This document shows, in pieces, positions 1 through 63,899 of a DNA stretch of 63,899 bases. Under the pieces are notes generated by a model. That model was not told the origin of the DNA and searched no databases. It saw only the letters and a list, made by a program, of their open reading frames with translations. The position numbers and the translations under genes were made by a program. Positions within the stretch are counted from its first letter, which is position 1; each line of letters opens with the position of its first letter. Origin of the DNA: a virus; IMG/VR virus record IMGVR_UViG_3300009506_000024, positions 1-63,899 of that record. The stretch is one strand, 5' to 3'.

Positions 1-762
1 CCCGTTCACTACAAACGGTTCAAGATGGCCGATGACTTGCAGCGCAGCGCTTTGTACCTGCAAATGAACCAGGCCGGGAAGCTCTCCGACAAGTCCTTGC
101 TCGAGGACATGGACTGGGACGCTCGGAAGGAGCGCGAGCTCATCTCCGTCGAGCAGAAGATGGTGTTGGAGAACCAACGCAGCCAGGCACTAGCTCAAGC
201 GGGCATCCAAGGGGAGGCTCAGCTCGTGCAGGTGAAGTACCAAGGCCGGGCTCAGAAGATCATGATGGAGCAGCAGGCTCAGCCGATGCCTCCACAGGAC
301 GCTCAAGCACTACAGCAGGGCGGTATGCAAGCAGCCGGTCAGCCTGGTGCTGCGAGTCCTACTGCTGTGGGTGCCCAGATGAACGCCGAGATGGGGCAGA
401 TGAACCAGATGGGCCAGGTACCGCCTATGGACATGTCTGCCATGCAGCAAGGTGGTGGAGGCGGCGCCGGCGGCGAAGGGCCAGCACCCGCTACGGCCGG
501 TGGGGAGTCTCAACTACAACCAGGACAGGCTGGTCAGACCGATGTGTTCGCTGTGGCCCAGCAGGTGGTCGGTTGGCTCAATCAGCTTCCAGAGCATGAG
601 AAGAACGCCAACTTGGTGCAGATGCAGCAGAACAACCCCCAGCTCTACTCGTTGGTGCTTCAGCTCCTGCAGCAGACGCGAGGCTCAAACGTCAACTCGG
701 CAGCTCTTCCGCTGCCTGAACAGCGACCCCCGATGAGAGGCGCAGAAGCAGCGATGGTGTAG
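1..762 (+). CDS. Portal protein, C-terminal part (cut by window edge)
   Basis: The frame is open from base 1 and stops at 760-762, so the gene begins outside the window. The ATG at 25 is probably internal. The first residues (FKMADDLQRSALYLQM, then GKLSDKSLLEDM) resemble the helical C-terminal end of large-phage portal proteins, the dodecameric ring through which DNA enters and leaves the head. From about residue 85 it becomes a low-complexity tail rich in Gln, Met, Pro and Gly, then ends in a helical stretch. The next gene starts two bases after the stop. The portal call rests on this short conserved stretch and on the head-gene context. Another large virion protein remains possible. Confidence 0.6.
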   Translation, partial: PVHYKRFKMADDLQRSALYLQMNQAGKLSDKSLLEDMDWDARKERELISVEQKMVLENQRSQALAQAGIQGEAQLVQVKYQGRAQKIMMEQQAQPMPPQDAQALQQGGMQAAGQPGAASPTAVGAQMNAEMGQMNQMGQVPPMDMSAMQQGGGGGAGGEGPAPATAGGESQLQPGQAGQTDVFAVAQQVVGWLNQLPEHEKNANLVQMQQNNPQLYSLVLQLLQQTRGSNVNSAALPLPEQRPPMRGAEAAMV

Positions 763-763
763 C

Positions 764-1663
764 ATGCCGTTCAAGAGCCAAGCCCAGCGAAGGAAGTTCT
801 ACGCTCTCAAAGCGCGCGGTGAAATGTCTCAGAAGACCATCGACGAGTGGCAGTCGAAGACTCCCAAGAATCTACCCGAGCGGGTGAAGCAAGCCTCCCT
901 CGACCGAATCACCTACTTGGCTTTCCAAAATGAGCTCGAGAAGATTGCTCAAGGTGGGTTGGTCAAGACCATGATCACCCCCGTCAAGACGCTCGTCCAG
1001 AAAGCTATCGGTGGTGCAGCTCATGCAGCTCCAGCGGCAGAGCAGGCCGTGGCCCATGCCGCCCCGGCTGCGGAGCAGGTGGCAGGCAGAGCTGCGAGGA
1101 CAGTCCAAAGAGCAGGTGAAGCAGCCAAGGACTTCTCTTTGGCTGGAGAGAAGGCGATAGCAGGTGCATCTCCCTCTGCCATCAAGAGCACTGGCGGAGT
1201 AGCCAGCGCGGGCAACATTCAGAAGACCTTGCAAGAGGCAGATCGAGTGCAGAGGGCTCAGAGATGGACGGCTGCGGCGCGGGAAGCCAGAGTCAACAAG
1301 GCTCTTCAAGAGGGCGTACTGGATCCGAAGGTCCACAGTGTTGGGGAGTTCATGCGTACGGGTCAGGTCACTCCAAAGAAGATAGTGTCGGCTCCGATTC
1401 CTCGACCAGAGGCTACCGCTACTGGCGTCAGCACTCTTCCTGAAACAGTCGTCGGCAAGCACAAAGCACTGACTGGGGCAGCACCTGCAATGCCGGGAGC
1501 GGCGCCCACGATGCCAGGCGGCATGCCTGCTATGCCGGGTGCGGCTCCGGCTGCTCCGGTGCAGGCCGGGCAAGGTGCGTGGTTCAGAGACCCGAGATTC
1601 GTCGGTGGAGGCCTCGGCTTGGGCGGCCTCGGCTTTGGTACTGGGGCTCTGGCGGCGGGCTAA
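764..1663 (+). CDS. Ala/Gly-rich putative internal virion protein with FxNELEKIA motif
   Basis: 299 residues. The N-terminus (MPFKSQAQRRKFYALKARG) matches a small conserved phage opening of the type 'MPFKSxAQRRxxY', of unknown function. Residues 54-62 are FQNELEKIA, a motif that recurs in four other proteins of this window. The middle is Ala-rich and likely helical. The C-terminus has a repetitive Pro/Ala/Met segment (repeats like APAMPGAAPTMPGG) and ends in a glycine-rich hydrophobic stretch. It follows the portal gene by one base, so it is probably co-transcribed with it and part of the virion. No enzymatic motif is visible. Confidence 0.75.
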   Translation: MPFKSQAQRRKFYALKARGEMSQKTIDEWQSKTPKNLPERVKQASLDRITYLAFQNELEKIAQGGLVKTMITPVKTLVQKAIGGAAHAAPAAEQAVAHAAPAAEQVAGRAARTVQRAGEAAKDFSLAGEKAIAGASPSAIKSTGGVASAGNIQKTLQEADRVQRAQRWTAAAREARVNKALQEGVLDPKVHSVGEFMRTGQVTPKKIVSAPIPRPEATATGVSTLPETVVGKHKALTGAAPAMPGAAPTMPGGMPAMPGAAPAAPVQAGQGAWFRDPRFVGGGLGLGGLGFGTGALAAG

Positions 1664-1665
1664 AA

Positions 1666-1687
1666 GAGAGAGCTCGTCGGCTCTCTC
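1666..1687. terminator. Hairpin between convergent genes
   Basis: GAGAGAGC pairs perfectly with GCTCTCTC across a 6-base loop, directly after the plus-strand stop codon. It is flanked by A-rich sequence on the left and a T/C-rich run (TTCTCCTTT) on the right. It sits between a plus gene ending at 1663 and a minus gene ending at 1698, so it could terminate both directions. Confidence 0.6.
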
Positions 1688-1697
1688 AGTTCTCCTT

Positions 1698-1985
1698 TCA
1701 TAGAAGCTGTTGCAGGCGGTACTTACAGGCGGGACACACCTGTTTGTGGATGAGGTTCCACTCGGCGCGCTTCTCTTTGTCGACTTGGTCTGTGACCTTG
1801 TCTCTGAAGAAGTGCTCCCAGAGGTACGCCATCAAGCACGCGCCTGGACAATCGCACTCATCGTCACTGCATGAGCACGAGCAGAAGTGTCGCTCCTTCC
1901 CCCTTCTACGGATGACGTCGGCGTCCCCCACGACGATCTCTCCGCAGAAGTCACAACGGACGACGTTCGTTTTGCCTACCCGCAT
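1698..1985 (-). CDS. Small Cys-rich (zinc-binding-like) protein
   Basis: About 95 residues from the ATG at 1985; a GTG at 1997 would add four. Cysteines occur as CDFC near the start, CSCSCSDDECDCPGAC in the middle and CPAC at the end, with two nearby His, which suggests one or two structural zinc sites. It overlaps the end of the upstream minus-strand gene, so the two are translationally linked. No family was recognised. It is the last gene of a three-gene minus-strand cassette set between the portal region and the RNA polymerase gene. Confidence 0.6.
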   Translation of the reverse strand: MRVGKTNVVRCDFCGEIVVGDADVIRRRGKERHFCSCSCSDDECDCPGACLMAYLWEHFFRDKVTDQVDKEKRAEWNLIHKQVCPACKYRLQQLL

Positions 1986-2575
1986 GATCGAAGCCACTCG
2001 CCGTAGTCGGGAACGTCAGTCCTCTCGATGAGCCTCCAAAGCTCTACGTTTATTTCGTCCATGCACCAGTAGTGCACGTAGCCATTTTCCTTTGGCTTGA
2101 ACATCGAGAATGAGCCCTTGTTGCTGGGCTCCGAGAAGCCTCTCTCAATCAGGATTGTGCTTTCCCAATCTGGGTGGGGGTACGGCTGGATCACCTTGTT
2201 CGGCTTGTTTTTGTGGCACAGGCCGCACTGCCCATCCTTCGACAGGCGTTTCATCCTGTCGGAGAAGTTGAATCCTGGGCCATCGGCAATCGCTGGCAGC
2301 TCCGCCGCGCACTCGTGACAGATCCATTTCACGTTGTCTCTGTCTTCGAATGGCAGCGAGATGAACTGCATTCCCCACTTCCTGCGTCGGAGCGCTCCAT
2401 GCTGTAGCCTGAGAGCTGCGGGTCCCATGACGGCCCCCGAGCACAGCAAGCAATGCCCCAACGGAGAGTGTGACTTCGTGCTTTTCGGCTCAGCTCGTGG
2501 CTTTGCCTTCGGCTTCTTTATTCTTGGCCTCTTGTTGGGCCTCGTCGTACTGATGGACGGTCTTCTTGAGCTCAT
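1976..2575 (-). CDS. Hypothetical protein with several CxxC pairs
   Basis: 199 residues, start ATG preceded by GGAGGG at good spacing. The basic N-terminus (RPNKRPRIKKPKAKPR) could bind nucleic acid. CLLC, CHEC and CGLC pairs plus a later Cys/His-containing segment suggest zinc ribbons. The C-terminal half contains aromatic-rich stretches. It lies between two other small minus-strand genes and overlaps the next one. I do not recognise the family; a nucleic-acid-binding or regulatory role is a guess from charge and zinc-like pairs. Confidence 0.6.
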   Translation of the reverse strand: MSSRRPSISTTRPNKRPRIKKPKAKPRAEPKSTKSHSPLGHCLLCSGAVMGPAALRLQHGALRRRKWGMQFISLPFEDRDNVKWICHECAAELPAIADGPGFNFSDRMKRLSKDGQCGLCHKNKPNKVIQPYPHPDWESTILIERGFSEPSNKGSFSMFKPKENGYVHYWCMDEINVELWRLIERTDVPDYGEWLRSCG

Positions 2576-2626
2576 GGATTACCCTCCGACAGAAGAACAC
2601 CAGGAAGCCCAGAAGTACCAATCTCA

Positions 2627-2809
2627 TCAATCTTTGTTCTCCGTGCGCTCTGGCTCGTAGCTGCTGCCGTTGTTGTCGGTCTGGTCATACGAGGGCTGGT
2701 TCCAGGAGTCGTCCCCTGGTGGGTCGTCGTACTGGAAAAAGCCCCCGACCATTCCTTCGGTTCCTTGCAGGTCGTCACGATACCGTTCGAGCACAGAAGT
2801 TGATGCCAT
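2627..2809 (-). CDS. Small acidic hypothetical protein
   Basis: 60 residues, first gene of the minus-strand cassette. It has a strong ribosome binding site (GGAGGAACAA then ATG). The composition is polar and disordered-looking, rich in Asp, Asn, Tyr and Gly (NQPSYDQTDNNGSSYEPE). No domain is recognised. It is divergent from the RNA polymerase gene and shares its upstream control region. Confidence 0.55.
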   Translation of the reverse strand: MASTSVLERYRDDLQGTEGMVGGFFQYDDPPGDDSWNQPSYDQTDNNGSSYEPERTENKD

Positions 2810-2877
2810 TTGTTCCTCCGATTTGCCTGAGTAGTTGGACAGATTTATTGGGACCCTTCCACAGGTCTTATATCGAC

Positions 2878-2907
2878 TTGCTACCCCGAGATTTCGGGGG
2901 GTATAGT
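2878..2907 (+). promoter_or_regulatory. Promoter-like site with inverted repeat before RNA polymerase gene
   Basis: TTGCTA (2878-2883) and TATAGT (2902-2907) are spaced by 18 bases, as in sigma-70-type promoters. The spacer itself contains an inverted repeat, CCCCGA (2884-2889) and TCGGGG (2894-2899), that could be an operator. The site is 70 bases upstream of the polymerase start and inside the divergent gap with the minus-strand cassette. A promoter usable by host polymerase here is plausible but unproven. Confidence 0.35.
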
Positions 2908-2978
2908 GACCAAAAGGCTAAGACTTCCAACGCTTAGGCGGCTCTCGCGCCGCTCACGACGGTGGATGGGAGAGCAGG

Positions 2979-5900
2979 ATGGCACACGTCGCCCCCGAAG
3001 AGGCGTTTGAACGACTCAAGCAGCGCACGTCAGAGACGATCCAGAACTACTTCCCTATTCAAGGGCGCACTCACACGCTGGAAGCGAAGAGAGTCTGGGT
3101 CGACGACACCAAAGACATCGACGACATCAGGGAGCAGAAGGACGTCAAGGTCAAAGGTCGTAGCTGGACGGTCCCCATCAGAGCCGAGCTCGAGCTCAAG
3201 GATGAGAAGGGCAAGGTGGTGGACCGACAGGTCATCAACGTCGCCCAGCTTCCCAAGATCACACGGCGCTACAGCTACATCGTCAACGGCAACGAGTGGC
3301 AGGTGAACAACCTGTTCCGGTTGAAGTCTGGCGTCTACACCCGACAGCGGAAGAACGGAGAGCTCACGTCCCAGTGGAACTTGGCGAAGGGCCAGAACTT
3401 CCACATGGACTTCAGCCCGAAGACCAAGAAGATGACCTTGCGTTTTGGGGAAGCGAACATTCCCCTCTACCCAGTGCTCAAAACGCTGGGGGTGGACGAC
3501 GACACCATCGAGAGGTCGTGGGGTAAGGACATCCTCGACGCCAACAAGAAGGGGAAGGAGGACGTTGCCCTTCGTAGGTTCTACCGCGCGATGCGCGGCT
3601 CTACTCCTGACACGCTGGACCAAGCTCGGCAGGCTATCCAGGAGAAGTTCGACAACACGGTCTTGCGCCCTGACTCCACCAACCTGACGTTGGGCAAGCC
3701 GTACGAGACCGTGACCGGAGCTGCTTTGGTCGACGGCTCCAGCAAGATCCTGAGAGTGTCTCGCCAAGAAGAGGAACCAGACGACCACAACCAGCTTCAG
3801 TTCAAAGAGCTCCACTCTGCCGAGGACCTCATCAATGAGCGCCTCGACAAGTGGAAGGTGCAGAAGGACGTCAAGAGGAAGATCACCAACACCATCGACA
3901 AGCATACCAAGGTCAAGAACATCATCAGTCCTGACATCTTTGGGAAGCCTCTGCGTCAGTTCTTCGTGAGCTCGGTGCTCAGTGAGAACCCAGAGCAGAC
4001 CAACCCAGTGAGCTTCATTGCGGGGAATCGAAAGACCACCTTGGTCGCCCCAGGCGAAGGTGGCATCGGCTCGGCCCACCAGATCACTCTGGAGGCTCAG
4101 TCCATCAACCCCAGCCACCTTGGCTTTCTCGATCCCATTCAGACACCGGAGTCAGATCGTATCGGCGTGACGCTGCAGCTCGCTTCCCACATCGAGAAGG
4201 ACGGCCACGATCTGAAGATGCCGGTCTTCAATGTGAAGACGGGCAAGCGGGACAAGATCACTCCTTACGAGGCCCTCAAATCGAACCTCGCATTCCCTGA
4301 CCAGTACAACTGGGTGGGTGGCAAACCGACCCCGGTGAAGAAGACGGTCAAGGTTTCAGACCCGGACGGTACCGTGACGGTAGTGAAGCCTTCCGATGTG
4401 GACTACGTCATCGGCTCGAGCAAAGGGATGTTCGACCTTGCCGCGAACATGATCCCGTTCCTTCAGAACAACCAGGGCAACCGCACCATGGTGGCTTCCC
4501 GCCAGCTCGAGCAGGCGTTGTCCCTGAGAGACCGAGAAGCCCCCTTGGTGCAGACTCGGTCAGACAACCCCCGCCGTACCTTCGAGCAGGGCATTGGTGC
4601 CTTCGTTGGTCACGTATCTCACGTGGACGGGGTCGTAGAGAAGGTCAAGAACGACGGCGTCATCATCAAGGACAGGGATGGCAAGCGCCACGAGGTTCAG
4701 ATCTACGACGACTTCCCCCTCAACGATGACAAGAGCGTCCTCAACTCAACGCCCCTGGTAAAGGTCGGAGACCCAGTGAAGAAGGGGCAGACAGTTGCCG
4801 ACACAAACTTCACCCGTGGTGGGACGTTGGCCTTGGGAACCAATCTGAACGTCGCCTACATGCCCTACAAGGGGTACAACTTCGAGGATGGCATCGTGGT
4901 CTCCGAGTCGGCCGCGAAGAAGCTCACGTCGGAGCACATGTATCGGGAGTCCGTGTCGGCCGAGAAGGCAATCAAGCTCGACAAAAAGAAGTTCCTCTCC
5001 TACATGGCTGGGAAGGTCACGCAGGACCAGGCCGACAAGCTCGATGAGCACGGGGTCATTCAGGAGGGGCAGACTGTCTACAAGGATGACATTCTTCTTG
5101 GCCTGTTGAAGGAGGAAGGAGTCACCCAGGACGAGCAGAAGCTCGGACTCTTCTCAAAAGGATTCATCCGTCCGTGGAAGCCCCGTGAAGTACGTTGGGA
5201 CAAGGATGTCCCAGGCCGCGTCACAAAGGTGGTGCGGCACGGCAAGAAGACTACGGTCTATGTGCGCGCGGACGCCCCCGCTACCGTGGGTGACAAGATC
5301 GTCGGTCGCCATGGAAACAAGGGCATCATCACCAACGTCCTGCCGGATCATGAGATGCCCCAAAAGGCAGACGGAACCCCAGTGGACGTGCTGCTCAACC
5401 CCACGGGAGTGCCTACTCGAATCAACCTCGGTCAGGTATTGGAGACCGCGGCGGGCAAGATCGCGCAGAAGACAGGCAAACCGTACATCGTCAACAACTT
5501 CGACCCGAACAACCCTGACTACACCAGGAAGCTGAAGTCAGAGCTCCAAGCGCACAACATCTCTGACACTGAGGACCTCTTCGACCCCATCACCAAGAGG
5601 AAGTTCCCGAACGTATTGACGGGGCCGCAGTACATCCTGAAGCTCCACCACACGGCGGAGAAGGGCCTGTCCACTCGCTCTCGGGATGCCTACGATTCGA
5701 ACATGCTTCCCCAGAAGGGAGGGCCGAAGGGCGGGCAGACGATGGACGCCATGGGCCTGTACGCAATGCTCGCTCACGATGCTCGAGAGAACATCCGTGA
5801 GATGCAGACGTACAAGAGCGACATGAACGACCAGTTCTGGGCTCAGATCCAGGCAGGTGATCCTATCCCAGCTCCAAAGGCCCCCTTCGTCTTCAAGAAG

Positions 5901-8900
5901 TTCGAGGGCTACATGAAGGGTATGGGCCTCGACATTCGGAAGGAAGGCAACGAACTCATCCTTCAGCCGCTCACGGACAAGAAGGTGTTGGAGATGAGCA
6001 ACGGCCCCCTGGCTGATGCTGGCCGAGCACTGCGAGCGAAGGATGCGAAAGAAGAAGCGGGAGGTATCTTCGACCCCAAAGTCACTGGAGGAGTGAAGGG
6101 GAAGAAGTGGTCTCACATAGCTCTTCCGGAGCGCATGCCCAACCCAGTCTTCGAAGCGCCAGTGACAGCCCTGCTAGGGCTCAACCAGAACAGCTACCGA
6201 AAGGTGGTGACTGGGGAACAAGAGCTCGATGGGAAGACAGGGCCGACAGCAATCGTGTCTGCTTTGAGAGGTCTCGACACAGCGAAGATGAAGTCCGAGC
6301 TCGAAGCTGAGATCCCAAACCTCAGAACGACTAAGCTGAACAAGGCCAACCGGAAGCTGAAGTACATCCGCGCGCTCGAGCGGGCAGAGATGGACCCCAA
6401 AGAAGCGTACACAATGAAGTACCTTCCTGTGTTGCCTCCTCAGTTCAGGCCGATCACCATCCTCGACAGTGGCGACATCAACTACGACGACGTCAACCGG
6501 CTCTACAATCACATCGGTCAGATCAAGCTGAAGTTCGACGACTTCGACCCGGCGCTACCTCCAGAGGAGAAGCTGCCGCTGCAGACGTCCCTCTACGACG
6601 GCCTCAAGGCGGTGACTCTCACGGGTCAGGTGCATCAAGGTCGGCATCGGAATGCCATCATTCAGACTATCGCAAGCGCCCAAGACCAACAGCCGAAGGA
6701 AGGGTTCTTCCAAGACAAGATCATTGGCCGGCGGCAGGACTTGTCCCTGCGCAGCGTCATCATCCCGGAGCCGTCTCTCAGTCTGGACGAGGTAGGGATC
6801 CCTCGGAAAGCTGCGACAGAGCTCTACAAGCCGTTCGTCGTTCGCAAGTTGACTCAGATGGGTCACCGACCGTTGGAAGCGCAGGACATGGTCAAGAAGA
6901 ACCACCCTGCTGCTGCTGATGCTCTGGCAGCCGTGCTCGATGAGCGCCCGCTGCTACTCAAGCGCGACCCAGTCCTCCACAAGTTCGGAGTCCAGGCTTT
7001 CAAGCCGAAGCTGGTAGAGGGAAAGGCCGTCAAGATTCACCCGCTCGCTACCGCTGGGTACAACGCTGACTTCGACGGCGACAAGATGAGTGCGTTCGTA
7101 CCAGTGAGCCCAAAGGCTGTGAAGGAAGCGTACAAGATGCTTCCTTCCAACAACCTGTTCAACCCATCGACTGGATTCCTGATGTCGAAGCCGACGCAGG
7201 AGTCCATGATGGGGCTCTACAAGATGAGCGAGTTTGGGAAGAAGACCAACAAGAAGTTCAGCTCGCCGGCGGAGGCAGCTCGGGCTGTGAAGGATGGGGA
7301 CATCGACATGAACTCCATCATCAGCCTGGACAACCTGGATGAGGGAGATCTCTTCAAGGACCTGGTGAAGCAGGCGGCGCCGCTTCAGACCACTGTTGGC
7401 CGGCTCATGCTCTACCAGTCTTTGCCTGAAGACCTTCGGGACAAGCGCCTGCTCACAGACCCGGCGTACGTGATGAACAAGGGCAACTTGTACGGCTTGC
7501 TCACTGACGTAGCTAAGAAGTCCCCTGGGGATTTCGGTACCGTCTCCGACAAGTTCAAAGACATCGGGAACGAGTACGCCACTGGCCTATCCATTGGGCT
7601 CGACGACTTTGTGTCTGACGCGAGCTTCAGGGATAGCGTGCTGAGAGATGCCGCTCGAGCAGAGTCCACCGTCAGGTCCAAGAACATCTCTGTCCAAAAG
7701 AAGAAGGACAAGATTGTGGACATCTACGTGGGCGCCTCGGAGAAGATCACGAAGGAGACCAAGAAGCGCGCGGACGCTCAGCAGAATCGGATGTACGACT
7801 GGGTTCGGTCCGGAGCTCGAGGAAGTTGGGACCAGTTCAAGCAGATGACAGTCGCTCCTATGCTGGTAGCCGACTCGAAGGGAGAACCAGTACCGATTCC
7901 GATTCCGAAGTCCTACTCAGAGGGGCTGGACATCGGGTCGTACTTCGCGTCCATGCACGGAGCTCGGATGGGAACCATTGGTCGTGTCCAAGGCACCCAA
8001 GCTCCAGGAAAGATGTCGAAGCAGCTCATCAACACCACCATGAATCAGATGGTGGTCTCCGACGACTGCGGCACTACAAAAGGTGTGGTCCTTCCCGCTG
8101 ACAGCAGAGATGTGCTTGACAGGTTCACCACTCGGGACGTGCGACTAGGAACCAAGGGAGGCCAGGACAAGGGTGTCATCCCTGCGGGTACTTTGGTGAC
8201 CCCAGACGTCGTGAACAGGCTCAAGAACAACAAGGTGGCGAAGATCGAGGTTCGGTCACCGTTGAAGTGCGCTCACGGCAAGGGCCTCTGCGCCAAGTGC
8301 TACGGCATCAACGAAAACGGGAAGCTCCATTCACCGGGGGCAAATCTTGGAGTGATAGCCGCCCAGGCTCTTGGTGAGCCGGCTACGCAGCTTGCCATGA
8401 ACGCCTTCCATACTGGAGGTGTGGTAGGAGCGAAGGGTACTCAGGCTACCGGCATGTTCCAGCGGCTCGAGCAGCTTCTGAACGTGCCAAAGACCCTCCC
8501 TGGATCAGCCACCTTGGCTGATGTCGAAGGGACGGTGGACAAGGTGGAGAAGGACCCGGCGGGCGGGTGGAGAGTTCACGTTGCAAACCAAAGCACTACG
8601 AGGTCTCACTACGTTCCCGCAGCCCGCGCCATCACCGTCAAGAAGGGGGACCAGGTGAAGATGGGGGACTCTCTTACTGATGGACCGAAGAACCCCAGAG
8701 AGATGCTGCGGCGGACCAACATGAACGCGGTCCAGAAGTACCTCACTGATGAGATATGGAAGGCCTACGAGAGTGAGGGGCCGGTGAAGAGGCGGAACGT
8801 GGAGACGTTCGTCCGGTCCATGACGAACCTGAGCGAGATTTCGGATCCGGGAGACCACGATACCCTTTTGAGAGGAGACCGAACGCCTACATCTGAGATC

Positions 8901-9158
8901 GTGGCGTTCAACAGGAGCTTGACTCCCGGTAACAAGCCCATCCAATACAGGCCTGTGCTACAAGGCATCAACATGTTGCCGCTCGAGCTCCAGACGGATT
9001 GGATAGCCAGGCTTCAGAGCAGCAGACTGAAGGGTACCATCCTGGATGCTGCTTCGGAGGGTTGGAAGTCCATGCTCCACGACACCCATCCCATTCCGGC
9101 GATGGCTTATGGCAAGGAGTTTGGTAAGGGTACTCCTGAGGCACCCTGGTTGTACTGA
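2979..9158 (+). CDS. Single-chain DNA-dependent RNA polymerase, fused beta-beta-prime
   Basis: 2059 residues, about two thirds of the summed length of bacterial RpoB plus RpoC. The beta-like half shows DPIQTPESDRIG, the fork/rif-type segment MIPFLQNNQGNRTMVASRQ, and GDKIVGRHGNKG with the two conserved lysines at 773 and 781. The beta-prime-like half then starts (GGIFDPKVTGG, HIALPERMPNPVF) without the N-terminal Zn1 cysteines. It has the catalytic loop NADFDGDKM (Asp1364, 1366 and 1368), SGARGSWDQFKQM at the bridge-helix region, and the full Zn2 set (Cys1697, 1764, 1771, 1774). The trigger-loop region is GEPATQLAMNAFHTGG. No alpha, omega or sigma gene is visible nearby. Its place between portal and baseplate-spike genes suggests a virion-packaged enzyme, but that is inference. 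Confidence 0.95.
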   Translation: MAHVAPEEAFERLKQRTSETIQNYFPIQGRTHTLEAKRVWVDDTKDIDDIREQKDVKVKGRSWTVPIRAELELKDEKGKVVDRQVINVAQLPKITRRYSYIVNGNEWQVNNLFRLKSGVYTRQRKNGELTSQWNLAKGQNFHMDFSPKTKKMTLRFGEANIPLYPVLKTLGVDDDTIERSWGKDILDANKKGKEDVALRRFYRAMRGSTPDTLDQARQAIQEKFDNTVLRPDSTNLTLGKPYETVTGAALVDGSSKILRVSRQEEEPDDHNQLQFKELHSAEDLINERLDKWKVQKDVKRKITNTIDKHTKVKNIISPDIFGKPLRQFFVSSVLSENPEQTNPVSFIAGNRKTTLVAPGEGGIGSAHQITLEAQSINPSHLGFLDPIQTPESDRIGVTLQLASHIEKDGHDLKMPVFNVKTGKRDKITPYEALKSNLAFPDQYNWVGGKPTPVKKTVKVSDPDGTVTVVKPSDVDYVIGSSKGMFDLAANMIPFLQNNQGNRTMVASRQLEQALSLRDREAPLVQTRSDNPRRTFEQGIGAFVGHVSHVDGVVEKVKNDGVIIKDRDGKRHEVQIYDDFPLNDDKSVLNSTPLVKVGDPVKKGQTVADTNFTRGGTLALGTNLNVAYMPYKGYNFEDGIVVSESAAKKLTSEHMYRESVSAEKAIKLDKKKFLSYMAGKVTQDQADKLDEHGVIQEGQTVYKDDILLGLLKEEGVTQDEQKLGLFSKGFIRPWKPREVRWDKDVPGRVTKVVRHGKKTTVYVRADAPATVGDKIVGRHGNKGIITNVLPDHEMPQKADGTPVDVLLNPTGVPTRINLGQVLETAAGKIAQKTGKPYIVNNFDPNNPDYTRKLKSELQAHNISDTEDLFDPITKRKFPNVLTGPQYILKLHHTAEKGLSTRSRDAYDSNMLPQKGGPKGGQTMDAMGLYAMLAHDARENIREMQTYKSDMNDQFWAQIQAGDPIPAPKAPFVFKKFEGYMKGMGLDIRKEGNELILQPLTDKKVLEMSNGPLADAGRALRAKDAKEEAGGIFDPKVTGGVKGKKWSHIALPERMPNPVFEAPVTALLGLNQNSYRKVVTGEQELDGKTGPTAIVSALRGLDTAKMKSELEAEIPNLRTTKLNKANRKLKYIRALERAEMDPKEAYTMKYLPVLPPQFRPITILDSGDINYDDVNRLYNHIGQIKLKFDDFDPALPPEEKLPLQTSLYDGLKAVTLTGQVHQGRHRNAIIQTIASAQDQQPKEGFFQDKIIGRRQDLSLRSVIIPEPSLSLDEVGIPRKAATELYKPFVVRKLTQMGHRPLEAQDMVKKNHPAAADALAAVLDERPLLLKRDPVLHKFGVQAFKPKLVEGKAVKIHPLATAGYNADFDGDKMSAFVPVSPKAVKEAYKMLPSNNLFNPSTGFLMSKPTQESMMGLYKMSEFGKKTNKKFSSPAEAARAVKDGDIDMNSIISLDNLDEGDLFKDLVKQAAPLQTTVGRLMLYQSLPEDLRDKRLLTDPAYVMNKGNLYGLLTDVAKKSPGDFGTVSDKFKDIGNEYATGLSIGLDDFVSDASFRDSVLRDAARAESTVRSKNISVQKKKDKIVDIYVGASEKITKETKKRADAQQNRMYDWVRSGARGSWDQFKQMTVAPMLVADSKGEPVPIPIPKSYSEGLDIGSYFASMHGARMGTIGRVQGTQAPGKMSKQLINTTMNQMVVSDDCGTTKGVVLPADSRDVLDRFTTRDVRLGTKGGQDKGVIPAGTLVTPDVVNRLKNNKVAKIEVRSPLKCAHGKGLCAKCYGINENGKLHSPGANLGVIAAQALGEPATQLAMNAFHTGGVVGAKGTQATGMFQRLEQLLNVPKTLPGSATLADVEGTVDKVEKDPAGGWRVHVANQSTTRSHYVPAARAITVKKGDQVKMGDSLTDGPKNPREMLRRTNMNAVQKYLTDEIWKAYESEGPVKRRNVETFVRSMTNLSEISDPGDHDTLLRGDRTPTSEIVAFNRSLTPGNKPIQYRPVLQGINMLPLELQTDWIARLQSSRLKGTILDAASEGWKSMLHDTHPIPAMAYGKEFGKGTPEAPWLY

Positions 9159-9166
9159 GGACGTAG

Positions 9167-10342
9167 ATGACCGACTTTCCAATGGGCAATCTGTCTGGCG
9201 GCCCTTCCGGGTCACAGGCTATGAGCGTCGCAGAGAGCGAGTGGCGCCCGTCCGGTATCGAGACGTGTCGGATCATCAACGTCAACATCGACGACTGGTC
9301 GGTGGACTGCATCGCGGAGTACGGAAACAAGAGGTACTTCGACCTTCAGGTGATGGCTCCCTACTTCCACTTCGCAAATGGGGAGGGCATCTACGCCCAG
9401 CCAGAGGTAGGCGCACTGTGCTGGGTCTGCACCCCCAGTGCTGGTCGCTTTGCTGCCCCGTTCGTGATGGGGTTTCAGTCTGCCCACGACGAGGACTTCG
9501 ATGGTTTTCGTGGGGGTCGGCTGACACTGAACCCTGGCGACATCATGATGAGGACTCGGGATGAGAACTTCATCATCCTTCGACGCGGTGGGGTCCTCCA
9601 GATGGGGTCCACCCCAACGTGCCAGACCATGTACGTACCCATCGGCAACATGCTGCGGCATTTTTGTGAGCAGTTCGAGCTCAACACGTTTGGAGGGGAG
9701 CTCGTTTGGGACAACGCTCGGACTGACCAGACTGACAGTGGGGCGGTCCTTTCAAAGCTCCAGCTCAAACTGAAGCGGCAGGTGAACACCTCGAAGTATG
9801 ACGTAGAGCTTCAAATCGGTTCCCACGGGGGCGATGATCCCACTAGACTATCCCTAGTGGTGAACGACTCTGGCCTCAAGGACAACAAGCCGGTGGCCAG
9901 CTTGGCGATCACCAATGAAGGTGACTTGGGATGGACACTGGAGAAGAGCTTCGGCCTCGAGGTCAAAGACAGCATCATCTTCTACTCCAAGGAAGGTACC
10001 ATCACTGTCCTGACCGACCAGGGCGACATCAGTTTGCAGTCGGCAGCAAACATGACTCTCAAAGCCGACGGTGGAGACTTCAACGCAGAGGCTTCAGCCA
10101 ATGCCACTGTCAAAGCAGGGGCGGTGGCCACCCTCGACGGGCCTACCGTGAATCTCGGAGCCAATGCTACCTCACCGATCATCAAGGGAGACCAGTTCGT
10201 CTCCTTCATGACCACTTTCATCACGCAGCTTTCAACTCTCACTTCACCCATCAGCGGGGCTCCGATTGTTGCGGCGCCTGCTTTGGCATCCCTAACTGGA
10301 CAACTATCGGGACTCTTGTCTACGGTGTCGTTCACCAAGTAA
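9167..10342 (+). CDS. Baseplate spike / gpV-gp5-like protein
   Basis: 391 residues. The N-terminal part (to about residue 120) has the look of the OB-fold of tail-spike hub proteins (GxxxxPEVGALCWVxxP). The C-terminal 110 residues carry the alternating beta pattern of a triple-stranded beta-helix needle (SLQSAANMTLKADGG, then NATVKAGAVATLDG, then VNLGANATSPI). This is the architecture of VgrG/gpV spikes that tip the contractile tail and pierce the host envelope. It starts eight bases after the polymerase stop. The family assignment rests on pattern rather than a unique motif. Confidence 0.7.
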   Translation: MTDFPMGNLSGGPSGSQAMSVAESEWRPSGIETCRIINVNIDDWSVDCIAEYGNKRYFDLQVMAPYFHFANGEGIYAQPEVGALCWVCTPSAGRFAAPFVMGFQSAHDEDFDGFRGGRLTLNPGDIMMRTRDENFIILRRGGVLQMGSTPTCQTMYVPIGNMLRHFCEQFELNTFGGELVWDNARTDQTDSGAVLSKLQLKLKRQVNTSKYDVELQIGSHGGDDPTRLSLVVNDSGLKDNKPVASLAITNEGDLGWTLEKSFGLEVKDSIIFYSKEGTITVLTDQGDISLQSAANMTLKADGGDFNAEASANATVKAGAVATLDGPTVNLGANATSPIIKGDQFVSFMTTFITQLSTLTSPISGAPIVAAPALASLTGQLSGLLSTVSFTK

Positions 10343-10352
10343 GGAGCGGACC

Positions 10353-12362
10353 ATGACCACTCAACCATTGTTTCTCGACCGCCAACTCTCCTTCGAAGGA
10401 GAGGAAAAGCTCGCGGGCATGCTCACTCGCTTGAGCGACAACACGGACAACTGGCAGCAGGAGATCACGCAGGAAGCGTATCGCCGGTTGCCTTACCTGA
10501 GCGACTTCGAAGTTCACGTCGTACTCGATTCGGTGGACGAGGAGAGAGGGTACGCCTTCGGCTCCATCGAGGTGTCACCGAAGAGCTCGATGACCGTCGA
10601 GGAGATGACCGACGCAGGGATGCAGAAGGTCCACATCCCCATCGTCATCAAGGAGCAGATGCTCAGCCCCCTCGACGTGTTCCTGTCTGGAAAGCAGTAC
10701 TTCCACCTCACGGAGGCCCGACTCCGTGAATCATTGTTCCGGGCCGAGACGTTTGATGCAGCTCGCACCCGACCGTACGACCCGTCTCTGGTCAACGACC
10801 TGCAGCCTCCACTCCGTGCGGGGTACGGAGGCTTCGGCGCCGGCGGCGTGAAGATGGGCGCGGCCATGGCCGAGCTCAAGATGCTCCCGATTCTGCCCCA
10901 GCTCCACGGTCGGGTGAAGCAAGCTCACGTCGACCGCATCAAGAAGGCGATGACTGACCCTTCCATTCAGACTCAGGTCCTCACTGGGAACGAAGGAGTG
11001 AAGGCAGCTTTTGCCTCTGCGATGAGGCTCACCCCCACCGACCTGGAGAAGTCTGCAGCGGCAGTGGCCGGGAGGATTCGCCCTACTGTGGTGCAGCTCC
11101 GAAAGCTGGGGACCGAGAAGGTCTTGGTGAAGTGGGCGAACGATGAGATGTTCTCCCCTCAGGAGGAAGAGATCCCCTTCGATGCCGCGCAAGACATGCT
11201 CGGGGACGAAGACCTCACCGCTCAGCTCGAGAGTGACGGTACCGTGACCATGAGCCCGGACGCTGCGGTCAAGCAGACGCTCGAGGCTGAAGAGGTTCGG
11301 GTGGCGGACTCGTTCGGACTGTGGAAGGTGCAGCAGACCACCGGCGACACGATGATTGGTTGGGTCTTCCCGCAGCTTCTCGATCTGGACCTCAACGTCC
11401 TTCCGCTCTCATTGTTCAACAACGGTTCGCAACACGCCCTGCAGGAGAACATCGCCGGCGAAATGGCAGGCAAGTCTCTCGACATCCCGAAGGGGATTCC
11501 GAAGGGCTACGGAGCCCTCTACTACACGGACCACGGGACGGCGAAAGCCTTCGTCCCGATGACCATCAGCAGCTCGATGAGAGACCCGGGCGGGTTGAAG
11601 TTCATGGCGCAGACCGACATGGGCGACCAGGTGACGTTCTCGTTTGCCGAGGGCATCAAGAAGCCTGTCCGCGCGGGCGAGAATGAGTGGGTGCTTCCCA
11701 ACTACTTCAACTGGATGCCCTTGCGTGGCAAGACCGAGCTCGTCGACCAGCCGGCTCTGTTCAGCAAGCTCGGCTCTGCCAACCGTACCGGCACCGTGGA
11801 CATCGTCGGTGACAGCGCAGGCATCTACTCGTTCCGAGGCCCGGCCATCTCCAAGGTGGCTCAGCAGCACACCAAGTTCATCGACCACAATCAGGCCGTG
11901 TTCCTGGGAGTGGGACTCGGGATGACCGAGAGCTTCTGCAAGGAGGCCCTCGCCAAGGCCAAGCTCGGTGAGCGCGTCTCAGTGTCGGGTCTGAAGGTTC
12001 TCGGAAGCCTGAAGGAAAAGATGGCCGGCATTCGAGCCAACCTTCAGAAGGAGCTGTCTGAGCTCGACCCACCTATCCACAACTACTTCCTCGCCAAGGA
12101 AGCATCCGTCCTCGACGACGCCCTGACCGCGGACAAGATCCTCGGTCTGGGCTTCCTCAATGCAGAGAACGTAGCTACGTTCGTGGACCTTCTTCCTGCG
12201 CTCGAGGCGGCGTCATCAAAACTCGCAGAGCTCCTGGTCGCAGTCCGGGTGGGCCTCAAGGAGGTGCCCGAGGTGGCGGTGGAGCGCATGCTCATTGCCA
12301 TGGAGGACGTCATCCGAGGTCTCAAGTCCCTGCGTCAGAAAGAACTGAAGTTCTCCAACTAG
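10353..12362 (+). CDS. Large conserved virion-type protein of unknown function
   Basis: 669 residues, start ATG after AGGAGCGGACC. It is mixed alpha/beta with no membrane segment and no recognisable catalytic motif. A glycine-rich patch (AGYGGFGAGGVKMGAAMAEL) lies near residue 155, and the C-terminal 120 residues look helical. Its size and its place straight after the spike gene suggest a baseplate or structural role, but nothing in the sequence names it. Confidence 0.7.
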   Translation: MTTQPLFLDRQLSFEGEEKLAGMLTRLSDNTDNWQQEITQEAYRRLPYLSDFEVHVVLDSVDEERGYAFGSIEVSPKSSMTVEEMTDAGMQKVHIPIVIKEQMLSPLDVFLSGKQYFHLTEARLRESLFRAETFDAARTRPYDPSLVNDLQPPLRAGYGGFGAGGVKMGAAMAELKMLPILPQLHGRVKQAHVDRIKKAMTDPSIQTQVLTGNEGVKAAFASAMRLTPTDLEKSAAAVAGRIRPTVVQLRKLGTEKVLVKWANDEMFSPQEEEIPFDAAQDMLGDEDLTAQLESDGTVTMSPDAAVKQTLEAEEVRVADSFGLWKVQQTTGDTMIGWVFPQLLDLDLNVLPLSLFNNGSQHALQENIAGEMAGKSLDIPKGIPKGYGALYYTDHGTAKAFVPMTISSSMRDPGGLKFMAQTDMGDQVTFSFAEGIKKPVRAGENEWVLPNYFNWMPLRGKTELVDQPALFSKLGSANRTGTVDIVGDSAGIYSFRGPAISKVAQQHTKFIDHNQAVFLGVGLGMTESFCKEALAKAKLGERVSVSGLKVLGSLKEKMAGIRANLQKELSELDPPIHNYFLAKEASVLDDALTADKILGLGFLNAENVATFVDLLPALEAASSKLAELLVAVRVGLKEVPEVAVERMLIAMEDVIRGLKSLRQKELKFSN

Positions 12363-12371
12363 GGGCAAAGG

Positions 12372-12899
12372 ATGCTTGGGTACTGCGGCTCTTTCGTGGA
12401 CGAGCTGGAGAAGATCTCTTGGTTCGGTACGTACTACCACGGGACTTCCCCGGAAGCGGAGAAGTCCATCTTGCAAGAAGGGCTGAAGGCTAGCCACGGG
12501 GGCAAAGGTGGGGCAACAGAAGCCCTCGGCAAGGCTTTTCCAGGCAACCCTTTCTTGGAGAGGTTCCAAAAAGAGACTGCCGGCAAGGTCACGATGTCGA
12601 GGTCAAAACTCCTAGCCAAAACGTACGGTCTTTCCGGGCACCGGAATAGGATAGCGAAGGAGCTGGCTCTGGCCTACAAATCTGGCGGTGAGAAAGCTGT
12701 GGTCAAAGGGCTCCTCAAAGAGTTGGTTGGACACCAGCCTTTGGAGATTGCAGGGAAGTCATTGAAGGGGCTCACTAGGGACCCCTCTCACTTTTTCTTG
12801 GGAGTGCAGTCCGCAAAGGACATCCCCGCCTCACTGGTCAGCAAGGCGACTCCTTCCAGGTTGGGAAAGCTGCTGACGAAAGTACTGGTGAGAAAATGA
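12372..12899 (+). CDS. Putative ADP-ribosyltransferase-like protein with FVDELEKIS motif
   Basis: 175 residues. An N-terminal FVDELEKIS motif (residues 8-16) is shared with other proteins here. It is followed at once by YYHGTSPEAEKSILQEGLKA, which looks like the start of ART/PARP-type or KptA-like folds, where H-G-T binds NAD and the following helix leads to 'GL'. A later segment, DPSHFFLGVQSAKDIPAS, resembles the 'x-V-Y-V/F-x' strand of the same fold. If correct, it would modify host protein or RNA after injection, as T4 Alt does. The catalytic third motif (Glu) is not clear, so activity is uncertain. The stop overlaps the next start. Confidence 0.55.
   Translation: MLGYCGSFVDELEKISWFGTYYHGTSPEAEKSILQEGLKASHGGKGGATEALGKAFPGNPFLERFQKETAGKVTMSRSKLLAKTYGLSGHRNRIAKELALAYKSGGEKAVVKGLLKELVGHQPLEIAGKSLKGLTRDPSHFFLGVQSAKDIPASLVSKATPSRLGKLLTKVLVRK
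12632..12646. repeat. 15-bp palindrome TTCCGGGCACCGGAA (copy 1)
   Basis: One of three near-identical 15-base palindromes in the window (consensus TTCCGGGNMCCGGAA). This copy lies inside the ADP-ribosyltransferase-like gene. It could be coincidence in coding sequence or a protein-binding site. Confidence 0.35.
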
Positions 12900-13885
12900 G
12901 GCACCCATCCGAGTATTACATTAAGTTCCTCCTCGCTAACTCGTGGGGTGATGAGGACAATCAGGTAGATTCTACCAGCGTCAACGAGACGCTCAAGGAG
13001 ACAGGTCTACCTCCTATCAGTGATGAGGTCTTCGACCGTATCCGTAGCAAGTTCGAGCCTCCAGAGACCTTTCGGTTCAACGCCAAGAACCACAAGCCCA
13101 CAGTGGACTTCATGAAGGAGGAGAAGCTCTACTCTTACTGGGTCTCGAACGGAGACATGAAGCGCGTGTTCTCCGACCTGTTGGGGGACAACAACAGACT
13201 GCTTCAGCACCGAGTTCACACTATGCTGATGGGGTTCGTCCCGTCAGATGTGATCGCTGAGAAAGTGAGCAGGCAGTACCACCTGAAGGAGTCGATCACG
13301 GCGGGCATGATCGAGCACTACCGCCACTACTTCTGGAGGGTAGAGAACCTGACCGAGAAAGAGTGGATGGAGTTGCTCGACGGCCATCCTCAGTACGATC
13401 AGTACATCGCCCCGCTATTGTGCGGAGATCAGCAGGGGCTGTTCCGCGCGGGGTTCAACCCAAAGTACGACTACAAACTGGGACTGCGAGACACCCACCG
13501 GCAGGTGGTGTTTCGGATCCAGTACATGGCCTTCAAGCCAGACGACAAGAAGATCATTGATCTGCTCATCAAGCTAAGTCGGGAGCAGCGAGCTCTCTAC
13601 GACATCCTCTATGGTGAGGGAGGAGGATTCGAGGACGAGGTTCGAGAGATCAAGCACTGGATGATGGAGCACAAGATTCCGGACGTGAAGACTCTCGATA
13701 GGCTGGTCACTTCTGGGTCGTACAGCGGTGACGGAGAGAGCGACAAGAAAGAGAAGAAGGAGCAGGTCGAAGAGACTGTTCAAGAAGCTGCTCAGAAAGC
13801 AGTGACCACAGGCAGGAAGGCCAAGCCTGCCAAGAAATCCAAGAAGCCCGGCGTGAGAGTCGGGCCCAAGAAGGGAGACCAGTGA
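12896..13885 (+). CDS. Hypothetical protein of the packaging region, possibly small-terminase-like
   Basis: 329 residues, ATGA overlap with the preceding gene. A central region (VPSDVIAEKVSRQYHLKESITAGMI and following) looks like a helix-turn-helix recognition unit of the sort used by phage packaging proteins. The C-terminal 60 residues are a lysine-rich disordered tail (KAKPAKKSKKPGVRVGPKK). DNA binding is likely. A small-terminase role is suggested only by the HTH look and by the terminase large subunit 4 kb downstream. Confidence 0.6.
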   Translation: MRHPSEYYIKFLLANSWGDEDNQVDSTSVNETLKETGLPPISDEVFDRIRSKFEPPETFRFNAKNHKPTVDFMKEEKLYSYWVSNGDMKRVFSDLLGDNNRLLQHRVHTMLMGFVPSDVIAEKVSRQYHLKESITAGMIEHYRHYFWRVENLTEKEWMELLDGHPQYDQYIAPLLCGDQQGLFRAGFNPKYDYKLGLRDTHRQVVFRIQYMAFKPDDKKIIDLLIKLSREQRALYDILYGEGGGFEDEVREIKHWMMEHKIPDVKTLDRLVTSGSYSGDGESDKKEKKEQVEETVQEAAQKAVTTGRKAKPAKKSKKPGVRVGPKKGDQ

Positions 13886-14442
13886 TGCCAGGAATGCCAA
13901 TGCCCGAGTGGTACGACGAGGCCAAGGAGCAGTTGGGAGAGACCGACAAGGAGCCGATGAACATGACGTTCCAGCCGGTCGAGTTCGTAAGGGTTGAGAA
14001 CTTCCCTCATCTCTTTGCCGAGTACGACATTCGCGAGAGCGACGTGCTCGTTCACCTCTTCCCGAGAGGTGGCATCGATGACCAGTGGACCAATGGGCAC
14101 TACATCAATCGCTGCCACAACTGTAAGAGCGAGGTTCCGATGCCCAGCAAGCCGTCGGAGCTCAAGCCTTGCCCGAAGTGTGGTCACACCGGGCTCATCT
14201 ATGTGCCCGGCAGGGTGGAAGAGAAGGCGGACGTAGCCTTTCCAGCGAACGCCCAGGACATGATCAAGGAAGCGGTGGACGAAGTGTGGATGGGTGGAGT
14301 CGCCATCGATGAGGTACCTGAGCTCGGTGCCTTTGCCCTCCAGCTCCAGTCCGCCAAGAACACCGCCGGCGTGGTCGGTACCGCTGAGTTCGTAGGCAAG
14401 ATCTGTTCAGCATTCGATAGGCTGCTGGCAGAGAAGCACTGA
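13885..14442 (+). CDS. Hypothetical protein with a zinc ribbon
   Basis: 185 residues from the ATG at 13885, which overlaps the previous stop; the GTG at 13882 is an alternative. It has a Cys4 zinc ribbon, CHNCKS then CPKCGH, near residues 75-100, flanked by mixed alpha/beta sequence. The C-terminal half is helical. It is translated with the DNA-binding-like gene before it, so a role in packaging or head assembly is plausible but not shown. Confidence 0.65.
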   Translation: MPGMPMPEWYDEAKEQLGETDKEPMNMTFQPVEFVRVENFPHLFAEYDIRESDVLVHLFPRGGIDDQWTNGHYINRCHNCKSEVPMPSKPSELKPCPKCGHTGLIYVPGRVEEKADVAFPANAQDMIKEAVDEVWMGGVAIDEVPELGAFALQLQSAKNTAGVVGTAEFVGKICSAFDRLLAEKH

Positions 14443-14450
14443 GGTCCGAC

Positions 14451-16607
14451 GTGGATGAGAGGGAGCGACAGCACTATCGTGAGGGCGAGTTGGGCCCTGG
14501 CGTAGCTGAACGCTCCACCTCTTCTCTCCCAAAAATCGAGCGTCCCCAGACCTGGGAACTGTCAGCGCACCCACATCTCGCTGAGCGTGCTGGAAAGCAC
14601 ATCGACCTGAGACTCGGGAACCCTGACACCGGGGTGGCTCATTCGTTCGTCCTGCCTAAGGCAACTTTTCCGGGCCCCGGAAAAATGGTCCAGGTGGTAC
14701 CGACGTACGACCACACCATCCCGTACATGGACTACACCGGACCCATCTCTACCGAGTACGGGCGCGGTACCGTGCTGAAGGGCAGGAGAGCTCAGGCTGA
14801 AGTCTACCACGCGGACCCGGCAGATGAGCCGGGTACCAAGGTTCGGTTCAACCTCTACGATGGCCCGGCCCCAGAGGAGTACTCCATTCGGAGGGACAAA
14901 GAGAACCGCTGGTTCCTGCACAACAAGACGCAGACAAGGCTTCGAAGGCCAGACCTTCCCTCATCCAAACCAGAGTACGGGGAAGTCCGCCTGGACGAGA
15001 TTGACCCGAGCGATACGCGGCAAGCCATGATGCCGAAGCTAGATGGCGCTCATGCCATCATTGACTTGAAGGCCGGTCGCTCGCCTCGGGTCTTCTCGTA
15101 TCGGGTCGGCAAGAAGTCTGGCACAGGTTTGATCGAGCACACGCACAAGATGCCGGAGCTCCTGAAGAAGAAGGTACCGAAAGAGCTCGACGGTACCATG
15201 CTCAGAGGCGAGCTCCTCGGAGTGACCGGCGAGGGCAGATCCATACCGGCTGAGCGGATAGGTGGCCTGCTCAACTCGAAGGTGTGGGAAAGCCGCATGC
15301 GTCAAGCCGCGCAGGGGGTGAAGCTCCAAGCCTTTCCCTTCAGCGTGGTGAAGTACAAGGGTCGCACCATGGAGGACGCGCCCTTCGAAGAGAAGCTCAA
15401 GGTCTTGCGTGAGGTGGAGAGCAAGTTGGACGAGCTCGTCATCCCCGAGATTGCAGCCACCGCTGACGAGAAGATCAACCTCCTCAATGCTATCGCAGAC
15501 AAGAGTCACCCCTTGACTGAAGAGGGTGTGGTACTCGTGAATCGAAACGAGCCTGGCCGCCCTATCAAAGCAAAGCATGCGCCAGACTTCGACGTGTTTG
15601 TCCGAGCAGTTCACCAGGCTAAAAAGAAAGGTGGAGGGCTGCATGATCGAGTTGGCGCAGTCGGCTACTCATGGACTCCTGGAGGGCGTATTGTCGGACA
15701 GGTAGGAGGGTTCAGGCATGACGAAGCACGCGACATGTGGGAGAACCCGGACGACTACATTGGGCGCGTGGCGAAAGTGAAGGCAACGAAAGTGTTCAAA
15801 GACAACAAAGGAAATCCAGGTGCCCTGTTCCAGCCTCGGTTCAAGGAGTGGCATTTGGACAAGGGCGACATCGAGAAGTCAGCTTACCTCGGTCCAGTAG
15901 GTAAAGGCACCGTCATCGGTGGCGGGATTGGGGCAACTCTCGGAGCGATGGCTGGGTACCACTCCGACGTTCCAGTCAACAGAAAGAAGCCTACCACGGG
16001 ACAGAGAGTAGGGAGAGCAGTCACTACGGGCCTCTCCCTGGGGCTCAGTGGAGCCTTGCTTGGGCATGAGATCGGTCTCCTCGTTGAGATAGCTAGGGGT
16101 GCTCGCTACGCTGGTAGAGCAGGCGCTGGTGCTGGTGCTGGGTACCGGTCCAGCTACAGCTCTTCGGGGGCAGGCGCTGGAGCTGGGTTTGGCTTCGGCT
16201 CAGGCGGCCGGCTCCGCCCTGACTGGTTGAAGGACGTAACGACAAAGGCAGACGCCAAGTCGAAGTTCCGGGACATGGCCATGAAGACGCACCCCGACCG
16301 AGGAGGGGATGCGGAGAAGTTCAAGGTCATCAACAACGAGTGGGAGGCCTTCAAGAACAGCCATCTGTGGGAGAAGCTGGCTCACCTCCTGGGCAAGGAG
16401 AAGATCGCTTCTCTGTCCCCGGAGGTTGTTATGAAGGCCGCGTTCCTCAATGAGCTCGAGAAGATCGCCAGTCTCGAAGGCTTGGTATTGGGGCAGCTCC
16501 TCAAACAGAAGGTCATGCCTCCAGTGTCTTCCGCTGTGAGAGACTTGGAAGACCAAGCTCGAGCTCGCTGGGACCAGCTAGGCAGAGGATCTACCTACTC
16601 TCTTTGA
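14451..16607 (+). CDS. ATP-dependent DNA ligase fused to LigD-type phosphoesterase and DnaJ domains
   Basis: 718 residues, GTG start. Residues about 35-160 resemble the 3'-phosphoesterase domain of LigD (HIDLRLG, SFVLPKATFPGPGK, YTGPISTEYGRGTV). Residues 180-480 are an ATP-dependent ligase core: motif I is MMPKLDGAHAI with the AMP-accepting Lys196, followed by EGVVLV and an OB-fold-like end (FQPRFKEWHLDKG). A glycine-zipper stretch (about 490-555) and a Gly/Ser/Ala linker come next. A J-domain follows with HPD at 614-616. The C-terminal tail contains FLNELEKIA, the motif shared with virion-type proteins. It would seal nicks, perhaps after end repair; the J-domain may recruit host DnaK. The domain order is very unusual. 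Confidence 0.85.
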   Translation: MDERERQHYREGELGPGVAERSTSSLPKIERPQTWELSAHPHLAERAGKHIDLRLGNPDTGVAHSFVLPKATFPGPGKMVQVVPTYDHTIPYMDYTGPISTEYGRGTVLKGRRAQAEVYHADPADEPGTKVRFNLYDGPAPEEYSIRRDKENRWFLHNKTQTRLRRPDLPSSKPEYGEVRLDEIDPSDTRQAMMPKLDGAHAIIDLKAGRSPRVFSYRVGKKSGTGLIEHTHKMPELLKKKVPKELDGTMLRGELLGVTGEGRSIPAERIGGLLNSKVWESRMRQAAQGVKLQAFPFSVVKYKGRTMEDAPFEEKLKVLREVESKLDELVIPEIAATADEKINLLNAIADKSHPLTEEGVVLVNRNEPGRPIKAKHAPDFDVFVRAVHQAKKKGGGLHDRVGAVGYSWTPGGRIVGQVGGFRHDEARDMWENPDDYIGRVAKVKATKVFKDNKGNPGALFQPRFKEWHLDKGDIEKSAYLGPVGKGTVIGGGIGATLGAMAGYHSDVPVNRKKPTTGQRVGRAVTTGLSLGLSGALLGHEIGLLVEIARGARYAGRAGAGAGAGYRSSYSSSGAGAGAGFGFGSGGRLRPDWLKDVTTKADAKSKFRDMAMKTHPDRGGDAEKFKVINNEWEAFKNSHLWEKLAHLLGKEKIASLSPEVVMKAAFLNELEKIASLEGLVLGQLLKQKVMPPVSSAVRDLEDQARARWDQLGRGSTYSL
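14668..14682. repeat. 15-bp palindrome TTCCGGGCCCCGGAA (copy 2)
   Basis: Inside the ligase gene. The symmetry extends outward to 9-base arms (TTTTCCGGG, then C, then CCCGGAAAA). It shares the TTCCGGGNMCCGGAA consensus with the copies at 12632 and 43966. Confidence 0.4.
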
Positions 16608-17283
16608 TCCTCTCTCTTAGCTCTCGGTTGAGCCACTTCTGCTCCCACTTCTTCCAGTTTCCATTCAGGTCGTACGAGGTGCCCTTCGAGGCCAGCTTGA
16701 CGTACAGATTTCTCAGGTATTTGCCTCGGTGGTAGTGATTGGGCCCGTACTTCTCGAGCCCTTGCCGATGGGCTTCTGACCCGTACCCCATGTTGCTGCC
16801 CCAATGGTACTGAGGGTAGTGCTTGTCCATGTCCATCATGTCGAGGTCACGAACGACCTTCGCGACGATGCTGGCAGCACCGATTTGCCATACCAGTGAG
16901 TCTCCCTTGACGTAGGTGATCTGGCGCCCGTCGTATCCTCGGACCGTTTTGTTCCCGTCAATATGCAGACAGGTAAAATGAGGCGCGTGCTCGAGCGCGT
17001 CGAGACAAGCACGCCTCCACGCTTCACTGAGACCTCTCTTGTCGATGACGCTCGGAGAAGAGAACCCTATGCCCACAAACGCGGCTTGCTCCATGATGAT
17101 GGGAGCCAAGTCGAGTCTCTTCTTGAACGTCAGCTTCTTCGAGTCGTCCACACCCTTGATTGGCTCTGTCCCTACGGGGAACGCTACGACTGATACGCAG
17201 ACGGGCCCTGCCCAGCACCCCATACCCACTTCATCTAGGCCCGCGCTCAAACCTTCGGCCTCCCTTGAACTTTCCTTTTGCAT
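16591..17283 (-). CDS. rnhB: Ribonuclease HII
   Basis: 230 residues. It shows the diagnostic RNase HII series: GLDEVGMGCWAGPV (metal-binding Asp-Glu), GVDDSKKLT, the Asp of HIDGNK, and KGDSLVWQIGAASIVAKVVRD. The enzyme cuts RNA in RNA-DNA hybrids, for example primers. The ATG at 17283 has GGAG five bases upstream; a TTG at 17250 after GGGAGG is an alternative and closer to typical family starts. It converges on the ligase gene (17-base overlap), and its 5' end overlaps the upstream minus gene. With the ligase it makes a primer-removal and nick-sealing pair. Confidence 0.93.
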   Translation of the reverse strand: MQKESSREAEGLSAGLDEVGMGCWAGPVCVSVVAFPVGTEPIKGVDDSKKLTFKKRLDLAPIIMEQAAFVGIGFSSPSVIDKRGLSEAWRRACLDALEHAPHFTCLHIDGNKTVRGYDGRQITYVKGDSLVWQIGAASIVAKVVRDLDMMDMDKHYPQYHWGSNMGYGSEAHRQGLEKYGPNHYHRGKYLRNLYVKLASKGTSYDLNGNWKKWEQKWLNRELRERIKESR

Positions 17284-17593
17284 CTCTGCTCCAAACTCGT
17301 TGTCGGGTCAAAATCTCGGCCTGGACCCGGTTGTGTTGAATGTCGATCCTTGGCAGCTCGCAGCCGAACTCGTCGGCCCAGCACCTCAAGTATTTGCGCA
17401 GAGGATCCCTGGTTGCTTTCCCAAGTGGAATCTTCAATGGTATCTTGAGGATGAAGCGCAAAGGATCTACCGTAGGGAACACTTTGAACTGTTCATGCAC
17501 GACATCATCGCCTATAGCAGCAAGGATGCCGAGTCTCACGTGCTCCACCCACTGCAATCGCCGGCGGGCTAGTTGTTCCTTCGCGGTAGTCAC
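17231..17593 (-). CDS. Small basic hypothetical protein upstream of rnhB
   Basis: 120 residues from a GTG at 17593. The frame is open further, but that would run through the terminase start on the other strand. The sequence is basic with paired repeats (KIPLKIPLGKATRDPLRKYLRC). The 3' end overlaps rnhB by 53 bases in another frame, so the two are probably co-expressed. The function is not recognised. The start is uncertain because no strong ribosome binding site is seen. Confidence 0.5.
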   Translation of the reverse strand: MTTAKEQLARRRLQWVEHVRLGILAAIGDDVVHEQFKVFPTVDPLRFILKIPLKIPLGKATRDPLRKYLRCWADEFGCELPRIDIQHNRVQAEILTRQRVWSRDAKGKFKGGRRFERGPR

Positions 17594-17624
17594 GGCGCTC
17601 TTATACCAGGAAGGGTAGCATTTT

Positions 17625-19445
17625 ATGACAGCTCTCGTACCTCTCTTCGACAACCCTGATGAGCGACCGCGCTCAAGGTACGAGTCGGACGAGGTGCTGC
17701 TGGAAGACCGGTACGCCAACGAAGAGGATGACATCAGCGGGCTGGAGGCTGACGGCCCGTTCGGATTGAGCCCTTCACAATTTGTCGAGTCCGCCATCCG
17801 GATCCCAGCTAAAGGAAAGCTGGACCGTTTCAGTTTCAAGAGCCGCGGGTACCTCCGGGCCATCTACGATTCGCCAGCGAAGCGCAAGTTGCTCATGGCT
17901 GGTAGGCAGGTCGAGAAGTCCACCCTGCTGGGCAACACTGCTCTGGCGTACATCTCGATCAACCCTCACTTCCGCGTCCTCTACGTCAGCCCTTCCAATC
18001 AACAGACCAAGGTCTTCAGTCGCGACCGTATCGCTGAGCCCATCGAGCTCTCCAGGTTCCTCAAGCAGACCACCAACAACAGGCTGCTCAAGAACGTCTT
18101 CGAGAAGAAGTTCGTCAACCGCTCCCAGATCACGCTGCGTTTTGCATTCCTCAACGCTGACCGTACTCGTGGTATCCCGGCTGACAAGATCATCATCGAC
18201 GAGTTTCAGGACATCCTCCTGGAGAACGTGCCTGTCATCGAGGAGTGTGCGTCCCACTCGGACTTCAAGCTCTTCACCTACGCAGGCACCCCGAAGTCCC
18301 TAGACAATGCCATCGAGCACTACTGGACCCGTTTCTCAACACAGAATGAGTGGGCGGTGCCCTGCCGCCGGCACGGCACTCCAAAGAACCCAGGCTCGTG
18401 GCACTGGAACATCCTGGATGAGGAGAACATCGGGGAGGACTTCCTTCAGTGTGACCGCTGCGGTGGCGAGATCTACCCCGACGACCCAGACGCTACTTGG
18501 GTGGCACTCAATCCTGACCCGCGCGTAGAGAAGCCTTACGAGGGCTACCGGATCCCGCAGCTCATGGTCCCCTGGATTGAGTGGTCGGACATCAAGAACA
18601 AGCAGCGTATCTACAGCCGGGCCAAGTTCCACAACGAGGTGCTCGGGCGCAGCTACGACGCCGGCACTCGACCTCTGACCAGGCGGGACATCCAGCGCAA
18701 CTGTTGGGACGAGCTCTCAATGGCCCACTACAGGGAGGCCATTCAGTACTCGCATCAGTACCCGATCTTCATGGGCATCGACTGGGGTACTGGCGAAGGC
18801 ACGTACACGGTCGTCTGTCTTGGAGGGTACCTTCCATTTGCTCCGGACAGGTTCACCTGGTTCTGGTGGAAGAGGTTTGAGGGTGTAGAGTCAGAACCCA
18901 AGCGACAGATCGAGATCATTCGCAAGCTCATCAACGACTTCAATGTTCGGCAGGTCGGGGTCGACTACGGCGGCGGCTTCTGGCCCAACGACGAGCTCAC
19001 TCGAGACTTTGGTGCCGAGAAGATCAAGAAGTACCAGTGGGTCGGCAACGTCAAACGCAAGATCAAGTGGGACCCCCAGCTCGGTATTCCTCGGCACTTG
19101 TGCCACCGCACAGAGGTCATGTCGGATGTCTTCAACGCGGTGAAGAGAGGGGACGTCTTCTACTTCCCGATGTGGGAGGAGTTTGAGGACCCCTTCGCGA
19201 TGGATTTCCTCAACATCTATTCGGAGTACAACGAACGCCTTCGGATGAATGTCTACAAATGCGCGCCCGGCGTGCCGGATGACGCCTTCCATGCCATGAC
19301 GTTCGGGTTCCTTGCATCGTTCTATGTGAAGCCCCGGCCTGACATCATCCTGCCCGCAAAAGAAGTCGAGCGGGAGAAGCACGACCCCAACGAGCCACTG
19401 GATGTGGTATCAGACCCCTCTCACTTCGGGGAGCTGGAGGGATGA
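17625..19445 (+). CDS. terL: Terminase large subunit
   Basis: 606 residues. The N-terminal ATPase has a deviant Walker A (AGRQVEKST, residues about 92-100, with Glu where the usual Gly precedes Lys) and Walker B IIIDEFQD (about 187-194), followed by the coupling segment TYAGTP. A Cys-rich insert (CRRHG then CDRCGGEI) looks like a zinc ribbon. The C-terminal RNase-H-like nuclease shows MGIDWGTGEG (about 383) and VGVDYGGGFWPNDEL (about 445). It pumps and cuts phage DNA at the portal. The gene is divergent from the rnhB cassette and overlaps a minus-strand regulator at its 3' end. Confidence 0.93.
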   Translation: MTALVPLFDNPDERPRSRYESDEVLLEDRYANEEDDISGLEADGPFGLSPSQFVESAIRIPAKGKLDRFSFKSRGYLRAIYDSPAKRKLLMAGRQVEKSTLLGNTALAYISINPHFRVLYVSPSNQQTKVFSRDRIAEPIELSRFLKQTTNNRLLKNVFEKKFVNRSQITLRFAFLNADRTRGIPADKIIIDEFQDILLENVPVIEECASHSDFKLFTYAGTPKSLDNAIEHYWTRFSTQNEWAVPCRRHGTPKNPGSWHWNILDEENIGEDFLQCDRCGGEIYPDDPDATWVALNPDPRVEKPYEGYRIPQLMVPWIEWSDIKNKQRIYSRAKFHNEVLGRSYDAGTRPLTRRDIQRNCWDELSMAHYREAIQYSHQYPIFMGIDWGTGEGTYTVVCLGGYLPFAPDRFTWFWWKRFEGVESEPKRQIEIIRKLINDFNVRQVGVDYGGGFWPNDELTRDFGAEKIKKYQWVGNVKRKIKWDPQLGIPRHLCHRTEVMSDVFNAVKRGDVFYFPMWEEFEDPFAMDFLNIYSEYNERLRMNVYKCAPGVPDDAFHAMTFGFLASFYVKPRPDIILPAKEVEREKHDPNEPLDVVSDPSHFGELEG

Positions 19446-19723
19446 TGAGGCTCATCAAAGAGGTCAGGGAACCACCGCCTCATGTGCTTCAGTCGGGGTG
19501 GGTCCCCGTTACCACGCTCCGGACCCGCAGGGGGCTCCTCACCTTGACTGAGTCCGATGACATCAGTGATTGGAAGCCAGTTCTTCTTGGATCCTTCAAG
19601 CCGAATCGGGAAGAGTCTCCTGGTTCGGATGTACGTAAACACTGTCCGCCTCGTGCGCTTCAGGATGGCTGCCGCTTCGTCGACGTCGACCAGAAGCTCA
19701 CCATCTGCAGCGATTCTTCCCAC
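19421..19723 (-). CDS. Small HTH DNA-binding protein (MerR/excisionase-like)
   Basis: 100 residues, GTG start. LLVDVDEAAAILKRTRRTVF followed by TYIRTRRLFPIRLEG and a trailing 'NWLPITDVIGL' is the pattern of winged-helix excisionase/MerR-type HTH proteins (helix_turn_helix_17-like). The tail is Pro-rich. It overlaps the terminase 3' end and is divergent from the gene at 19796, so it may regulate the head operon. Confidence 0.65.
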   Translation of the reverse strand: MGRIAADGELLVDVDEAAAILKRTRRTVFTYIRTRRLFPIRLEGSKKNWLPITDVIGLSQGEEPPAGPERGNGDPPRLKHMRRWFPDLFDEPHHPSSSPK

Positions 19724-19795
19724 GATTCCGGCCTCGTGTTAGGTTGAGGAAAGGGTCATCGCTATGGTAACCCACACGCAGGCAAAGAGGTAGTC

Positions 19796-21490
19796 ATGAC
19801 TGACCTTCCTTTTGGTATTGAGACGAAGAACACCTACGCCGCGCTCACCCCGGCTGACTTGCAGTCGATGGGAAAGCAAGCTGCGGCAGCCTACCTGTGC
19901 GGTGGGACCTCCTTGAACGACGCCATCATCAAGCTGGCTCGTCAACACCCCAGCATCTCCCCTCATCAGGTGCAGCGGGTGGTGGAGTACGCAAATCAGG
20001 AGACGTTTTCCAAGCTCTTCTCTGACAACGAGAAGTACGCCAGTGACAAGAACATCGAGTTCGACGTCGCTGACCCAGGCGACGTGCTCCTCGAGCTCAA
20101 CAGCGGAGCCAAGCCCCACATCATGACCGCCCCTCCAGACGAGTACTCCCAGGGGCCGGTGAAGCTGGGGCATGCCGATGTCGAGGCCGACCTCGAGCTC
20201 GCTCGGGTGTTCGGGTTTGACTTTGCCACCCCGGGCTCCGAAAAGACCGCTGCCGTGATGGGGCACGTCGAGGATGGGAAGTTCGTGCTCGACCGTGTGC
20301 TCGAGGTGCAAAAGACCGCCGGCGACGTTGCCGACAGGATTTTGGCCTCTGGGGAGCAGGCAGCTCATTCAGACCATTCTTTGCTGCCCAATAATGAAGG
20401 GACCCAGACCGGGGGCGAGAACATCGGCTCTGGAGAGGGTAGGGTGAAGTCTGCCAACATGGGAATGCTTCCTCCAGGTGAGGGTGCTCAGGACCCAGCG
20501 GCCTTGCCCGCCGAAGGGGTGGGTGAGGGCGGTGAGGGCGACTACCATGAGCAGATGCTCGACATGCAACGCCAGATCGAGCTCGCCAAGAAGCGTCAGG
20601 AGCTCCAGAAGATTCAACAGTCCACTCTCGACCAGATGAACCCGCAGGGTCAGCCCGGTGCTGTCCCAGCCCCAGCGCCGGCAATGCCGGAGCAAGGGGC
20701 AGAGGCAGGCGGTATGCCGCCTGATCAAGCGGCTGCTCAAGGTGCACCGCCGGCGCCTCCCGGGGGCGCCCCCGTCGAGATGGGTGGTGGGATGCCCCAG
20801 GAGCAGATGCCAGCGGCGATGGCCGGGCCTGCTACCGTCCCTCCGGGTAGCGAGATGCCCAAGATGAGCTCAGTGCTCACCAAGCAGGCCATGAGCTACG
20901 TCAAGAGTGGAAGGCCTCACGCTGACCTGGTGCTCAATGACCTTTCGGCTGCCACCTCGCTCGAGCGCATCAAAGAAGCCGTCGCTGGCAAGGGTGACTA
21001 CCCGATGGCGAACCCCTACGGGGACCTCATTCGCCTCAAGCAAAAGGTGGCCAGGCTCCTTGAGGACGCCACCTACGCCAAGGGCAAGAACGCAGAGCTC
21101 CACAAGGAAGCCACCGCGCGGTTCCAAAAGGCCGTCGTCCAGCACATGTATGAAGGTGGGAATCTCGGGGAGGTGGCCCACCTGATGTCTGCTGTCTATG
21201 GGGAGCCTGTCAGCATCAAGACGGCCATGGCGAGTGCCATGGAGGAGCTGCTCCGTCACGGCATCGACATCACGAAGGCGCAGGCCAACGCCATCCAGTA
21301 TCAGATGGAGAAGGGTGCCAGTGCCCGGGTGCCGAATTTGGAGCACCCCATCGCCCAGGCCTACTCCGATCTCCTCAAGCTGTCCGAAGGGAATGCCGTA
21401 CTGGGCGAGAGCTGGTCGCAGCTCAAGAGCCAGTACGATCAAGTCGAGTCTGTCTTGAAGGAGGCGATGACTCATGCTGCTACGCGCTAG
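19796..21490 (+). CDS. Head-module protein of unknown function
   Basis: 564 residues. The N-terminal third is mixed alpha/beta. The middle is low complexity, with Gln/Pro/Gly/Ala/Met runs (PAPAPAMPEQGAEAGGMPP). The C-terminal 190 residues are helical. Short 'KTAA' or 'KQA' spots resemble possible protease sites. It opens the operon that carries the prohead protease and capsid, so an internal or scaffolding role is likely. No family is recognised. Confidence 0.7.
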   Translation: MTDLPFGIETKNTYAALTPADLQSMGKQAAAAYLCGGTSLNDAIIKLARQHPSISPHQVQRVVEYANQETFSKLFSDNEKYASDKNIEFDVADPGDVLLELNSGAKPHIMTAPPDEYSQGPVKLGHADVEADLELARVFGFDFATPGSEKTAAVMGHVEDGKFVLDRVLEVQKTAGDVADRILASGEQAAHSDHSLLPNNEGTQTGGENIGSGEGRVKSANMGMLPPGEGAQDPAALPAEGVGEGGEGDYHEQMLDMQRQIELAKKRQELQKIQQSTLDQMNPQGQPGAVPAPAPAMPEQGAEAGGMPPDQAAAQGAPPAPPGGAPVEMGGGMPQEQMPAAMAGPATVPPGSEMPKMSSVLTKQAMSYVKSGRPHADLVLNDLSAATSLERIKEAVAGKGDYPMANPYGDLIRLKQKVARLLEDATYAKGKNAELHKEATARFQKAVVQHMYEGGNLGEVAHLMSAVYGEPVSIKTAMASAMEELLRHGIDITKAQANAIQYQMEKGASARVPNLEHPIAQAYSDLLKLSEGNAVLGESWSQLKSQYDQVESVLKEAMTHAATR

Positions 21491-21734
21491 CCGTTCAGCA
21501 GACGCCCTCACGAAGGGTGCGTTCGTTCTGCCGTTGGCAAGGAAGGCGGCAGGAGGGTTGGCCAAGAGACTGTTCTCGAAACGAGGGCTGATGTTGGCCG
21601 GAGGTACCGCTCTCACAGGAGCTGTGGCCGCCCCCATGGTCATGCAGGGCATGCAGAAGTCCCAGGTGGGCCTTTCTTCCCCCTACATTCAAGCTCAGAA
21701 GCACGGCCTCGTGCCCCAGATGAGGGCAGGCTAG
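21474..21734 (+). CDS. Small basic virion-type protein with MLLRASR N-terminal tag
   Basis: 86 residues. It overlaps the previous gene and has GGAGG just upstream of its ATG. The N-terminus MLLRASRSADALTKGA aligns closely with MILRASRAAGELSKRA of the gene at 43666. A hydrophobic glycine-containing segment (LMLAGGTALTGAVAAPMVM) could span a membrane. It is probably packaged with the head proteins; function unknown. Confidence 0.65.
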   Translation: MLLRASRSADALTKGAFVLPLARKAAGGLAKRLFSKRGLMLAGGTALTGAVAAPMVMQGMQKSQVGLSSPYIQAQKHGLVPQMRAG

Positions 21735-21743
21735 GAGGTTCAG

Positions 21744-22535
21744 ATGGACATCGTAGAGAAACTCGCATCGGAGGACCTCCTCACTGATGAGCAGGTTGAG
21801 CGCATCGGGCGCAATGTGTCCGAGATGATGAAGGCTGCCGAAGAGAACCCCGCCCTCCTGAAAGAAGCTCTGGAGAAGATGGGTTTCGGTGCGGGTCTCA
21901 AAGCGTTTGGGAGCAAAGCTCTCGGCGCTGCGAAGGAGTACGCTCCTTTGGCTTTGGGATACGGCCTGGTCGGTACCGCAATGGGTGCTGCCGGTACCGC
22001 CGGTGGTATGGCGCTCAGCGCGGCCAAAGACAAGATCGACAAGGCTCGGTCGTACCGGGGCATGCTCGAGGACAACCCCCAACTTCAGAATGCGGACCCA
22101 AACATCGTGCAGAAAGCGTTCAACACTCTGCACAGGTTCAACCCAGAGTTTGCCAAGGATCCACTGGTCGCCGGCACGTTCGTGCAGAACGTCGTTGACC
22201 AGGAACGTCTCGACATCGGCACCGTGAAGTCTTTGGTGGAGGCTCGACGTTCCATGTCTCAAGGCCCGAGAGGTCAGAGCATGTTCCAGTTGCCCCCGCC
22301 CGACATGGCGATGAGGATGCGAGAGCACGAGATGCGTCAGGAGATGCACCCCCATCAGATGGAGAGGGCTCGGATGGACGAAGCCAAGTCTCGAGAGGAG
22401 GCAATGGGCAACTTCGCTGCCCGCCGTGCGGACCAAGCTCGGATGGAGGCAGAAGAAGCCCGAGCCAAGTTCTGGAGAGAGGCTGAAGGATTCCAGGACC
22501 CAGGCAACATCGACGTGGACCCTACTGACAGATGA
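21744..22535 (+). CDS. Glycine-zipper protein of the head module
   Basis: 263 residues. It has a helical N-terminus, then a hydrophobic Gly/Ala segment at about 65-95 (LALGYGLVGTAMGAAGTAGG). A conserved-looking motif follows (MLEDNPQLQNADPNIVQKAF, then HRFNPEFAKDPLVAG). The C-terminus is charged, Met/Arg/Glu-rich and probably coiled. The glycine zipper suggests a membrane-inserting internal protein. Its stop overlaps the protease start. Confidence 0.65.
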   Translation: MDIVEKLASEDLLTDEQVERIGRNVSEMMKAAEENPALLKEALEKMGFGAGLKAFGSKALGAAKEYAPLALGYGLVGTAMGAAGTAGGMALSAAKDKIDKARSYRGMLEDNPQLQNADPNIVQKAFNTLHRFNPEFAKDPLVAGTFVQNVVDQERLDIGTVKSLVEARRSMSQGPRGQSMFQLPPPDMAMRMREHEMRQEMHPHQMERARMDEAKSREEAMGNFAARRADQARMEAEEARAKFWREAEGFQDPGNIDVDPTDR

Positions 22536-25500
22536 TCACCAAGCTAGCCACGTTCCGTGGGGTCTCCCCTGAGGGGGAGCCCCTTGTTCGGCTCTTCGAG
22601 CCGGGCGGACGCCTCATCAAAGAGGCGGGGCCCATCATGCCCCAGATCCGTCAGTGGATGGCCTCGTACAAGCCCGAGGACAACAAGATCGCTGTCCTCG
22701 TCAACGCGATGGGTGCATCAGAGTACTGGGGCCAGAACGTCAACGGAGACGTCTTCCCCGAACGGTCTCTCATCCATGACTGCCGGAACCACCCGAGCCA
22801 GTCTCACGCCTACGATGACTTCACCGGCAAGATCATCCCACCGTACGGGTACTGGACGTTCCTGAACGCTCACCCGTTTGTGCACCATCGGAACAAGGAC
22901 CCGAGCCGGGCCTTTGGCCACGTCGCATTGGCGGTGTGGAACCCAAAGATGCACCGGGTCGAGCTCATCGTCATCCTCGACAAGTTGCTGGCGCTACAGC
23001 ACGGCGCCGAGCATGTCATCGACCGCATCCTGGCTGGAGAATACCCTGACGTCTCTATGGGCTGCCGGGTGCCTTATGACATCTGCACCATCTGCGGGAA
23101 CAAGTCCAAGACCCGGAACGACTACTGCTCCTGCGTCAAGAACATTGGGATGGGCAAGATCCTCGACGACGGCCGTCGTATCGGGGTCATCAACACCTAC
23201 CCTCGGTTCTTCGACATCAGCTTTGTCTTCATCGGCGCTGACAAGACCGCCAAGGTCATGTGCAAGCTGGCTTCTGGAATCATTGTGCCTCAGTCGGTAG
23301 CTGATGCCGAGTACCTCTACGGCCTGGAATCTGACAGCCCCGAAGCTGGGTTGACCAAAGCGGCCATGATTCAAGTTCCCCACAACTTCTATTGGAGCCA
23401 CGACTCCGTGAAGGTGGCGGAGCCTCGCATCGCCGGTATGAGTCTCGAGGAGTCCGACAAGATTTTGACCGGGGATCCGGAAGATGCTCGTTTTCCCCCA
23501 ACCGAGAAAGATCAGGATGCCTGGCAAGAGTGGCTCGACGCCAAGAAAGAGCAAGAGCTTGGAAACGGCCCGGTGCCGAAGATAGAGCTCGACCAGCCGA
23601 AAGAGGCTTCTATTGACGAGCCGGTGCTGGACGTATCCATCAACGAGCTCATCAGTGACGGCAACAAGGTCCGGGTCGTACACCGGAAGGCTCCACCACC
23701 AGAGGATGTTGACGTCTCGATGGGGAGAATCGACCATCAAGACGATTCAAGGGTGGAATCTGTTGCTGATGGAGCGTTGAAGACCAATGCCTCCTTGACC
23801 GCTGAGGACGAAGACACCTACGACAAGCCAAAGACAGCCGAGGCGTCCCTGTCTGATGTGTTTGCTCAAGCAAAGCTCATCAAGATTGGTCCTCCTCCAA
23901 AACCGAATCGCAAGGAGTTCCCTTTCACGGGTACCATCAACTTTCGAGGAGTCATCATCCATGTCGAGAACAAGCCCGGCACCGTGCGTGAGGGGAAAAC
24001 CCCTGAAGGCAAGGTGAAATGGCGCACCGACATGAAGTTGCCCTATGGGGAGATTCTCGGATCCCTGGGTACCGATGGTGACAAGCTCGACGTCTATGTC
24101 GGCCCGAACCGGAACTGCGACAACGTCTACATCGTCCACCAGAACTTCACTCGGGGAGCGCAGAAGGGTAAGTACGACGAAGACAAGGTGATGTTGGGCT
24201 TCGACAACTTCATGCAGGCCAAAGACGCCTACTTGGCCCACTATGACAGCCCGAAATACTTCCGTTCGATGACTGTGATGGCGTTCCCTCTCTTCAAGAT
24301 GGCCCTCAAGAAAAAAGAGGTCCATGGAGAGAAGGTGGCGTCCGCTTACCGAACTGTCGTGGCCGACATGCGCCTCGAGGACGAGTTCTCCAAGGAGGGG
24401 TCAGCAAGAGACATCCTTGCAGTGACACTTCAAAATGCGCTCACTGGGGGACTTGCCGGGTCAGCAGTTGGAGCGGCTGCCTCCGACAAGGGAGACAGAT
24501 TGGGAGGAGCGCTGCGTGGGGCGTTGACAGGGGCTATAGCTACCCCAGCTATCTCTCATGGGCTGGTAGGGGCGTCCCACCTGCTTCGATCTGGAAAGAT
24601 CCCGTACTCAGTAGCCAGAAGACTGGATGCTGCGCTCAATGTGGCTCATGCACCTCTCATGATCGGGGGGACAGGGGCGGCTGCAGCAGCAGCAGGAAAG
24701 ACCAAGGAAGCGTTCCGTGTTCGCACCTTCCAAAGCCGCGCGGAAGCGGCTGCGGTGGCGGAGGACATCAACGCGAAGATCCCAATGGAGTGGTTGCCCG
24801 TGCTAGGATTCATCCCTCAAAAGGATGAGGACAGCGGCCGGTACTTCTTGGGGCACCGTCCGCTCAGCGCGAACGAGATGAAGTACTACTTCGGAGGCAA
24901 GAACAAGGAGTCGATGGTCAAGACGGCTGTTCGTGCAGATCTCGATCACCTCTTTGAGAACAGCAAGAACGCCCGCCGACGCGAGAGGACTTGGAAGGAC
25001 AAGGTCACCGGCAAGGAGACCAAAGAAGTTGGGTCTGGAATCGCCAAGACGGCTTCTGACCTCAGCCAGGTGAGCCCTGCGGTCCTCAAGATCGCCACGG
25101 TGCTCCGGCAGGGGTGGTCGGCCAGCGACCTTCTCAAAGTCTCCAATGCGATGAAAGCTGCTTCCCACCTGAAGTGGGCTGAGATAGTAAAGCAGATAGG
25201 TCCGGGTAAGGCGACGGGGCGAGTGACCCCACTGCTGTCTCAGACCGAGGACAGGTTGCCCAAAGAGCTGTTGAATGAGCTTGGAGAGCGACCGGATTTG
25301 GAGAAAAGTTTGGCTACACCATCCCTCATGGGGATGGTACTCAAACCGGAAGAGTTCCAGCGAATCGCTTTGACCCACATGGGCAAGGGTGAGCTGGCGG
25401 ACAAGTTGGACGATGCAAACGCCGTGTTCAAACCAAGTGACGAGGAGACGTGCCCGTGCAGTGCACTGAGCTCCAGTCATATGGACCCCGAGATCATGAA

Positions 25501-26050
25501 GGCGTTGATGCCTTTCTTGGAAGGGAAGTCCTACGTCGGTCCGGTGGTGAGACGAAGGATCACGAGAATCGTCGTCATCAAACCCAAGCCAGAACCTCCA
25601 CCCACGGAAGTCGATTCTCCTCTTCTGTCCAAGGTTGCCTCAGCGTACACTTGGTACAGAAGAGAGCAGATGAAGTTAGCGAGCGACCTACCAGCCACCG
25701 TGGCCAGCCACCCCGAGCTCCATGCCGGAGTTCATGCGCTGGACACGGAAGGACTTTTCAACAAGACCGCTTCCGGCGAGCTCGGATTGAACCGCCGGTC
25801 AATGGCGATCTTGTTGGGAACGGTTCCTCTGTCTCTGATGTACTCTGCCCACAAACGGGGAGAGATTCGTCGGGGAGAGGACGTCGGTGCGCTGGGCGGT
25901 CTCATAGCAGAACACCCTTGGCTTACGTCTATGGGTGTTGTAACCGGTCTCGGGGCCTTGCTCCGCAACCCCAAGGCGCAACAGGCCGTCGACGAAGTGT
26001 TCGAGGCGGGCGGGCGCATTTGGAGAGGCAAGCAAGCACCGACACCATAA
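22532..26050 (+). CDS. Large prohead protease polyprotein with InPase-like domain
   Basis: 1172 residues. Residues 1-260 resemble HK97/herpes-type capsid maturation proteases: VNAMGASEYWGQNVNGDVFP, a His cluster (AHPFVHHR, His114/118/119) and VSMGC with candidate nucleophile Ser175. A Cys insert (CTICGNKSKTRNDYCSC) adds a zinc-like site. Residues about 463-600 match the phage InPase-like domain (FTGTINFRGVIIHVEN, LPYGEILGSLGTDGDKLDVYVG, DKVMLGFDN). Further on come glycine-zipper segments (about 630-720 and 1090-1150) and a helical tail. The usual family protease is 200-350 residues, so this is probably cut into parts during head maturation. Scaffold, decoration and capsid genes follow. Confidence 0.75.
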   Translation: MITKLATFRGVSPEGEPLVRLFEPGGRLIKEAGPIMPQIRQWMASYKPEDNKIAVLVNAMGASEYWGQNVNGDVFPERSLIHDCRNHPSQSHAYDDFTGKIIPPYGYWTFLNAHPFVHHRNKDPSRAFGHVALAVWNPKMHRVELIVILDKLLALQHGAEHVIDRILAGEYPDVSMGCRVPYDICTICGNKSKTRNDYCSCVKNIGMGKILDDGRRIGVINTYPRFFDISFVFIGADKTAKVMCKLASGIIVPQSVADAEYLYGLESDSPEAGLTKAAMIQVPHNFYWSHDSVKVAEPRIAGMSLEESDKILTGDPEDARFPPTEKDQDAWQEWLDAKKEQELGNGPVPKIELDQPKEASIDEPVLDVSINELISDGNKVRVVHRKAPPPEDVDVSMGRIDHQDDSRVESVADGALKTNASLTAEDEDTYDKPKTAEASLSDVFAQAKLIKIGPPPKPNRKEFPFTGTINFRGVIIHVENKPGTVREGKTPEGKVKWRTDMKLPYGEILGSLGTDGDKLDVYVGPNRNCDNVYIVHQNFTRGAQKGKYDEDKVMLGFDNFMQAKDAYLAHYDSPKYFRSMTVMAFPLFKMALKKKEVHGEKVASAYRTVVADMRLEDEFSKEGSARDILAVTLQNALTGGLAGSAVGAAASDKGDRLGGALRGALTGAIATPAISHGLVGASHLLRSGKIPYSVARRLDAALNVAHAPLMIGGTGAAAAAAGKTKEAFRVRTFQSRAEAAAVAEDINAKIPMEWLPVLGFIPQKDEDSGRYFLGHRPLSANEMKYYFGGKNKESMVKTAVRADLDHLFENSKNARRRERTWKDKVTGKETKEVGSGIAKTASDLSQVSPAVLKIATVLRQGWSASDLLKVSNAMKAASHLKWAEIVKQIGPGKATGRVTPLLSQTEDRLPKELLNELGERPDLEKSLATPSLMGMVLKPEEFQRIALTHMGKGELADKLDDANAVFKPSDEETCPCSALSSSHMDPEIMKALMPFLEGKSYVGPVVRRRITRIVVIKPKPEPPPTEVDSPLLSKVASAYTWYRREQMKLASDLPATVASHPELHAGVHALDTEGLFNKTASGELGLNRRSMAILLGTVPLSLMYSAHKRGEIRRGEDVGALGGLIAEHPWLTSMGVVTGLGALLRNPKAQQAVDEVFEAGGRIWRGKQAPTP

Positions 26051-26149
26051 CTGTGGAACCCAGGCGGGGCATGAGAGGACACTCATCCTTGAGGATTTGC
26101 CTATCGGGCCTGATCAGGAGACTCAAGAACCCATCAAGGAGAAAGTGAC

Positions 26150-27034
26150 ATGAACGAGTTTCTCGCAGAGATGTACGGCACCCGTGAGTCCATTGGTGCC
26201 CCGTCATCAGACAATTCGGATGTCGAGAAGTTGGCTGAGGCTCAACTGCTCGACGAAGCTCTCCAAGCGGAGGGCATCGACATCGACCAGCTCCCCGGTG
26301 AGACCATCCTCAAGCTGGCCTACCAAATCCTCGGGGAGGACAGTCATCTCGTGAAGGCGGCCATGGAGGAATCCCAGGAGACGCCCGAGCACGAGACGGC
26401 AGAGTCCGACGAAGAGGAAGAGGAGGAGTCCGAGGAGGAGAAGGAAGCCGCGCTCAAGATGGCAGCGATGCGTGAGCTTCAGGGTCAGGGCAACGAGTCC
26501 TTCGAAGAGAAGGTCGCCCAGGCCGATTTCCTCGGTCGCGTCATGGCCCACAGCTACGTCAACGAGATGGCGGGCATGGACAAGGAAGCCATCTCCCTCG
26601 GGCAGGCTGGCCAAGCCGTGAAGAACTGGGGCCAGCTCGCCGGGTACGGTGCCAAGCGCGGAGCTGGTGCTGTCGCCGGCGCTGCTCGCAAGGCAGGCGG
26701 CAAGGCCAAGGAGCTCGGCGGCAAGGCCAAAGAGACGGGTGAGAAGGCGTACAAGGCTACCAAGGAGCACGTCGGCAAGCACGGCAAGAAGTACAGCGCC
26801 GGTGCTGGTGTCGCCGGCGGCGCTGCTGGCGGCTACGCCCTCGGCAAGAACGCTTCGGCGCTCGACATGCTCGCAGAGAAGCGGGCGATGCAGTGGGCCG
26901 AGGAGCACGGTCTCCTCCAGAGCAACAACGCCGAAGAGGAGAAGTTGGCGTCCGCCGTCGATCAACGCGCCTACCAGATGCTCGTGAACCAGGGCATCGA
27001 CGTAGACGCAATCGAGGCAGCCGCCCGGAGATAG
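26150..27034 (+). CDS. Acidic then glycine-zipper head-module protein
   Basis: 294 residues. A strongly acidic block (EEEEESEEEKE near residue 95) is followed by a Lys/Gly/Ala repeat (GGKAKELGGKAKETGEKAYK) and a glycine-zipper stretch (YSAGAGVAGGAAGGYALG). Its ends are helical. It begins after a 100-base gap behind the protease gene and has a GGAG site before the ATG. An internal head or scaffolding role is plausible; no family is recognised. Confidence 0.65.
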   Translation: MNEFLAEMYGTRESIGAPSSDNSDVEKLAEAQLLDEALQAEGIDIDQLPGETILKLAYQILGEDSHLVKAAMEESQETPEHETAESDEEEEEESEEEKEAALKMAAMRELQGQGNESFEEKVAQADFLGRVMAHSYVNEMAGMDKEAISLGQAGQAVKNWGQLAGYGAKRGAGAVAGAARKAGGKAKELGGKAKETGEKAYKATKEHVGKHGKKYSAGAGVAGGAAGGYALGKNASALDMLAEKRAMQWAEEHGLLQSNNAEEEKLASAVDQRAYQMLVNQGIDVDAIEAAARR

Positions 27035-27045
27035 GTTCGAGAACC

Positions 27046-27321
27046 ATGGACTCAGTGATGCTGGCTTCCTTTACAGATGAGCTCCAAAAGATCGCGGAGG
27101 GCAACGTGGTGAACACTGCCAAGCCCGTCGTCGGTGGGATGGGGTCCAACATCGTGGGGAAGCCACTTCCGAGTCCTGGGATCGGCAAGGCTGACTTGGG
27201 CGGCAAGCCCAAGCCGGCCAAGCCGACGAACTACTCCATGGTACATTCAAATGCGCCGATGGCGGCTTTTGATGCTGGTGCGGGCTCCAAGTCCCTACCA
27301 CCGCCGCCTGTGAGAACCTGA
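27046..27321 (+). CDS. Small protein with FTDELQKIA motif
   Basis: 91 residues from the ATG at 27046. MLASFTDELQKIAEGN places the shared F-x-[DN]-E-L-x-K-I-A motif at the N-terminus. The rest is Gly/Pro/Lys-rich and probably disordered. Because the motif is nearly the only ordered part, this gene is a good test of whether the motif is a targeting or cleavage signal. Confidence 0.6.
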   Translation: MDSVMLASFTDELQKIAEGNVVNTAKPVVGGMGSNIVGKPLPSPGIGKADLGGKPKPAKPTNYSMVHSNAPMAAFDAGAGSKSLPPPPVRT

Positions 27322-27336
27322 GAAGGAGACCGTCCT

Positions 27337-28884
27337 ATGAGTATGCAAACGTCGGTTTTCGAGATGGTCCACCAGGTGCTTGGCGATGCCAAAGAGAAGT
27401 TGGCTGCTGACAAGGCGGCCTCCACTCAGGGTGTCGAGAAGACAGCGGCGGCTTCGAAACCGCGGCCATCTGCCAAGCCCGAGGCTGGAGCTGGTCAGAT
27501 GCTCAGCGATGAGTATCTGGGCAAGCTGGCCTCAGCCTGTGACCACCTCGCGTCGAATCTCCACTTGATCGAAGACCAACGAACTCCGGCTGAGAAGCTG
27601 GCTGAAGCGGTGGCGATCAACCAAGCCCTCATGAAGAAAGCCTTCGAGGGCGGGGACAAGAAGCACCAAACTACCCAAGCCAACGCCGATTCGATCTCTC
27701 CGGCTACGGTGACCACGGACTCGTCCGGCACCGCATCGGACAGCATCGGCTCTGGCAACGCCATTCCGTCTGCCCCCAACAACGCCCCTGGCGAGTCGTT
27801 GGATGCAGGTCAGAGTGGTCAGGCCGCCTCGGCGGTCACGGGTAGCACCACTCCCAACGAGAAGGCCAATCCGATGGACCCGGCCAACTCGATGGAGACC
27901 AATGTGGGCATGATGATGCCGGAGCAGCCGGAGGCCCTCCTCCAGCAGTCCGGCGGCGATGTGTCCACGGGCGACAAGACCGCAGCCGCGCGTGCCCTGC
28001 GCACCATCGGCAAGGTCTCTGGTCGGACCGAGGCAGAGGCTCGGATGAAGGTGGCGCAAGCCAAGAAAGTCCGTGTCCTCCTGACCAAGGCCGCCCAGGC
28101 AGGTATCCCCCAAGAGGTTGCTCTGGCCATGCTCGGCCTGGGCAAGCACGCGGAGGACGCCATCAACCCGGCAACCATCTCTGGCGGGACCTCTCCGGTC
28201 CTCCAGCAGGAGCCGGGGGTCCCGAGTCCGCTCATGCAGGGCTCGGAGGCCGGAAGCAACACACCTCGTGCCACCGCACCGACGTCTGGTGAAGGGGGAG
28301 GCCGGGAGCTTCTGAGCAGCAACGAGTCTGCGATGAACGCGACCAAGAGCCAAGCCAAGCAGCAGAACAAGGGCGCGATGGGCGAGTTGTTGACTGAGCC
28401 GATGATGTCGGCCAGTCGGGATAGCACTCTCCAGAAGTCGCTGGATAACACCTCCTCAGCGGGTGTGAAGATTTCTGCGATGCGGAGTCTGCTCAAGAAG
28501 TTTGCGGCAGCATCACCTTCACAGGCTCAGAAGCTCGCCGCGCTCGCCAAGTTGGCCTTGGATCCCGCGATGGCGGATGACCCAGAGGCGGTACCCCCGG
28601 AGGCAGCCCAGGCTGCAGCCATGGAAGGTGCCGGCGAAGGGGAAGTCCCCGAAGCGGCTGAAGAGGCAGCGGCAGCGGGCGTGACGCCGGAAGAGCTCGC
28701 GCAGGCGTTGGCCCTTCTCGGAGAGGAAGGGGCCGCAGGCGAGGAAGAGGCAGCTCCGGAAGCGGGAGCCGAGGAACCAGAGAAACAGCAGCAGCTCGGA
28801 ATGGGCGCTCCAATGGGCGGTGCCCCAATGGGCGGCACGATGGGCGGCGCTGGGACTCCTTCACCGACTCCTATGATGTCGTAG
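27337..28884 (+). CDS. Putative scaffold-like head protein
   Basis: 515 residues, immediately upstream of the putative decoration and capsid genes. It is Ala/Gln/Glu/Met-rich with helical N-terminal and central parts and long Ser/Thr/Gly/Asn linkers (GTASDSIGSGNAIPSAPNN). The C-terminus is acidic, then ends in a Met/Gly/Pro repeat (MGGAPMGGTMGGAG). Size, composition and position fit a scaffold or internal core protein, but no homologous motif is recognised. Confidence 0.6.
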   Translation: MSMQTSVFEMVHQVLGDAKEKLAADKAASTQGVEKTAAASKPRPSAKPEAGAGQMLSDEYLGKLASACDHLASNLHLIEDQRTPAEKLAEAVAINQALMKKAFEGGDKKHQTTQANADSISPATVTTDSSGTASDSIGSGNAIPSAPNNAPGESLDAGQSGQAASAVTGSTTPNEKANPMDPANSMETNVGMMMPEQPEALLQQSGGDVSTGDKTAAARALRTIGKVSGRTEAEARMKVAQAKKVRVLLTKAAQAGIPQEVALAMLGLGKHAEDAINPATISGGTSPVLQQEPGVPSPLMQGSEAGSNTPRATAPTSGEGGGRELLSSNESAMNATKSQAKQQNKGAMGELLTEPMMSASRDSTLQKSLDNTSSAGVKISAMRSLLKKFAAASPSQAQKLAALAKLALDPAMADDPEAVPPEAAQAAAMEGAGEGEVPEAAEEAAAAGVTPEELAQALALLGEEGAAGEEEAAPEAGAEEPEKQQQLGMGAPMGGAPMGGTMGGAGTPSPTPMMS

Positions 28885-28912
28885 GCCCACGTCGAGGAAA
28901 GGACAAAGCCAA

Positions 28913-29266
28913 ATGCAAAAGATCAGTTCACAAGACGCGGCTTCCCTCCTCAAGCAGGCGGGGGCCGCCATTCGTCACCTGACGAAGGAACGCAACAGTC
29001 TTCGGACGAAGGTTGCCGCGTTCGAGAAGCAGGAGCGGGTGGAGAAGATTGCCCGGGACATGGAGGAGAAGGGCCTGAGCTCTGACCTCGACCATCAGCA
29101 GAAGGTCGCGGCGCTGAGCAACGTTCCCAACCTCGATGTCACTGAGGAAGCCATCAAGCTCGCTGCCCCACAAGGGTACGTGCTCGGCAACCTCGGTGAT
29201 CAACCGGGCGGTGGCATGCACGCTTTCGAGCACTTCATCATGACGGGTGAGGACCCGACTGAGTAG
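28913..29266 (+). CDS. Small helical protein upstream of capsid genes
   Basis: 117 residues. The N-terminal two thirds form a predicted coiled coil (LLKQAGAAIRHLTKERNSLR and VAAFEKQERVEKIARDMEEK). It then ends with LAAPQGYVLGNLGDQPGGG. A small coiled-coil protein just before the decoration and capsid genes could be an assembly chaperone or scaffold piece. Function unknown. Confidence 0.65.
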   Translation: MQKISSQDAASLLKQAGAAIRHLTKERNSLRTKVAAFEKQERVEKIARDMEEKGLSSDLDHQQKVAALSNVPNLDVTEEAIKLAAPQGYVLGNLGDQPGGGMHAFEHFIMTGEDPTE

Positions 29267-29309
29267 CTCGAGGCAAAACACGCAGAAACGCATTCGCGGA
29301 GGTTAAGAA

Positions 29310-29774
29310 ATGGCAGTTCAGAACTTCAAACTCGTCAGCGAGTTCCAGACGATTCACCGTCGTCCCTTCGAGCTCGCAGATCCAGCACTCCTCAACCCCA
29401 ACAACGCCAATCCGTTGCTCGACGGTGAGTTTCTCCAGCACACGACGGCGTACAAGATGGCTCGAGGCACCGGCGTCGCCGCTGTCCCGTCCTTCGCGTA
29501 CTTCGCCGAGCGCGGGCGGTACGAGGTCCAGGCGATCCAGAAGGGTCCGTTCCTGTACCTCGGGGAGTACGAGGCTGACACGCTCATCATGGACGCCACC
29601 GGCGTCACGTTGGGCATGGCCCTCGTCGTCCAGGACGTCACCATCGCCACCCTGACCAAGCGTGGTCTGGCGCGGTGGCCGGCGGCCCCCGCGGGCACGG
29701 AGAAGGTGATGGGTTACGTGACCCGTCTCCCGGCGAACAACAACAACTTCCTGCGGTTCATCAGGGTCTCGTAA
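29310..29774 (+). CDS. Putative head decoration/stabilisation protein
   Basis: 154 residues, beta-rich and compact, with no low-complexity tail. It sits 53 bases upstream of the major capsid gene, the usual place for head decoration proteins such as lambda gpD. The name comes from position, size and fold look. It could also be a minor capsid protein. Confidence 0.55.
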   Translation: MAVQNFKLVSEFQTIHRRPFELADPALLNPNNANPLLDGEFLQHTTAYKMARGTGVAAVPSFAYFAERGRYEVQAIQKGPFLYLGEYEADTLIMDATGVTLGMALVVQDVTIATLTKRGLARWPAAPAGTEKVMGYVTRLPANNNNFLRFIRVS

Positions 29775-29826
29775 GAGGCTCAGTGAAGCAGGGTAGCTGA
29801 AGAGGAACTTCAGGAGGTAAATCACC

Positions 29827-30948
29827 ATGAGTATGGTTCAAGCATCCCTCGAAATGTTCAACCAGCGGTTGGACTCTCAAGAAGGCAAAGACAAGATCGC
29901 CGAGCTCGGCGGTTCTTGGATTCGTGACCGTCTGCGCGAGGTGGCGTACAGCCGCCACATCCTGCCCCCGGAGCAGGTCACCCGCGCCGACTGCCAGCGT
30001 TCGGTCAACCATGACACGCTCGTGAAGATCGTGGACGTCGAGCCTCAAAGCCGCGCCATGGCCATCACGTTCCGTGATCAACCGACCGCGCGCTTCATCC
30101 GTGCGCCGAAGGCGGAGATCCCGTTCTTCACCATCTCGAGCGAGAAGTTCGAGAAGACGGAGCAGGAGCTCCTGGCGTACGAGATGCCGATCACCAAGGT
30201 GATCGAGGACAACTCGGTCAAGGACATCCAAGAGATCGAGGACCGGGAGTTCACCCGACACATCGAGTCCGGTGTGCAGGGCCTCCAGGCCGAGGTCAAC
30301 GGCACGGGCACGGCGTACAACGCCACCCAGATCCGCGCCCTCGCGGCCGGTGCCCAGGTGGTGTCCGTGGTCAAGGGCGAGCTCGCCCTTGCCGCTGACG
30401 GCACGGACTTCGTGGTTCGCCCGATCCAGCGTCCGGACTTCGTGGAGCTCTTCAAGCTCCTCGACAACAACCGCCTCCGTTCGGAGCGGATGTTGATCAC
30501 CGAGGGTGACCACGACGACGTCCTCCAGTGGACCGTCGAGGACTTCGGTGACAAGATCCAGTCGGAGACCGTGGTCGACGGCTACAAGTACAACACCTTG
30601 CTCGGACGCAAGGTCGTTCGTACCGTGAAGACGGACATCCTCCGGACGGGGAATGTCTACATCTTCACCGCGCCGCAGTTCTTCGGGAAGTTCTACATCC
30701 TGAACAACACCAAGTTCTACATCGACAAGATCGCAAACGTGATCACGTGGCAGAGCTGGGAAGACATCGGGATGGGCATCGTCAACATCGCGTCCTGCCG
30801 CAAGCTCGAGCTCTACCGCGGGTCGGTGAAGCCGGGTGACGAGGACACGGGTTACGAGGTCAAGCTGCCGAGCCTCGAGGAGGATCTCGGAGCGGAGAAC
30901 AACCGGGTCGACGCCGGCCTCCACTTCCCGGATGTGCAGCAGTTCTAG
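29827..30948 (+). CDS. Major capsid protein
   Basis: 373 residues. The compact alpha/beta sequence has no repeats and strongly biased, optimal-looking codons, as expected of the most abundant virion protein. Features include SWIRDRLREVAYSRHILPPE, a central ELLAYEMPITKVIEDNSV and a C-terminal FFGKFYILNNTKFYIDKIAN. It follows protease, scaffold-like and decoration genes, the standard order for HK97-fold heads, and is followed by a hairpin. The fold is inferred rather than read from a motif. Confidence 0.75.
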   Translation: MSMVQASLEMFNQRLDSQEGKDKIAELGGSWIRDRLREVAYSRHILPPEQVTRADCQRSVNHDTLVKIVDVEPQSRAMAITFRDQPTARFIRAPKAEIPFFTISSEKFEKTEQELLAYEMPITKVIEDNSVKDIQEIEDREFTRHIESGVQGLQAEVNGTGTAYNATQIRALAAGAQVVSVVKGELALAADGTDFVVRPIQRPDFVELFKLLDNNRLRSERMLITEGDHDDVLQWTVEDFGDKIQSETVVDGYKYNTLLGRKVVRTVKTDILRTGNVYIFTAPQFFGKFYILNNTKFYIDKIANVITWQSWEDIGMGIVNIASCRKLELYRGSVKPGDEDTGYEVKLPSLEEDLGAENNRVDAGLHFPDVQQF

Positions 30949-30997
30949 TACTGGTCTCGGCTGGTACGTTTTGTTGACTGAGGTTGACACAGAGGCT

Positions 30998-31025
30998 CCC
31001 TGGGCCTGGTTCGCCGGGCTCAGGG
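30998..31025 (+). terminator. Hairpin after major capsid gene
   Basis: CCCTGGGCC and GGGCTCAGGG pair around a short loop in the 110-base gap after the capsid gene. The following T-run is short (CTTT), so it may be an attenuator or an mRNA-stabilising 3' structure, not a strong terminator. Confidence 0.35.
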
Positions 31026-31059
31026 ACCTTTGCGTCGCCCAAGATGAAGGAGACCCCAG

Positions 31060-32103
31060 ATGTCATCTGCTGAGAGTCCCGAGAAGGACGGGGTGCAACT
31101 GACAGAGGAAGAGCAGGCGCAACTCGAAGAGCTCAAGGCGAAGGAGGCCGAGGTCAAGGCCCTCGAAGCCGCCAAGAAGGCGGACGAGGATGCCAAGGCG
31201 AAGGCTGAAGAGCTGGAGCGCATTGCGAACCGCCCGCTGTACCATGTGCTCGTGCGGCACATGGCCCGTAGTCCCAGGACGCGCACCATGCGCGCGGCCC
31301 GCGCTGGCCACCGCCGGCAGGGTGTTCTGCTCGACGACGGTACTCGGATCCGGAAGAAGGGCCGGAAGCGCTACACGGAGGTGGACCTTCGTGAGCTCGC
31401 CCGGAACAACCAACGGTTCCTCGAGTTCGTTCGGGTCGGGGCCATCGAGGTCTGCGACCCCAAGACCGAGCATGCAATCCCCTACAACGACCTGGTCAAG
31501 ATGATCGGGGACGTCGCTCAGTGGGTGGCCGAGAAGGAGTTCTCCGAAGCCATGGAGCGGTGGAATGCTGCTCACAAGGCATGGAAGGAAGCCTGCGAGG
31601 CCGAAGAGGCTGCGGCTGAGGAGCAGGAGCGGGATCCTGTTCTTCCTCCGGAGCCGGAGAAGCCGAAGAAGTCGAAGGCTGTCGAAGTCGATGAGTCTGG
31701 CCTCCAGCAAGACCCCGTCGCGGGGTCGGAGCGGGAGGACAACTCGGCACCGCCACCGCCCAAGGGCAAGAGCACCGAGGTCACCAGAGAGGATGTCGAT
31801 GTGTCAGCGGTCACCGCTGCTGTCGACCAGGCCAACGCTGAGAAGACCGGCGAGGCCAATCCTCCTCCGAGTGAGACCGGAGCTGGTGAGGCCGATACCG
31901 GCTTGCTCGACGACGAGGGCAACGACGCCAGCGAGGACGGCGAAGAAGGGCATACCGAGGAGGAGCTCCTCGCGATGAAGCTCGACGACCTCAAAGTCGT
32001 CGCCGTGGAGACCTACGGCGTTGATGAAGAAACCATCAAACCCATGCGGGCAAAGAAGGACGTCGTCGCGGCCATCTTCGCTCAGGGTGAAGGTGAGGAG
32101 TAA
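31060..32103 (+). CDS. Head-region protein with coiled-coil and acidic parts
   Basis: 347 residues, good GGAG site. The first 45 residues form a charged coiled coil (ELKAKEAEVKALEAAKKADE). A basic globular part follows (YHVLVRHMARSPRTRTMRAA, then DDGTRIRKKGRKRY), with a long acidic low-complexity region to the end. The C-terminal 50 residues resemble a small helical HeH/SAP-like unit (LDDLKVVAVETYGVDEETIK, then KKDVVAAIF). It may link the capsid to DNA or neck proteins; family unknown. Confidence 0.6.
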   Translation: MSSAESPEKDGVQLTEEEQAQLEELKAKEAEVKALEAAKKADEDAKAKAEELERIANRPLYHVLVRHMARSPRTRTMRAARAGHRRQGVLLDDGTRIRKKGRKRYTEVDLRELARNNQRFLEFVRVGAIEVCDPKTEHAIPYNDLVKMIGDVAQWVAEKEFSEAMERWNAAHKAWKEACEAEEAAAEEQERDPVLPPEPEKPKKSKAVEVDESGLQQDPVAGSEREDNSAPPPPKGKSTEVTREDVDVSAVTAAVDQANAEKTGEANPPPSETGAGEADTGLLDDEGNDASEDGEEGHTEEELLAMKLDDLKVVAVETYGVDEETIKPMRAKKDVVAAIFAQGEGEE

Positions 32104-32106
32104 GCC

Positions 32107-32529
32107 ATGGCGACCACAAGAGTTTGGAACATCACCGACGATGTGAACCCGAGTGTGAAGCCCCAGAACCTTCGAGTCCTGGGCAAGTTCGTCGCTCCTG
32201 GTCGCTTCGTCACCGTCGAAGAGTCCGCCCTCAAGGGCGCCCACAAGGTTCACGCCGATGTGGGCAGAGGACTCCTCTTCATCGGCCGGCAACCGCCGAC
32301 CTCCTACGTCAAGACCAGGAAGCCCCCACGGGCGAAGCTGGCCGATGGCGTGTCTCGTCTGGGTCTCGCCAACAAGCCGAAGCCCGAGCCCAAGAAAGAG
32401 GTGCTCGAGCTCAAGGATGAGGTGAAGGTCGCGGACAAGATGGAGGTGGCCTTGGAGGGGGCTCTCGAAGAACCTTCTGACGAGGCTGGGGATGAGGACA
32501 AGAAAGGGCGGAAGAGGAAGGGTAAGTAG
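32107..32529 (+). CDS. Small head-region protein with basic C-terminus
   Basis: 140 residues. The N-terminal 75 residues look like a compact beta domain (VWNITDDVNPSVKPQNLRVL, then GKFVAPGRFVTVEES). The rest is a charged Lys/Glu tail ending KKGRKRKGK. The start codon is three bases after the previous stop. Similar short proteins occur after capsid genes in other large phages, but I cannot name the family. Confidence 0.6.
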   Translation: MATTRVWNITDDVNPSVKPQNLRVLGKFVAPGRFVTVEESALKGAHKVHADVGRGLLFIGRQPPTSYVKTRKPPRAKLADGVSRLGLANKPKPEPKKEVLELKDEVKVADKMEVALEGALEEPSDEAGDEDKKGRKRKGK

Positions 32530-32532
32530 GCG

Positions 32533-33039
32533 GTGACGTCTTTTCTCACAGCGACGGGTGGCTCCCTCAACGACCCGCTGATCAAGCAGCTCGCTGAGTA
32601 TGCTCGCCGCTTCATGAGAGACTACCCTGAACTCAACCGCTTGACTGCTGGCTACGACCACAGCCCGAGGCATCTGCAGTGGGCAGTTCTGGATACTCTG
32701 AGTGATTGGGCTTCGACCCCGCCATTCATTGGCCAGGGCCTCACGATGATCGTCGAGCGTGGTCTAGTCAGCGTCTTTATCCGGGGAGTAGTGATCACAG
32801 CTTTAGAGTCGTTGGGTATCCTCCACCTGCGCAACCACATCTCCTATTCAGATGGTGGTGTGAATGTGCAGACGGAGAACCCACAACTCATTCAGTCGTG
32901 GTTGCAGATGATGAAGTCGGAGTACGAGCAGAAGAAGCAACGAATCCTCATCGCCCTCAACGTCGAGAACGCTTTGGGCTTTGGTGGTGGAGTGCACTCA
33001 GAGCTCTACTTCATCAACAGCTTCTTCGGATACCTGTAG
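32533..33039 (+). CDS. Putative head completion/adaptor protein
   Basis: 168 residues, GTG start three bases after the previous stop. It is compact, helix-rich and aromatic (DYPELNRLTAGYDHSPRHLQ), with a hydrophobic middle. It ends in GFGGGVHSELYFINSFFGYL. Its position between capsid and tail genes fits a head-tail joining protein; no diagnostic motif. Confidence 0.55.
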   Translation: MTSFLTATGGSLNDPLIKQLAEYARRFMRDYPELNRLTAGYDHSPRHLQWAVLDTLSDWASTPPFIGQGLTMIVERGLVSVFIRGVVITALESLGILHLRNHISYSDGGVNVQTENPQLIQSWLQMMKSEYEQKKQRILIALNVENALGFGGGVHSELYFINSFFGYL

Positions 33040-33048
33040 GAGGAGACC

Positions 33049-33174
33049 ATGACGGTTGCAAACTTCGCCACCGCAGATGAGTTGGCCCAGTACGTAGTAA
33101 CCAACACCATCGCGCAGGCGTCCATTCACACCATCCTCGTCAAAGACGGGCGGTGGTACATCTTCCACTTCTAG
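33049..33174 (+). CDS. 41-residue small protein
   Basis: A short gene with a perfect AGGAGG site. The product begins MTVANFATADELAQYVVTNT and ends GRWYIFHF. The pattern (FxTADEL..YV..N......I..I..DG.WY.F.F) looks like a widespread small phage protein found next to head genes. It is below common ORF length cut-offs but has the spacing and signals of a real gene. Confidence 0.65.
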   Translation: MTVANFATADELAQYVVTNTIAQASIHTILVKDGRWYIFHF

Positions 33175-33184
33175 GAGGCATCTG

Positions 33185-35419
33185 ATGGCTGACTGGAAGA
33201 GGTACCTACAGAAGCTCGCTGATGAGGACGAGGCTGAGGACAAGGGGCGCCCGCCTACTGAGGAAGAACGCGCCAAGATCCAGGCATTCATTCGTGAGAA
33301 TGCTGACCTGAGTGACGATGCGTTCCACTCCTTCGTGGAGGACATGGGGTTGAACCCACATTTCGCAGAGCCCGTAGCCTACGAGATGGCGCACAACCTT
33401 TCGAAGAAGGCTGCCTTCAAGCTAGCCCTCCAGGATCTGATTCCGGGGGGCAAGGCGGATGACAAGCCTGTGTCCGACTTCTCTCCAAAGCAGATGGCGA
33501 TGGGTCAGAAGGTGGAGATGGAACACACCGACGACCCCACAAAGGCTCGGGAGATCAGTCGTGACCACCTCGAAGAGTTCCCTGACTACTACACCCGTCT
33601 CAAGAAGATGGAAGACGAGGCAAAGAAGGAGGCGTCCGCGCTGTTAAAGCTGGCGAGGAACATGCCCCACTTCACCGAGCAGGATCGTCCAGAAAAGGTC
33701 AAGGAGATCTACCGCGCGCTCAAGCGAGATCACCCTGACATGCCTGCTGAGATGAAGGCTCGAATTGCCGCGCGCCAGGGAAAGAAGGGCAAGCAGCATC
33801 AAGGTCCTCCCTACAAGGGACCTCTCACCAAAGGTGCCTCTCGTCTACCACAAGGACTGCTCGAGGTAGCGGACAAGCCCGGTGCCTGGAAGAATGCAGT
33901 ACGAGGAGGAGAGTACGCTTGGAAGAAGCTGATGATGCGCGACTTTGGTAGGCATCAGGCTCGGACGATTGCCCGAGAAGCATCGTCGTTGGAGCCCGCG
34001 CTGGCCAAGTCACGCCGTGCAGTCCATGAGTACCAAGCGAAGACTCACGGTCCCTTCCTACGAGAAGGAGTAGAAAAGGCTCTCTCAACCGTCCCGAAGG
34101 TGAAGAAGGCTGCCCCCACAGCTCTCGTTCCTTTGGAGGAGGCCGCTAAAAGGGGACCGAGCTTCGCATCGAAGATCATCTCCAAGCTCAAAGATGTAGC
34201 TCCGTACGCGGCCATCGCCGGCGCACCCATTGCCGGCGCCGCCGGTCTCGGAGCTCTCAGAGCCCACACCTATCAGAAGGCTCGAAAGACAGAACCCACT
34301 GCTGAGCGCACCTTGAAAGGTGCTTGGGGTGGAGTCAAAGGCGGGTTGACTGGAGCCGCTCTGGGGACAGGTCTGGGTGGCGTCATGATGGCGCCTTTGG
34401 TTCTCCCTGGAGTACTTCGAGCACTCGCATTGAGAAAAGCCCACCCCGGATATGCCGCCAGCGCGATGCGCTCAGCGATGTCTGGTGCGCTTCCAGCCGC
34501 TGCGGTCACAGGTACCGCTGGAGGTCTGCTCGGAGCTACTCATGGTGGGTGGAGGGCCATCCAGGGCGACATCAACAAGGAAAAGCAGAAGGAGTACCGA
34601 GTGCGAAAGAAAGAAGAGGCGAGTGGAAAAACGGTGGAGGCCTCCAGCAAGAAGGCTTCTCTCCACTCTGCACTGGTCGCGCTCCACAATGAGTACGGCC
34701 CACCGAAAGTGAAGCACGCAGCCGCTAACTACTTCTTCTACGACATCAATCGAGGAGAGCGGGACGCAGAGGCTCTGGGAGCTCCGTTCTGCAAACTTGC
34801 CGCGCGGAGTGATGTGGACCCGTGGGATATGGCCATGGGAGTCACGATCAAGTTCGAGCAGCTCGAGAAGATGGCTCAGGCTCGCGGGGCTGGCGGTGAC
34901 TTGGCTCGGTTCTACATGAGCTGGGCAGACGAGATCGTGAAGAAGGCCGGTCTCCTAGATACCGCTATCCGGGTGGGACGGGCTGCCAAAGCTGGAGTAG
35001 GGGCCGCTATCCCGAAATCGTCCAAGAGCTTGATGAACGCCGCCGTCAAGGCAGAGCAGGCTGGGGCTCAGATCCCCGCTCGAACAGGGGTTCGTCAGGC
35101 TGTAAAGTCATCCCTGGCTGAGTCGCGCGCTCTTCAACAGGCCGGGGGCGGAAGCATCCGGCGTGGAGAGCAGCTCGCCAAAGCAGACCCAGGCTTGCTG
35201 AGTGCAGGCCGACAACCCCCCATCACGTACGCTCCTCCGCCAGCCGCCCCAACAGGTGCTGCTTCAGCGGCAGGGGCTGGGATGAAAACCGCACCTCAGG
35301 GCATGAGTAGGGCTAAGAAGCTCCTGCTCGGCACGGCAGGAGGACTGGGCTTGGGCGCTGGTATCGGCGGCGCTTCCTATGCTCTGAGTCCCTCCGAACC
35401 ACAGTTCCAAGGAGGCTAG
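33185..35419 (+). CDS. Large multi-segment virion-type protein with glycine zippers
   Basis: 744 residues. The N-terminal 200 are charged and helical (YLQKLADEDEAEDKG; a run around KIQAFIRENADLSDDAFHSF). A lysine-rich stretch follows, then Gly/Ala hydrophobic segments at about 338-360 and 385-450 (GGVKGGLTGAALGTGLGGVM) that could cross a membrane. A helical part and a Pro/Ala-rich tail close with GGLGLGAGIGGASYAL. The layout suggests an internal protein that is ejected and may form a channel. No enzyme motif. Confidence 0.65.
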   Translation: MADWKRYLQKLADEDEAEDKGRPPTEEERAKIQAFIRENADLSDDAFHSFVEDMGLNPHFAEPVAYEMAHNLSKKAAFKLALQDLIPGGKADDKPVSDFSPKQMAMGQKVEMEHTDDPTKAREISRDHLEEFPDYYTRLKKMEDEAKKEASALLKLARNMPHFTEQDRPEKVKEIYRALKRDHPDMPAEMKARIAARQGKKGKQHQGPPYKGPLTKGASRLPQGLLEVADKPGAWKNAVRGGEYAWKKLMMRDFGRHQARTIAREASSLEPALAKSRRAVHEYQAKTHGPFLREGVEKALSTVPKVKKAAPTALVPLEEAAKRGPSFASKIISKLKDVAPYAAIAGAPIAGAAGLGALRAHTYQKARKTEPTAERTLKGAWGGVKGGLTGAALGTGLGGVMMAPLVLPGVLRALALRKAHPGYAASAMRSAMSGALPAAAVTGTAGGLLGATHGGWRAIQGDINKEKQKEYRVRKKEEASGKTVEASSKKASLHSALVALHNEYGPPKVKHAAANYFFYDINRGERDAEALGAPFCKLAARSDVDPWDMAMGVTIKFEQLEKMAQARGAGGDLARFYMSWADEIVKKAGLLDTAIRVGRAAKAGVGAAIPKSSKSLMNAAVKAEQAGAQIPARTGVRQAVKSSLAESRALQQAGGGSIRRGEQLAKADPGLLSAGRQPPITYAPPPAAPTGAASAAGAGMKTAPQGMSRAKKLLLGTAGGLGLGAGIGGASYALSPSEPQFQGG

Positions 35420-35421
35420 TC

Positions 35422-36783
35422 ATGTTGGACCAGTACATTCAAGGTTTGGTCGTTGAGGCCAATGCAAGGAACAAGCTCGACGCTCACCTCGAGGGGCTGG
35501 CCAAGCAGGCTGCCGCCGAGGCTGAGATGGAGGCTTTTCTCGAAAGGGCCACTGCTGCAGAGCTCGCCAAGATGGCGGGTGTCGTGCTGCCGGCGAGCAC
35601 TTGTCCTCAGTGTGCGTCGGAGATGCAGAAGCTCGGCAGCGTCTACCACTGCGCGTGCGGGATGATGAAGCGGGCCAAAGAGCTCCCTCCCGAGCTCGCA
35701 GAGAACGCGGCGAAGACCCAGTCAGTCCAGGACCCTGACAAGCCGGGGGCGGAAGTCCCGGCCAAGCCGGCCTCTGAAGAGAAGCCGGAGAAGGAGTCCA
35801 AGTGCAAGACAGCGTCCATTGCCAACTTCGCTGAGGCTGTCATCGTCGCAGACGGGAACGTGAAGCTCGCCTTCGACGTCCTGGCTCAAGCTGGCTTCGA
35901 GGAGCTCGGCTTCACCCAGGAGGACATCGAGAAGAACGCTTTTTTGGGCAAGGCTTTCCAAGGCCTGGGAGCTGGACTGAAGGGTGCCTGGGGTACCCTC
36001 AGGGCCGGAGCGAAGGCCGGTGGAGGTCTAGGGGCAGCCGCCCGTGAAGCTGGTGGCGCCATGAAGACCTTCGGGAAGGACGTCGGGTCTGGCGTCGCCA
36101 ACGTCGCGCGTCAGGTGCCTGCTAAGGCCAAGGAGGTCCAACAGACCTACCAGGGCGCTCGAGCGGGCCAACCTGGTCTCTTTGGCACGTCTCTGATGGC
36201 TACCCCCGGCAAGGGTGTCGGTGGTGCGCTCATGGAGACCGCCAGGGCACACCCAGGGGTGGCCATGGGCCTGACGGGAGCAGGGGCTGGCGCTGCCGGC
36301 TTTGGGCTGGGCAAGCTCAGCTCCGCCAGGGAGCTCGTCGAGGTTGGGGACGCCGCGGGCCGACTGATGGCCAAGACCGCCCTCGAGCTCGACCCGGCCG
36401 AGGTCGGGGAGGCTATCGAGGCTGCCAAGGAGCGCGAGGACATCCCTGGGCGAGCTCGTCGATGGGGCGCCGCCGGCGCCGGTATCGGAGGGCTCGGAGC
36501 GGGTGCCCTGGGCGCTCTCGGAGGCATGGGAGTCAGCAAGATGCTGGGTGGCAAAGGCCGGATTGCGGCCCCACTGATCGGCGCGGCTCTTGGCGGTACC
36601 GGGGGAGGAGTCCTCGGACACCGAATCGGAACGGAAGAGGGTGCTGAGGAGGCTGCGGCTGACCGACTCGTCTCCATGCTGCGAGGCCGTCGAGCCTACA
36701 TGGCTGGTGGGCAGCAGGGGTATGCTCAGGGGCTCCAACGGGGCTTCAACGTGGGCCGAGGCGTCCCAGGCCGCCCTCAGTAG
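35422..36783 (+). CDS. Virion-type protein with N-terminal CxxC pair and glycine zippers
   Basis: 453 residues. The helical N-terminus (AHLEGLAKQAAAEAEMEAF) leads to a short zinc-like pair of knuckles (CPQCAS and CACGMMK). A helical part follows, then four long Gly/Ala-rich hydrophobic stretches between about residues 175 and 440. It starts two bases after the previous stop. The reading frame ends at 36781-36783, but coherent sequence of the same style carries on in another frame downstream (see the 36783 entry). Confidence 0.65.
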   Translation: MLDQYIQGLVVEANARNKLDAHLEGLAKQAAAEAEMEAFLERATAAELAKMAGVVLPASTCPQCASEMQKLGSVYHCACGMMKRAKELPPELAENAAKTQSVQDPDKPGAEVPAKPASEEKPEKESKCKTASIANFAEAVIVADGNVKLAFDVLAQAGFEELGFTQEDIEKNAFLGKAFQGLGAGLKGAWGTLRAGAKAGGGLGAAAREAGGAMKTFGKDVGSGVANVARQVPAKAKEVQQTYQGARAGQPGLFGTSLMATPGKGVGGALMETARAHPGVAMGLTGAGAGAAGFGLGKLSSARELVEVGDAAGRLMAKTALELDPAEVGEAIEAAKEREDIPGRARRWGAAGAGIGGLGAGALGALGGMGVSKMLGGKGRIAAPLIGAALGGTGGGVLGHRIGTEEGAEEAAADRLVSMLRGRRAYMAGGQQGYAQGLQRGFNVGRGVPGRPQ

Positions 36784-37199
36784 GGGCACAGACGAAAACG
36801 GGTGGGGTTGAGAAAACAGCCCTGGTCGGTGCCCTAACACACCCGCTGGCAATCGGGACCGGTCTCGGCGCCCTCGGTGGTGCCGGCATCGGGTACCTCG
36901 CCTCAGATGAGGATGACCCGACCAACATCCGCCTGCGCAAGACTTTGGTGGGTGCTGGTACGGGCGCGGGCATCGGAGCGCTTGCTGGCGGTCTGTCTGC
37001 GTCTGGTGGGATCCCTATGGAGCAGGTGAAGAACATCACGTTGTCCAGTCACGCTCAGGGCTTCGGGGATGCTCTTCGCAAAGCAAGTGGCAACCCTGAC
37101 CTGGCCAAGGAGATCCTGAGCAAGATGGAGCCCAAGATGAGGGACCAAGTCATCAAGAGCTTCAACAAGGGCTGGCTGGCGAGGTGGTTTGGAGGATGA
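36783..37199 (+). CDS. Glycine-zipper continuation frame with no normal start codon
   Basis: This frame is open from 36663 to the stop at 37197-37199 but contains no ATG, GTG or TTG before the TTG at 36945. The part from about 36810 reads as real protein in the style of the gene before it (EKTALVGALTHPLAIGTGLG, then LASDEDDPTNIRLRK, then VGAGTGAGIGALAGGLSA). The C-terminus is helical (DLAKEILSKMEPKMRDQVIK). Either the upstream frame shifts by -1 near 36663-36783, or a CTG or other non-standard start is used, or the gene has a frameshift mutation. The end overlaps the next gene's ATG. Confidence 0.55.
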   Translation, partial: GAQTKTGGVEKTALVGALTHPLAIGTGLGALGGAGIGYLASDEDDPTNIRLRKTLVGAGTGAGIGALAGGLSASGGIPMEQVKNITLSSHAQGFGDALRKASGNPDLAKEILSKMEPKMRDQVIKSFNKGWLARWFGG

Positions 37200-38080
37200 T
37201 CAGCATCACCCAAATACACGTGAGGAGCTACGACCTCGATCATCTCGACATCTTCTGGGAGATCCCGGAGATTTCTGAGCAGCTCGAGGACTATGACTTC
37301 TTCGTGTTGAGGAGCACGGACGGCGCTGCCGGTCCGTTTGAGGTGCTTGCTGGTCCGTTCTACAACACGTTCCATTTCCGAGACATTGACGTCCACATGC
37401 TGAACAAGTGGCGTCAGTACTACTACAAGATCCGAGTCGTCCATCGCTCTTCTCAGAAGGCGAAAGAGTTTGGCCCTCAATGGCTCCGCGCGCAGCCGGA
37501 TCTGTTGGGGCTCGAGTTCCAGCGTCGTGAACAGCTTCTCTTCCAGGAGTTCAATGGCCGGATAGCGTTTCTCTTTCCTGCCCTCACTTTTGGACAGAGG
37601 TGCGGACACTGTTGGGACCTCGGCCCCAAGAACAACACCATCGGAAGGTCGAAGCATCAGAACTGCTCGACCTGTTTCGACACGACTTTCGTCGGGGGCT
37701 TTGCGTCTCCGATTCTCTTCTACGTGCAGATAGACCCATCCCCCAAGTCGGTGCAGATCACTGAGATGGGGGAGGATCAATTCGTTCACTCCACCGGGCG
37801 CACCACAGCCTTCCCGCCAATCAAGGCGAAGGATATTATTGTGGAAGCGGAGAACAAGAGGTGGCTCGTGAACAGCGTCAGCGGCACGGAAAAGTTGAGA
37901 GGGTCTGTTCGTCAAGAGATGCGGCTGTTCGAGCTACCCAGGGACGACATCAAGTACAAGGTGCCTGTGGACTTTGATCTGCTACGACAGCATTCACCAA
38001 GCCGTGCGTTCACGCGGCCCATGTGTTTGCAGGCTGAGCAGTTGGAGCCCGTAGCTGACGCCTGGGAGACCGAAGGATGA
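37196..38080 (+). CDS. Putative neck/tail-completion protein with zinc-like cysteines
   Basis: 294 residues from the ATG that overlaps the preceding TGA; a GTG at 37184 is less likely. The N-terminal 90 residues look like an immunoglobulin/fibronectin-like beta domain (LDIFWEIPEISEQLEDYDFF, VLRSTDGAAGPFEVL, then YYYKIRVV). A Cys-rich middle (CGHCWD then CSTCFD) suggests a zinc site. The C-terminal part is beta-rich. It lies in the head-tail connector region; function by position only. Confidence 0.6.
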   Translation: MISITQIHVRSYDLDHLDIFWEIPEISEQLEDYDFFVLRSTDGAAGPFEVLAGPFYNTFHFRDIDVHMLNKWRQYYYKIRVVHRSSQKAKEFGPQWLRAQPDLLGLEFQRREQLLFQEFNGRIAFLFPALTFGQRCGHCWDLGPKNNTIGRSKHQNCSTCFDTTFVGGFASPILFYVQIDPSPKSVQITEMGEDQFVHSTGRTTAFPPIKAKDIIVEAENKRWLVNSVSGTEKLRGSVRQEMRLFELPRDDIKYKVPVDFDLLRQHSPSRAFTRPMCLQAEQLEPVADAWETEG

Positions 38081-38409
38081 TTCCGAGCATGAGAGCTTTC
38101 AGTGATGAGCTCATGCTCATCAAGCAGGCCGAGGAGGAGAAGCACAAGTCCGAGCTTCCCGGCATGCTCAAGAATAGGTTCCTCAAGTCAGCACCGTTGT
38201 TCGCCCTGGGTGGCGGGCTTGGAGCTGGAGCTGGGTATCTACTGGGAGAGAAGACTCGCCCGTGGCTACTCAAGAACATGACCCCCGGCGGTCGCAGTGC
38301 AGCTCTGGCTGCTACGACAGGTCTGGGGGCAATAGGGGCAATCGCTCTTTGGGAGGCGATGAGAACCGCGGAGAAGGCTGACAGGGATGCCACCAAGCGA
38401 AACAGTTAG
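38077..38409 (+). CDS. Small glycine-zipper protein with FSDELMLIK motif
   Basis: 110 residues, ATGA overlap with the gene before. MRAFSDELMLIKQAEEEKHK puts the shared motif at the N-terminus. Two hydrophobic Gly/Ala segments follow (FALGGGLGAGAGYLLG and LAATTGLGAIGAIALW). This is the same layout as other putative internal virion proteins here: a short tag and then membrane-like helices. Confidence 0.65.
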   Translation: MIPSMRAFSDELMLIKQAEEEKHKSELPGMLKNRFLKSAPLFALGGGLGAGAGYLLGEKTRPWLLKNMTPGGRSAALAATTGLGAIGAIALWEAMRTAEKADRDATKRNS

Positions 38410-39169
38410 AGGATTCGAGCACGGCCATGCGTTGGCCTTGGCTGAAGACCCCATGCTTCAGCTCACGCGAATCTTCGTCTACTTCCTTCAGAACCTCTTC
38501 AGAGAGGCTCCAGAGGGAATGGGTATGCGCTGGCGTCCGAATGAGGAGACCACCGAGCTCATCATCAGTGACCAGAAACCGCGTCTCGACGCCTGTGAGA
38601 AGAAACCACATATAACATGTGTATTCGGAGCAGGTCAGTGGGCAGGTCTTGGGCTAGACCAGTTCCAAAAAGGTAAGCCCATGTCGAACGGGGAACGTAC
38701 GCACACGGACCTCGTGTCTTCGACGGTCGCCTACCACTGCCAGGCTCGTGAGGGGCTCCATGCCCGTAGACTGGCTTGGAACGCCTCGTACTTCACGAAT
38801 GTGTTCCGTCGAATCATCATGAAAGGCGGAGGTCTCCACCATGTCGGAGTGAGACATCAGATAGGACCAGAAACGGGACCGACGGCGTTCACCGGACCGC
38901 TCGCAGAAGAAAAGATCGTTTCGGTGGTCGCAACTATACCGTTCTATTGGCAACCCCAGTGGCTTATAAGGGATCCATCAACTGTTTGGAGGTCGATGGT
39001 GATGAACTTCAGCGTAGGTAAGCCGGCACGTCGCTTCAGCGCAGGAGAAGCTGCGCAGTTGAAGCGCGCGTCGATTTACGGACGCCCAGTTCAGCCGGTC
39101 CCAACCAGGCCCGAAGAACCGAGCTTGCATCAGACGATGCGACTCGACAAGTATGCAGGAGAGGAGTAG
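38387..39169 (+). CDS. Putative neck/tail terminator protein
   Basis: 260 residues, overlapping the previous gene by 23 bases, immediately upstream of the tail sheath. Mixed alpha/beta sequence (LTRIFVYFLQNLFREAPEG, then VVATIPFYWQPQW) without low complexity. Proteins at this position in contractile-tailed phages cap the tail or join it to the neck. Start codon choice is uncertain. Confidence 0.55.
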   Translation: MPPSETVRGFEHGHALALAEDPMLQLTRIFVYFLQNLFREAPEGMGMRWRPNEETTELIISDQKPRLDACEKKPHITCVFGAGQWAGLGLDQFQKGKPMSNGERTHTDLVSSTVAYHCQAREGLHARRLAWNASYFTNVFRRIIMKGGGLHHVGVRHQIGPETGPTAFTGPLAEEKIVSVVATIPFYWQPQWLIRDPSTVWRSMVMNFSVGKPARRFSAGEAAQLKRASIYGRPVQPVPTRPEEPSLHQTMRLDKYAGEE

Positions 39170-39172
39170 GTC

Positions 39173-42100
39173 ATGGCCGCAGAGCTTCCTCGCCCCGGAG
39201 TAGAGGTAGTCCAAGAGTTTGTGTCGGCGGCGCCGACCATCGTCACTCCGACGTTGGTACCGTGCAACGTCGCACCCTTTTTCGAGGTCATCGAGGCGCT
39301 CGCGTCCGACGGCACTCTGAATGACGATGCCAAGCTGCCTGGCTTGTACGAGCAGCTCGAGCAGACTGTCCTTCAGTCGTCGTTCCCGTCGCCGCGTGGC
39401 AACATCGATGAGGTCAACGTCCTCGAGGAGACCATCAGGTGCTTCTTCGAGTTCGGTGGCGCTCTCCAGGAGCTCTCGCAAGAGTCTGCCTTCCTGGTGG
39501 CGTTCAACGACCCGGAAGTTGCCACCCGACCCTGGGTGGAGGGTACCGGCTCCTACGCTGCGTCCTTGCCCAACGGTGGGTACGACGTGGACGGTCGGAC
39601 TCTCATCCTGCACCTCAACAGCCACACGGCACTGCCTCCGACAGCCGGGACTCTCCCGACGTCGGAGAACATCGTCGTCACGTTCTCGGCTGCCACCCCT
39701 GGTGGGAGGTTGTCGTTGGACGAGGTCATCGACCAAGTCAACGCTTTGGTCCCGAACCTGGCGTCCAAGGGTACTGGCGATGACGTCTTGAAGCTCACCT
39801 CGACGAAGTACGGGGCTGGCGCGTCGGTTGTGGTCCGGTCCACCGGGTCCGCCAACACTGGCACCGACCGTCTGGGCTTCGATGCGAGCTCTGACTCCAT
39901 CGCAGTCGGCTCTGGCTTCTATGCCAGTGACGACTATGACGGTGACCAACAGAGTCCGCGGCTCAAGGTCTACGAGGGCCAGCAGCAAGGCACCCTCGCA
40001 GCTCCGGGCTCCCAGCAGATCGTACCCCCGAACTTCCTCGACAGCAGCATCGAGGTTGGTGACGACGTCACCGCTGACGGAGTCAGCATCGGGGAGATCT
40101 CTATCGTGGAGAGCGACCAGCTCACCATGGAGATCGAGCAGAGCATTATCAGCCATGACAACCCGTTCGCCCCTCGACGTGTTCGGGTCCAAGCCAACGA
40201 TCTCGTCTACCCCGCGCCGGCGGCGAGTGGCGCTGCCTACATTCTGGGCACCACGCAGACAGCGAGAGCCACCCCGGCATTCGTCGTCTGCCAGAACCCG
40301 TTTGTCGGTACCGCCCTCCCCAGCGAGAGCATCGATGTCGATGTGACCGTGGCCGGAGTGGCACAAGCCACGGAGACTGTGAGCTCCGGGGCAGGTGACT
40401 GGACGACTCTGGCTGCCGCTGTGACCAGCATCAACGGGCAGGCGACTCTCTTCGAGGCGTACGAGTCCAACGATGTCGGTGACGAGGTGGCCACTGGTCT
40501 GGGTACCCATCTCGCGTTCCGCACCAAAGCCAACAACACTGGCAGCGGTGCAGCGGTCACCGTCTCTGACACTACGGTTCCTCAAGACGGTGCCAACGCC
40601 TGGGACTACTTGGGCATGGACTACCCGTTCTCAGCCTTTGGCGACATCGGGGAGAACATTCGGTTCCTCAGCGGTTCCTTGCCCCAGGTGACGGACGCCC
40701 AGTCCTGGGCCCTCGGTGGAGCCCGCGTGGCGACCGAGACCATCACCTACACACCCACCGTCAAGGGGGTGGTGAAGGCGGCAGAGAGCATCACCTGGTC
40801 AGCTTCGCACGCCGGCGACTCTGCAGGTCTCACTGCAGCCGTAGCCGACTGGAACAGCCAGGCGATCTACACGGAGGCGTACGAGTCCGACAGCGCAGGT
40901 ATCGAGGCTCAGTCTGGTTCCGGCACTCACTTCTCCATCCGAGCTCGAGGTGAGAACTTCGGCTCCACGGCGGAGATCGATGTGACCGCCACGGACAGTA
41001 TCCCGACCATCGCCATCGGCACCTACGCTGGCGTGGATACCGTGGACATCGACGGACAGAACTTCCAGTGGTCGTTGGATGGCAACCCCCACGTCTTCGA
41101 TGTGGTCTTCGTGGCCGATGAAGACGACGGTGGGACGTCACTCCAGTCGGTGCTGGACAAGATCAATGCGGAGACGCCGAACGTGGCTGTGGCCTCGAGC
41201 GACTCGCCCCCGCTCCTGAAGATTGCCAGCCAGAAGGTTGGCGAGGCGTCTCGGGTGATCATCGGTTCCGGTACCGCCAACACGGGTCTCGGGTTCACGG
41301 ATGACGACGACTCCGAAGCCACCAGCAATGGCGAGGCCGGTACGGGCCGTCCTGCTCCGGACCTCGGCATCGGCCTCTACGGCGAGGCGGTGATCCAAAG
41401 CCAGATCCTTCGGGACGGGCTGACGGGTGTTCCGTTTGACCCAGGCTTCGCCCCCATCCTCATCACCTACAAGGGTCTGAGAATCGATCTCAGCCCGGAT
41501 GCGGACAACCCGGCCTTGCTGACCATCGACGACATCTCCACTTTGGAAGAGGCCGCCGACCCGATCAGCACGGACAACCCGGGCTCCCTGATGACCTACC
41601 TCTCCCTCCTGAACGCTCCGGCCGTTACGGTCGCAGCCATCGGTGTGCCGGAGGTGTCTGCGGACGCCCCCGATGGTACTCCGCTCGGCTACGCCAAGTG
41701 CGCCGAGTTCCTAGAGAACGAAGAGGTCTACGCCATTGCCACGGCGTCGCAGCTCAGCACGGTCCACCAGACCTTCCTGACGCACGTCAACGTGATGTCG
41801 GAGCCCGAGCAGAAGGGCGAGCGTATCTACTTCTTCAACCCACCGATCCCAGATCGCGCGTTGCCGACGATCCTCGGTTCCGGTACCGACCTCAACACCA
41901 CGCCGACTGCCAACGAGTGCACGGTGGAGGTCAACCTGGCTCCGGCGCTCATCGCAGCGGGCATCGATCCCAACTCGGACATCAACCCGGTGACCGGGGA
42001 GATCGAGAACGAGGTCTACCTCGACATCGGTGGAGACGACAAAGCGTACCTGGTCCAAAAGGTGGACAACGGAACGATCATCACGCTGCGGACCGACTTC

Positions 42101-42868
42101 GGTACCGGAGACGGGAACGACGACTCGTTCTACAGCGTGGATGACTTCCCGACTACGGTCATCAGCGATGACTGGTCGGTGTCCATCCGCGGTGTCCAGC
42201 TCCTGGTGTCGGGGACAACCAAGCCAGACCGGAACAGGATCTCCGAGACCATCGCTTCGGCGGCCTCGGCGTACGGTTTCCGGCGCGGTTTCTACGTCCA
42301 CCCCGACCAGTGTGGGATCAACATCACCGGGCTCGAGCAGTTGGTGGAAGGCTACTACGCCACCTCTTGCATCGTGGGCATGGTTGGGCAACTGCCTCCA
42401 CAGCAAGGGTTCACCAACTACCCGATGACGGGTCTGACCAGGGTCGTGGGGTCCAACGACAAGTTCACCAATCGTCAGCTCAACGTGATGGCTGCCGGCG
42501 GTGTCTACATCCTGGTGCAGGACGCCCAGGGTGCCCCGGTCATCTGCAGGCATCAGCTCTCGACGGACATGACGTCCATCGAGACCCGCGAGCTGTCGAT
42601 CACGAAGGTGGTGGACTACACCGCGAAGTTCATGCGGGCAGGCCTGCGGAACTTCATCGGTCGGTCCAACATCACTCAGGGGTTCTTGGACAACCTCTCG
42701 ACCATCGTGCAAGGCCAGCTCAACTTCCTCGTCGAGGGCGGAGTGCTGATCGGCGCGGACATCAACAACCTCATCCAGGATGCAGACAATCCGGACACGG
42801 TGCTCATCGACGTGACGCTCGACGTACCGTTCCCGTGCAACTACATCCGGTTGACTCTCATCATCTGA
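39173..42868 (+). CDS. Tail sheath protein, very large, with duplicated inserts
   Basis: 1231 residues, against about 400-660 for most sheaths. The N-terminus (ELPRPGVEVVQEF) and the C-terminal 220 residues (GFRRGFYVHPDQCGINITGL, TGLTRVVGSNDKFTNRQLN, SITKVVDYTAKFMRAGLRNF) are sheath-like. The middle holds two pairs of related beta modules. Module A is at about 155-250 and 620-725 (SLDEVIDQVNALVPNL vs SLQSVLDKINAETPNV). Module B is at about 380-483 and 518-620 (EAYESNDVGDEVATGLGTHL vs EAYESDSAGIEAQSGSGTHF). They would decorate the outer face of the sheath. It contracts to drive the tube through the host envelope. Confidence 0.85.
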   Translation: MAAELPRPGVEVVQEFVSAAPTIVTPTLVPCNVAPFFEVIEALASDGTLNDDAKLPGLYEQLEQTVLQSSFPSPRGNIDEVNVLEETIRCFFEFGGALQELSQESAFLVAFNDPEVATRPWVEGTGSYAASLPNGGYDVDGRTLILHLNSHTALPPTAGTLPTSENIVVTFSAATPGGRLSLDEVIDQVNALVPNLASKGTGDDVLKLTSTKYGAGASVVVRSTGSANTGTDRLGFDASSDSIAVGSGFYASDDYDGDQQSPRLKVYEGQQQGTLAAPGSQQIVPPNFLDSSIEVGDDVTADGVSIGEISIVESDQLTMEIEQSIISHDNPFAPRRVRVQANDLVYPAPAASGAAYILGTTQTARATPAFVVCQNPFVGTALPSESIDVDVTVAGVAQATETVSSGAGDWTTLAAAVTSINGQATLFEAYESNDVGDEVATGLGTHLAFRTKANNTGSGAAVTVSDTTVPQDGANAWDYLGMDYPFSAFGDIGENIRFLSGSLPQVTDAQSWALGGARVATETITYTPTVKGVVKAAESITWSASHAGDSAGLTAAVADWNSQAIYTEAYESDSAGIEAQSGSGTHFSIRARGENFGSTAEIDVTATDSIPTIAIGTYAGVDTVDIDGQNFQWSLDGNPHVFDVVFVADEDDGGTSLQSVLDKINAETPNVAVASSDSPPLLKIASQKVGEASRVIIGSGTANTGLGFTDDDDSEATSNGEAGTGRPAPDLGIGLYGEAVIQSQILRDGLTGVPFDPGFAPILITYKGLRIDLSPDADNPALLTIDDISTLEEAADPISTDNPGSLMTYLSLLNAPAVTVAAIGVPEVSADAPDGTPLGYAKCAEFLENEEVYAIATASQLSTVHQTFLTHVNVMSEPEQKGERIYFFNPPIPDRALPTILGSGTDLNTTPTANECTVEVNLAPALIAAGIDPNSDINPVTGEIENEVYLDIGGDDKAYLVQKVDNGTIITLRTDFGTGDGNDDSFYSVDDFPTTVISDDWSVSIRGVQLLVSGTTKPDRNRISETIASAASAYGFRRGFYVHPDQCGINITGLEQLVEGYYATSCIVGMVGQLPPQQGFTNYPMTGLTRVVGSNDKFTNRQLNVMAAGGVYILVQDAQGAPVICRHQLSTDMTSIETRELSITKVVDYTAKFMRAGLRNFIGRSNITQGFLDNLSTIVQGQLNFLVEGGVLIGADINNLIQDADNPDTVLIDVTLDVPFPCNYIRLTLII

Positions 42869-42927
42869 GGACGTAGCGAAAGCGACGACTCTGGTGGTAG
42901 GCTCTTAGAGGAGAAGGAGAACAGGCC

Positions 42928-43656
42928 ATGGCAACATTCAGTGAGTGGAAACCATACGAACGCTTCGTTCAGTCCGGTCTGGTCGATGGCCAGTTCCTGA
43001 ACGCATCGTTCACGATGTTGGCCGCAGGTCCGCCCAGGTTGGCGAACCTCGGTGCTGGTACCGGTTTGGGTGAGTCCCTCACCGGTGGGCAGGCAGACGA
43101 CATCGTCTACCCTATCGGCATCGTCCAGAACTTCAACCTGAGCCACAACCGGCAGTTCAACCGGGTGTGGGAGATTGGGTCTGAGCGGAGCTTCTTCATC
43201 TCCGGCCGCACGGTTGGTCAGATGGGGTTGAGCCGCATCATGTACCATGGCCCGTCTCTCCTTCGGGTTCTCTACGCCTACTACCAGGATCTCTTCCCTC
43301 CCACGGTGATCCCTTCTGTTATCGCAGCGGACAACCCCGGTGCGAAGCACGTGGCGAACCCCCACGACGTGAAGATCGCTCCTGGGTACGAGAACCTCTA
43401 CCTGAACCTGGCCTCTGACCTGTTCAACCAGCCGGTCGGCATGATGGTGTACCTCCGGGACAGCAACGAAGACACGGTGGGCTCTGTCTACCTGGAGTCG
43501 TGCTACATCCCGAATCACACCATGGCGACCGACGCACAAGGGACGATCATCCAGGAGAACGCTGCTGTGCAGTTCGAGCGCGCGTTCGCCGTGGCCGTCT
43601 CTGCGTTGCCGCTGGTGTCCCTGGGAGCCCCCGAAGGCACGGCAATCGGTCTGTAG
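42928..43656 (+). CDS. Tail tube protein
   Basis: 242 residues with a strong GGAG site. It is compact and beta-rich (GIVQNFNLSHNRQFNRVWEI, then RSFFISGRTVGQMGLSRIM) and directly follows the sheath gene, the normal order for contractile tails. Tube monomers stack into the hollow pipe for DNA. The call relies on context and size. The tape-measure gene is not seen downstream, which is unusual. Confidence 0.7.
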   Translation: MATFSEWKPYERFVQSGLVDGQFLNASFTMLAAGPPRLANLGAGTGLGESLTGGQADDIVYPIGIVQNFNLSHNRQFNRVWEIGSERSFFISGRTVGQMGLSRIMYHGPSLLRVLYAYYQDLFPPTVIPSVIAADNPGAKHVANPHDVKIAPGYENLYLNLASDLFNQPVGMMVYLRDSNEDTVGSVYLESCYIPNHTMATDAQGTIIQENAAVQFERAFAVAVSALPLVSLGAPEGTAIGL

Positions 43657-43665
43657 GCCTGACAG

Positions 43666-43887
43666 ATGATTCTGAGGGCCTCCAGAGCCGCTGGTGAGCT
43701 CTCCAAGAGGGCAGCCAGCGTTCCGGGCATTCCCGGCCTAGCAGGCGAGGGAGGGGCCACTCTGTTGACCTCCAACCCCGCCGGCACCGATGGGAGGCTC
43801 CAGAACCTCGCTGCGCCTCGGGCGAAGCTCAAAAAGCTGCAAGCAGCTCGAGCTCACGCTCCTCGCCTTGGACCACCTTCTCCGTAG
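43666..43887 (+). CDS. Small protein with MILRASR N-terminal tag
   Basis: 73 residues. The N-terminus MILRASRAAGELSKRA nearly repeats that of the 86-residue head-module protein at 21474. The remainder differs and is Ala/Pro/Lys-rich without structure. The last gene of the virion operon, followed by a terminator. Its function is unknown; the shared tag suggests common targeting or processing. Confidence 0.55.
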   Translation: MILRASRAAGELSKRAASVPGIPGLAGEGGATLLTSNPAGTDGRLQNLAAPRAKLKKLQAARAHAPRLGPPSP

Positions 43888-43930
43888 CTTGGGGTTGAAT
43901 CTCAGGATTGGTCTCCCGGATTCGGCCCTG

Positions 43931-43967
43931 CCCCAGCCGGGTTGGCCTGCTCGGCTGGGGCGCTTTT
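43931..43967 (+). terminator. Rho-independent terminator after the tail operon
   Basis: CCCCAGCCG (43931-43939) pairs with CGGCTGGGG (43952-43960) and is followed by CGCTTTT. It ends the long plus-strand virion operon before a convergent minus-strand gene. Confidence 0.75.
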
Positions 43968-43980
43968 CCGGGTCCCGGAA
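43966..43980. repeat. 15-bp palindrome TTCCGGGTCCCGGAA (copy 3)
   Basis: A perfect 7-base inverted repeat around one T. It abuts the stop codon of the minus-strand gene that ends at 43981 and may help terminate that transcript. Shares the consensus TTCCGGGNMCCGGAA with two intragenic copies. Confidence 0.45.
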
Positions 43981-44199
43981 TTACCTCTTCATGGGCTGAT
44001 GCCTGGTCTTGACCTGTCGGTACGTGGCCAGGAAGTCTGGGTCTGCGGTCCTCTCGAGCGTCTGCTTGTAGTCTCTGACCACCCCACGAAGAACGTTGGA
44101 GAGGCTGGCTTGCTTCCCGCTCCTCTTTCGGATGATGGACTGCAGGTGTCTGAGGAACTCGAGCTCGGACTCGGAGAACTTGACGAAGGTACGGTACAT
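43981..44199 (-). CDS. Small putative DNA-binding protein
   Basis: 72 residues from the ATG at 44199, which follows an AGGTGGAA site. The start MYRTFVKFSESELEFLRHLQ and following basic helices (RKRSGKQASLSNVLRGVVRD) have the length and pattern of a ribbon-helix-helix or related repressor. The gene sits between the virion operon and the early operon, facing the former, with a shared divergent control region upstream. Confidence 0.5.
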   Translation of the reverse strand: MYRTFVKFSESELEFLRHLQSIIRKRSGKQASLSNVLRGVVRDYKQTLERTADPDFLATYRQVKTRHQPMKR

Positions 44200-44353
44200 G
44201 AAAGGTTCCACCTTTCTTCGGGATAAGACTTTCGCTTGGTACCCCTTCAATAGCGGTTGAGGATCACCCAAGTCAGTTACATTCTTGCCCCAGTTCTTGA
44301 ATAATGGTGTACCACAAGTTGACCTTCAACCGTGAGAGACGTAGGAGGATCAG

Positions 44354-44692
44354 ATGGAAGAAGCAAAGGGTCCGGAAGTTCCAACGGTCGAGCTCACCAG
44401 GAACAACCTGGAGACCCAAGCAGCGATTGAGATGTTGGGGGCCATCGCAGCCGGGGGCCTGAAGGAGTACGGCCAAGCCACCTTCATCATGCGCCCGGAT
44501 GGGGGCGTGGCATTTGCCAACCCCCTGCACGTCCACGTTCACCCAGACGCTGTGCCCGATCTGCCAAAGAAGAGGTTCCGTACGGTGAGACCAATCCTCG
44601 GCACCGGACGTCCGGTGTTCGTGGTGTGGAAGAACTCTGTCCTGTGGGAGATCGAGTTTATCGATGAGCCTAAAAAAGACGCAGGCGGCTAA
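44354..44692 (+). CDS. Hypothetical protein, first gene of the early operon
   Basis: 112 residues with GGAGGATCAG before the ATG. Mixed alpha/beta (AAIEMLGAIAAGGLKEYGQA, then ATFIMRPDGGVAFANP); no family recognised. Upstream lies a 154-base divergent region with a possible promoter (TTGACC at about 44322). The next gene overlaps its 3' end by 29 bases. Confidence 0.6.
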   Translation: MEEAKGPEVPTVELTRNNLETQAAIEMLGAIAAGGLKEYGQATFIMRPDGGVAFANPLHVHVHPDAVPDLPKKRFRTVRPILGTGRPVFVVWKNSVLWEIEFIDEPKKDAGG

Positions 44693-45050
44693 GATCATCG
44701 AAGAGCACTTCCGCTATCTGAGCAGCGCACGGGTGAAAGGGGATGACGTCCCTGTCTCTGCGCGCGAGGCTGGCAGAAGGATGGTGGAGATCTACCGCCT
44801 ACTGACCGGGGAGATGCCGCAGGCCGCAGGCATCGAAGAGGAGTACCACGGGGACGAGCTCCCTGGCGTCGAGTTCCCCTCGCCGCTCGAGCGCGACCCC
44901 AACGAAGTTTTCTACGTCCATCCAGGACAACCAGACATTTTGATTCCGGGAGACCAACATGGCAACGACCAAAAAAGCATCACCGAAGAAAGGCCTCGTG
45001 AAGTTGGAGGACGGCGGACTCGCCGCCTACTTGGACCTCATCGAGATTGA
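44664..45050 (+). CDS. Hypothetical protein overlapping parB-like gene
   Basis: 128 residues. The first 95 look like a normal folded protein (AAKIIEEHFRYLSSARVKG, then REAGRRMVEIYRLLTGEMPQ). The last 31 residues are encoded within the start of the next gene in another frame and look like a non-selected tail. The long overlap (92 bases) suggests translational coupling. Function unknown. Confidence 0.55.
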   Translation: MSLKKTQAAKIIEEHFRYLSSARVKGDDVPVSAREAGRRMVEIYRLLTGEMPQAAGIEEEYHGDELPGVEFPSPLERDPNEVFYVHPGQPDILIPGDQHGNDQKSITEERPREVGGRRTRRLLGPHRD

Positions 45051-45900
45051 GGAGGGCTTCAACCCTCGCACGAAGAAGAACATGGTTCCTGACGAGGAGC
45101 TCTTGGATTCTGTTCGGGCGCGAGGTGTGGAGAACCCCATCCACGTCCGACGCAAAGAGGGCAGCAACAAGCTCTTCATCGTCGACGGTCATCGCCGCGC
45201 GCTCGCGGCTTCCTTAGCCTACGAGAAGGGCTCGAGCGGGCCCATTCGAGTCGTGGACCACGGCTACATCAGTGACCGGGAGGCAAAGCTCCTCGCCTTG
45301 ACGGCCACCAGCTATGGCAAACCGTTGACGAAGCGAGAGCTCATCGGGGTGATCGAGTGGCTGTCGAAGGACGGGATGTCCCCCGTCGAGATTGGCAAGG
45401 CACTCGGCCGAAACAAGACCGTCATCTACGAGTACCTGGCAGTCGCCACGAAGGCGTCGCCCAAGCTCAAGACGGCGGCGAAAAAGAGCGTCAAGGAGGG
45501 AGGTGTCTCCCCACGAGCTGCAGCGCAGGCTTCCCAACTTCCGAAGAAGGAGCAGGACAAGCTGGCCAAGAAGATGGGTGGGAAGTCCGAGAAGGAACAG
45601 ATGGAGGACGTGCGAGAAGCGAAAGAGCGCGTGCGCCCCAAGAAGGCTCCTTCCATCAAAACGGGTCCGTCTGCCGGCGCAAAGCCAGACGTTCGGGGCC
45701 GTCTCCCTGGCGACAAGGAAGAGGTCAAGTACAAAGTTGCCTCGGACTACAAAGAGAGGTGTCAACTTCTCGAACAAGAGGTTACAAAGCGACTGAGGAG
45801 AGCACCTAGCAACAAAGAGCTGCTGGGCATGTCCAAAGTCATTGCCTGCATCAAAGGCAGGATGAAGGTCGAGGACGTGTTCCGGTGGGACGGAGTGTAA
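44959..45900 (+). CDS. ParB-like protein
   Basis: 313 residues. The N-terminal ParB/Srx-like domain has NPRTKKNMVPDEELLDSVRA, then PIHVRR and the GHRR box in FIVDGHRRALAAS. An HTH follows (MSPVEIGKALGRNKTVIYEY). A Lys/Glu-rich helical region and a small C-terminal domain complete it. In plasmids and phages such proteins bind partition sites or act as regulators; some cleave DNA. No ParA partner is seen, but an FtsZ/TubZ-like gene lies 14 kb downstream. Confidence 0.8.
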   Translation: MATTKKASPKKGLVKLEDGGLAAYLDLIEIEEGFNPRTKKNMVPDEELLDSVRARGVENPIHVRRKEGSNKLFIVDGHRRALAASLAYEKGSSGPIRVVDHGYISDREAKLLALTATSYGKPLTKRELIGVIEWLSKDGMSPVEIGKALGRNKTVIYEYLAVATKASPKLKTAAKKSVKEGGVSPRAAAQASQLPKKEQDKLAKKMGGKSEKEQMEDVREAKERVRPKKAPSIKTGPSAGAKPDVRGRLPGDKEEVKYKVASDYKERCQLLEQEVTKRLRRAPSNKELLGMSKVIACIKGRMKVEDVFRWDGV

Positions 45901-45901
45901 C

Positions 45902-46282
45902 ATGGCAGGCAACACGAAATTTATGGGCTTCACTCCCGACGGCAAGGTCCAGTTGGAACGTTGGGGAGGGAAGTCTACGGTCGCAGTGTCACCCGAGAGT
46001 CTTTCCGCTCTCAGAGTTGCGTGCTACAGCGAGCTCCCCAAAGGGCCGCAACAAAGGAGGAGGGATGACCTTGATGACTTCCACGTTGGTTATGACGAGC
46101 AAGTGGGCCGTGTCCGTGTGGATATGGATCCTGCGACCGCCGCGTACCTTGCAGACCGCCTCGAGTTCTTCAGAGACGACGAGGTGGTGGAGAAGATCGC
46201 TCCTTGGGCGAATGACCTAAGGGTAGCTGTTCAGGCTCATCATGACTACCACAACACTGACGGAGAACCGGGGATCGAATGA
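45902..46282 (+). CDS. Hypothetical protein
   Basis: 126 residues, starting one base after the ParB-like stop and overlapping the next gene. Compact alpha/beta sequence (FMGFTPDGKVQLERWGG, then VRVDMDPATAAYLADRLEFF). The family was not recognised. Its tight spacing puts it in the early operon. Confidence 0.6.
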   Translation: MAGNTKFMGFTPDGKVQLERWGGKSTVAVSPESLSALRVACYSELPKGPQQRRRDDLDDFHVGYDEQVGRVRVDMDPATAAYLADRLEFFRDDEVVEKIAPWANDLRVAVQAHHDYHNTDGEPGIE

Positions 46283-46821
46283 GAGATCTACTGTTGGACG
46301 TCGACGGTGTCTGCGCTGACTTCTCGGGAGCTCTGATCTCTGCAGTGGGGTCCGACCTCAAGGTCGAGAATGTCACCCGCTGGGACATTCTGGGTCTGTT
46401 CACCATCGAACAGAGAGAGCTCGCCTACGACTACTTGGCCGACCCTGAGTTTTGGAGAAGCCTTCCAGTCATAGAGGGGGCAGAGGAAGGAGTTCCTGTC
46501 CTCGAGGTGACGCACAACATTTTGTGGGTCACTTCTCCCTGGGCGAGCTGTGAGGGATGGGAAGACGCTCGACGTGCTTGGTTGAACGAGCACTTCAACA
46601 TGGACGAGAAAGGGCAGCCGTACCACCCCAGATCGGACAAGGAGAACATCGCCGGCGACGCGATGATCGATGACAAGCCGAGCAATGTCGAGAAGTGGGC
46701 AGCGGCTCACCCGAAGGGAAAGGCGTACTTGTTCGACGCGCCCTACAACCGTGACTTCGATTGGCCCCGCATCACATGGGACCGAATCCTGAAGACACGT
46801 AGCCTTTGGGGTGCGCTATGA
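46279..46821 (+). CDS. 5'(3')-deoxyribonucleotidase, HAD superfamily
   Basis: 180 residues. LLLDVDGVCADFSGAL is HAD motif I with the two catalytic Asp. WVTSPWASC matches motif II of the NT5C/deoxyribonucleotidase group, and AGDAMIDDKPSNVE is motif IV. It removes phosphate from deoxynucleoside monophosphates and may tune the pool with the nearby deoxynucleoside kinase, thymidylate kinase and ThyX. Confidence 0.85.
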   Translation: MRDLLLDVDGVCADFSGALISAVGSDLKVENVTRWDILGLFTIEQRELAYDYLADPEFWRSLPVIEGAEEGVPVLEVTHNILWVTSPWASCEGWEDARRAWLNEHFNMDEKGQPYHPRSDKENIAGDAMIDDKPSNVEKWAAAHPKGKAYLFDAPYNRDFDWPRITWDRILKTRSLWGAL

Positions 46822-47273
46822 ATCCGCTCAACCTCCCCTTCGGCAGGAAGCCCAGGAAGGAGCCTCAGGAGAAGGTTCCCAACTTCTTGGGAGTGAAGAC
46901 GGAGGCAGTCAGAGACGATGCTGGCGCTGAGAAGTTCATCATCATTTCGGTAGGAGGACTCAAAGGCATCCCCGCCGGAGAGTTCAAACTGGCCTGGGTA
47001 GAGGGGCAGTCGTTGGGCGTCTACCTATCCAGGATCAAGATGAAGCGCGCGGCCATCTATGCGGCCGTGAGGAACCCCGACAGACTCGAGCTCGGTCGAT
47101 TGAGGATGACGTACATCCCTGAAGAGGGAGATCGCATCACCATCGGCAACGCTCAAGTCAGCTCGGCACTGACCTTTCAGAGGTCAAACCACAACGCGGA
47201 AGCCGTCGCCCGACGCATGGGTGGGGGCGCACGCATCGTAGAAGCGCCCCTTGTTGGGCGTAGAAAGAAATAG
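46818..47273 (+). CDS. Hypothetical protein
   Basis: 151 residues from the ATG at 46818 that overlaps the previous TGA. Contains beta-rich sequence (KFIIISVGGLKGIPAGEFKL, then RMTYIPEEGDRITIGNAQV). No family recognised. It lies between two nucleotide-metabolism genes. Confidence 0.6.
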   Translation: MNPLNLPFGRKPRKEPQEKVPNFLGVKTEAVRDDAGAEKFIIISVGGLKGIPAGEFKLAWVEGQSLGVYLSRIKMKRAAIYAAVRNPDRLELGRLRMTYIPEEGDRITIGNAQVSSALTFQRSNHNAEAVARRMGGGARIVEAPLVGRRKK

Positions 47274-47287
47274 CACCGGAGGAAAGG

Positions 47288-47953
47288 ATGAAGACTGGAC
47301 CAGTCGCATGGGTTGAAGGAATCATTGGCGCAGGAAAGAGCACATTGGCGGAGATCCTCTCCAAGGAGTTGGGCCTTCGAAGGTTCCTCGAGCCCGTAGA
47401 CAGCAACCCGTACTTGGCAGATTTCTACAAAGACCCCAAACGCTGGGCGTTCCCGATGCAGATCGAGCTGATGAGTCATCGGTACGCCATGCAGAAGGAG
47501 GCGGCCTACGGAGCGGCCCGAGGGTTCGGCGCGGTGCTGGATCGAGGAATGCCCGGTGACCGTGTGTTCTGCAAGCTGCACATGCTCGCCGGCAACATGG
47601 ATGAGCGAGAGTGGGACACCTACGAGCGGCTGTACGAAGTGATGGCCTGCTCGCTGACGGTGCCCTCCATCCTCATCTTCCTGGACGTAGATCCAGAGGT
47701 TGCACTCGAGCGAGTGAAGACGCGCGCCCGTGGGGCCGAGGTGGGAATCGACTTGAAGTACCTGAACGACTTGCGCAAGGGGTATCTCGACCTCATGTGC
47801 GAGATCGAAAGTGGAGCTCACCCATGGAGCAAGGGAATGGAAGTGATGCGGCTCGCTTGGAACTCGGACCACCTACCGACCGGTCCTCTGATCGAGGAGC
47901 TGGCTCACAGGTTCCGGATCCAGCGACCCGTGAACGACAACTCGCCTTCGTGA
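47288..47953 (+). CDS. Deoxynucleoside kinase
   Basis: 221 residues. Walker A in VEGIIGAGKSTLAE (residues 9-22). The dNK-type LEPVDSNPYLADFYKDPKRW and FPMQIELMSHRYAMQ segments bind the nucleoside, and VLDRGMPGDRVF has the DR motif of the lid. SLTVPSILIFLDVDPEVALER is the downstream strand. It phosphorylates deoxynucleosides, giving monophosphates to the downstream kinase, the reverse of the HAD enzyme 470 bases upstream. Confidence 0.88.
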   Translation: MKTGPVAWVEGIIGAGKSTLAEILSKELGLRRFLEPVDSNPYLADFYKDPKRWAFPMQIELMSHRYAMQKEAAYGAARGFGAVLDRGMPGDRVFCKLHMLAGNMDEREWDTYERLYEVMACSLTVPSILIFLDVDPEVALERVKTRARGAEVGIDLKYLNDLRKGYLDLMCEIESGAHPWSKGMEVMRLAWNSDHLPTGPLIEELAHRFRIQRPVNDNSPS

Positions 47954-48147
47954 AGCAGCACGTTCTGGCGAAGCTCAAGAGAGTCGTCGAGGGACTCGAG
48001 TCTGGGTCTCTCGACGTTGAGATGTACCACGACCACAACGAAACAGGGCACTCAGAGATGAACGTCATCCTCATGGGGGACTTCCTCTGCGCCTACCATC
48101 GTGTGCATCTCGTAGCGACGGAAGATTGGCCTACCCACCTTGGGTAG
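47950..48147 (+). CDS. Small hypothetical protein, GTG start
   Basis: 65 residues from a GTG whose last bases overlap the kinase stop (GTGA). The sequence (KRVVEGLESGSLDVEMYHDH, then SEMNVILMGDFLCAYHR) is coherent. The stop lies in a small hairpin (CTACCCA/TGGGTAG, 48131-48147) that may mark the end of the transcript. Function unknown. Confidence 0.5.
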   Translation: MKQHVLAKLKRVVEGLESGSLDVEMYHDHNETGHSEMNVILMGDFLCAYHRVHLVATEDWPTHLG

Positions 48148-48217
48148 CGCAAGAACGGTCAATCCCTCGTCATAAGTACCCTAGTAGTACTCCCTAACAT
48201 TTCACTGGAGGATTGTG

Positions 48218-49402
48218 ATGGCACTGATTCATCATGACGGCCGGGACTATCGTGTCGCGGCAGAGGCAGCGGGCCTGTGGGCCCGAGACAAGATTGAGGG
48301 CCAGATCCGTGCTGGCCGAGAAAATGGAATGGAGACCATTCGGCAGGTGTTGAACACCGTGCCGCAAGACTTCATCCCCTACCACGACGAGATGACCTTC
48401 AAGGCTGAGGACAAACACCTCGTTTTGTCGTTCCCGGTCAAGGTGGACGGGAAGGTCGAGCAGAAGACGGTGCCCATGCACCGGAACGCCGTTGGCCAGA
48501 TGGTGGACCCCATCAACTACGGGAGGACCATCAAGCTGCCCAGCCCGGCCAAGATGACCGACTTCGTGATGGACGAGCCAGAGGTCCTCGAGGACTGGGC
48601 AGGGATGCTCAACAAGCTCTACCGGAAGACTCTCAAGAGGGACCGTAGGTCTCTTGTGCGCGTCGTCAACGACCGGGCCATGAGCATTCTGAGTCCGAAG
48701 TACCGACGCCTCAACTCCGGGAGGCTGGTGGAGGCCTTCGTGGCGGCCATCCGTCAGTACGACGCCCACATCGTCACCGGTCGGGCGTTCGATACGTTCT
48801 TCTACTTGAAGGCGCTCCAGCGCGTCATCTACGAGCCCCTGAAGGGGGAGGTCATGGCCTTCGGCGTCGAGTTCCGGCACGGGGACCATGGCAGCTCCAA
48901 GCTGTGGCTGCGGGGCTTCGCAGAGAGGCTGCGCTGCACCAACCTGATGATGACCGACACCTGCTTCTCTGAGGTCCACCTCGGGGCGCCGCTGCCGGAC
49001 CACATCGAGTTCAGCGACAAGACGATGCAGTTGGACACCGAGGCCCGAGCTTCGGCCATGACCGACGTCATCAAGAGCGTGTTCGAGCCCGAGTACGTCA
49101 ACGCCAAGATGGCTCGGATCGAGCAGGCCTCCAAGGAGAACGTGGATGGTGACGCCATCCTCGCTGGCCTGGTAGAGAGGAAGCGCATCACCAAGGGTGA
49201 GGCAGAGGAGACCAAGAAGAAGTTCCGCAGCGCAGACACCGAGCTCTTGCCGGCTGGTGACAGTGCCCTGCGACTGGCGAATGCGCTCTCGTTGCTGGCT
49301 CAGGAAGTGGAGCCGGAACGCGGGCTCGAGCTCGAGGCCCTGTCGGGTCAGGTCATCGGTCTCGATTCGAATGAAGAGGCAGACCCGAAGAAGCTCAACT
49401 AG
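48218..49402 (+). CDS. DUF932-like protein
   Basis: 394 residues, good GGAGG site. The sequence (LSPKYRRLNSGRLVEAFVAA, then EVMAFGVEFRHGDHGSSKLW) resembles phage and plasmid DUF932 proteins ('LSxxYxxxxN...'). Their function is unknown, though some are linked to DNA replication or recombination. The C-terminal 130 residues are helical and charged. It precedes the histone-fold gene by 45 bases, so the two are probably co-expressed. Confidence 0.6.
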   Translation: MALIHHDGRDYRVAAEAAGLWARDKIEGQIRAGRENGMETIRQVLNTVPQDFIPYHDEMTFKAEDKHLVLSFPVKVDGKVEQKTVPMHRNAVGQMVDPINYGRTIKLPSPAKMTDFVMDEPEVLEDWAGMLNKLYRKTLKRDRRSLVRVVNDRAMSILSPKYRRLNSGRLVEAFVAAIRQYDAHIVTGRAFDTFFYLKALQRVIYEPLKGEVMAFGVEFRHGDHGSSKLWLRGFAERLRCTNLMMTDTCFSEVHLGAPLPDHIEFSDKTMQLDTEARASAMTDVIKSVFEPEYVNAKMARIEQASKENVDGDAILAGLVERKRITKGEAEETKKKFRSADTELLPAGDSALRLANALSLLAQEVEPERGLELEALSGQVIGLDSNEEADPKKLN

Positions 49403-49447
49403 CCGGCACGCCGTCGGCACACATGGCGTAAAGCCAGGAGGAAGAAA

Positions 49448-49642
49448 ATGGCGAAGAAGCAGGAAGTGAAAGAGGTCATCATCGTTGGGTCGAAGACCAA
49501 AGACATCGTGAAGAGTCTCGACTGCAACACGGCTGGGGACTTCATCGAAGCCCTGTCCGACCGGGCGCACGAGATGGTTCACGCCGCCGTCGAGCGTGCC
49601 AAGGCCAACGGGCGCAAGACCGTTCGGGCCACGGACCTCTAG
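49448..49642 (+). CDS. Bacterial-type histone-fold protein
   Basis: 64 residues. The N-terminal strand/helix (VKEVIIVGSKTKDIVKSLDC) leads to a long helix (TAGDFIEALSDRAHEMVHAA). It closes with VERAKANGRKTVRATDL, the RKTV-x-x-DL ending of the histone fold seen in archaeal histones and in bacterial histones such as Bdellovibrio Bd0055. The length matches a single histone fold with no tails. It would dimerise and bind or coat DNA. It sits between the DUF932-like and J-domain genes and has its own ribosome binding site. A histone encoded by a tailed phage is uncommon. Confidence 0.8.
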   Translation: MAKKQEVKEVIIVGSKTKDIVKSLDCNTAGDFIEALSDRAHEMVHAAVERAKANGRKTVRATDL

Positions 49643-49648
49643 TGGTTT

Positions 49649-49681
49649 GCCTGGGGGCGCACGCATTGTGCGCTCCCAGGC
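49649..49681 (+). terminator. Strong hairpin after histone-like gene
   Basis: GCCTGGG..GCGCAC pairs with GTGCGC..CCCAGGC around GCATT. The stem is long and nearly perfect, but the following sequence (GTAACCTTTA) has no strong T-run, so it could be a terminator or a 3' protecting structure. Confidence 0.5.
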
Positions 49682-49694
49682 GTAACCTTTAGCC

Positions 49695-50618
49695 ATGGCT
49701 TTCAGATGGATACATGTACTCCGTCGGTACGATGAAAACCGAGAGGGGTTCTTCTACCTCTTTCGATTCCCCTTCAATGAGGAGCTCAATGAAGAGCTCA
49801 AGACTCGAATCCAACCAAAGGGAGACCGGTTCTTCTATCCCAAGACAAAAGCGTGGCACATCGCAGAGAGGCACGTAGATCTTGCTGAGGAGATCATTCT
49901 GAAGCACACCGGTCTGCGAGTCTGCAGCACGTGTCGAAGAGGAGATTTCTGCAAAGCATGGTCCCACTTGGAAGACGAGGATCTCTGGGAACGAAAGGCC
50001 CCGCCCTGGGCTGACAGCGAGTGGGAGCACGTGACTGATGACTACGATTACTACGAGCACGTCAAACAGGAATGGGAGGATGATGGTACGAAGGACAACT
50101 TCTTCCACGGGAACTTCCGTCAGAAAAAGGAAGAAGAGCAGAAGAAGGAACATGGGGACGACTTTCGCGGGTATGGAACGCGCCATTGTGAGACGGAGAG
50201 TGAGCGCGCCAGCGCTCAAGAGAAGTACCAGCAGTGGGTGAACGAGCAGGCTGCGCGCCGAGCTCGGGAGCGGGCCCAGTATGGGCAGAGGCACTACGAC
50301 CGCAACGCTTACGCTGGTCAGGGTCAACAACGGAGCTGGAGACAGCAGGCCAAGCAGCCAAACTTTGACAGCTTGTTCGACGACCCAGAGGTCCCAACCG
50401 GAGATCAGAGATGGTACGATCCTGGAAAGAGAAGGGACTCAAGATGGGCAATGCGGGTGCTGGGACTGACAGAGCTGCCTGACAAGGCTACTTTGAAGTC
50501 GGTCTTCAGGAAGCTGGTTTTTCAGTACCACCCGGATCGTGGAGAGGAAGGAAGTCACGACAAGATGGCACTCATTAACGCCGCCCGAGACTACCTCGAC
50601 ATGTTCATTTCAGGATAG
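49695..50618 (+). CDS. J-domain protein with Cys-containing N-terminus
   Basis: 307 residues. The N-terminal region has RVCSTCRRGDFCKAW, a possible zinc site, and a compact domain (FFYPKTKAWHIAERHVDLA). The middle is charged and disordered (EEEQKKEHGDDF, Gln/Arg-rich runs). The C-terminal 70 residues are a J-domain with the HPD tripeptide in VFQYHPDRGEEG. It would stimulate host DnaK. It is the second J-domain protein of the window, after the ligase fusion. Confidence 0.75.
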   Translation: MAFRWIHVLRRYDENREGFFYLFRFPFNEELNEELKTRIQPKGDRFFYPKTKAWHIAERHVDLAEEIILKHTGLRVCSTCRRGDFCKAWSHLEDEDLWERKAPPWADSEWEHVTDDYDYYEHVKQEWEDDGTKDNFFHGNFRQKKEEEQKKEHGDDFRGYGTRHCETESERASAQEKYQQWVNEQAARRARERAQYGQRHYDRNAYAGQGQQRSWRQQAKQPNFDSLFDDPEVPTGDQRWYDPGKRRDSRWAMRVLGLTELPDKATLKSVFRKLVFQYHPDRGEEGSHDKMALINAARDYLDMFISG

Positions 50619-50628
50619 AGTGAGCTCG

Positions 50629-50910
50629 ATGGACGAAATAGGACTCAAACATCTGATCCGAGTGATAGGGTTGTGTCAGACGCCCCACGACTCGTGGTCC
50701 GATGAAGACAACAGGGCACTCAGACGTGCACGTGAGTACGTCCAAGAGGCTAGAAAGGACATAAGTGAAAGCGAGTGTACGAAAACAGGTTCTGGAGATG
50801 CTGGAGAAGGCTCCCAAAAGCAAGACGATCAAACGTCTTCGGGAGGAGTTTCAACGGAAGGGCTTCCTCTCCAAGAGGGAGATCCGGGAGCTCTCGAACC
50901 TGATGGCTGA
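50629..50910 (+). CDS. Hypothetical protein overlapping the next small gene
   Basis: 93 residues from ATG 50629. The first 48 residues look like a real helical protein (MDEIGLKHLIRVIGLCQTPH, then NRALRRAREYVQEARKD). The rest is encoded opposite a different, more protein-like frame (50765-50926) and looks like an unselected tail. The functional product may be short, or the frames may be joined by a shift. Confidence 0.45.
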   Translation: MDEIGLKHLIRVIGLCQTPHDSWSDEDNRALRRAREYVQEARKDISESECTKTGSGDAGEGSQKQDDQTSSGGVSTEGLPLQEGDPGALEPDG

Positions 50911-50926
50911 CACCCAGGCCGCATAG
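50765..50926 (+). CDS. Small basic helical protein, GTG start
   Basis: 53 residues. It reads as two amphipathic helices (SVRKQVLEMLEKAPKSKTIK and RLREEFQRKGFLSKREIREL) and ends before a terminator. It overlaps the preceding gene in another frame for 146 bases. The basic charge is compatible with nucleic-acid binding. Function unknown. Confidence 0.5.
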   Translation: MKASVRKQVLEMLEKAPKSKTIKRLREEFQRKGFLSKREIRELSNLMADTQAA

Positions 50927-50967
50927 TTGACTCCGGAGTGTTCCCTCCGGTGACTTCGGGGTCTCGA

Positions 50968-51004
50968 AGAGGCTCCTCTGGCATTGCTGGGGGAGCCTCT
51001 TTCT
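50968..51004 (+). terminator. Rho-independent terminator
   Basis: AGAGGCTCC pairs with GGAGCCTCT across a 15-base loop, followed by TTCT. It closes the transcript that carries the J-domain and small helical genes. Confidence 0.75.
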
Positions 51005-51089
51005 GTCAACCCCTTCATTGACTTGCAAACTTGAGCCAGCCGCGGTTAGTGTCGGCCTCTTGGCTCTCATCAACCTGCGAGAAGGAATC

Positions 51090-51671
51090 ATGCCCGGAAA
51101 CGTAGTTCATGTGCCTTCGGACGTTCACGAACGCGCGAAGGCGTTTTGTAAGAAGCACGATCTCCACATGTCGAAGTGGGTGAGCACGCTCATCCTCGAC
51201 GCACTGAAGAGAACGTCCCCGCCGATACCGGTGAAGGTGATCAAGGAGTCACCTACCCCTGTCCCGGTGGAGAGCAACAAACAACTTCCAGCCACCACCG
51301 GAGGATCGGATGGACACAGCCCCTGGGAACAACCCCCCTTCTGGGCAACCCCAGCAGAAGAAGAAGCGGCGAAGAAGAAGGCGGAAAAGGGCCGCCGACT
51401 CGCCGCAGCCGAGCGCGAATGGGAACGGGAAAACGGATTGGAAAGGCCTGGCGCTCGCCCTCCAGGAGAACGTCAAGCAGCTCGAGGAGAATCTGGCCCG
51501 ACAGAGGGAGAAGTACAACTCTCTGAAGAGCAGGTTCAAAGTGCTGGCGGACACGAGTCTGGACGAGAGGGCAGCGGTGAAGCTGCGAGTCTTCAACCAC
51601 CTTTGGGGCCAACTGATCAACTTCCAAGCGAAGTGCCCGGAGGACAAGAAGAGGATCGAAGAGCTGGTTGA
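51090..51671 (+). CDS. Ribbon-helix-helix protein whose 3' half overlaps another gene
   Basis: 193 residues from the ATG at 51090 (GAGAAGG upstream). The first 40 residues are an RHH-like unit (NVVHVPSDVHERAKAFCKKH then MSKWVSTLILDAL). From codon 74 the reading frame runs through the coding sequence of the gene at 51310 in another frame, and its product there is Glu/Ala/Arg-rich. Either both frames are expressed or the functional RHH protein is short. A terminator lies just upstream. Confidence 0.55.
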   Translation: MPGNVVHVPSDVHERAKAFCKKHDLHMSKWVSTLILDALKRTSPPIPVKVIKESPTPVPVESNKQLPATTGGSDGHSPWEQPPFWATPAEEEAAKKKAEKGRRLAAAEREWERENGLERPGARPPGERQAARGESGPTEGEVQLSEEQVQSAGGHESGREGSGEAASLQPPLGPTDQLPSEVPGGQEEDRRAG

Positions 51672-51729
51672 CCAGACGATGCCGGCGTTGAAGAACGCCG
51701 TGATCAGAGCTTCGAAGCCTATCGAGTGA
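51310..51729 (+). CDS. Basic N-terminus plus coiled-coil protein
   Basis: 139 residues with GGAGGATCGG directly before its ATG. The N-terminus is an Arg/Lys stretch (KKKRRRRRRKRA). A coiled coil follows (LALALQENVKQLEENLARQR), then a compact helical C-terminus (LWGQLINFQAKCPEDKKRI). It is likely DNA- or RNA-binding and oligomeric. It overlaps the RHH gene for 362 bases, an unusually long same-strand overlap. Confidence 0.65.
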   Translation: MDTAPGNNPPSGQPQQKKKRRRRRRKRAADSPQPSANGNGKTDWKGLALALQENVKQLEENLARQREKYNSLKSRFKVLADTSLDERAAVKLRVFNHLWGQLINFQAKCPEDKKRIEELVDQTMPALKNAVIRASKPIE

Positions 51730-51837
51730 GGGCGCCAGGCTGGAGGTTGGCAAATCTCTGGCCCTGCGATGACCACCCTGAAGGGCAGCCTGGCACCCCA
51801 CTGTTTTTCTACATGACTGAATCACCGGAGGAAAGCG

Positions 51838-52539
51838 ATGTTCATTTCAGTCGAAGGCCCTGACTGCTGCGGCAAGGGCACCCAATCAAAGCTCCTGGCT
51901 GAGCGCTTGGGAGCGAAGCCATTCAAGTTCCCGGACCGAAACACCCCTATCGGGGCGCTCATCTACAGCCACCTGTTCGAAGAGTGGCATGCCAGGCCCC
52001 TGGACGAGAAGCTCTCGGGGAAGAGAGAGGAGATCAACGCTCTCATGTTTCAGTGCATGCAACTCGCCAATCGGCTCGAGCATGCACATGACATCTCCAC
52101 CACTCTTCTCGGGGGTCAAGATGTCGTGTCCGACAGGTACATCGCCAGCGGGATCGTCTATGGAGGGTCGGATGGCTTGGACCCTGAGTACATTTTGAGG
52201 ATTCAGCAGTACCTACCCCAGCCAGACCTCAACATCCTGCTGGACTTGGACGTCAGTGACATTCGGACCCGCATGGAAGGTAGAGGGGACACCCCCGACC
52301 GCTACGAGAACCTCGACAAGCTCGCTGACATCATCCAGCGGTACCGCATGCTCTGGAAAGAGATGGCCATTCGGGAAGGAGAAGGCCGATGGATCATGTT
52401 GGACGCAAGAAAGTCGATGGTGGAGACAGCGGCAAACATCATCGAGGTGGTGAAGCAGTGGCATGCGTACACCACGGGGACGGGGAGATGGCCGAGCGAT
52501 CAGCCGAACTTCTCCAACCCTCCGAGGTCGGCTGGGTGA
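51838..52539 (+). CDS. tmk: Thymidylate kinase
   Basis: 233 residues. P-loop in FISVEGPDCCGKGTQSKLLA (residues 2-21). The DR-Y motif is VSDRYIASGIVYGGSDGLD, with the lid arginines in DIRTRMEGRGD. LNILLDLDV precedes. It makes dTDP from dTMP, linking ThyX to dTTP. The last 30 residues overlap the next gene in another frame. Confidence 0.9.
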   Translation: MFISVEGPDCCGKGTQSKLLAERLGAKPFKFPDRNTPIGALIYSHLFEEWHARPLDEKLSGKREEINALMFQCMQLANRLEHAHDISTTLLGGQDVVSDRYIASGIVYGGSDGLDPEYILRIQQYLPQPDLNILLDLDVSDIRTRMEGRGDTPDRYENLDKLADIIQRYRMLWKEMAIREGEGRWIMLDARKSMVETAANIIEVVKQWHAYTTGTGRWPSDQPNFSNPPRSAG

Positions 52540-53159
52540 GCCGCTTGAACACGTGGGCGGGCGGGTTGACTGGTACAGTAGTCATCGTCAACCTGGTCGT
52601 CCTCATCTGGCACGTCCGGGCTATCGAGAGTCGCTTGGACGAAACCGCCGACAAGGTGGTCAGCATGCAAGACGGGGTTGATGGCCTCGTCCGCATGTAT
52701 CCGCAGAAGATCGATGAGGACATTCTCTACCTCAAGATCTTGGTTCGGAAGCCCACGGCTGACAAGTCCGTGGCCCGGAAAATCTCCTCTGTGGTGGCGA
52801 AGCACGCAAAAGGGTTCAACAGAGACCCCAACCTGGTGCTAGCTATCATTGAAGTGGAATCCAATTACCTCATCGAAGAGACGTCACCTGCTGGAGCCAT
52901 TGGCTTGATGCAGGTCATGCCTCAGTGGGTGGAGGTCTTCGGTATCCGGTGCAACCTCAAGGACCCGGATTGCAACGTGCAGTCTGGACTTCGCCTGCTC
53001 GAGTCCTACGAGCAGCTCTACGGCAACCTCAAGGTTGCTCTCACGGTCTACAATCGTGGGCCGAGCCCAGTAGATTGGGCTTTCATCAAGGGCCAAGATC
53101 CTGACAACGGCTATGCCGGCAAGATCTTGAAGGCCTACGAAGAAATTCAGTCCCTATGA
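52488..53159 (+). CDS. Membrane-anchored lytic transglycosylase
   Basis: 223 residues from the ATG at 52488. A hydrophobic segment at about 25-44 (WAGGLTGTVVIVNLVVLIWH) anchors it in the membrane. An SLT fold follows: NLVLAIIEVESNYLIEETSP with catalytic Glu124, AGAIGLMQVMPQWV, and ALTVYNRGPSPVDW (AYN-like). It cleaves peptidoglycan, for DNA entry or for lysis. The gene overlaps the tmk 3' end and starts inside it. Confidence 0.82.
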   Translation: MAERSAELLQPSEVGWVSRLNTWAGGLTGTVVIVNLVVLIWHVRAIESRLDETADKVVSMQDGVDGLVRMYPQKIDEDILYLKILVRKPTADKSVARKISSVVAKHAKGFNRDPNLVLAIIEVESNYLIEETSPAGAIGLMQVMPQWVEVFGIRCNLKDPDCNVQSGLRLLESYEQLYGNLKVALTVYNRGPSPVDWAFIKGQDPDNGYAGKILKAYEEIQSL

Positions 53160-53183
53160 AAATCGCGTCAAAAGAAGCCCTCC

Positions 53184-54833
53184 ATGTCGGAGGGACAAAG
53201 GCGTGTGGAGCATCAGATGTTCGTACCAAACAAGTACCAGGAGGCCGTATTCAACAACGTTGAATGCCAGAATGACAACATCGTGGTGGTGGCCAGAGCC
53301 GGCACAGGCAAGACCACTACCATCCTGCAGGCGGTAGACCTTTTGGACCCCGATGAGGACGGCACTATCCTCATCACCGCCTTCAACAAGGCCATCCAGA
53401 AGGAGCTCGATTCGAGAGCTCCTTCCCACGTGGATGTCCGCACTCTCCACAGCCTGGGATATGGCTGTCTCAAGAGAGTGGAGAACTTCCAGGTCGACTC
53501 TGACCGAACAAAGAGGCTCATCAGGAAGCTGATAGGAGGAGCAGGGTTCGCTCCCGGGAGGCAGTCCGCTCTCACGCGCCTGGTGGGGCTGGCGAAGAAT
53601 ACTCTCACCATGGATGCCCCAGGGCTGCAGGCGTTGGCCTACGCGCACGGCATCGATGAGCCAGAGAATCCTGCCAAGTTGCTTGCAGAGCTCACCTTGG
53701 TGATTTTGGAAGCGTGCAAGAAAGACCTGGCGTACATCGACTTCGACGACATGATTTGGCTTCCTGCCGTGATGGACCTGAAGCCAAAGTGCTACGACAA
53801 CGTCTTCGTCGACGAAGCCCAAGATTTGAATGCGTGCCAGCGCTGGATGATTGAGGGCACGCTCAGGAGGGGTGGAAGAATCATCGCGGTTGGGGATGAC
53901 CGCCAAGCCATCTACAAATGGAGGGGCGCCGGTGGTGACGTCCTGACTGACATCCAGAACCAATTCAACGCCACCAAGCTCCCTCTCTCCCTCACCTATC
54001 GGTGCCCCAAGAAGGTTGTGGCTCTTGCCAAGCGCATTGTGCCTGACTTCGAGCCATTGCCAGACGCCCCAGAAGGAGAGGTCATCTACAAGAGCATGGA
54101 CGACATCTCGGTCGAAGCCACCCCAGGGGACTTGGTGCTCTCCAGGGTCAACGGTCCGCTCCTGTCCATTTGCTTGAGTCTGATTGAGAACGACGTGCCA
54201 GCGAAGGTGAGGGGCAAAGACATCGGGAAATCCCTCTCCGCTCTCGCGCGGAAGTCAAAGACGACTCTCACCAGTGAGCTAGCGTCATGGCTGAAGTCGT
54301 ACCGAGCTCGGGAGAAAGAGCGCCTGCTGCCCGATCATGAGGACGCCTTCTCCATCCTGCAGGACAAGATCTACTGCTTGGAGATCCTCCTGAGAAAGCA
54401 CACCACCGTGAACGAGCTGTGCCAGAAGATCGAAGAGGTCTTCTCTGACACCGACTCTACGGGCTACGTCTTGTGCTCCACGGTCCACAAGGCAAAGGGC
54501 ATGGAGCGACCGAGGGTGTGGGTGCTGGCAGACACCTTCCGGTTGGGCAGCAATCGAGAGGAGGACAACATCTACTACGTCGCTATCACCAGGGCGCAGA
54601 AGGTGCTCGTCTTTGTTGGAGGTGGAGCTCCAATCAAGTCTTCTGGCCGAGAAGCAGTTTCGGACAAGCTCGACGTGCTTGAGCAAGAGGTCGAAGACGT
54701 CGAGCTCGAGGACGACTACTGGGATGAAGACGAGGAAGATGACGTCCTTTGCCTTCCTCCTCATGAGGAAGATGAAGACGAGGAAGACGAGGACTGGGGA
54801 GATGACGAAGACGATGAAGACCTCGACTGGTAA
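53184..54833 (+). CDS. UvrD/Rep-type superfamily 1 DNA helicase with acidic tail
   Basis: 549 residues. Motif I is VVVARAGTGKTTTILQAV, Ia TAFNKAIQKEL, II FVDEAQDLN, III VGDDRQAIYKWRG, IV LTYRCPKKVVAL and VI YYVAITRAQKVLVF. It unwinds DNA, 3' to 5' by family. The last 40 residues are almost wholly Asp/Glu (HEEDEDEEDEDWGDDEDDED), like a tail that binds partner proteins or mimics DNA. A later in-frame ATG at 53217 after GGAG is also possible. Confidence 0.9.
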   Translation: MSEGQRRVEHQMFVPNKYQEAVFNNVECQNDNIVVVARAGTGKTTTILQAVDLLDPDEDGTILITAFNKAIQKELDSRAPSHVDVRTLHSLGYGCLKRVENFQVDSDRTKRLIRKLIGGAGFAPGRQSALTRLVGLAKNTLTMDAPGLQALAYAHGIDEPENPAKLLAELTLVILEACKKDLAYIDFDDMIWLPAVMDLKPKCYDNVFVDEAQDLNACQRWMIEGTLRRGGRIIAVGDDRQAIYKWRGAGGDVLTDIQNQFNATKLPLSLTYRCPKKVVALAKRIVPDFEPLPDAPEGEVIYKSMDDISVEATPGDLVLSRVNGPLLSICLSLIENDVPAKVRGKDIGKSLSALARKSKTTLTSELASWLKSYRAREKERLLPDHEDAFSILQDKIYCLEILLRKHTTVNELCQKIEEVFSDTDSTGYVLCSTVHKAKGMERPRVWVLADTFRLGSNREEDNIYYVAITRAQKVLVFVGGGAPIKSSGREAVSDKLDVLEQEVEDVELEDDYWDEDEEDDVLCLPPHEEDEDEEDEDWGDDEDDEDLDW

Positions 54834-54850
54834 TCTATGGGAGGTGCCTG

Positions 54851-55225
54851 ATGTACGAGGCTGAAGCAAAAGAGGGGAGGGGCATTCCCCACCCCTGGAA
54901 ATGCAAAGAAGACGTCCCAGAGTCTATCTGGAACGGCTTCAAATGGTGCTACCCGCGCTACGACGACGAGCAGTACCTCAGGGTGCTCAACGACAAGTAC
55001 TACTGGTACTGGGTTCGGAGAGATGAGGAGCGTCGCGAGGAGAAAGCGGCCAAGCGGTTGGGAGGGGTTCCCCGAGCATCCTGCTTTGTCTGCGAGACGA
55101 AAATCAGCGAGGACCAGCTCGAGCGGGTTGGTCGTCTCTGCGCCCATCACGAGAACGAGCTCAGGCGTCAGGGGACTATGAAGGTCCACGGCATCGAGCT
55201 TCACTACACGGGAGACCATCAATGA
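54851..55225 (+). CDS. Hypothetical protein with Cys/His site
   Basis: 124 residues. The aromatic-rich middle (YLRVLNDKYYWYWVRRDEER) is followed by CFVCETK and LCAHHENEL, a likely zinc knuckle. The stop overlaps the ThyX start (ATGA). Family not recognised. Confidence 0.6.
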   Translation: MYEAEAKEGRGIPHPWKCKEDVPESIWNGFKWCYPRYDDEQYLRVLNDKYYWYWVRRDEERREEKAAKRLGGVPRASCFVCETKISEDQLERVGRLCAHHENELRRQGTMKVHGIELHYTGDHQ

Positions 55226-55866
55226 GATTGGTAGCAGCGAGGTTCAACATCGAGTCACCCATTGACGGAGTGCAGATGTTGAAGAACATCGAGGAGGCTG
55301 GGCGCATCTGCTACCAGTCGACTCACAAGATCACGGAGGACAGCTACAAAGACTTCGTGAAGAACCTGCTCAAGCGAGGCCACCTTTCCGTGGTCGAGCA
55401 CGAGTACGTTCGCGTCCGGTTCGTCGTGGACCGAGGAGTGACTCACGAGATCGTGCGCCACCGGCTGGCCAGCTACAGCCAGGAGAGCACGCGCTTCTGC
55501 AACTACTCCAAAGAGGTCTTTGGCGAGGAGATTGCTGTCATCGACATCACTCCCTTCATGGATGAGTTGCAGGCGTCCATCTGGGACGAGGCTATGAAGT
55601 CAGCCGAGAAGTACTACTTCATGCTCCTCAAAGCCAAAGCGAAGCCCGAGATCGCCCGGTCGGTGCTGCCCAACAGCCTGAAGACCGAGATCGTGATGAC
55701 TTGCAACCTGCGTGAGTGGATGCACTTCTTCACGATGCGCGCGGCCAGGCCTGCTCATCCGCAGATGAGGCAAGTGGCCTGCCCCCTGCTCCTCGAGTTC
55801 AGGCGTCGCATCCCAGTCCTCTTCGATCAAGTTGGAGACCCCAACTGTGAAGACAGGGGGCTATGA
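55222..55866 (+). CDS. thyX: Flavin-dependent thymidylate synthase
   Basis: 214 residues. The ThyX signature RHRLASYSQESTRF (from residue 79) matches RHRxxSxxxxS. ISVxEH-like substrate residues occur in GHLSVVEHEYVRVRFVVDRG. The C-terminal MTCNLREWMHFFTMR, then RPAHPQMRQVACPLL, also fits. It converts dUMP to dTMP using FAD and methylene-tetrahydrofolate. Together with tmk and the deoxynucleoside kinase it builds the phage dTTP supply. It overlaps its neighbours at both ends. Confidence 0.95.
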   Translation: MRLVAARFNIESPIDGVQMLKNIEEAGRICYQSTHKITEDSYKDFVKNLLKRGHLSVVEHEYVRVRFVVDRGVTHEIVRHRLASYSQESTRFCNYSKEVFGEEIAVIDITPFMDELQASIWDEAMKSAEKYYFMLLKAKAKPEIARSVLPNSLKTEIVMTCNLREWMHFFTMRAARPAHPQMRQVACPLLLEFRRRIPVLFDQVGDPNCEDRGL

Positions 55867-56066
55867 TGACTCTTCGGTACGCTATCGACATTCCGAACAG
55901 CCTCGACCCAGAAGACTGTTGGACGAACTACGGCTACTACGAGACTCACGAGGAGGCACTCAAACTCGCACAGCACATGTTTGGGGCTGACGAGGAGGGG
56001 CGCATCCAGATCGTGAATGAGCTGCCTCCCGACGAGGATGAGGACGAATGCGAATCGGACTCATAG
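55863..56066 (+). CDS. Small acidic hypothetical protein
   Basis: 67 residues, overlapping ThyX by four bases. The sequence (YAIDIPNSLDPEDCWTNYGY, then LPPDEDEDECESDS) is coherent with an acidic end. No family recognised. The next gene starts within its last 19 bases. Confidence 0.55.
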   Translation: MMTLRYAIDIPNSLDPEDCWTNYGYYETHEEALKLAQHMFGADEEGRIQIVNELPPDEDEDECESDS

Positions 56067-56527
56067 CCTGTTCGAAAACGAAGTTGGACCACCCGGCGCC
56101 GGCGCAGGATCTCTACACCGGCCCGGTGTTCCAGCTCGCCAAAAAGTGGATCACCAAGCGAGCGCCAGCAGGCGTGCTCAATAGGTGTGATGAGTGGGGC
56201 ATCCTGTCTGCCAGGTACGGTCTAGTGATGCCCGACCAAGTGATTGAGCCCTACGACCTTTGCCTTCGTGACCTTCCCCTTTTGCAGCGGCAACGCTGGG
56301 CGGACATGGTTCACGAGCAGCTCGTGGACAGGTGGAGCGAGCAGGCCATCTATCTCATCCTGGCAGGCGCTGAGTACAGGGCTGCCGTCAAGAACATGCC
56401 CATGGTAGAAGACGTCATCGAGTGCTGGACGCAGTGGCGAATCGACCGTGGGATGACTCGTCGAAGGGCCGCCATCAGCATTGGGGTACTCAAGAAGCTC
56501 TTGAAAGAAGACACGGGGTACTACTGA
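56048..56527 (+). CDS. DUF6884-like protein
   Basis: 159 residues. IGLIACSKTKLDHPAPAQDL, then YTGPVFQLAKKW and WGILSARYGLVMPDQVIEPY fit the DUF6884 pattern ('xxxSCxKxK...DLYxxxxF...LSAxxGLxxPxxxIxPY'). Members are related to the tRNA-guanine transglycosylase/DpdA-like group and occur in phages. No activity is proven for the family. Both neighbours overlap it. Confidence 0.65.
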   Translation: MRIGLIACSKTKLDHPAPAQDLYTGPVFQLAKKWITKRAPAGVLNRCDEWGILSARYGLVMPDQVIEPYDLCLRDLPLLQRQRWADMVHEQLVDRWSEQAIYLILAGAEYRAAVKNMPMVEDVIECWTQWRIDRGMTRRRAAISIGVLKKLLKEDTGYY

Positions 56528-56760
56528 TGACGACGAAAGAAGAGTTGATGGCCATCCGGTACGATATTCGAATCGACCGGACTGGCCTTTCACCAGGGCA
56601 CGAGCTCGAGCTCGAGTGTGGACCACCGACTCCGTTCCCGTTGCCCAAGAATCCAACATTTCCATTTCATCCGGAGGAAGCAGATGACTGTAGGAGAGCT
56701 CTTGCAGCAGCTAGAGAACGAGGACCCAGAGAGCCTGGTGGTGATGGCGAAGGACAGTGA
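56527..56760 (+). CDS. Small Pro-rich hypothetical protein
   Basis: 77 residues from the ATG overlapping the previous stop. The N-terminal YDIRIDRTGLSPGHELELEC is coherent. The last 25 residues overlap the next gene in another frame. Function unknown. Confidence 0.5.
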   Translation: MTTKEELMAIRYDIRIDRTGLSPGHELELECGPPTPFPLPKNPTFPFHPEEADDCRRALAAARERGPREPGGDGEGQ

Positions 56761-56935
56761 GGGCAACAGCTACTCACCCCTGTCCAGCTTTTGGACTGGA
56801 GCGTACAAGGCCGACAGCACTTGGTCCGGAGAGGTGGGCTTCTCTGAGCTCACTCCCGAGCTCGAGGAGGCTGGATACGATGAGGAAGACATCATCGAGG
56901 GAGTGAAGGCTGTCATCCTCTGCCCGACCAACTGA
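56684..56935 (+). CDS. Small acidic hypothetical protein
   Basis: 83 residues from the ATG at 56684, which follows GGAGGAAGCAG. The sequence (MTVGELLQQLENEDPESLVV, then DSEGNSYSPLSSFWTGAYK) is common among small phage proteins of unknown role. The stop abuts the next gene. Confidence 0.6.
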   Translation: MTVGELLQQLENEDPESLVVMAKDSEGNSYSPLSSFWTGAYKADSTWSGEVGFSELTPELEEAGYDEEDIIEGVKAVILCPTN

Positions 56936-57246
56936 TGACGAAGAAAGTTTCGACCACGGTCTACGTAGACCCCCAGCAGAAAGCAGGCCTGGAGGCTCTG
57001 AAGAATGTCATGGGGGTCTCGGAGGCCGAGCTCATACGACAAGGGATCGACATGGTGATCGAGAAGGAAGAACGCAAAGTTCGAGCCATCAACTGGAAGA
57101 CGTACGAATCCTACGTCGATGACTGGGAGGACCACGGCACTCACTGGGTTGGGTTCCTCACCGACGATCAGGGCAACCGCCACGCAGTGGGGTTCATCAA
57201 CAAGAAGGCAGTGGAGAAGCTGAAGCTACTGAGGGAGCGAAAATGA
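56935..57246 (+). CDS. Ribbon-helix-helix protein
   Basis: 103 residues. The first 45 residues, with VSTTVYVDPQQKAGLEALKN and VSEAELIRQGIDMVIEKEE, form an RHH fold. The C-terminal part is beta/aromatic-rich (HWVGFLTDDQGNRHAVGF). It probably binds DNA as a dimer and may regulate neighbouring genes. It overlaps genes on both sides. Confidence 0.65.
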   Translation: MTKKVSTTVYVDPQQKAGLEALKNVMGVSEAELIRQGIDMVIEKEERKVRAINWKTYESYVDDWEDHGTHWVGFLTDDQGNRHAVGFINKKAVEKLKLLRERK

Positions 57247-57449
57247 GACCGCCTATGAGCATCTGGGTGCTTCTCGACCGCTCCAATGGTGGAGCGTGCT
57301 ACGACAAGGAGAGCCACAACTACACGTTTTGGTTTTTCACGAGACAGGCTGCCAGAGACTTTTTGGCAGATCACAACGAGAGGAAGTCCAAGGGGGCTAA
57401 CCTCTCAGATTTGGTTGGGCCGTACCTTTATCGGCTCACCGGAAAGTGA
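57243..57449 (+). CDS. Small hypothetical protein
   Basis: 68 residues, overlapping the RHH gene by four bases. Aromatic-rich (YTFWFFTRQAARDFLADHNE). No family recognised; part of the same polycistron. Confidence 0.5.
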   Translation: MRPPMSIWVLLDRSNGGACYDKESHNYTFWFFTRQAARDFLADHNERKSKGANLSDLVGPYLYRLTGK

Positions 57450-57462
57450 CATGGAGGCAGGA

Positions 57463-58098
57463 ATGGAATGGTACGAATGGGTCATTCTGCTGGCGGGCAT
57501 CAACTGGGGTGCCCCGCTACTGACGTGGGTCTATCCACTCGTGATGTGGCTCATCTTTCGAGACTTCAAGTTCGAAGGCTTCTACGGGCCCTTTGCCAAG
57601 TTCCGGTTGTTGGGGGACGAGAGGGTCTACTGGAACGACCCAGACGATGGCAAGTGCTCAGGAGAGTACATCATTGCGGGGCAGGGGCCTGACGATGGCT
57701 ACTTCCTCAAGAATGAGGCGGGCAGCGAGGTGGAAGTACTGGCCTCCGAGCTCGACTTTATGGAGCCCTGGCACGTCAAGTGGTGGAGAGATTGGGGAGG
57801 CGTCGGCCTCTACTGGTTCATGTGCTACCGAGATCGGCCAGCGAAGTGGGACGACGAGTGGGTAGGCCGAACGGTGGTGCATGAGGGCACGCACAACATT
57901 CAGACGGCAATCTTGGGTCTGATGAAGCTCGTGCTCGACGTCATCTTCATGGTGTTCATCTTCGTGTTCATGCGAAGCAAACACCCCTACCTGGACAACC
58001 CGTTTGAGCGGCAAGCTCGCCGGCGAGCAGGTCAGCAGGTAGATGTTCCCAAGGAGGACTGGCCCCAGGGCCCCAGCGACAGATGGCCATGGTGGTGA
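57463..58098 (+). CDS. Membrane protein with HExxH metallopeptidase motif
   Basis: 211 residues from the ATG at 57463, preceded by GGAGG; an ATG at 57451 is possible. An N-terminal hydrophobic segment (WVILLAGINWGAPLLTWVYP) and a C-terminal one (LMKLVLDVIFMVFIFVFM) suggest two membrane helices. Between them VVHEGTHNIQTAIL holds HEGTH, a zinc-metallopeptidase HExxH motif followed by Q as in 'HExxHxxQ' families. A membrane-bound protease is likely, with unknown substrate. Confidence 0.6.
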   Translation: MEWYEWVILLAGINWGAPLLTWVYPLVMWLIFRDFKFEGFYGPFAKFRLLGDERVYWNDPDDGKCSGEYIIAGQGPDDGYFLKNEAGSEVEVLASELDFMEPWHVKWWRDWGGVGLYWFMCYRDRPAKWDDEWVGRTVVHEGTHNIQTAILGLMKLVLDVIFMVFIFVFMRSKHPYLDNPFERQARRRAGQQVDVPKEDWPQGPSDRWPWW

Positions 58099-58099
58099 G

Positions 58100-58264
58100 A
58101 TGAAGCAAGAGACAGCCGAGAAGTTGGTGAACCACGGTCGTGAATGCGGAAGCAAGGAGTTCATTCGCAAAGACGGCCATGGAGAAGTGTTCTACGTCTG
58201 CTGCAAATGCGGTCTCGTAGAACGGGAGGTCGAAGAGAAACCTGTCAAGAAAGAAGCTGCCTAG
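58100..58264 (+). CDS. Small zinc-ribbon protein
   Basis: 54 residues from ATG 58100. CCKCG preceded by a Cys 19 residues before, plus His near the start, suggests a zinc ribbon. The tail is charged (EREVEEKPVKKEAA). Function unknown. Confidence 0.5.
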   Translation: MKQETAEKLVNHGRECGSKEFIRKDGHGEVFYVCCKCGLVEREVEEKPVKKEAA

Positions 58265-58300
58265 CAGGCCGTCTCGTGATAGGGCTTTCGACCGAATGTG

Positions 58301-58504
58301 ATGGAAAAGATAAACGGCAAACCGGTCCTCTACAAATGCCCGTACTGCGTGAAGGGGCGATTCACGGAAGATGACGGTTGGGATGTGGCCGTGAAGCATG
58401 TGAGGAGTCATCAGAGTGGAACCCGTCGTCGTACTCGCAAGCGTAGGGACGTGCCTCCTACTATGGAGGATCTGGATCTTCTGGAGGAAGCGTCACTGGG
58501 CTAA
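58301..58504 (+). CDS. Small C2H2-like zinc protein
   Basis: 67 residues from ATG 58301; a GTG at 58298 is possible. CPYCVKGRF then VKHVRSH is a C2H2-like pattern. A basic Arg/Lys run (RRRTRKRRD) follows, with an acidic end. Probably nucleic-acid binding; precedes a terminator. Confidence 0.55.
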   Translation: MEKINGKPVLYKCPYCVKGRFTEDDGWDVAVKHVRSHQSGTRRRTRKRRDVPPTMEDLDLLEEASLG

Positions 58505-58551
58505 AATGAAGAAGAATCAGAGCACTTGGCTGGACTGATGTCCGGCCAGTC

Positions 58552-58579
58552 GAAGGCCCTCTGATGGGGGCCTTCTTTT
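58552..58579 (+). terminator. Rho-independent terminator
   Basis: GAAGGCCC pairs with GGGGCCTTC across a short loop and is followed by TTTT. It ends the thyX-to-zinc-protein transcript. Confidence 0.8.
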
Positions 58580-58594
58580 AGCCCGGAGGTAGCC

Positions 58595-59125
58595 ATGACC
58601 GACATCGAAGAAAAACCCACTGAGGCTCAGGAAGAGAAGCCGAAGAAAGCGAGCCACCTCCGCAAGCACGGGGGGAACTACGCCAAACTGATTGCAGCCA
58701 TCTCGGCGCTCACCGCCGCAATCAATGGGTACCTCGACCTCGCCAAGAAGAACGAGCTCGTCTACCAAGCCCTGGCTAGCAAAGTGAACCACATGTCCAC
58801 GGAGCTGGCAGAGGTCAGAGGGCAGAACGAGGTCTTGATGATGTTCGTCAAGGCCAAGCTCGGCGCAGAGTCTGACGAGTTCGAAGCCATGGAAGAGGCT
58901 GCCGTAGAGGAAGCTCCTCCTGTGAGCTCGTTGGGAGTGGCCGCCGGGGCAACCCCAGAGGCGGACGTGGCAGTGACGGCTGTAGCAGATGAGGAGCCCC
59001 CAGCGGCTGCTCTTGCAAAGCCCCCAAAGGCCGAGAAGAGGGTAGCGGTGCAAGCGTACCAACAGCTTCCTGACGACCTGGCAGACCTGGTCCAGGTACA
59101 AGAGCAGTTGAAGGCAGCAAAATGA
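58595..59125 (+). CDS. Coiled-coil protein with Ala/Pro-rich tail
   Basis: 176 residues, GGAGG upstream. A short hydrophobic helix (YAKLIAAISALTAAINGYLD) is followed by a coiled coil (LASKVNHMSTELAEVRGQNE) and an Ala/Pro/Glu-rich disordered tail. It could be a membrane-associated structural or lysis-accessory protein; no family recognised. A possible small gene overlaps its stop. Confidence 0.55.
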   Translation: MTDIEEKPTEAQEEKPKKASHLRKHGGNYAKLIAAISALTAAINGYLDLAKKNELVYQALASKVNHMSTELAEVRGQNEVLMMFVKAKLGAESDEFEAMEEAAVEEAPPVSSLGVAAGATPEADVAVTAVADEEPPAAALAKPPKAEKRVAVQAYQQLPDDLADLVQVQEQLKAAK

Positions 59126-59337
59126 CAGAAGAGGAACAGAGGACGATCACCCAGGTCTTTTGGCCTTGGGTGTTGGAGGAAGACCATGGTTCTACCAGCA
59201 GCGGAAGAGGGCCGAAGCCTGACGAAGGAAGACCTGGAGTTGAGCCTCTACACCTACCGAGCGAACGTTCTGAGGGTAGTGGACGGGGACACCATCGATT
59301 TGGACATCGACATGGGTCTCGACACTCACCGTCATGA
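59122..59337 (+). CDS. Possible small protein overlapping the SNase gene
   Basis: 71 residues starting at an ATGA overlap. Only the first 20 residues (TEEEQRTITQVFWPWVLEED) precede the next gene; the rest is in another frame of it and looks unselected. It may be a short leader-like gene; low confidence. Confidence 0.3.
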   Translation: MTEEEQRTITQVFWPWVLEEDHGSTSSGRGPKPDEGRPGVEPLHLPSERSEGSGRGHHRFGHRHGSRHSPS

Positions 59338-59599
59338 GCGTATACGCCTTTACGGCATCGACACCCCTGAGACCTATGGGGTCAAGAAAGACTCAGAGGA
59401 GTACCAGGCCGGGATGAGGGCCAAGCAACGAGTGGCTGACCTCATCGCCGCGCGGGAGGTCTGGGTGGAGACCCACAAAGACAAGACCGGGAAGTATGGC
59501 CGGTACCTTGCCACCATCTGGGTCGTGATCGATGATTCCCTGAAGAACGTCAACGAGCTCCTCCTCGAGGAGGGTCTCGCAGAAGCAAGGAGCTACTGA
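59186..59599 (+). CDS. Thermonuclease (SNase-like) protein
   Basis: 137 residues. The SNase signatures are present: RVVDGDTIDLDIDMGL (metal-binding Asp), IRLYGIDTPE (catalytic Arg and Asp) and KTGKYGRYLATIW with the second Arg. It would degrade host nucleic acid or trim DNA. No signal peptide is seen, so it is probably cytoplasmic. It overlaps the next gene by one base. Confidence 0.88.
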   Translation: MVLPAAEEGRSLTKEDLELSLYTYRANVLRVVDGDTIDLDIDMGLDTHRHERIRLYGIDTPETYGVKKDSEEYQAGMRAKQRVADLIAAREVWVETHKDKTGKYGRYLATIWVVIDDSLKNVNELLLEEGLAEARSY

Positions 59600-59847
59600 T
59601 GGCAAAGCAAGTAGGAGCACCTACCGATTGGCAAAAGCAGGTGATGGAAGCCTTGGCTGAGATGAAGAAGGGAGATCCGACAAAGGCCGTGTTCGGGTTG
59701 TCTCTCCCATCTTCTTGGAAGGGGGAGCTCGCGAAGTACGCCATGAACGGGGATTTGCGGAGGATGTTCCACGTCAAGGCTATCACGTTTGAGGGAGCCA
59801 AGATCTCTCGACTGGAGCCGCCCAAGCAGGTAGAAGCTGAATCATGA
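59599..59847 (+). CDS. Small hypothetical protein before the FtsZ-like gene
   Basis: 82 residues. The sequence (TDWQKQVMEALAEMKKGDPT, then HVKAITFEGAKISRLEP) is compact. It is translationally coupled to the gene for the tubulin-like protein (ATGA overlap), which suggests a linked role. Function unknown. Confidence 0.55.
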   Translation: MAKQVGAPTDWQKQVMEALAEMKKGDPTKAVFGLSLPSSWKGELAKYAMNGDLRRMFHVKAITFEGAKISRLEPPKQVEAES

Positions 59848-61079
59848 GCGAAGACACACCTGAGAAAGGGAGACCAATGACCAACAAGCCTTCAATCAAG
59901 CAGCCGACGATTCTTCGGCCGCCCGACAAGGGTCCAAAGGACAACTCCATCGACCTTCCGGTCATGGACAGCTACGACTACCAGCCCCAAGTTGACGTCC
60001 CCGAAGAGCCGAAGGCCACGGCCCTCGAGGACGAGTTCGAGTGCGCTGTGAAGATGGCGTTTGTGGGTGCTGGCCAAGGTGGGGGCCGTATTGCCCAGGC
60101 CTTCTGGGATCTCGGGTACCGGAAGGTCATCGCAGTGAACACCACGGAGCAAGACCTCGAGCCCCTGGACATGGAAGAGAGCCACAAGCTGCTCATCGGC
60201 AACGACCGTGGCGGTGCCGGCAAAGACCCCGAGCAGGGCAGGCTCGCCGCTGAAGAATCCTTTGAGGACCTGATGGACCTCATGATGCGCAAGTTCGGTG
60301 AGGGCGTGGAAATGCTCTACGTCTGCGTCGGCGCTGGCGGTGGTTCGGGCACTGGGTCGTGGCCTGTGGTAATGAAGGCGCTCCGCGAGTACGCCAAGAG
60401 CACCAACATCGAGAAGCCCATCTACAAGCACTTGGGTGTCATCATGACTCTGCCCAAGCGGTCTGAGGGTTCTCGTGTGCAGAGGAATGCCTTGGCTGCT
60501 GTCGAGCACGCCCTCGACCAGGTGCAGAAGGGCAACATCAGCTCTCTTGTCCTGGTTGACAACGCGCGGATCCACGAACTCTACCCGAGGCTACCAGTCA
60601 AGCAGTTCTGGACGGTAGCCAACCGAAACTTCGCTGGCGTGCTCCACACGTTCAATCTCTTGGCTGCTCGCAACAGTGAGTACAACACCTTCGACCGAGC
60701 GGATCTCCGCTCTGTCATCCAAGAAGGCATCATGATCTTCGGGACCACCACCGTCCACGAATGGATGGGCAAGGAAGACATCTCGAAGGCCGTGCGCCAG
60801 AATCTCAAGGGCACTCTGCTCGCAGAAGGATTTGACCTTGCCCTGGCTACGGTCGCCGGAGCCATTGTTGTGGCCCACGACGACGTGCTGAGCGAGATCC
60901 CGATGGAGAACATCGACTACGCCTTCAACTCTCTGGGTCGGGCCCTCGGCAATGAGGGCGTAACGCTCCACAATGGAATCTATGAAGGGGCGGCTGAGGG
61001 TATGCGGGTCTTCACCATCGTCGGAGGCCTTCACCCACCTCAAGAACGCATTGACGAGCTAAAGGAGTTGACGTCATGA
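59844..61079 (+). CDS. FtsZ/TubZ-like tubulin GTPase
   Basis: 411 residues. FVGAGQGGGRIAQAFWDLGY is the T1-type start, VIAVNTTEQDLEPL the T2-like part, and GNDRGGAGKDPEQGRLAAEE resembles FtsZ 'RGxGAGxxPExGRxAAEE'. CVGAGGGSGTGSWPVVMKAL holds the tubulin signature GGGSGTG (about 165-172). TFDRADLRSVIQEG resembles the FtsZ T7 loop (DxxD). The polar N-terminal 60 residues and short C-terminus differ from bacterial FtsZ. A later ATG at 59877 is possible. It may form filaments that place phage DNA, as PhuZ and TubZ do, or interfere with host FtsZ. Confidence 0.85.
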   Translation: MSEDTPEKGRPMTNKPSIKQPTILRPPDKGPKDNSIDLPVMDSYDYQPQVDVPEEPKATALEDEFECAVKMAFVGAGQGGGRIAQAFWDLGYRKVIAVNTTEQDLEPLDMEESHKLLIGNDRGGAGKDPEQGRLAAEESFEDLMDLMMRKFGEGVEMLYVCVGAGGGSGTGSWPVVMKALREYAKSTNIEKPIYKHLGVIMTLPKRSEGSRVQRNALAAVEHALDQVQKGNISSLVLVDNARIHELYPRLPVKQFWTVANRNFAGVLHTFNLLAARNSEYNTFDRADLRSVIQEGIMIFGTTTVHEWMGKEDISKAVRQNLKGTLLAEGFDLALATVAGAIVVAHDDVLSEIPMENIDYAFNSLGRALGNEGVTLHNGIYEGAAEGMRVFTIVGGLHPPQERIDELKELTS

Positions 61080-61327
61080 AGGCAGGGGTCATCAAAAAGC
61101 AGCTTCCTCCTCCTACGGTGAGGACAGAGCTGGACTTCGAAACTGGAGAGCATCGACAGGTTGAAGAGGACCCATCCTTGTCGTTCCCGTATCGGGTATA
61201 CATGCACGGCAAGGGCCCGCTGTACTTCGAGTCCACCTCTCAGTTTGCTACTGAGGAGGATGCGAAGCGGGCAGCGAAAGAGTTCCTCGAGGATGCCTTG
61301 AAGACGCTCAGTGAGCTGAAGGGGTAA
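61076..61327 (+). CDS. Small hypothetical protein
   Basis: 83 residues, overlapping the FtsZ-like stop. Compact alpha/beta sequence (LDFETGEHRQVEEDPSLSFP, then TEEDAKRAAKEFLEDALKTL). It is followed by a terminator. Function unknown; its pairing with the tubulin gene suggests a partner or regulator. Confidence 0.55.
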   Translation: MKAGVIKKQLPPPTVRTELDFETGEHRQVEEDPSLSFPYRVYMHGKGPLYFESTSQFATEEDAKRAAKEFLEDALKTLSELKG

Positions 61328-61363
61328 AGAAGAGCCGAGTTATCGGGCTCCGCACTCTTCTTT
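61326..61363 (+). terminator. Terminator after the FtsZ-like operon
   Basis: AAAGAAGAG (61326-61334) pairs with CTCTTCTTT (61355-61363), and GAGCC/GGGCTC can pair inside. The A-run and T-run flank the stem, so it could act on both strands. Confidence 0.7.
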
Positions 61364-61731
61364 AGGGGGTAGGACCCTCTTTCCTCCTCACAACGTTGAA
61401 GCCTTGCTCGCCATTGCCTACTCACCGCGCAGTTCCAGCCCCCGATGGCCTTCCCATTTTGGTGGATAGGGTCAGGCGAGAAGGCGCGCAAGCACCCCTT
61501 CTGGGCACTCCGCGTCGTCCTCTCGCCAAGCGCCCAGAAGGGGTGCTTGCCTGTTCGTAGATCTACTCTCGCATCTTCGTCCTCCCGGAATGGAGTGACA
61601 GGAATGAAGAGCTGGTCAGGCTCTCTGGTCATCTGGGATTTCCCCAGTTCATAAAGACCACTCCTCCTGAATGAAAAGTGTTCCTCTTGCTCCATGTTTC
61701 TTATCCCAGGCGAGGCGCTGGTTTTTCAGTT
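61364..61731. other. Intergenic region without a clear gene
   Basis: About 370 bases between the last protein gene and the first tRNA. Open frames exist on both strands but lack ribosome sites and protein-like sequence. The main feature is the 19-base inverted repeat at 61488-61550. Confidence 0.6.
61488..61550. repeat. Perfect 19-bp inverted repeat
   Basis: Bases 61488-61506 (GCAAGCACCCCTTCTGGGC) and 61532-61550 are exact reverse complements around a 25-base spacer. It would form a very stable hairpin or cruciform in a region with no genes. The right arm is followed by TGTTCG, not a T-run, so it is not a standard terminator. Confidence 0.8.
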
Positions 61732-61807
61732 TGGTGCCCGCAGGGGGAGTTGAACCCACCACCGCTCGGTTGAAAGCCGCGCATCCTGACCGTTAGACCA
61801 TGCGGGC
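61732..61807 (-). tRNA. tRNA-Glu (TTC)
   Basis: Cloverleaf with acceptor GCCCGCA/TGCGGGC and encoded CCA. Anticodon loop CTTTCAA; T-arm GGTTCAA. Minus strand, paired with the next tRNA. Confidence 0.88.
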
Positions 61808-61810
61808 GCA

Positions 61811-61886
61811 TGGTGCTCCCGAGGGGAATCGAACCCGCTGCCTCCTGATTGAGAGTCAGGTATCCTGGCCGCTAGACGACGGGAGC
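61811..61886 (-). tRNA. tRNA-Glu (CTC)
   Basis: Acceptor GCTCCCG/CGGGAGC, encoded CCA, anticodon stem CCTGA/TCAGG with loop CTCTCAA. Upstream partner of the TTC tRNA on the minus strand. Confidence 0.9.
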
Positions 61887-62003
61887 GTTGAACGCTCTAC
61901 CGTTCCAAGAAGGCTTGGACTTGGAGAATCACGCGACGGTACCATGGAAGGCACCGATAACTACCTCGACACACGATGTGTTTTCGGCACCAGTCGTTTT
62001 TTG

Positions 62004-62032
62004 TTGACGTCGTCATGATCAATCCGTAGAGT
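62004..62032 (+). promoter_or_regulatory. Promoter-like site for the plus-strand tRNA array
   Basis: TTGACG (62004-62009), a 17-base spacer and TAGAGT (62027-62032) fit a sigma-70-type promoter pointing into the tRNA array, 215 bases before the first tRNA. Confidence 0.5.
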
Positions 62033-62072
62033 CGAATCAGAGGTTACGCTTTCCATGTTGCGCCGGTCAACC

Positions 62073-62116
62073 ATAATCGTAGCAAGGACCGCCAGAGTGG
62101 CGGGACGCACGATTAT
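62073..62116 (+). ncRNA. Nested hairpin in tRNA leader
   Basis: ATAATCGT (62073-62080) and ACGATTAT (62109-62116) are exact reverse complements enclosing a second stem, CCGCCA/TGGCGG (62089-62103). With the promoter-like site upstream this would be a structured 5' RNA. It could also be a DNA binding or attachment site. Confidence 0.4.
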
Positions 62117-62150
62117 GCGTACAGTCAAAGGCGCCTGGAATTTTCGAGAT

Positions 62151-62183
62151 CCCATCGCGGCCTAAAGGTCCTCTGCGATAGGG
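62151..62183 (+). other. Second leader hairpin
   Basis: CCCATCGC pairs with GCGATAGGG (one bulge), and GGCC/GGTC pair inside around TAAA. It lies between the nested hairpin and the first plus-strand tRNA, with no gene in the 62033-62246 stretch. Confidence 0.4.
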
Positions 62184-62246
62184 AGCTCGAGTCCGGACCA
62201 GAATCCACCCAGTCGCTGAGAGACCTTCAGGTCGCAGGCTTGTCAC

Positions 62247-62322
62247 GGTGCGTGACGGAGCTGGTGAACCGGCCTGACTGTCACTCAGGAGTTGGTGGGT
62301 TCGATTCCCATACGCACCGCCA
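62247..62322 (+). tRNA. tRNA-Asp (GTC)
   Basis: Acceptor GGTGCGT/ACGCACC with encoded CCA; anticodon stem CCTGA/TCAGG and loop CTGTCAC. First of the plus-strand array. Confidence 0.9.
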
Positions 62323-62330
62323 AACACTGG

Positions 62331-62408
62331 CCCCGTGTAGCTCAGTGGATTCAGAGCGGCCGGCTACGAACCGGCAGGTCGTGGGTTCGACTCCCTCCAC
62401 GGGGTCCA
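62331..62408 (+). tRNA. tRNA-Arg (ACG)
   Basis: Acceptor CCCCGTG/CACGGGG with T discriminator and CCA; loop CTACGAA gives anticodon ACG. Confidence 0.88.
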
Positions 62409-62420
62409 ACTCTCGACGGC

Positions 62421-62495
62421 GCCCTCGTAGCTCAGTGGAAGAGCACTACGCTCCGAACGTAGAGGTCGGAGGTTCGAGTCCTCTCGAGGGCTCCA
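62421..62495 (+). tRNA. tRNA-Arg (CCG)
   Basis: Acceptor GCCCTCG/CGAGGGC, CCA encoded; anticodon stem CTACG/CGTAG, loop CTCCGAA. Confidence 0.92.
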
Positions 62496-62498
62496 TGA

Positions 62499-62573
62499 TG
62501 CGGGATGGCGAAGTGGCAACGCACCTGGCTCATAACCAGGTTACCGCGGGTTCGAGTCCCGCTCCCGCTACCA
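62499..62573 (+). tRNA. tRNA-Met (CAT)
   Basis: Anticodon stem CCTGG/CCAGG with loop CTCATAA. Acceptor GCGGGA/TCCCGC with a possible T1-T72 mismatch at the end. The anticodon stem lacks the three G:C pairs of initiator tRNA. It could be elongator Met or, if modified, an Ile tRNA reading ATA. Confidence 0.8.
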
Positions 62574-62623
62574 ATCGCCTGGCAGTGCTTGTGCCGGTGG
62601 CCTTGCGCTGCCGGCCAAGCATT

Positions 62624-62699
62624 CCAGGTGGAGCTCGGATGGATGAGCACCCGACCGATAATCGGGAGGCCACTGGTTCGAATCCAGTCACCTGGACCA
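62624..62699 (+). tRNA. tRNA-Ile (GAT), C at position 33
   Basis: Acceptor CCAGGTG/CACCTGG with CCA. Anticodon stem CCCGA/TCGGG with loop CCGATAA, so position 33 is C instead of the near-universal T. Confidence 0.78.
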
Positions 62700-62709
62700 A
62701 GCCAGAGGT

Positions 62710-62756
62710 GGGCGGCGTTGAGCCGAGAGAGCAAGAGCGCCTCGGCTCCGCCGCCC
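62710..62756 (+). other. Long hairpin between tRNA-Ile and tRNA-Val
   Basis: GGGCGGC plus GAGCCGAG pair with CTCGGCTC plus GCCGCCC, a 15-base-pair stem with a small internal loop. It has no T-loop consensus, so it is not a tRNA. It may guide processing or attenuate the transcript. Confidence 0.6.
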
Positions 62757-62774
62757 CGATGGGAGTAGAGACGT

Positions 62775-62852
62775 GCCCGGATAGCTCAGCTAGAGGAGAG
62801 CAACGGTCCTACAAACCGAAGGTCGGCGGTTCGATTCCGTCTCTGGGCACCA
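62775..62852 (+). tRNA. tRNA-Val (TAC), C at position 33
   Basis: Acceptor GCCCGGA/TCTGGGC with CCA. Anticodon stem CGGT/ACCG with loop CCTACAA, again with C at position 33. The 27-43 pair is A-A. Confidence 0.72.
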
Positions 62853-62855
62853 TTA

Positions 62856-62930
62856 CCGCCGGTGGGCTAGTGGCTGGTCGTCAGCCTTCCAAGCTGATCT
62901 ACGCGGGTTCGATTCCCGCTCGGCGGTCCA
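62856..62930 (+). tRNA. tRNA-Gly (TCC)
   Basis: Acceptor CCGCCGG/TCGGCGG, CCA encoded; anticodon stem TCAGC/GCTGA with loop CTTCCAA. Confidence 0.88.
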
Positions 62931-62936
62931 ATCGAG

Positions 62937-63012
62937 AGTCGAGTAGCTCAATGGTAGAGCACTCGCCTTATAAGCGAGCGGTTGGTGAGTTCGAGTCTCC
63001 CCTCGACTACCA
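62937..63012 (+). tRNA. tRNA-Ile (TAT)
   Basis: Acceptor AGTCGAG/CTCGACT, CCA encoded; stem CTCGC/GCGAG with loop CTTATAA. Reads ATA directly without a lysidine-modified tRNA. Confidence 0.88.
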
Positions 63013-63026
63013 CTCGCTCATACCAC

Positions 63027-63104
63027 CGGGCAGTAGCTCAGTGGAGGAGAGCATGCGGCTTCTACCCGCAGTGACGGGGGTTCGAGTCCCTCCTGCCCGG
63101 CCAT
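63027..63104 (+). tRNA. tRNA-Arg (TCT)
   Basis: Acceptor CGGGCAG/CTGCCCG with CCA; stem TGCGG/CCGCA with loop CTTCTAC. Confidence 0.88.
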
Positions 63105-63126
63105 CTCGCCGGCAGAGGAGACGTGT

Positions 63127-63198
63127 ACCCCAGGCGGTGGATCCGCAGTCGGACCTCCTAAGTCTGATCCCCCAGTTCGATTCTGGGCTGGGGTTCCA
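63127..63198 (+). tRNA. tRNA-Arg (CCT)
   Basis: Acceptor ACCCCAG/CTGGGGT with CCA; stem CGGAC/GTCTG with loop CTCCTAA. Shorter D-arm than its neighbours. Confidence 0.82.
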
Positions 63199-63209
63199 CC
63201 GGCATGTGT

Positions 63210-63284
63210 GGGCCGGTGGCGCAACGGTAGCGCATCCGGCTTTTAACCGGATGGTTGCGAGTTCGACTCTCGCTCGGCCCACCA
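63210..63284 (+). tRNA. tRNA-Lys (TTT)
   Basis: Acceptor GGGCCGG/TCGGCCC with CCA; stem TCCGG/CCGGA with loop CTTTTAA. Confidence 0.92.
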
Positions 63285-63302
63285 GCCGGGTGGGGAAGAA
63301 AC

Positions 63303-63377
63303 GGGCTCGTAGCTCAATGGCAGAGCAAGTGGCTCTTAACCACGAGGTTGAGGGTTCAAGTCCCTCCGAGCCCACCA
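63303..63377 (+). tRNA. tRNA-Lys (CTT)
   Basis: Acceptor GGGCTCG/CGAGCCC with CCA; stem GTGG/CCAC with loop CTCTTAA. Confidence 0.92.
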
Positions 63378-63393
63378 ACTTTTGCAAAGGAGA

Positions 63394-63466
63394 GGGTCGG
63401 TCGCCAATGGTAGGCAGCCGGTCTCCAAAATCGGTGATGTTGGTTCGAGTCCAACCCGGCCCGCCA
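63394..63466 (+). tRNA. tRNA-Trp (CCA)
   Basis: Acceptor GGGTCGG/CCGGCCC with CCA; stem CCGGT/ATCGG with loop CTCCAAA. Confidence 0.88.
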
Positions 63467-63491
63467 TCACCGCTTTGGTGCAGGATGATCA

Positions 63492-63567
63492 GCCTGTGTA
63501 GCTCAGATGGAAGAGCATCTCGTTGCCAACGAGAAGGTCACGGGTTCGAGACCCGTCGCAGGCTCCA
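63492..63567 (+). tRNA. tRNA-Gly (GCC)
   Basis: Acceptor GCCTGTG/CGCAGGC with CCA; stem TCTCG/CGAGA with loop TTGCCAA. Confidence 0.92.
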
Positions 63568-63587
63568 GCCTGTGACAGGTACCACGA

Positions 63588-63663
63588 GCTCGAGTGGCGC
63601 AGTTGGTAGCGCACGTCCTTGGTACGGACGAGGTCGCCGGTTCGAAGCCGGCCTCGAGCTCCA
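63588..63663 (+). tRNA. tRNA-Thr (GGT)
   Basis: Acceptor GCTCGAG/CTCGAGC with CCA; stem CGTCC/GGACG with loop TTGGTAC. Confidence 0.92.
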
Positions 63664-63664
63664 T

Positions 63665-63740
63665 GCTCCGGTAGCTCAGACGGCAGAGCACCTGTTTCGT
63701 ACTCAGGAAGTCGTCGGTTCGACTCCGGCCCGGAGCTCCA
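63665..63740 (+). tRNA. tRNA-Thr (CGT)
   Basis: Acceptor GCTCCGG/CCGGAGC with CCA; stem CCTGT/TCAGG with loop TTCGTAC. Confidence 0.9.
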
Positions 63741-63815
63741 GCCGGTGTGGCTCAACGGAAGAGCGTCTGCCTTGTAAGCAGAGGGTTGCAGGTTCGACTC
63801 CTGTCACCGGCTCCA
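63741..63815 (+). tRNA. tRNA-Thr (TGT)
   Basis: Acceptor GCCGGTG/CACCGGC with CCA, starting at the base after the previous tRNA; stem TCTGC/GCAGA with loop CTTGTAA. Confidence 0.92.
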
Positions 63816-63823
63816 GATCGCGT

Positions 63824-63897
63824 GGGGGTGTAGCTCAACGGGAGAGCCCTCGGTTTGCACCCGAGAGATGCAGGTTCGATTCCTGTCACTTCCACCA
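63824..63897 (+). tRNA. tRNA-Ala (TGC)
   Basis: Acceptor GGGGGTG/CACTTCC with wobble pairs and CCA; stem CTCGG/CCGAG with loop TTTGCAC. Ends two bases before the window edge, so the array probably continues. Confidence 0.88.
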
Positions 63898-63899
63898 AA

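Follow-up and report, generated by a model that had tools for sequence, protein, structure and literature searches.

A widespread β–β′ fusion RNA polymerase of uncultured phages, probably carried into the cell

Can a single phage gene encode both large subunits of a cell-like RNA polymerase (RNAP) and, if so, what might the product be for? The question is raised by a viral DNA stretch of 63,899 nucleotides (IMG/VR record IMGVR_UViG_3300009506_000024), hereafter called the window. On its + strand, positions 2979–9158 hold an uninterrupted frame of 2059 codons, beginning with ATG and closed by a stop. No internal stop or frameshift, named beforehand as evidence against a fusion, splits the window copy. 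The layout of the chain is as follows.

2979..9158, + strand: single-chain β/β′ RNA polymerase gene, 2059 aa (frame, Pfam, alignment, models)
2979..5942, + strand: β-homologous part, residues 1 to ~988 (RpoB alignment, AlphaFold2 model, Foldseek)
5931..5978, + strand: β/β′ junction, residues ~985–1000 (alignment of both ends)
5943..9155, + strand: β′-homologous part, residues ~989 to 2059 (Pfam, alignment, AlphaFold2 model, Foldseek)

The β part is full-length; its end, near residue 988, is a typical 'LGINIE'-like tail. There, β′ begins directly, with no linker domain. Pfam domains are arranged in the one chain in the order β, then β′. The best matches were Rpb2_6 (5e-61), Rpb1_2 (2e-28) and Rpb1_5 (4e-26), with weaker matches to Rpb2_3, Rpb1_3, Rpb1_1 and Rpb1_4. 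A phmmer comparison with solved structures returned bacterial β′ chains (1e-131). The frame length and domain order agree with the original prediction that one frame carries the cores of both subunits.

Residues were mapped on RpoB/RpoC numbering by aligning the window protein with 29 diverse relatives (36–78% identity). The following elements were located.

4884..4889, + strand: E636-D637, equivalent to β E813/D814 (alignment)
5289..5324, + strand: β double-psi barrel lysine motif GDKIVGRHGNKG, residues 771–782 (alignment)
6084..6116, + strand: site of the missing Zn1 domain, at TGGVKGKKWSH, residues 1036–1046 (alignment)
7062..7082, + strand: catalytic NADFDGD, residues 1362–1368 (three Asp in 29/29 relatives)
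7932..8039, + strand: bridge helix equivalent, residues ~1652–1687 (alignment)
8067..8300, + strand: Zn2 site, C1697/C1764/C1771/C1774 (kept in 28–29 of 29 relatives)
8379..8498, + strand: trigger loop, residues ~1801–1840, with M1807, F1810 and H1811 (alignment; H936 corresponds to H1811)

Within GDKIVGRHGNKG, K773 and K781 correspond to β K1065 and K1073, and both are kept in 29/29 relatives. With rare exceptions, the window and the 29 relatives keep these lysines and β R678, E813/D814 and R1106; β′ R352, R425, NADFDGD and R780; trigger-loop M932/F935/H936; and Zn2 C814/C888/C895/C898. In the same alignment, the columns for Zn1 cysteines C70/C72/C85/C88 are empty in the window and in 29/29 relatives. 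Hence, the β lysines, NADFDGD, bridge helix, trigger loop and four Zn2 cysteines that had been read from the letters of the window, and the loss of the Zn1 domain, were all confirmed by alignment.

Structure prediction, proposed at the outset as a check, was done with AlphaFold2 on two overlapping pieces. For residues 1–1004 (pLDDT 83.8, pTM 0.78), Foldseek matched the β-half model to bacterial β chains, including cyanobacterial β (E 3e-75, TM 0.77). Residues 640–1839 (pLDDT 82.0, pTM 0.73) cover much of the β barrel, the junction, the β′ barrel, the bridge helix and the trigger loop. This model was matched to bacterial β′ (E 5e-57, ~920–1020 aligned columns). Both pieces thus resemble bacterial RNAP chains. 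Taken together, alignment and models reveal what defines two-barrel (cellular-type) RNAPs: a DxDxD triad and a pair of basic residues, each on its own double-psi barrel, a bridge helix, a trigger loop and the β/β′ folds. Judged by its sequence, the product is a one-chain phage RNA polymerase of cellular type that looks catalytically complete.

Three scans of IMG/VR recovered at least 98 contigs or loci with relatives (35–78% identity). The second, a profile scan, contributed the best 80 of 320 encoding stretches, and the total may exceed 98. Contigs of relatives reach 202 kb, and the RNAP was found at one place only in each IMG/VR genome searched. A single frame spans β and β′ in 92/98 loci; in the remaining six it is truncated where the contig stops. 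L093, counted among the 92, is interrupted within β but has an unbroken junction. Since these independent loci share the frame, chance or assembly error is excluded as its source. It is accordingly most improbable that the window holds a misassembly, or a frame read as two proteins in life; the window copy is intact, and no sequence support was found for either. The original prediction had taken the fused form to be singular. Instead, a large uncultured lineage has it as its normal form, and cultured relatives exist.

A scan of the genome-contig collection found only ordinary bacteria, at ~30% identity. In loci with both full genes, rpoB and rpoC shared one frame in 0/67 cases (three of the loci being mislabelled phage records). 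Some 'phage' matches with separate β and β′, at ~28–32% identity, were rejected as being, or looking like, bacterial chromosome. Enterococcus Efs 1-1-1 and Staphylococcus SA 1306 Kay are bacterial, with 63–82% identity to Firmicute rpoB/rpoC; the latter has ribosomal neighbours as well. Acinetobacter MD-2021a and Salmonella AFYI are bacterial chromosome by their annotated ribosomal neighbours. The Salmonella AGRM records look bacterial by record name only. An IMG/VR search for relatives of the Enterococcus Efs 1-1-1 β′ found none.

Among cultured phages, Salmonella phage Arash and Vibrio phages D69, D148 and D181 match most of the length at ~30–34% identity (34% for Arash over the shared part). 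In Arash and D69, a gene of ~1525 codons holds β and β′ through the catalytic barrel, and a second, of ~606–610 codons, holds the rest. Hence, the junction is fused in these phages too. The difference lies within β′: in these phages it is divided between two genes, with the break past the catalytic barrel (near window residue 1450), whereas the window enzyme is whole. In D181, and by matching layout in D148, a homing endonuclease gene also interrupts β. Arash gp206 is annotated as 'subunit beta' and its D69 counterpart as hypothetical; both hold β and the catalytic half of β′.

How does the enzyme compare with other polymerases? The vRNAP and nvRNAP of phiKZ and AR9 are likewise two-barrel enzymes without α and ω, and one form is found in virions. 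However, their β and β′ are split over 4–5 polypeptides, with matches over short stretches only, whereas the window has a single frame. Pfam, PDB and Foldseek results all agree with the earlier description of a cell-like single chain unlike the split phiKZ-type enzymes. Both barrels also share one chain in crAss-like phi14:2 gp66, P23-45 gp96/gp64 and YonO, some of which are virion enzymes. Conversely, the chains of phi14:2 gp66, P23-45 and YonO are very diverged from cellular subunits (PMC10770324, PMC7481178), and the P23-45 vRNAP lacks a clamp and is joined to the tape measure (PMC10770324). No protein of the crAss, P23-45 or YonO type was recognised among the top viral fold matches. Judged by protein length only, the first two of those matches would be the separate β′ proteins of Rhizobium phage RHph_Y65 and Vibrio phage Va2.

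Natural RpoBC fusions are found in Helicobacter/Wolinella (PMC1557499) and Wolbachia (PMC7483510), with the same subunit order in one polypeptide. Could a phage have recently captured a host rpoB–rpoC fusion of this type? The cellular examples are bacterial enzymes of ~2900 aa. Conversely, the window chain has 2059 aa, lacks Zn1 and the bacterial inserts, and is only ~25–32% identical to bacteria. We also built a tree from concatenated β and β′; it is unrooted, with bacteria other than Helicobacter as the only cellular sequences. The phages and all bacteria sampled formed separate clans, joined by a long branch (SH-aLRT 100), in line with the branch apart in polymerase evolution that had been proposed. 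Recent host capture is thus very unlikely, and the phage fusion is likely to be independent of the Helicobacter/Wolinella/Wolbachia event, Helicobacter being absent from the tree.

Within the phages, the fused chains and Arash/D69 form one clan (SH-aLRT 99.3; FastTree support 0.41). Carin-5 and GN1, in which β and β′ are separate genes with the β′ gene first, stand apart on a long branch. The fully fused L104 falls outside Arash/D69 plus the rest (SH-aLRT 100; no support from FastTree). The simplest reading is that the two subunits were fully fused in the ancestor and that β′ was cut later.

Cell-alignable phage β and β′ have already been reported as a clade, mReC (Weinheimer and Aylward 2020, PMC7481178). 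The likeness includes uncultured tailed phages as carriers, β/β′ alignable with those of cells, retention of NADFDGD, a clade apart from bacteria and the presence of RNAP among phage hallmark genes. The window RNAP is phage-encoded, cell-alignable, has NADxDGD and lies outside the cellular clades (bacteria only in our tree). The mReC major capsid marker, PF07068, accounts for the 8 detected mReC MCPs (PMC7481178). It was found in Carin-5 and GN1 and in 0/16 records comprising the window, 13 relatives, Arash and D69. Compared by published description and markers, mReC is the closest named group. A fused form already common in a named phage group had been listed beforehand as evidence against novelty. 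The form is indeed common, in an uncultured lineage, but what the mReC paper describes is two subunits, with no account of a fusion (PMC7481178). In the literature that we searched, the fusion is apparently unrecognised.

In 13/82 complete relatives the chain carries large in-frame inserts, 18 in all, at six sites: after residues 391, 650, 812, 946, 1367 (inside NADFDGD, before its last D) and 1807 (trigger loop). Pfam matched the inserts tested to LAGLIDADG and, in some, to Intein_splicing (scores below the curated cut-off). Several begin with Cys and end with (G/H)N plus Ser/Thr. By these features the inserts are inteins, in some relatives interrupting active-site loops; the window copy has none. 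The inteins bear on whether the chain could be a dead polymerase fold retained as a virion structural protein, a role that would suit a portal-adjacent gene and the high abundance of the Arash protein in particles (see below). However, precise splicing is needed to restore the active-site loops in which some inteins sit. In addition, the Asp triad, both Lys, the trigger-loop His and Zn2 are near-invariant across the 29 relatives. We give a dead fold very little weight.

Bacterial multisubunit RNAP has α, ω and the Zn1 domain, none of which was found in the window lineage. Profiles for α (PF01193) and ω (PF01192) matched 0/16 phage records; the controls were positive in 13/14 and 14/14 cases respectively. 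Using sigma-70 region 2 and 4 profiles, no sigma factor was detected in either the window, a fragment of 63.9 kb, or G002, a 202-kb relative. Matches to region 2 or 4 above the cut-off were found in Arash, D69, G001, G003, G004, G006, G009 and G010. The G001 match is only an 88-aa region-4 frame. The sigma-like protein of G003 has a relative in G009; the window and the phages nearest to it lack an orthologue. On these profile matches, sigma-like proteins are patchy across the lineage. In the alignment, R275, E295 and A302, coiled-coil residues that contact sigma, are not conserved. Several residues of the rifampicin pocket are changed (H526G, R540S, N568R, R687E and S531T). Hence, the phage polymerase would be expected to be insensitive to rifampicin.

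The polymerase gene is part of a conserved virion module. The window contains the following neighbours.

1..762, + strand: portal gene, C-terminal tail only, with its frame open at the window 5′ end (Arash gp204 profile match)
764–1663, + strand: ORF between portal and RNAP
1976–2575, − strand: ORF between portal and RNAP
9167..10342, + strand: conserved downstream gene, possibly spike/gp5-like (DUF2345 below cut-off)
10353..12362, + strand: homologue of Arash virion protein gp218 (81/98 loci; HHalign 97%, E 3e-11)
12896..13885, + strand: homologue of Arash gp219 (66/98 loci; HHalign 95%, E 4e-8)
17625..19445, + strand: terminase large subunit, TerL (phrog_675, 1e-61; PF05876 over cut-off)
29827..30948, + strand: major head protein (phrog_2522, 3e-8)

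A portal homologue of ~683 aa lies just upstream of RNAP in 81/98 loci, and comparison of the upstream gene with the Arash portal, gp204, gave an HHalign probability of 100% (E 2e-98). The gene at 9167 has counterparts in 78/98 loci, a median of 4 bp after RNAP. TerL was found in 60/98 loci; PF03237, the TerL family of mReC, scored 18.7 bits on the window TerL, against a cut-off of 22, and was above it in Arash, G004 and G006. The polymerase had been placed between portal and spike genes. The portal is indeed upstream, but in the window as a C-terminal tail with two ORFs intervening, and 'spike' depends on a sub-threshold DUF2345 match. The order portal, RNAP, gp218-like, gp219-like is common to the window lineage and Arash. 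The Arash RNAP thus shares with the window the junction fusion, the place after the portal and homologous downstream genes.

The Arash virion proteome has been published (PMC10585845). The most-detected protein is gp206 (β plus N-terminal β′), with 3516 spectra and 128 unique peptides. There were 1210 spectra for gp216 (C-terminal β′), 467 for sigma factor gp10, 1148 for helicase gp217, 1149 for gp218, 877 for the portal and 1333 for the MCP (PMC10585845). Spectra per residue are 2.3 for gp206 and 2.0 for gp216, or ~1:1 by length, spectral counts being a rough measure. Because RNAP is the most-detected protein in these virions, the window enzyme is best read as a virion (early-transcription) polymerase, particle presence being shown only in Arash. 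Arash synteny and the gp206 counts strengthen the virion-polymerase idea of the original prediction.

An active one-chain polymerase might instead be made during infection, stay out of the ejected material and transcribe middle or late genes; its setting in a structural module and the abundance of the Arash protein in particles would then be incidental. The Arash authors allow that abundant enzymes in particles may simply be carried over (PMC10585845). Moreover, the cell-type RNAPs of Carin-5 and GN1 sit in replication modules, that of Carin-5 adjoining a sigma factor. However, in ~80/98 loci the gene is a fixed part of the virion module, and both parts of the Arash RNAP rank among the proteins most detected in virions, in roughly equimolar amounts. 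We consider incidental packaging unlikely.

We therefore favour, as likely, a one-chain polymerase core that is packaged in the virion and enters the host with the DNA for early transcription. The β half (K773/K781 barrel, flap and fork) would fold against the β′ half (NADFDGD barrel, bridge helix, trigger loop, Zn2 and clamp) as in bacteria, the two being covalently joined. Because of this covalent joining, no α dimer, ω or subunit pairing would be needed for core assembly. The polymerase would be made late, alongside virion genes, and packaged by way of the portal-linked module. It would then enter the host with the DNA and transcribe early phage genes. We infer catalysis, independence of α and ω, entry with DNA and early transcription from the comparisons above. 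A bolder version, which we hold to be possible but doubtful, combines a virion-carried, self-assembling one-subunit core working without α, ω or canonical sigma with a separation from bacterial RNAP older than the divergence of the sampled bacterial phyla and, in some relatives, intein splicing that has to complete the active site for the enzyme to work.

Thus, phages probably carry into the cell a widespread polymerase that had gone unrecognised. The record is also corrected for cultured phages, as Arash gp206 and its D69 counterpart carry both subunits, and the lineage is common in metagenomes. If active alone, the enzyme would be a crab-claw polymerase of very small size, covalently complete and still recognisably cellular in sequence. 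With a single gene to handle, it could then serve studies of structure and mechanism, and show whether α and ω do no more than aid assembly. As a deep, alignable phage branch, the lineage bears on whether viral RNAPs were captured or are ancient.

Cobetia phage Carin-5 (L205) and Yersinia phage GN1 (L206) are phages that we compared with the fused RNAP lineage. In both, β′ and β are encoded by separate genes, with β′ first, and the two genes are both annotated 'beta'. The RNAP genes sit in a replication module. Both phages have a T4-type capsid, which fits the markers of the multi-subunit RNAP-encoding Caudovirales (mReC; capsid marker PF07068) better than does that of the fused lineage. Three records labelled as phage in the collection searched for RNAP relatives (OR846602.1, OR844998.1 and CAKLQF020000005.1) were rejected; the stretches fetched carry bacterial rpoB/rpoC and resemble bacterial chromosome.

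The window has these further genes:

46279-46821, deoxyribonucleotidase-like gene
47288-47953, thymidylate-kinase-like gene
51838-52539, second thymidylate-kinase-like gene
55222-55866, ThyX

A tubulin/FtsZ (TubZ-like) GTPase is encoded at 59844-61079; a search of the 15 other phage records gave nothing that matched it. The end of the window (61732-63897) packs nineteen tRNA genes into 2.2 kb. The middle of the 1172 aa product of 22532-26050 has matches to families of minor-head, DarB-like and endolysin proteins; the product is therefore probably a polyvalent virion protein. At 14451-16607, LigD 3′-phosphoesterase, ATP-dependent DNA ligase and DnaJ-like domains, all weak, occur in one chain; its DnaJ-like part and 49695-50618 match some unnamed PHROGs in common.

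Among IMG/VR relatives, the fused RNAP has six sites with large in-frame inserts, mostly intein-like. The carriers are L002, L003, L004, L016, L018, L025, L055, L078, L079, L082, L091, L099 and L105; the truncated locus L005 has an insert too. The portal frame of relative L039 (L039:5668-9030) is 1121 aa long, compared with the usual ~683, and the extra length is possibly another intein. Insert sites in the fused RNAP include the catalytic loop, within NADFDG|D, and the trigger loop. Insert-bearing enzymes would need splicing before becoming active.
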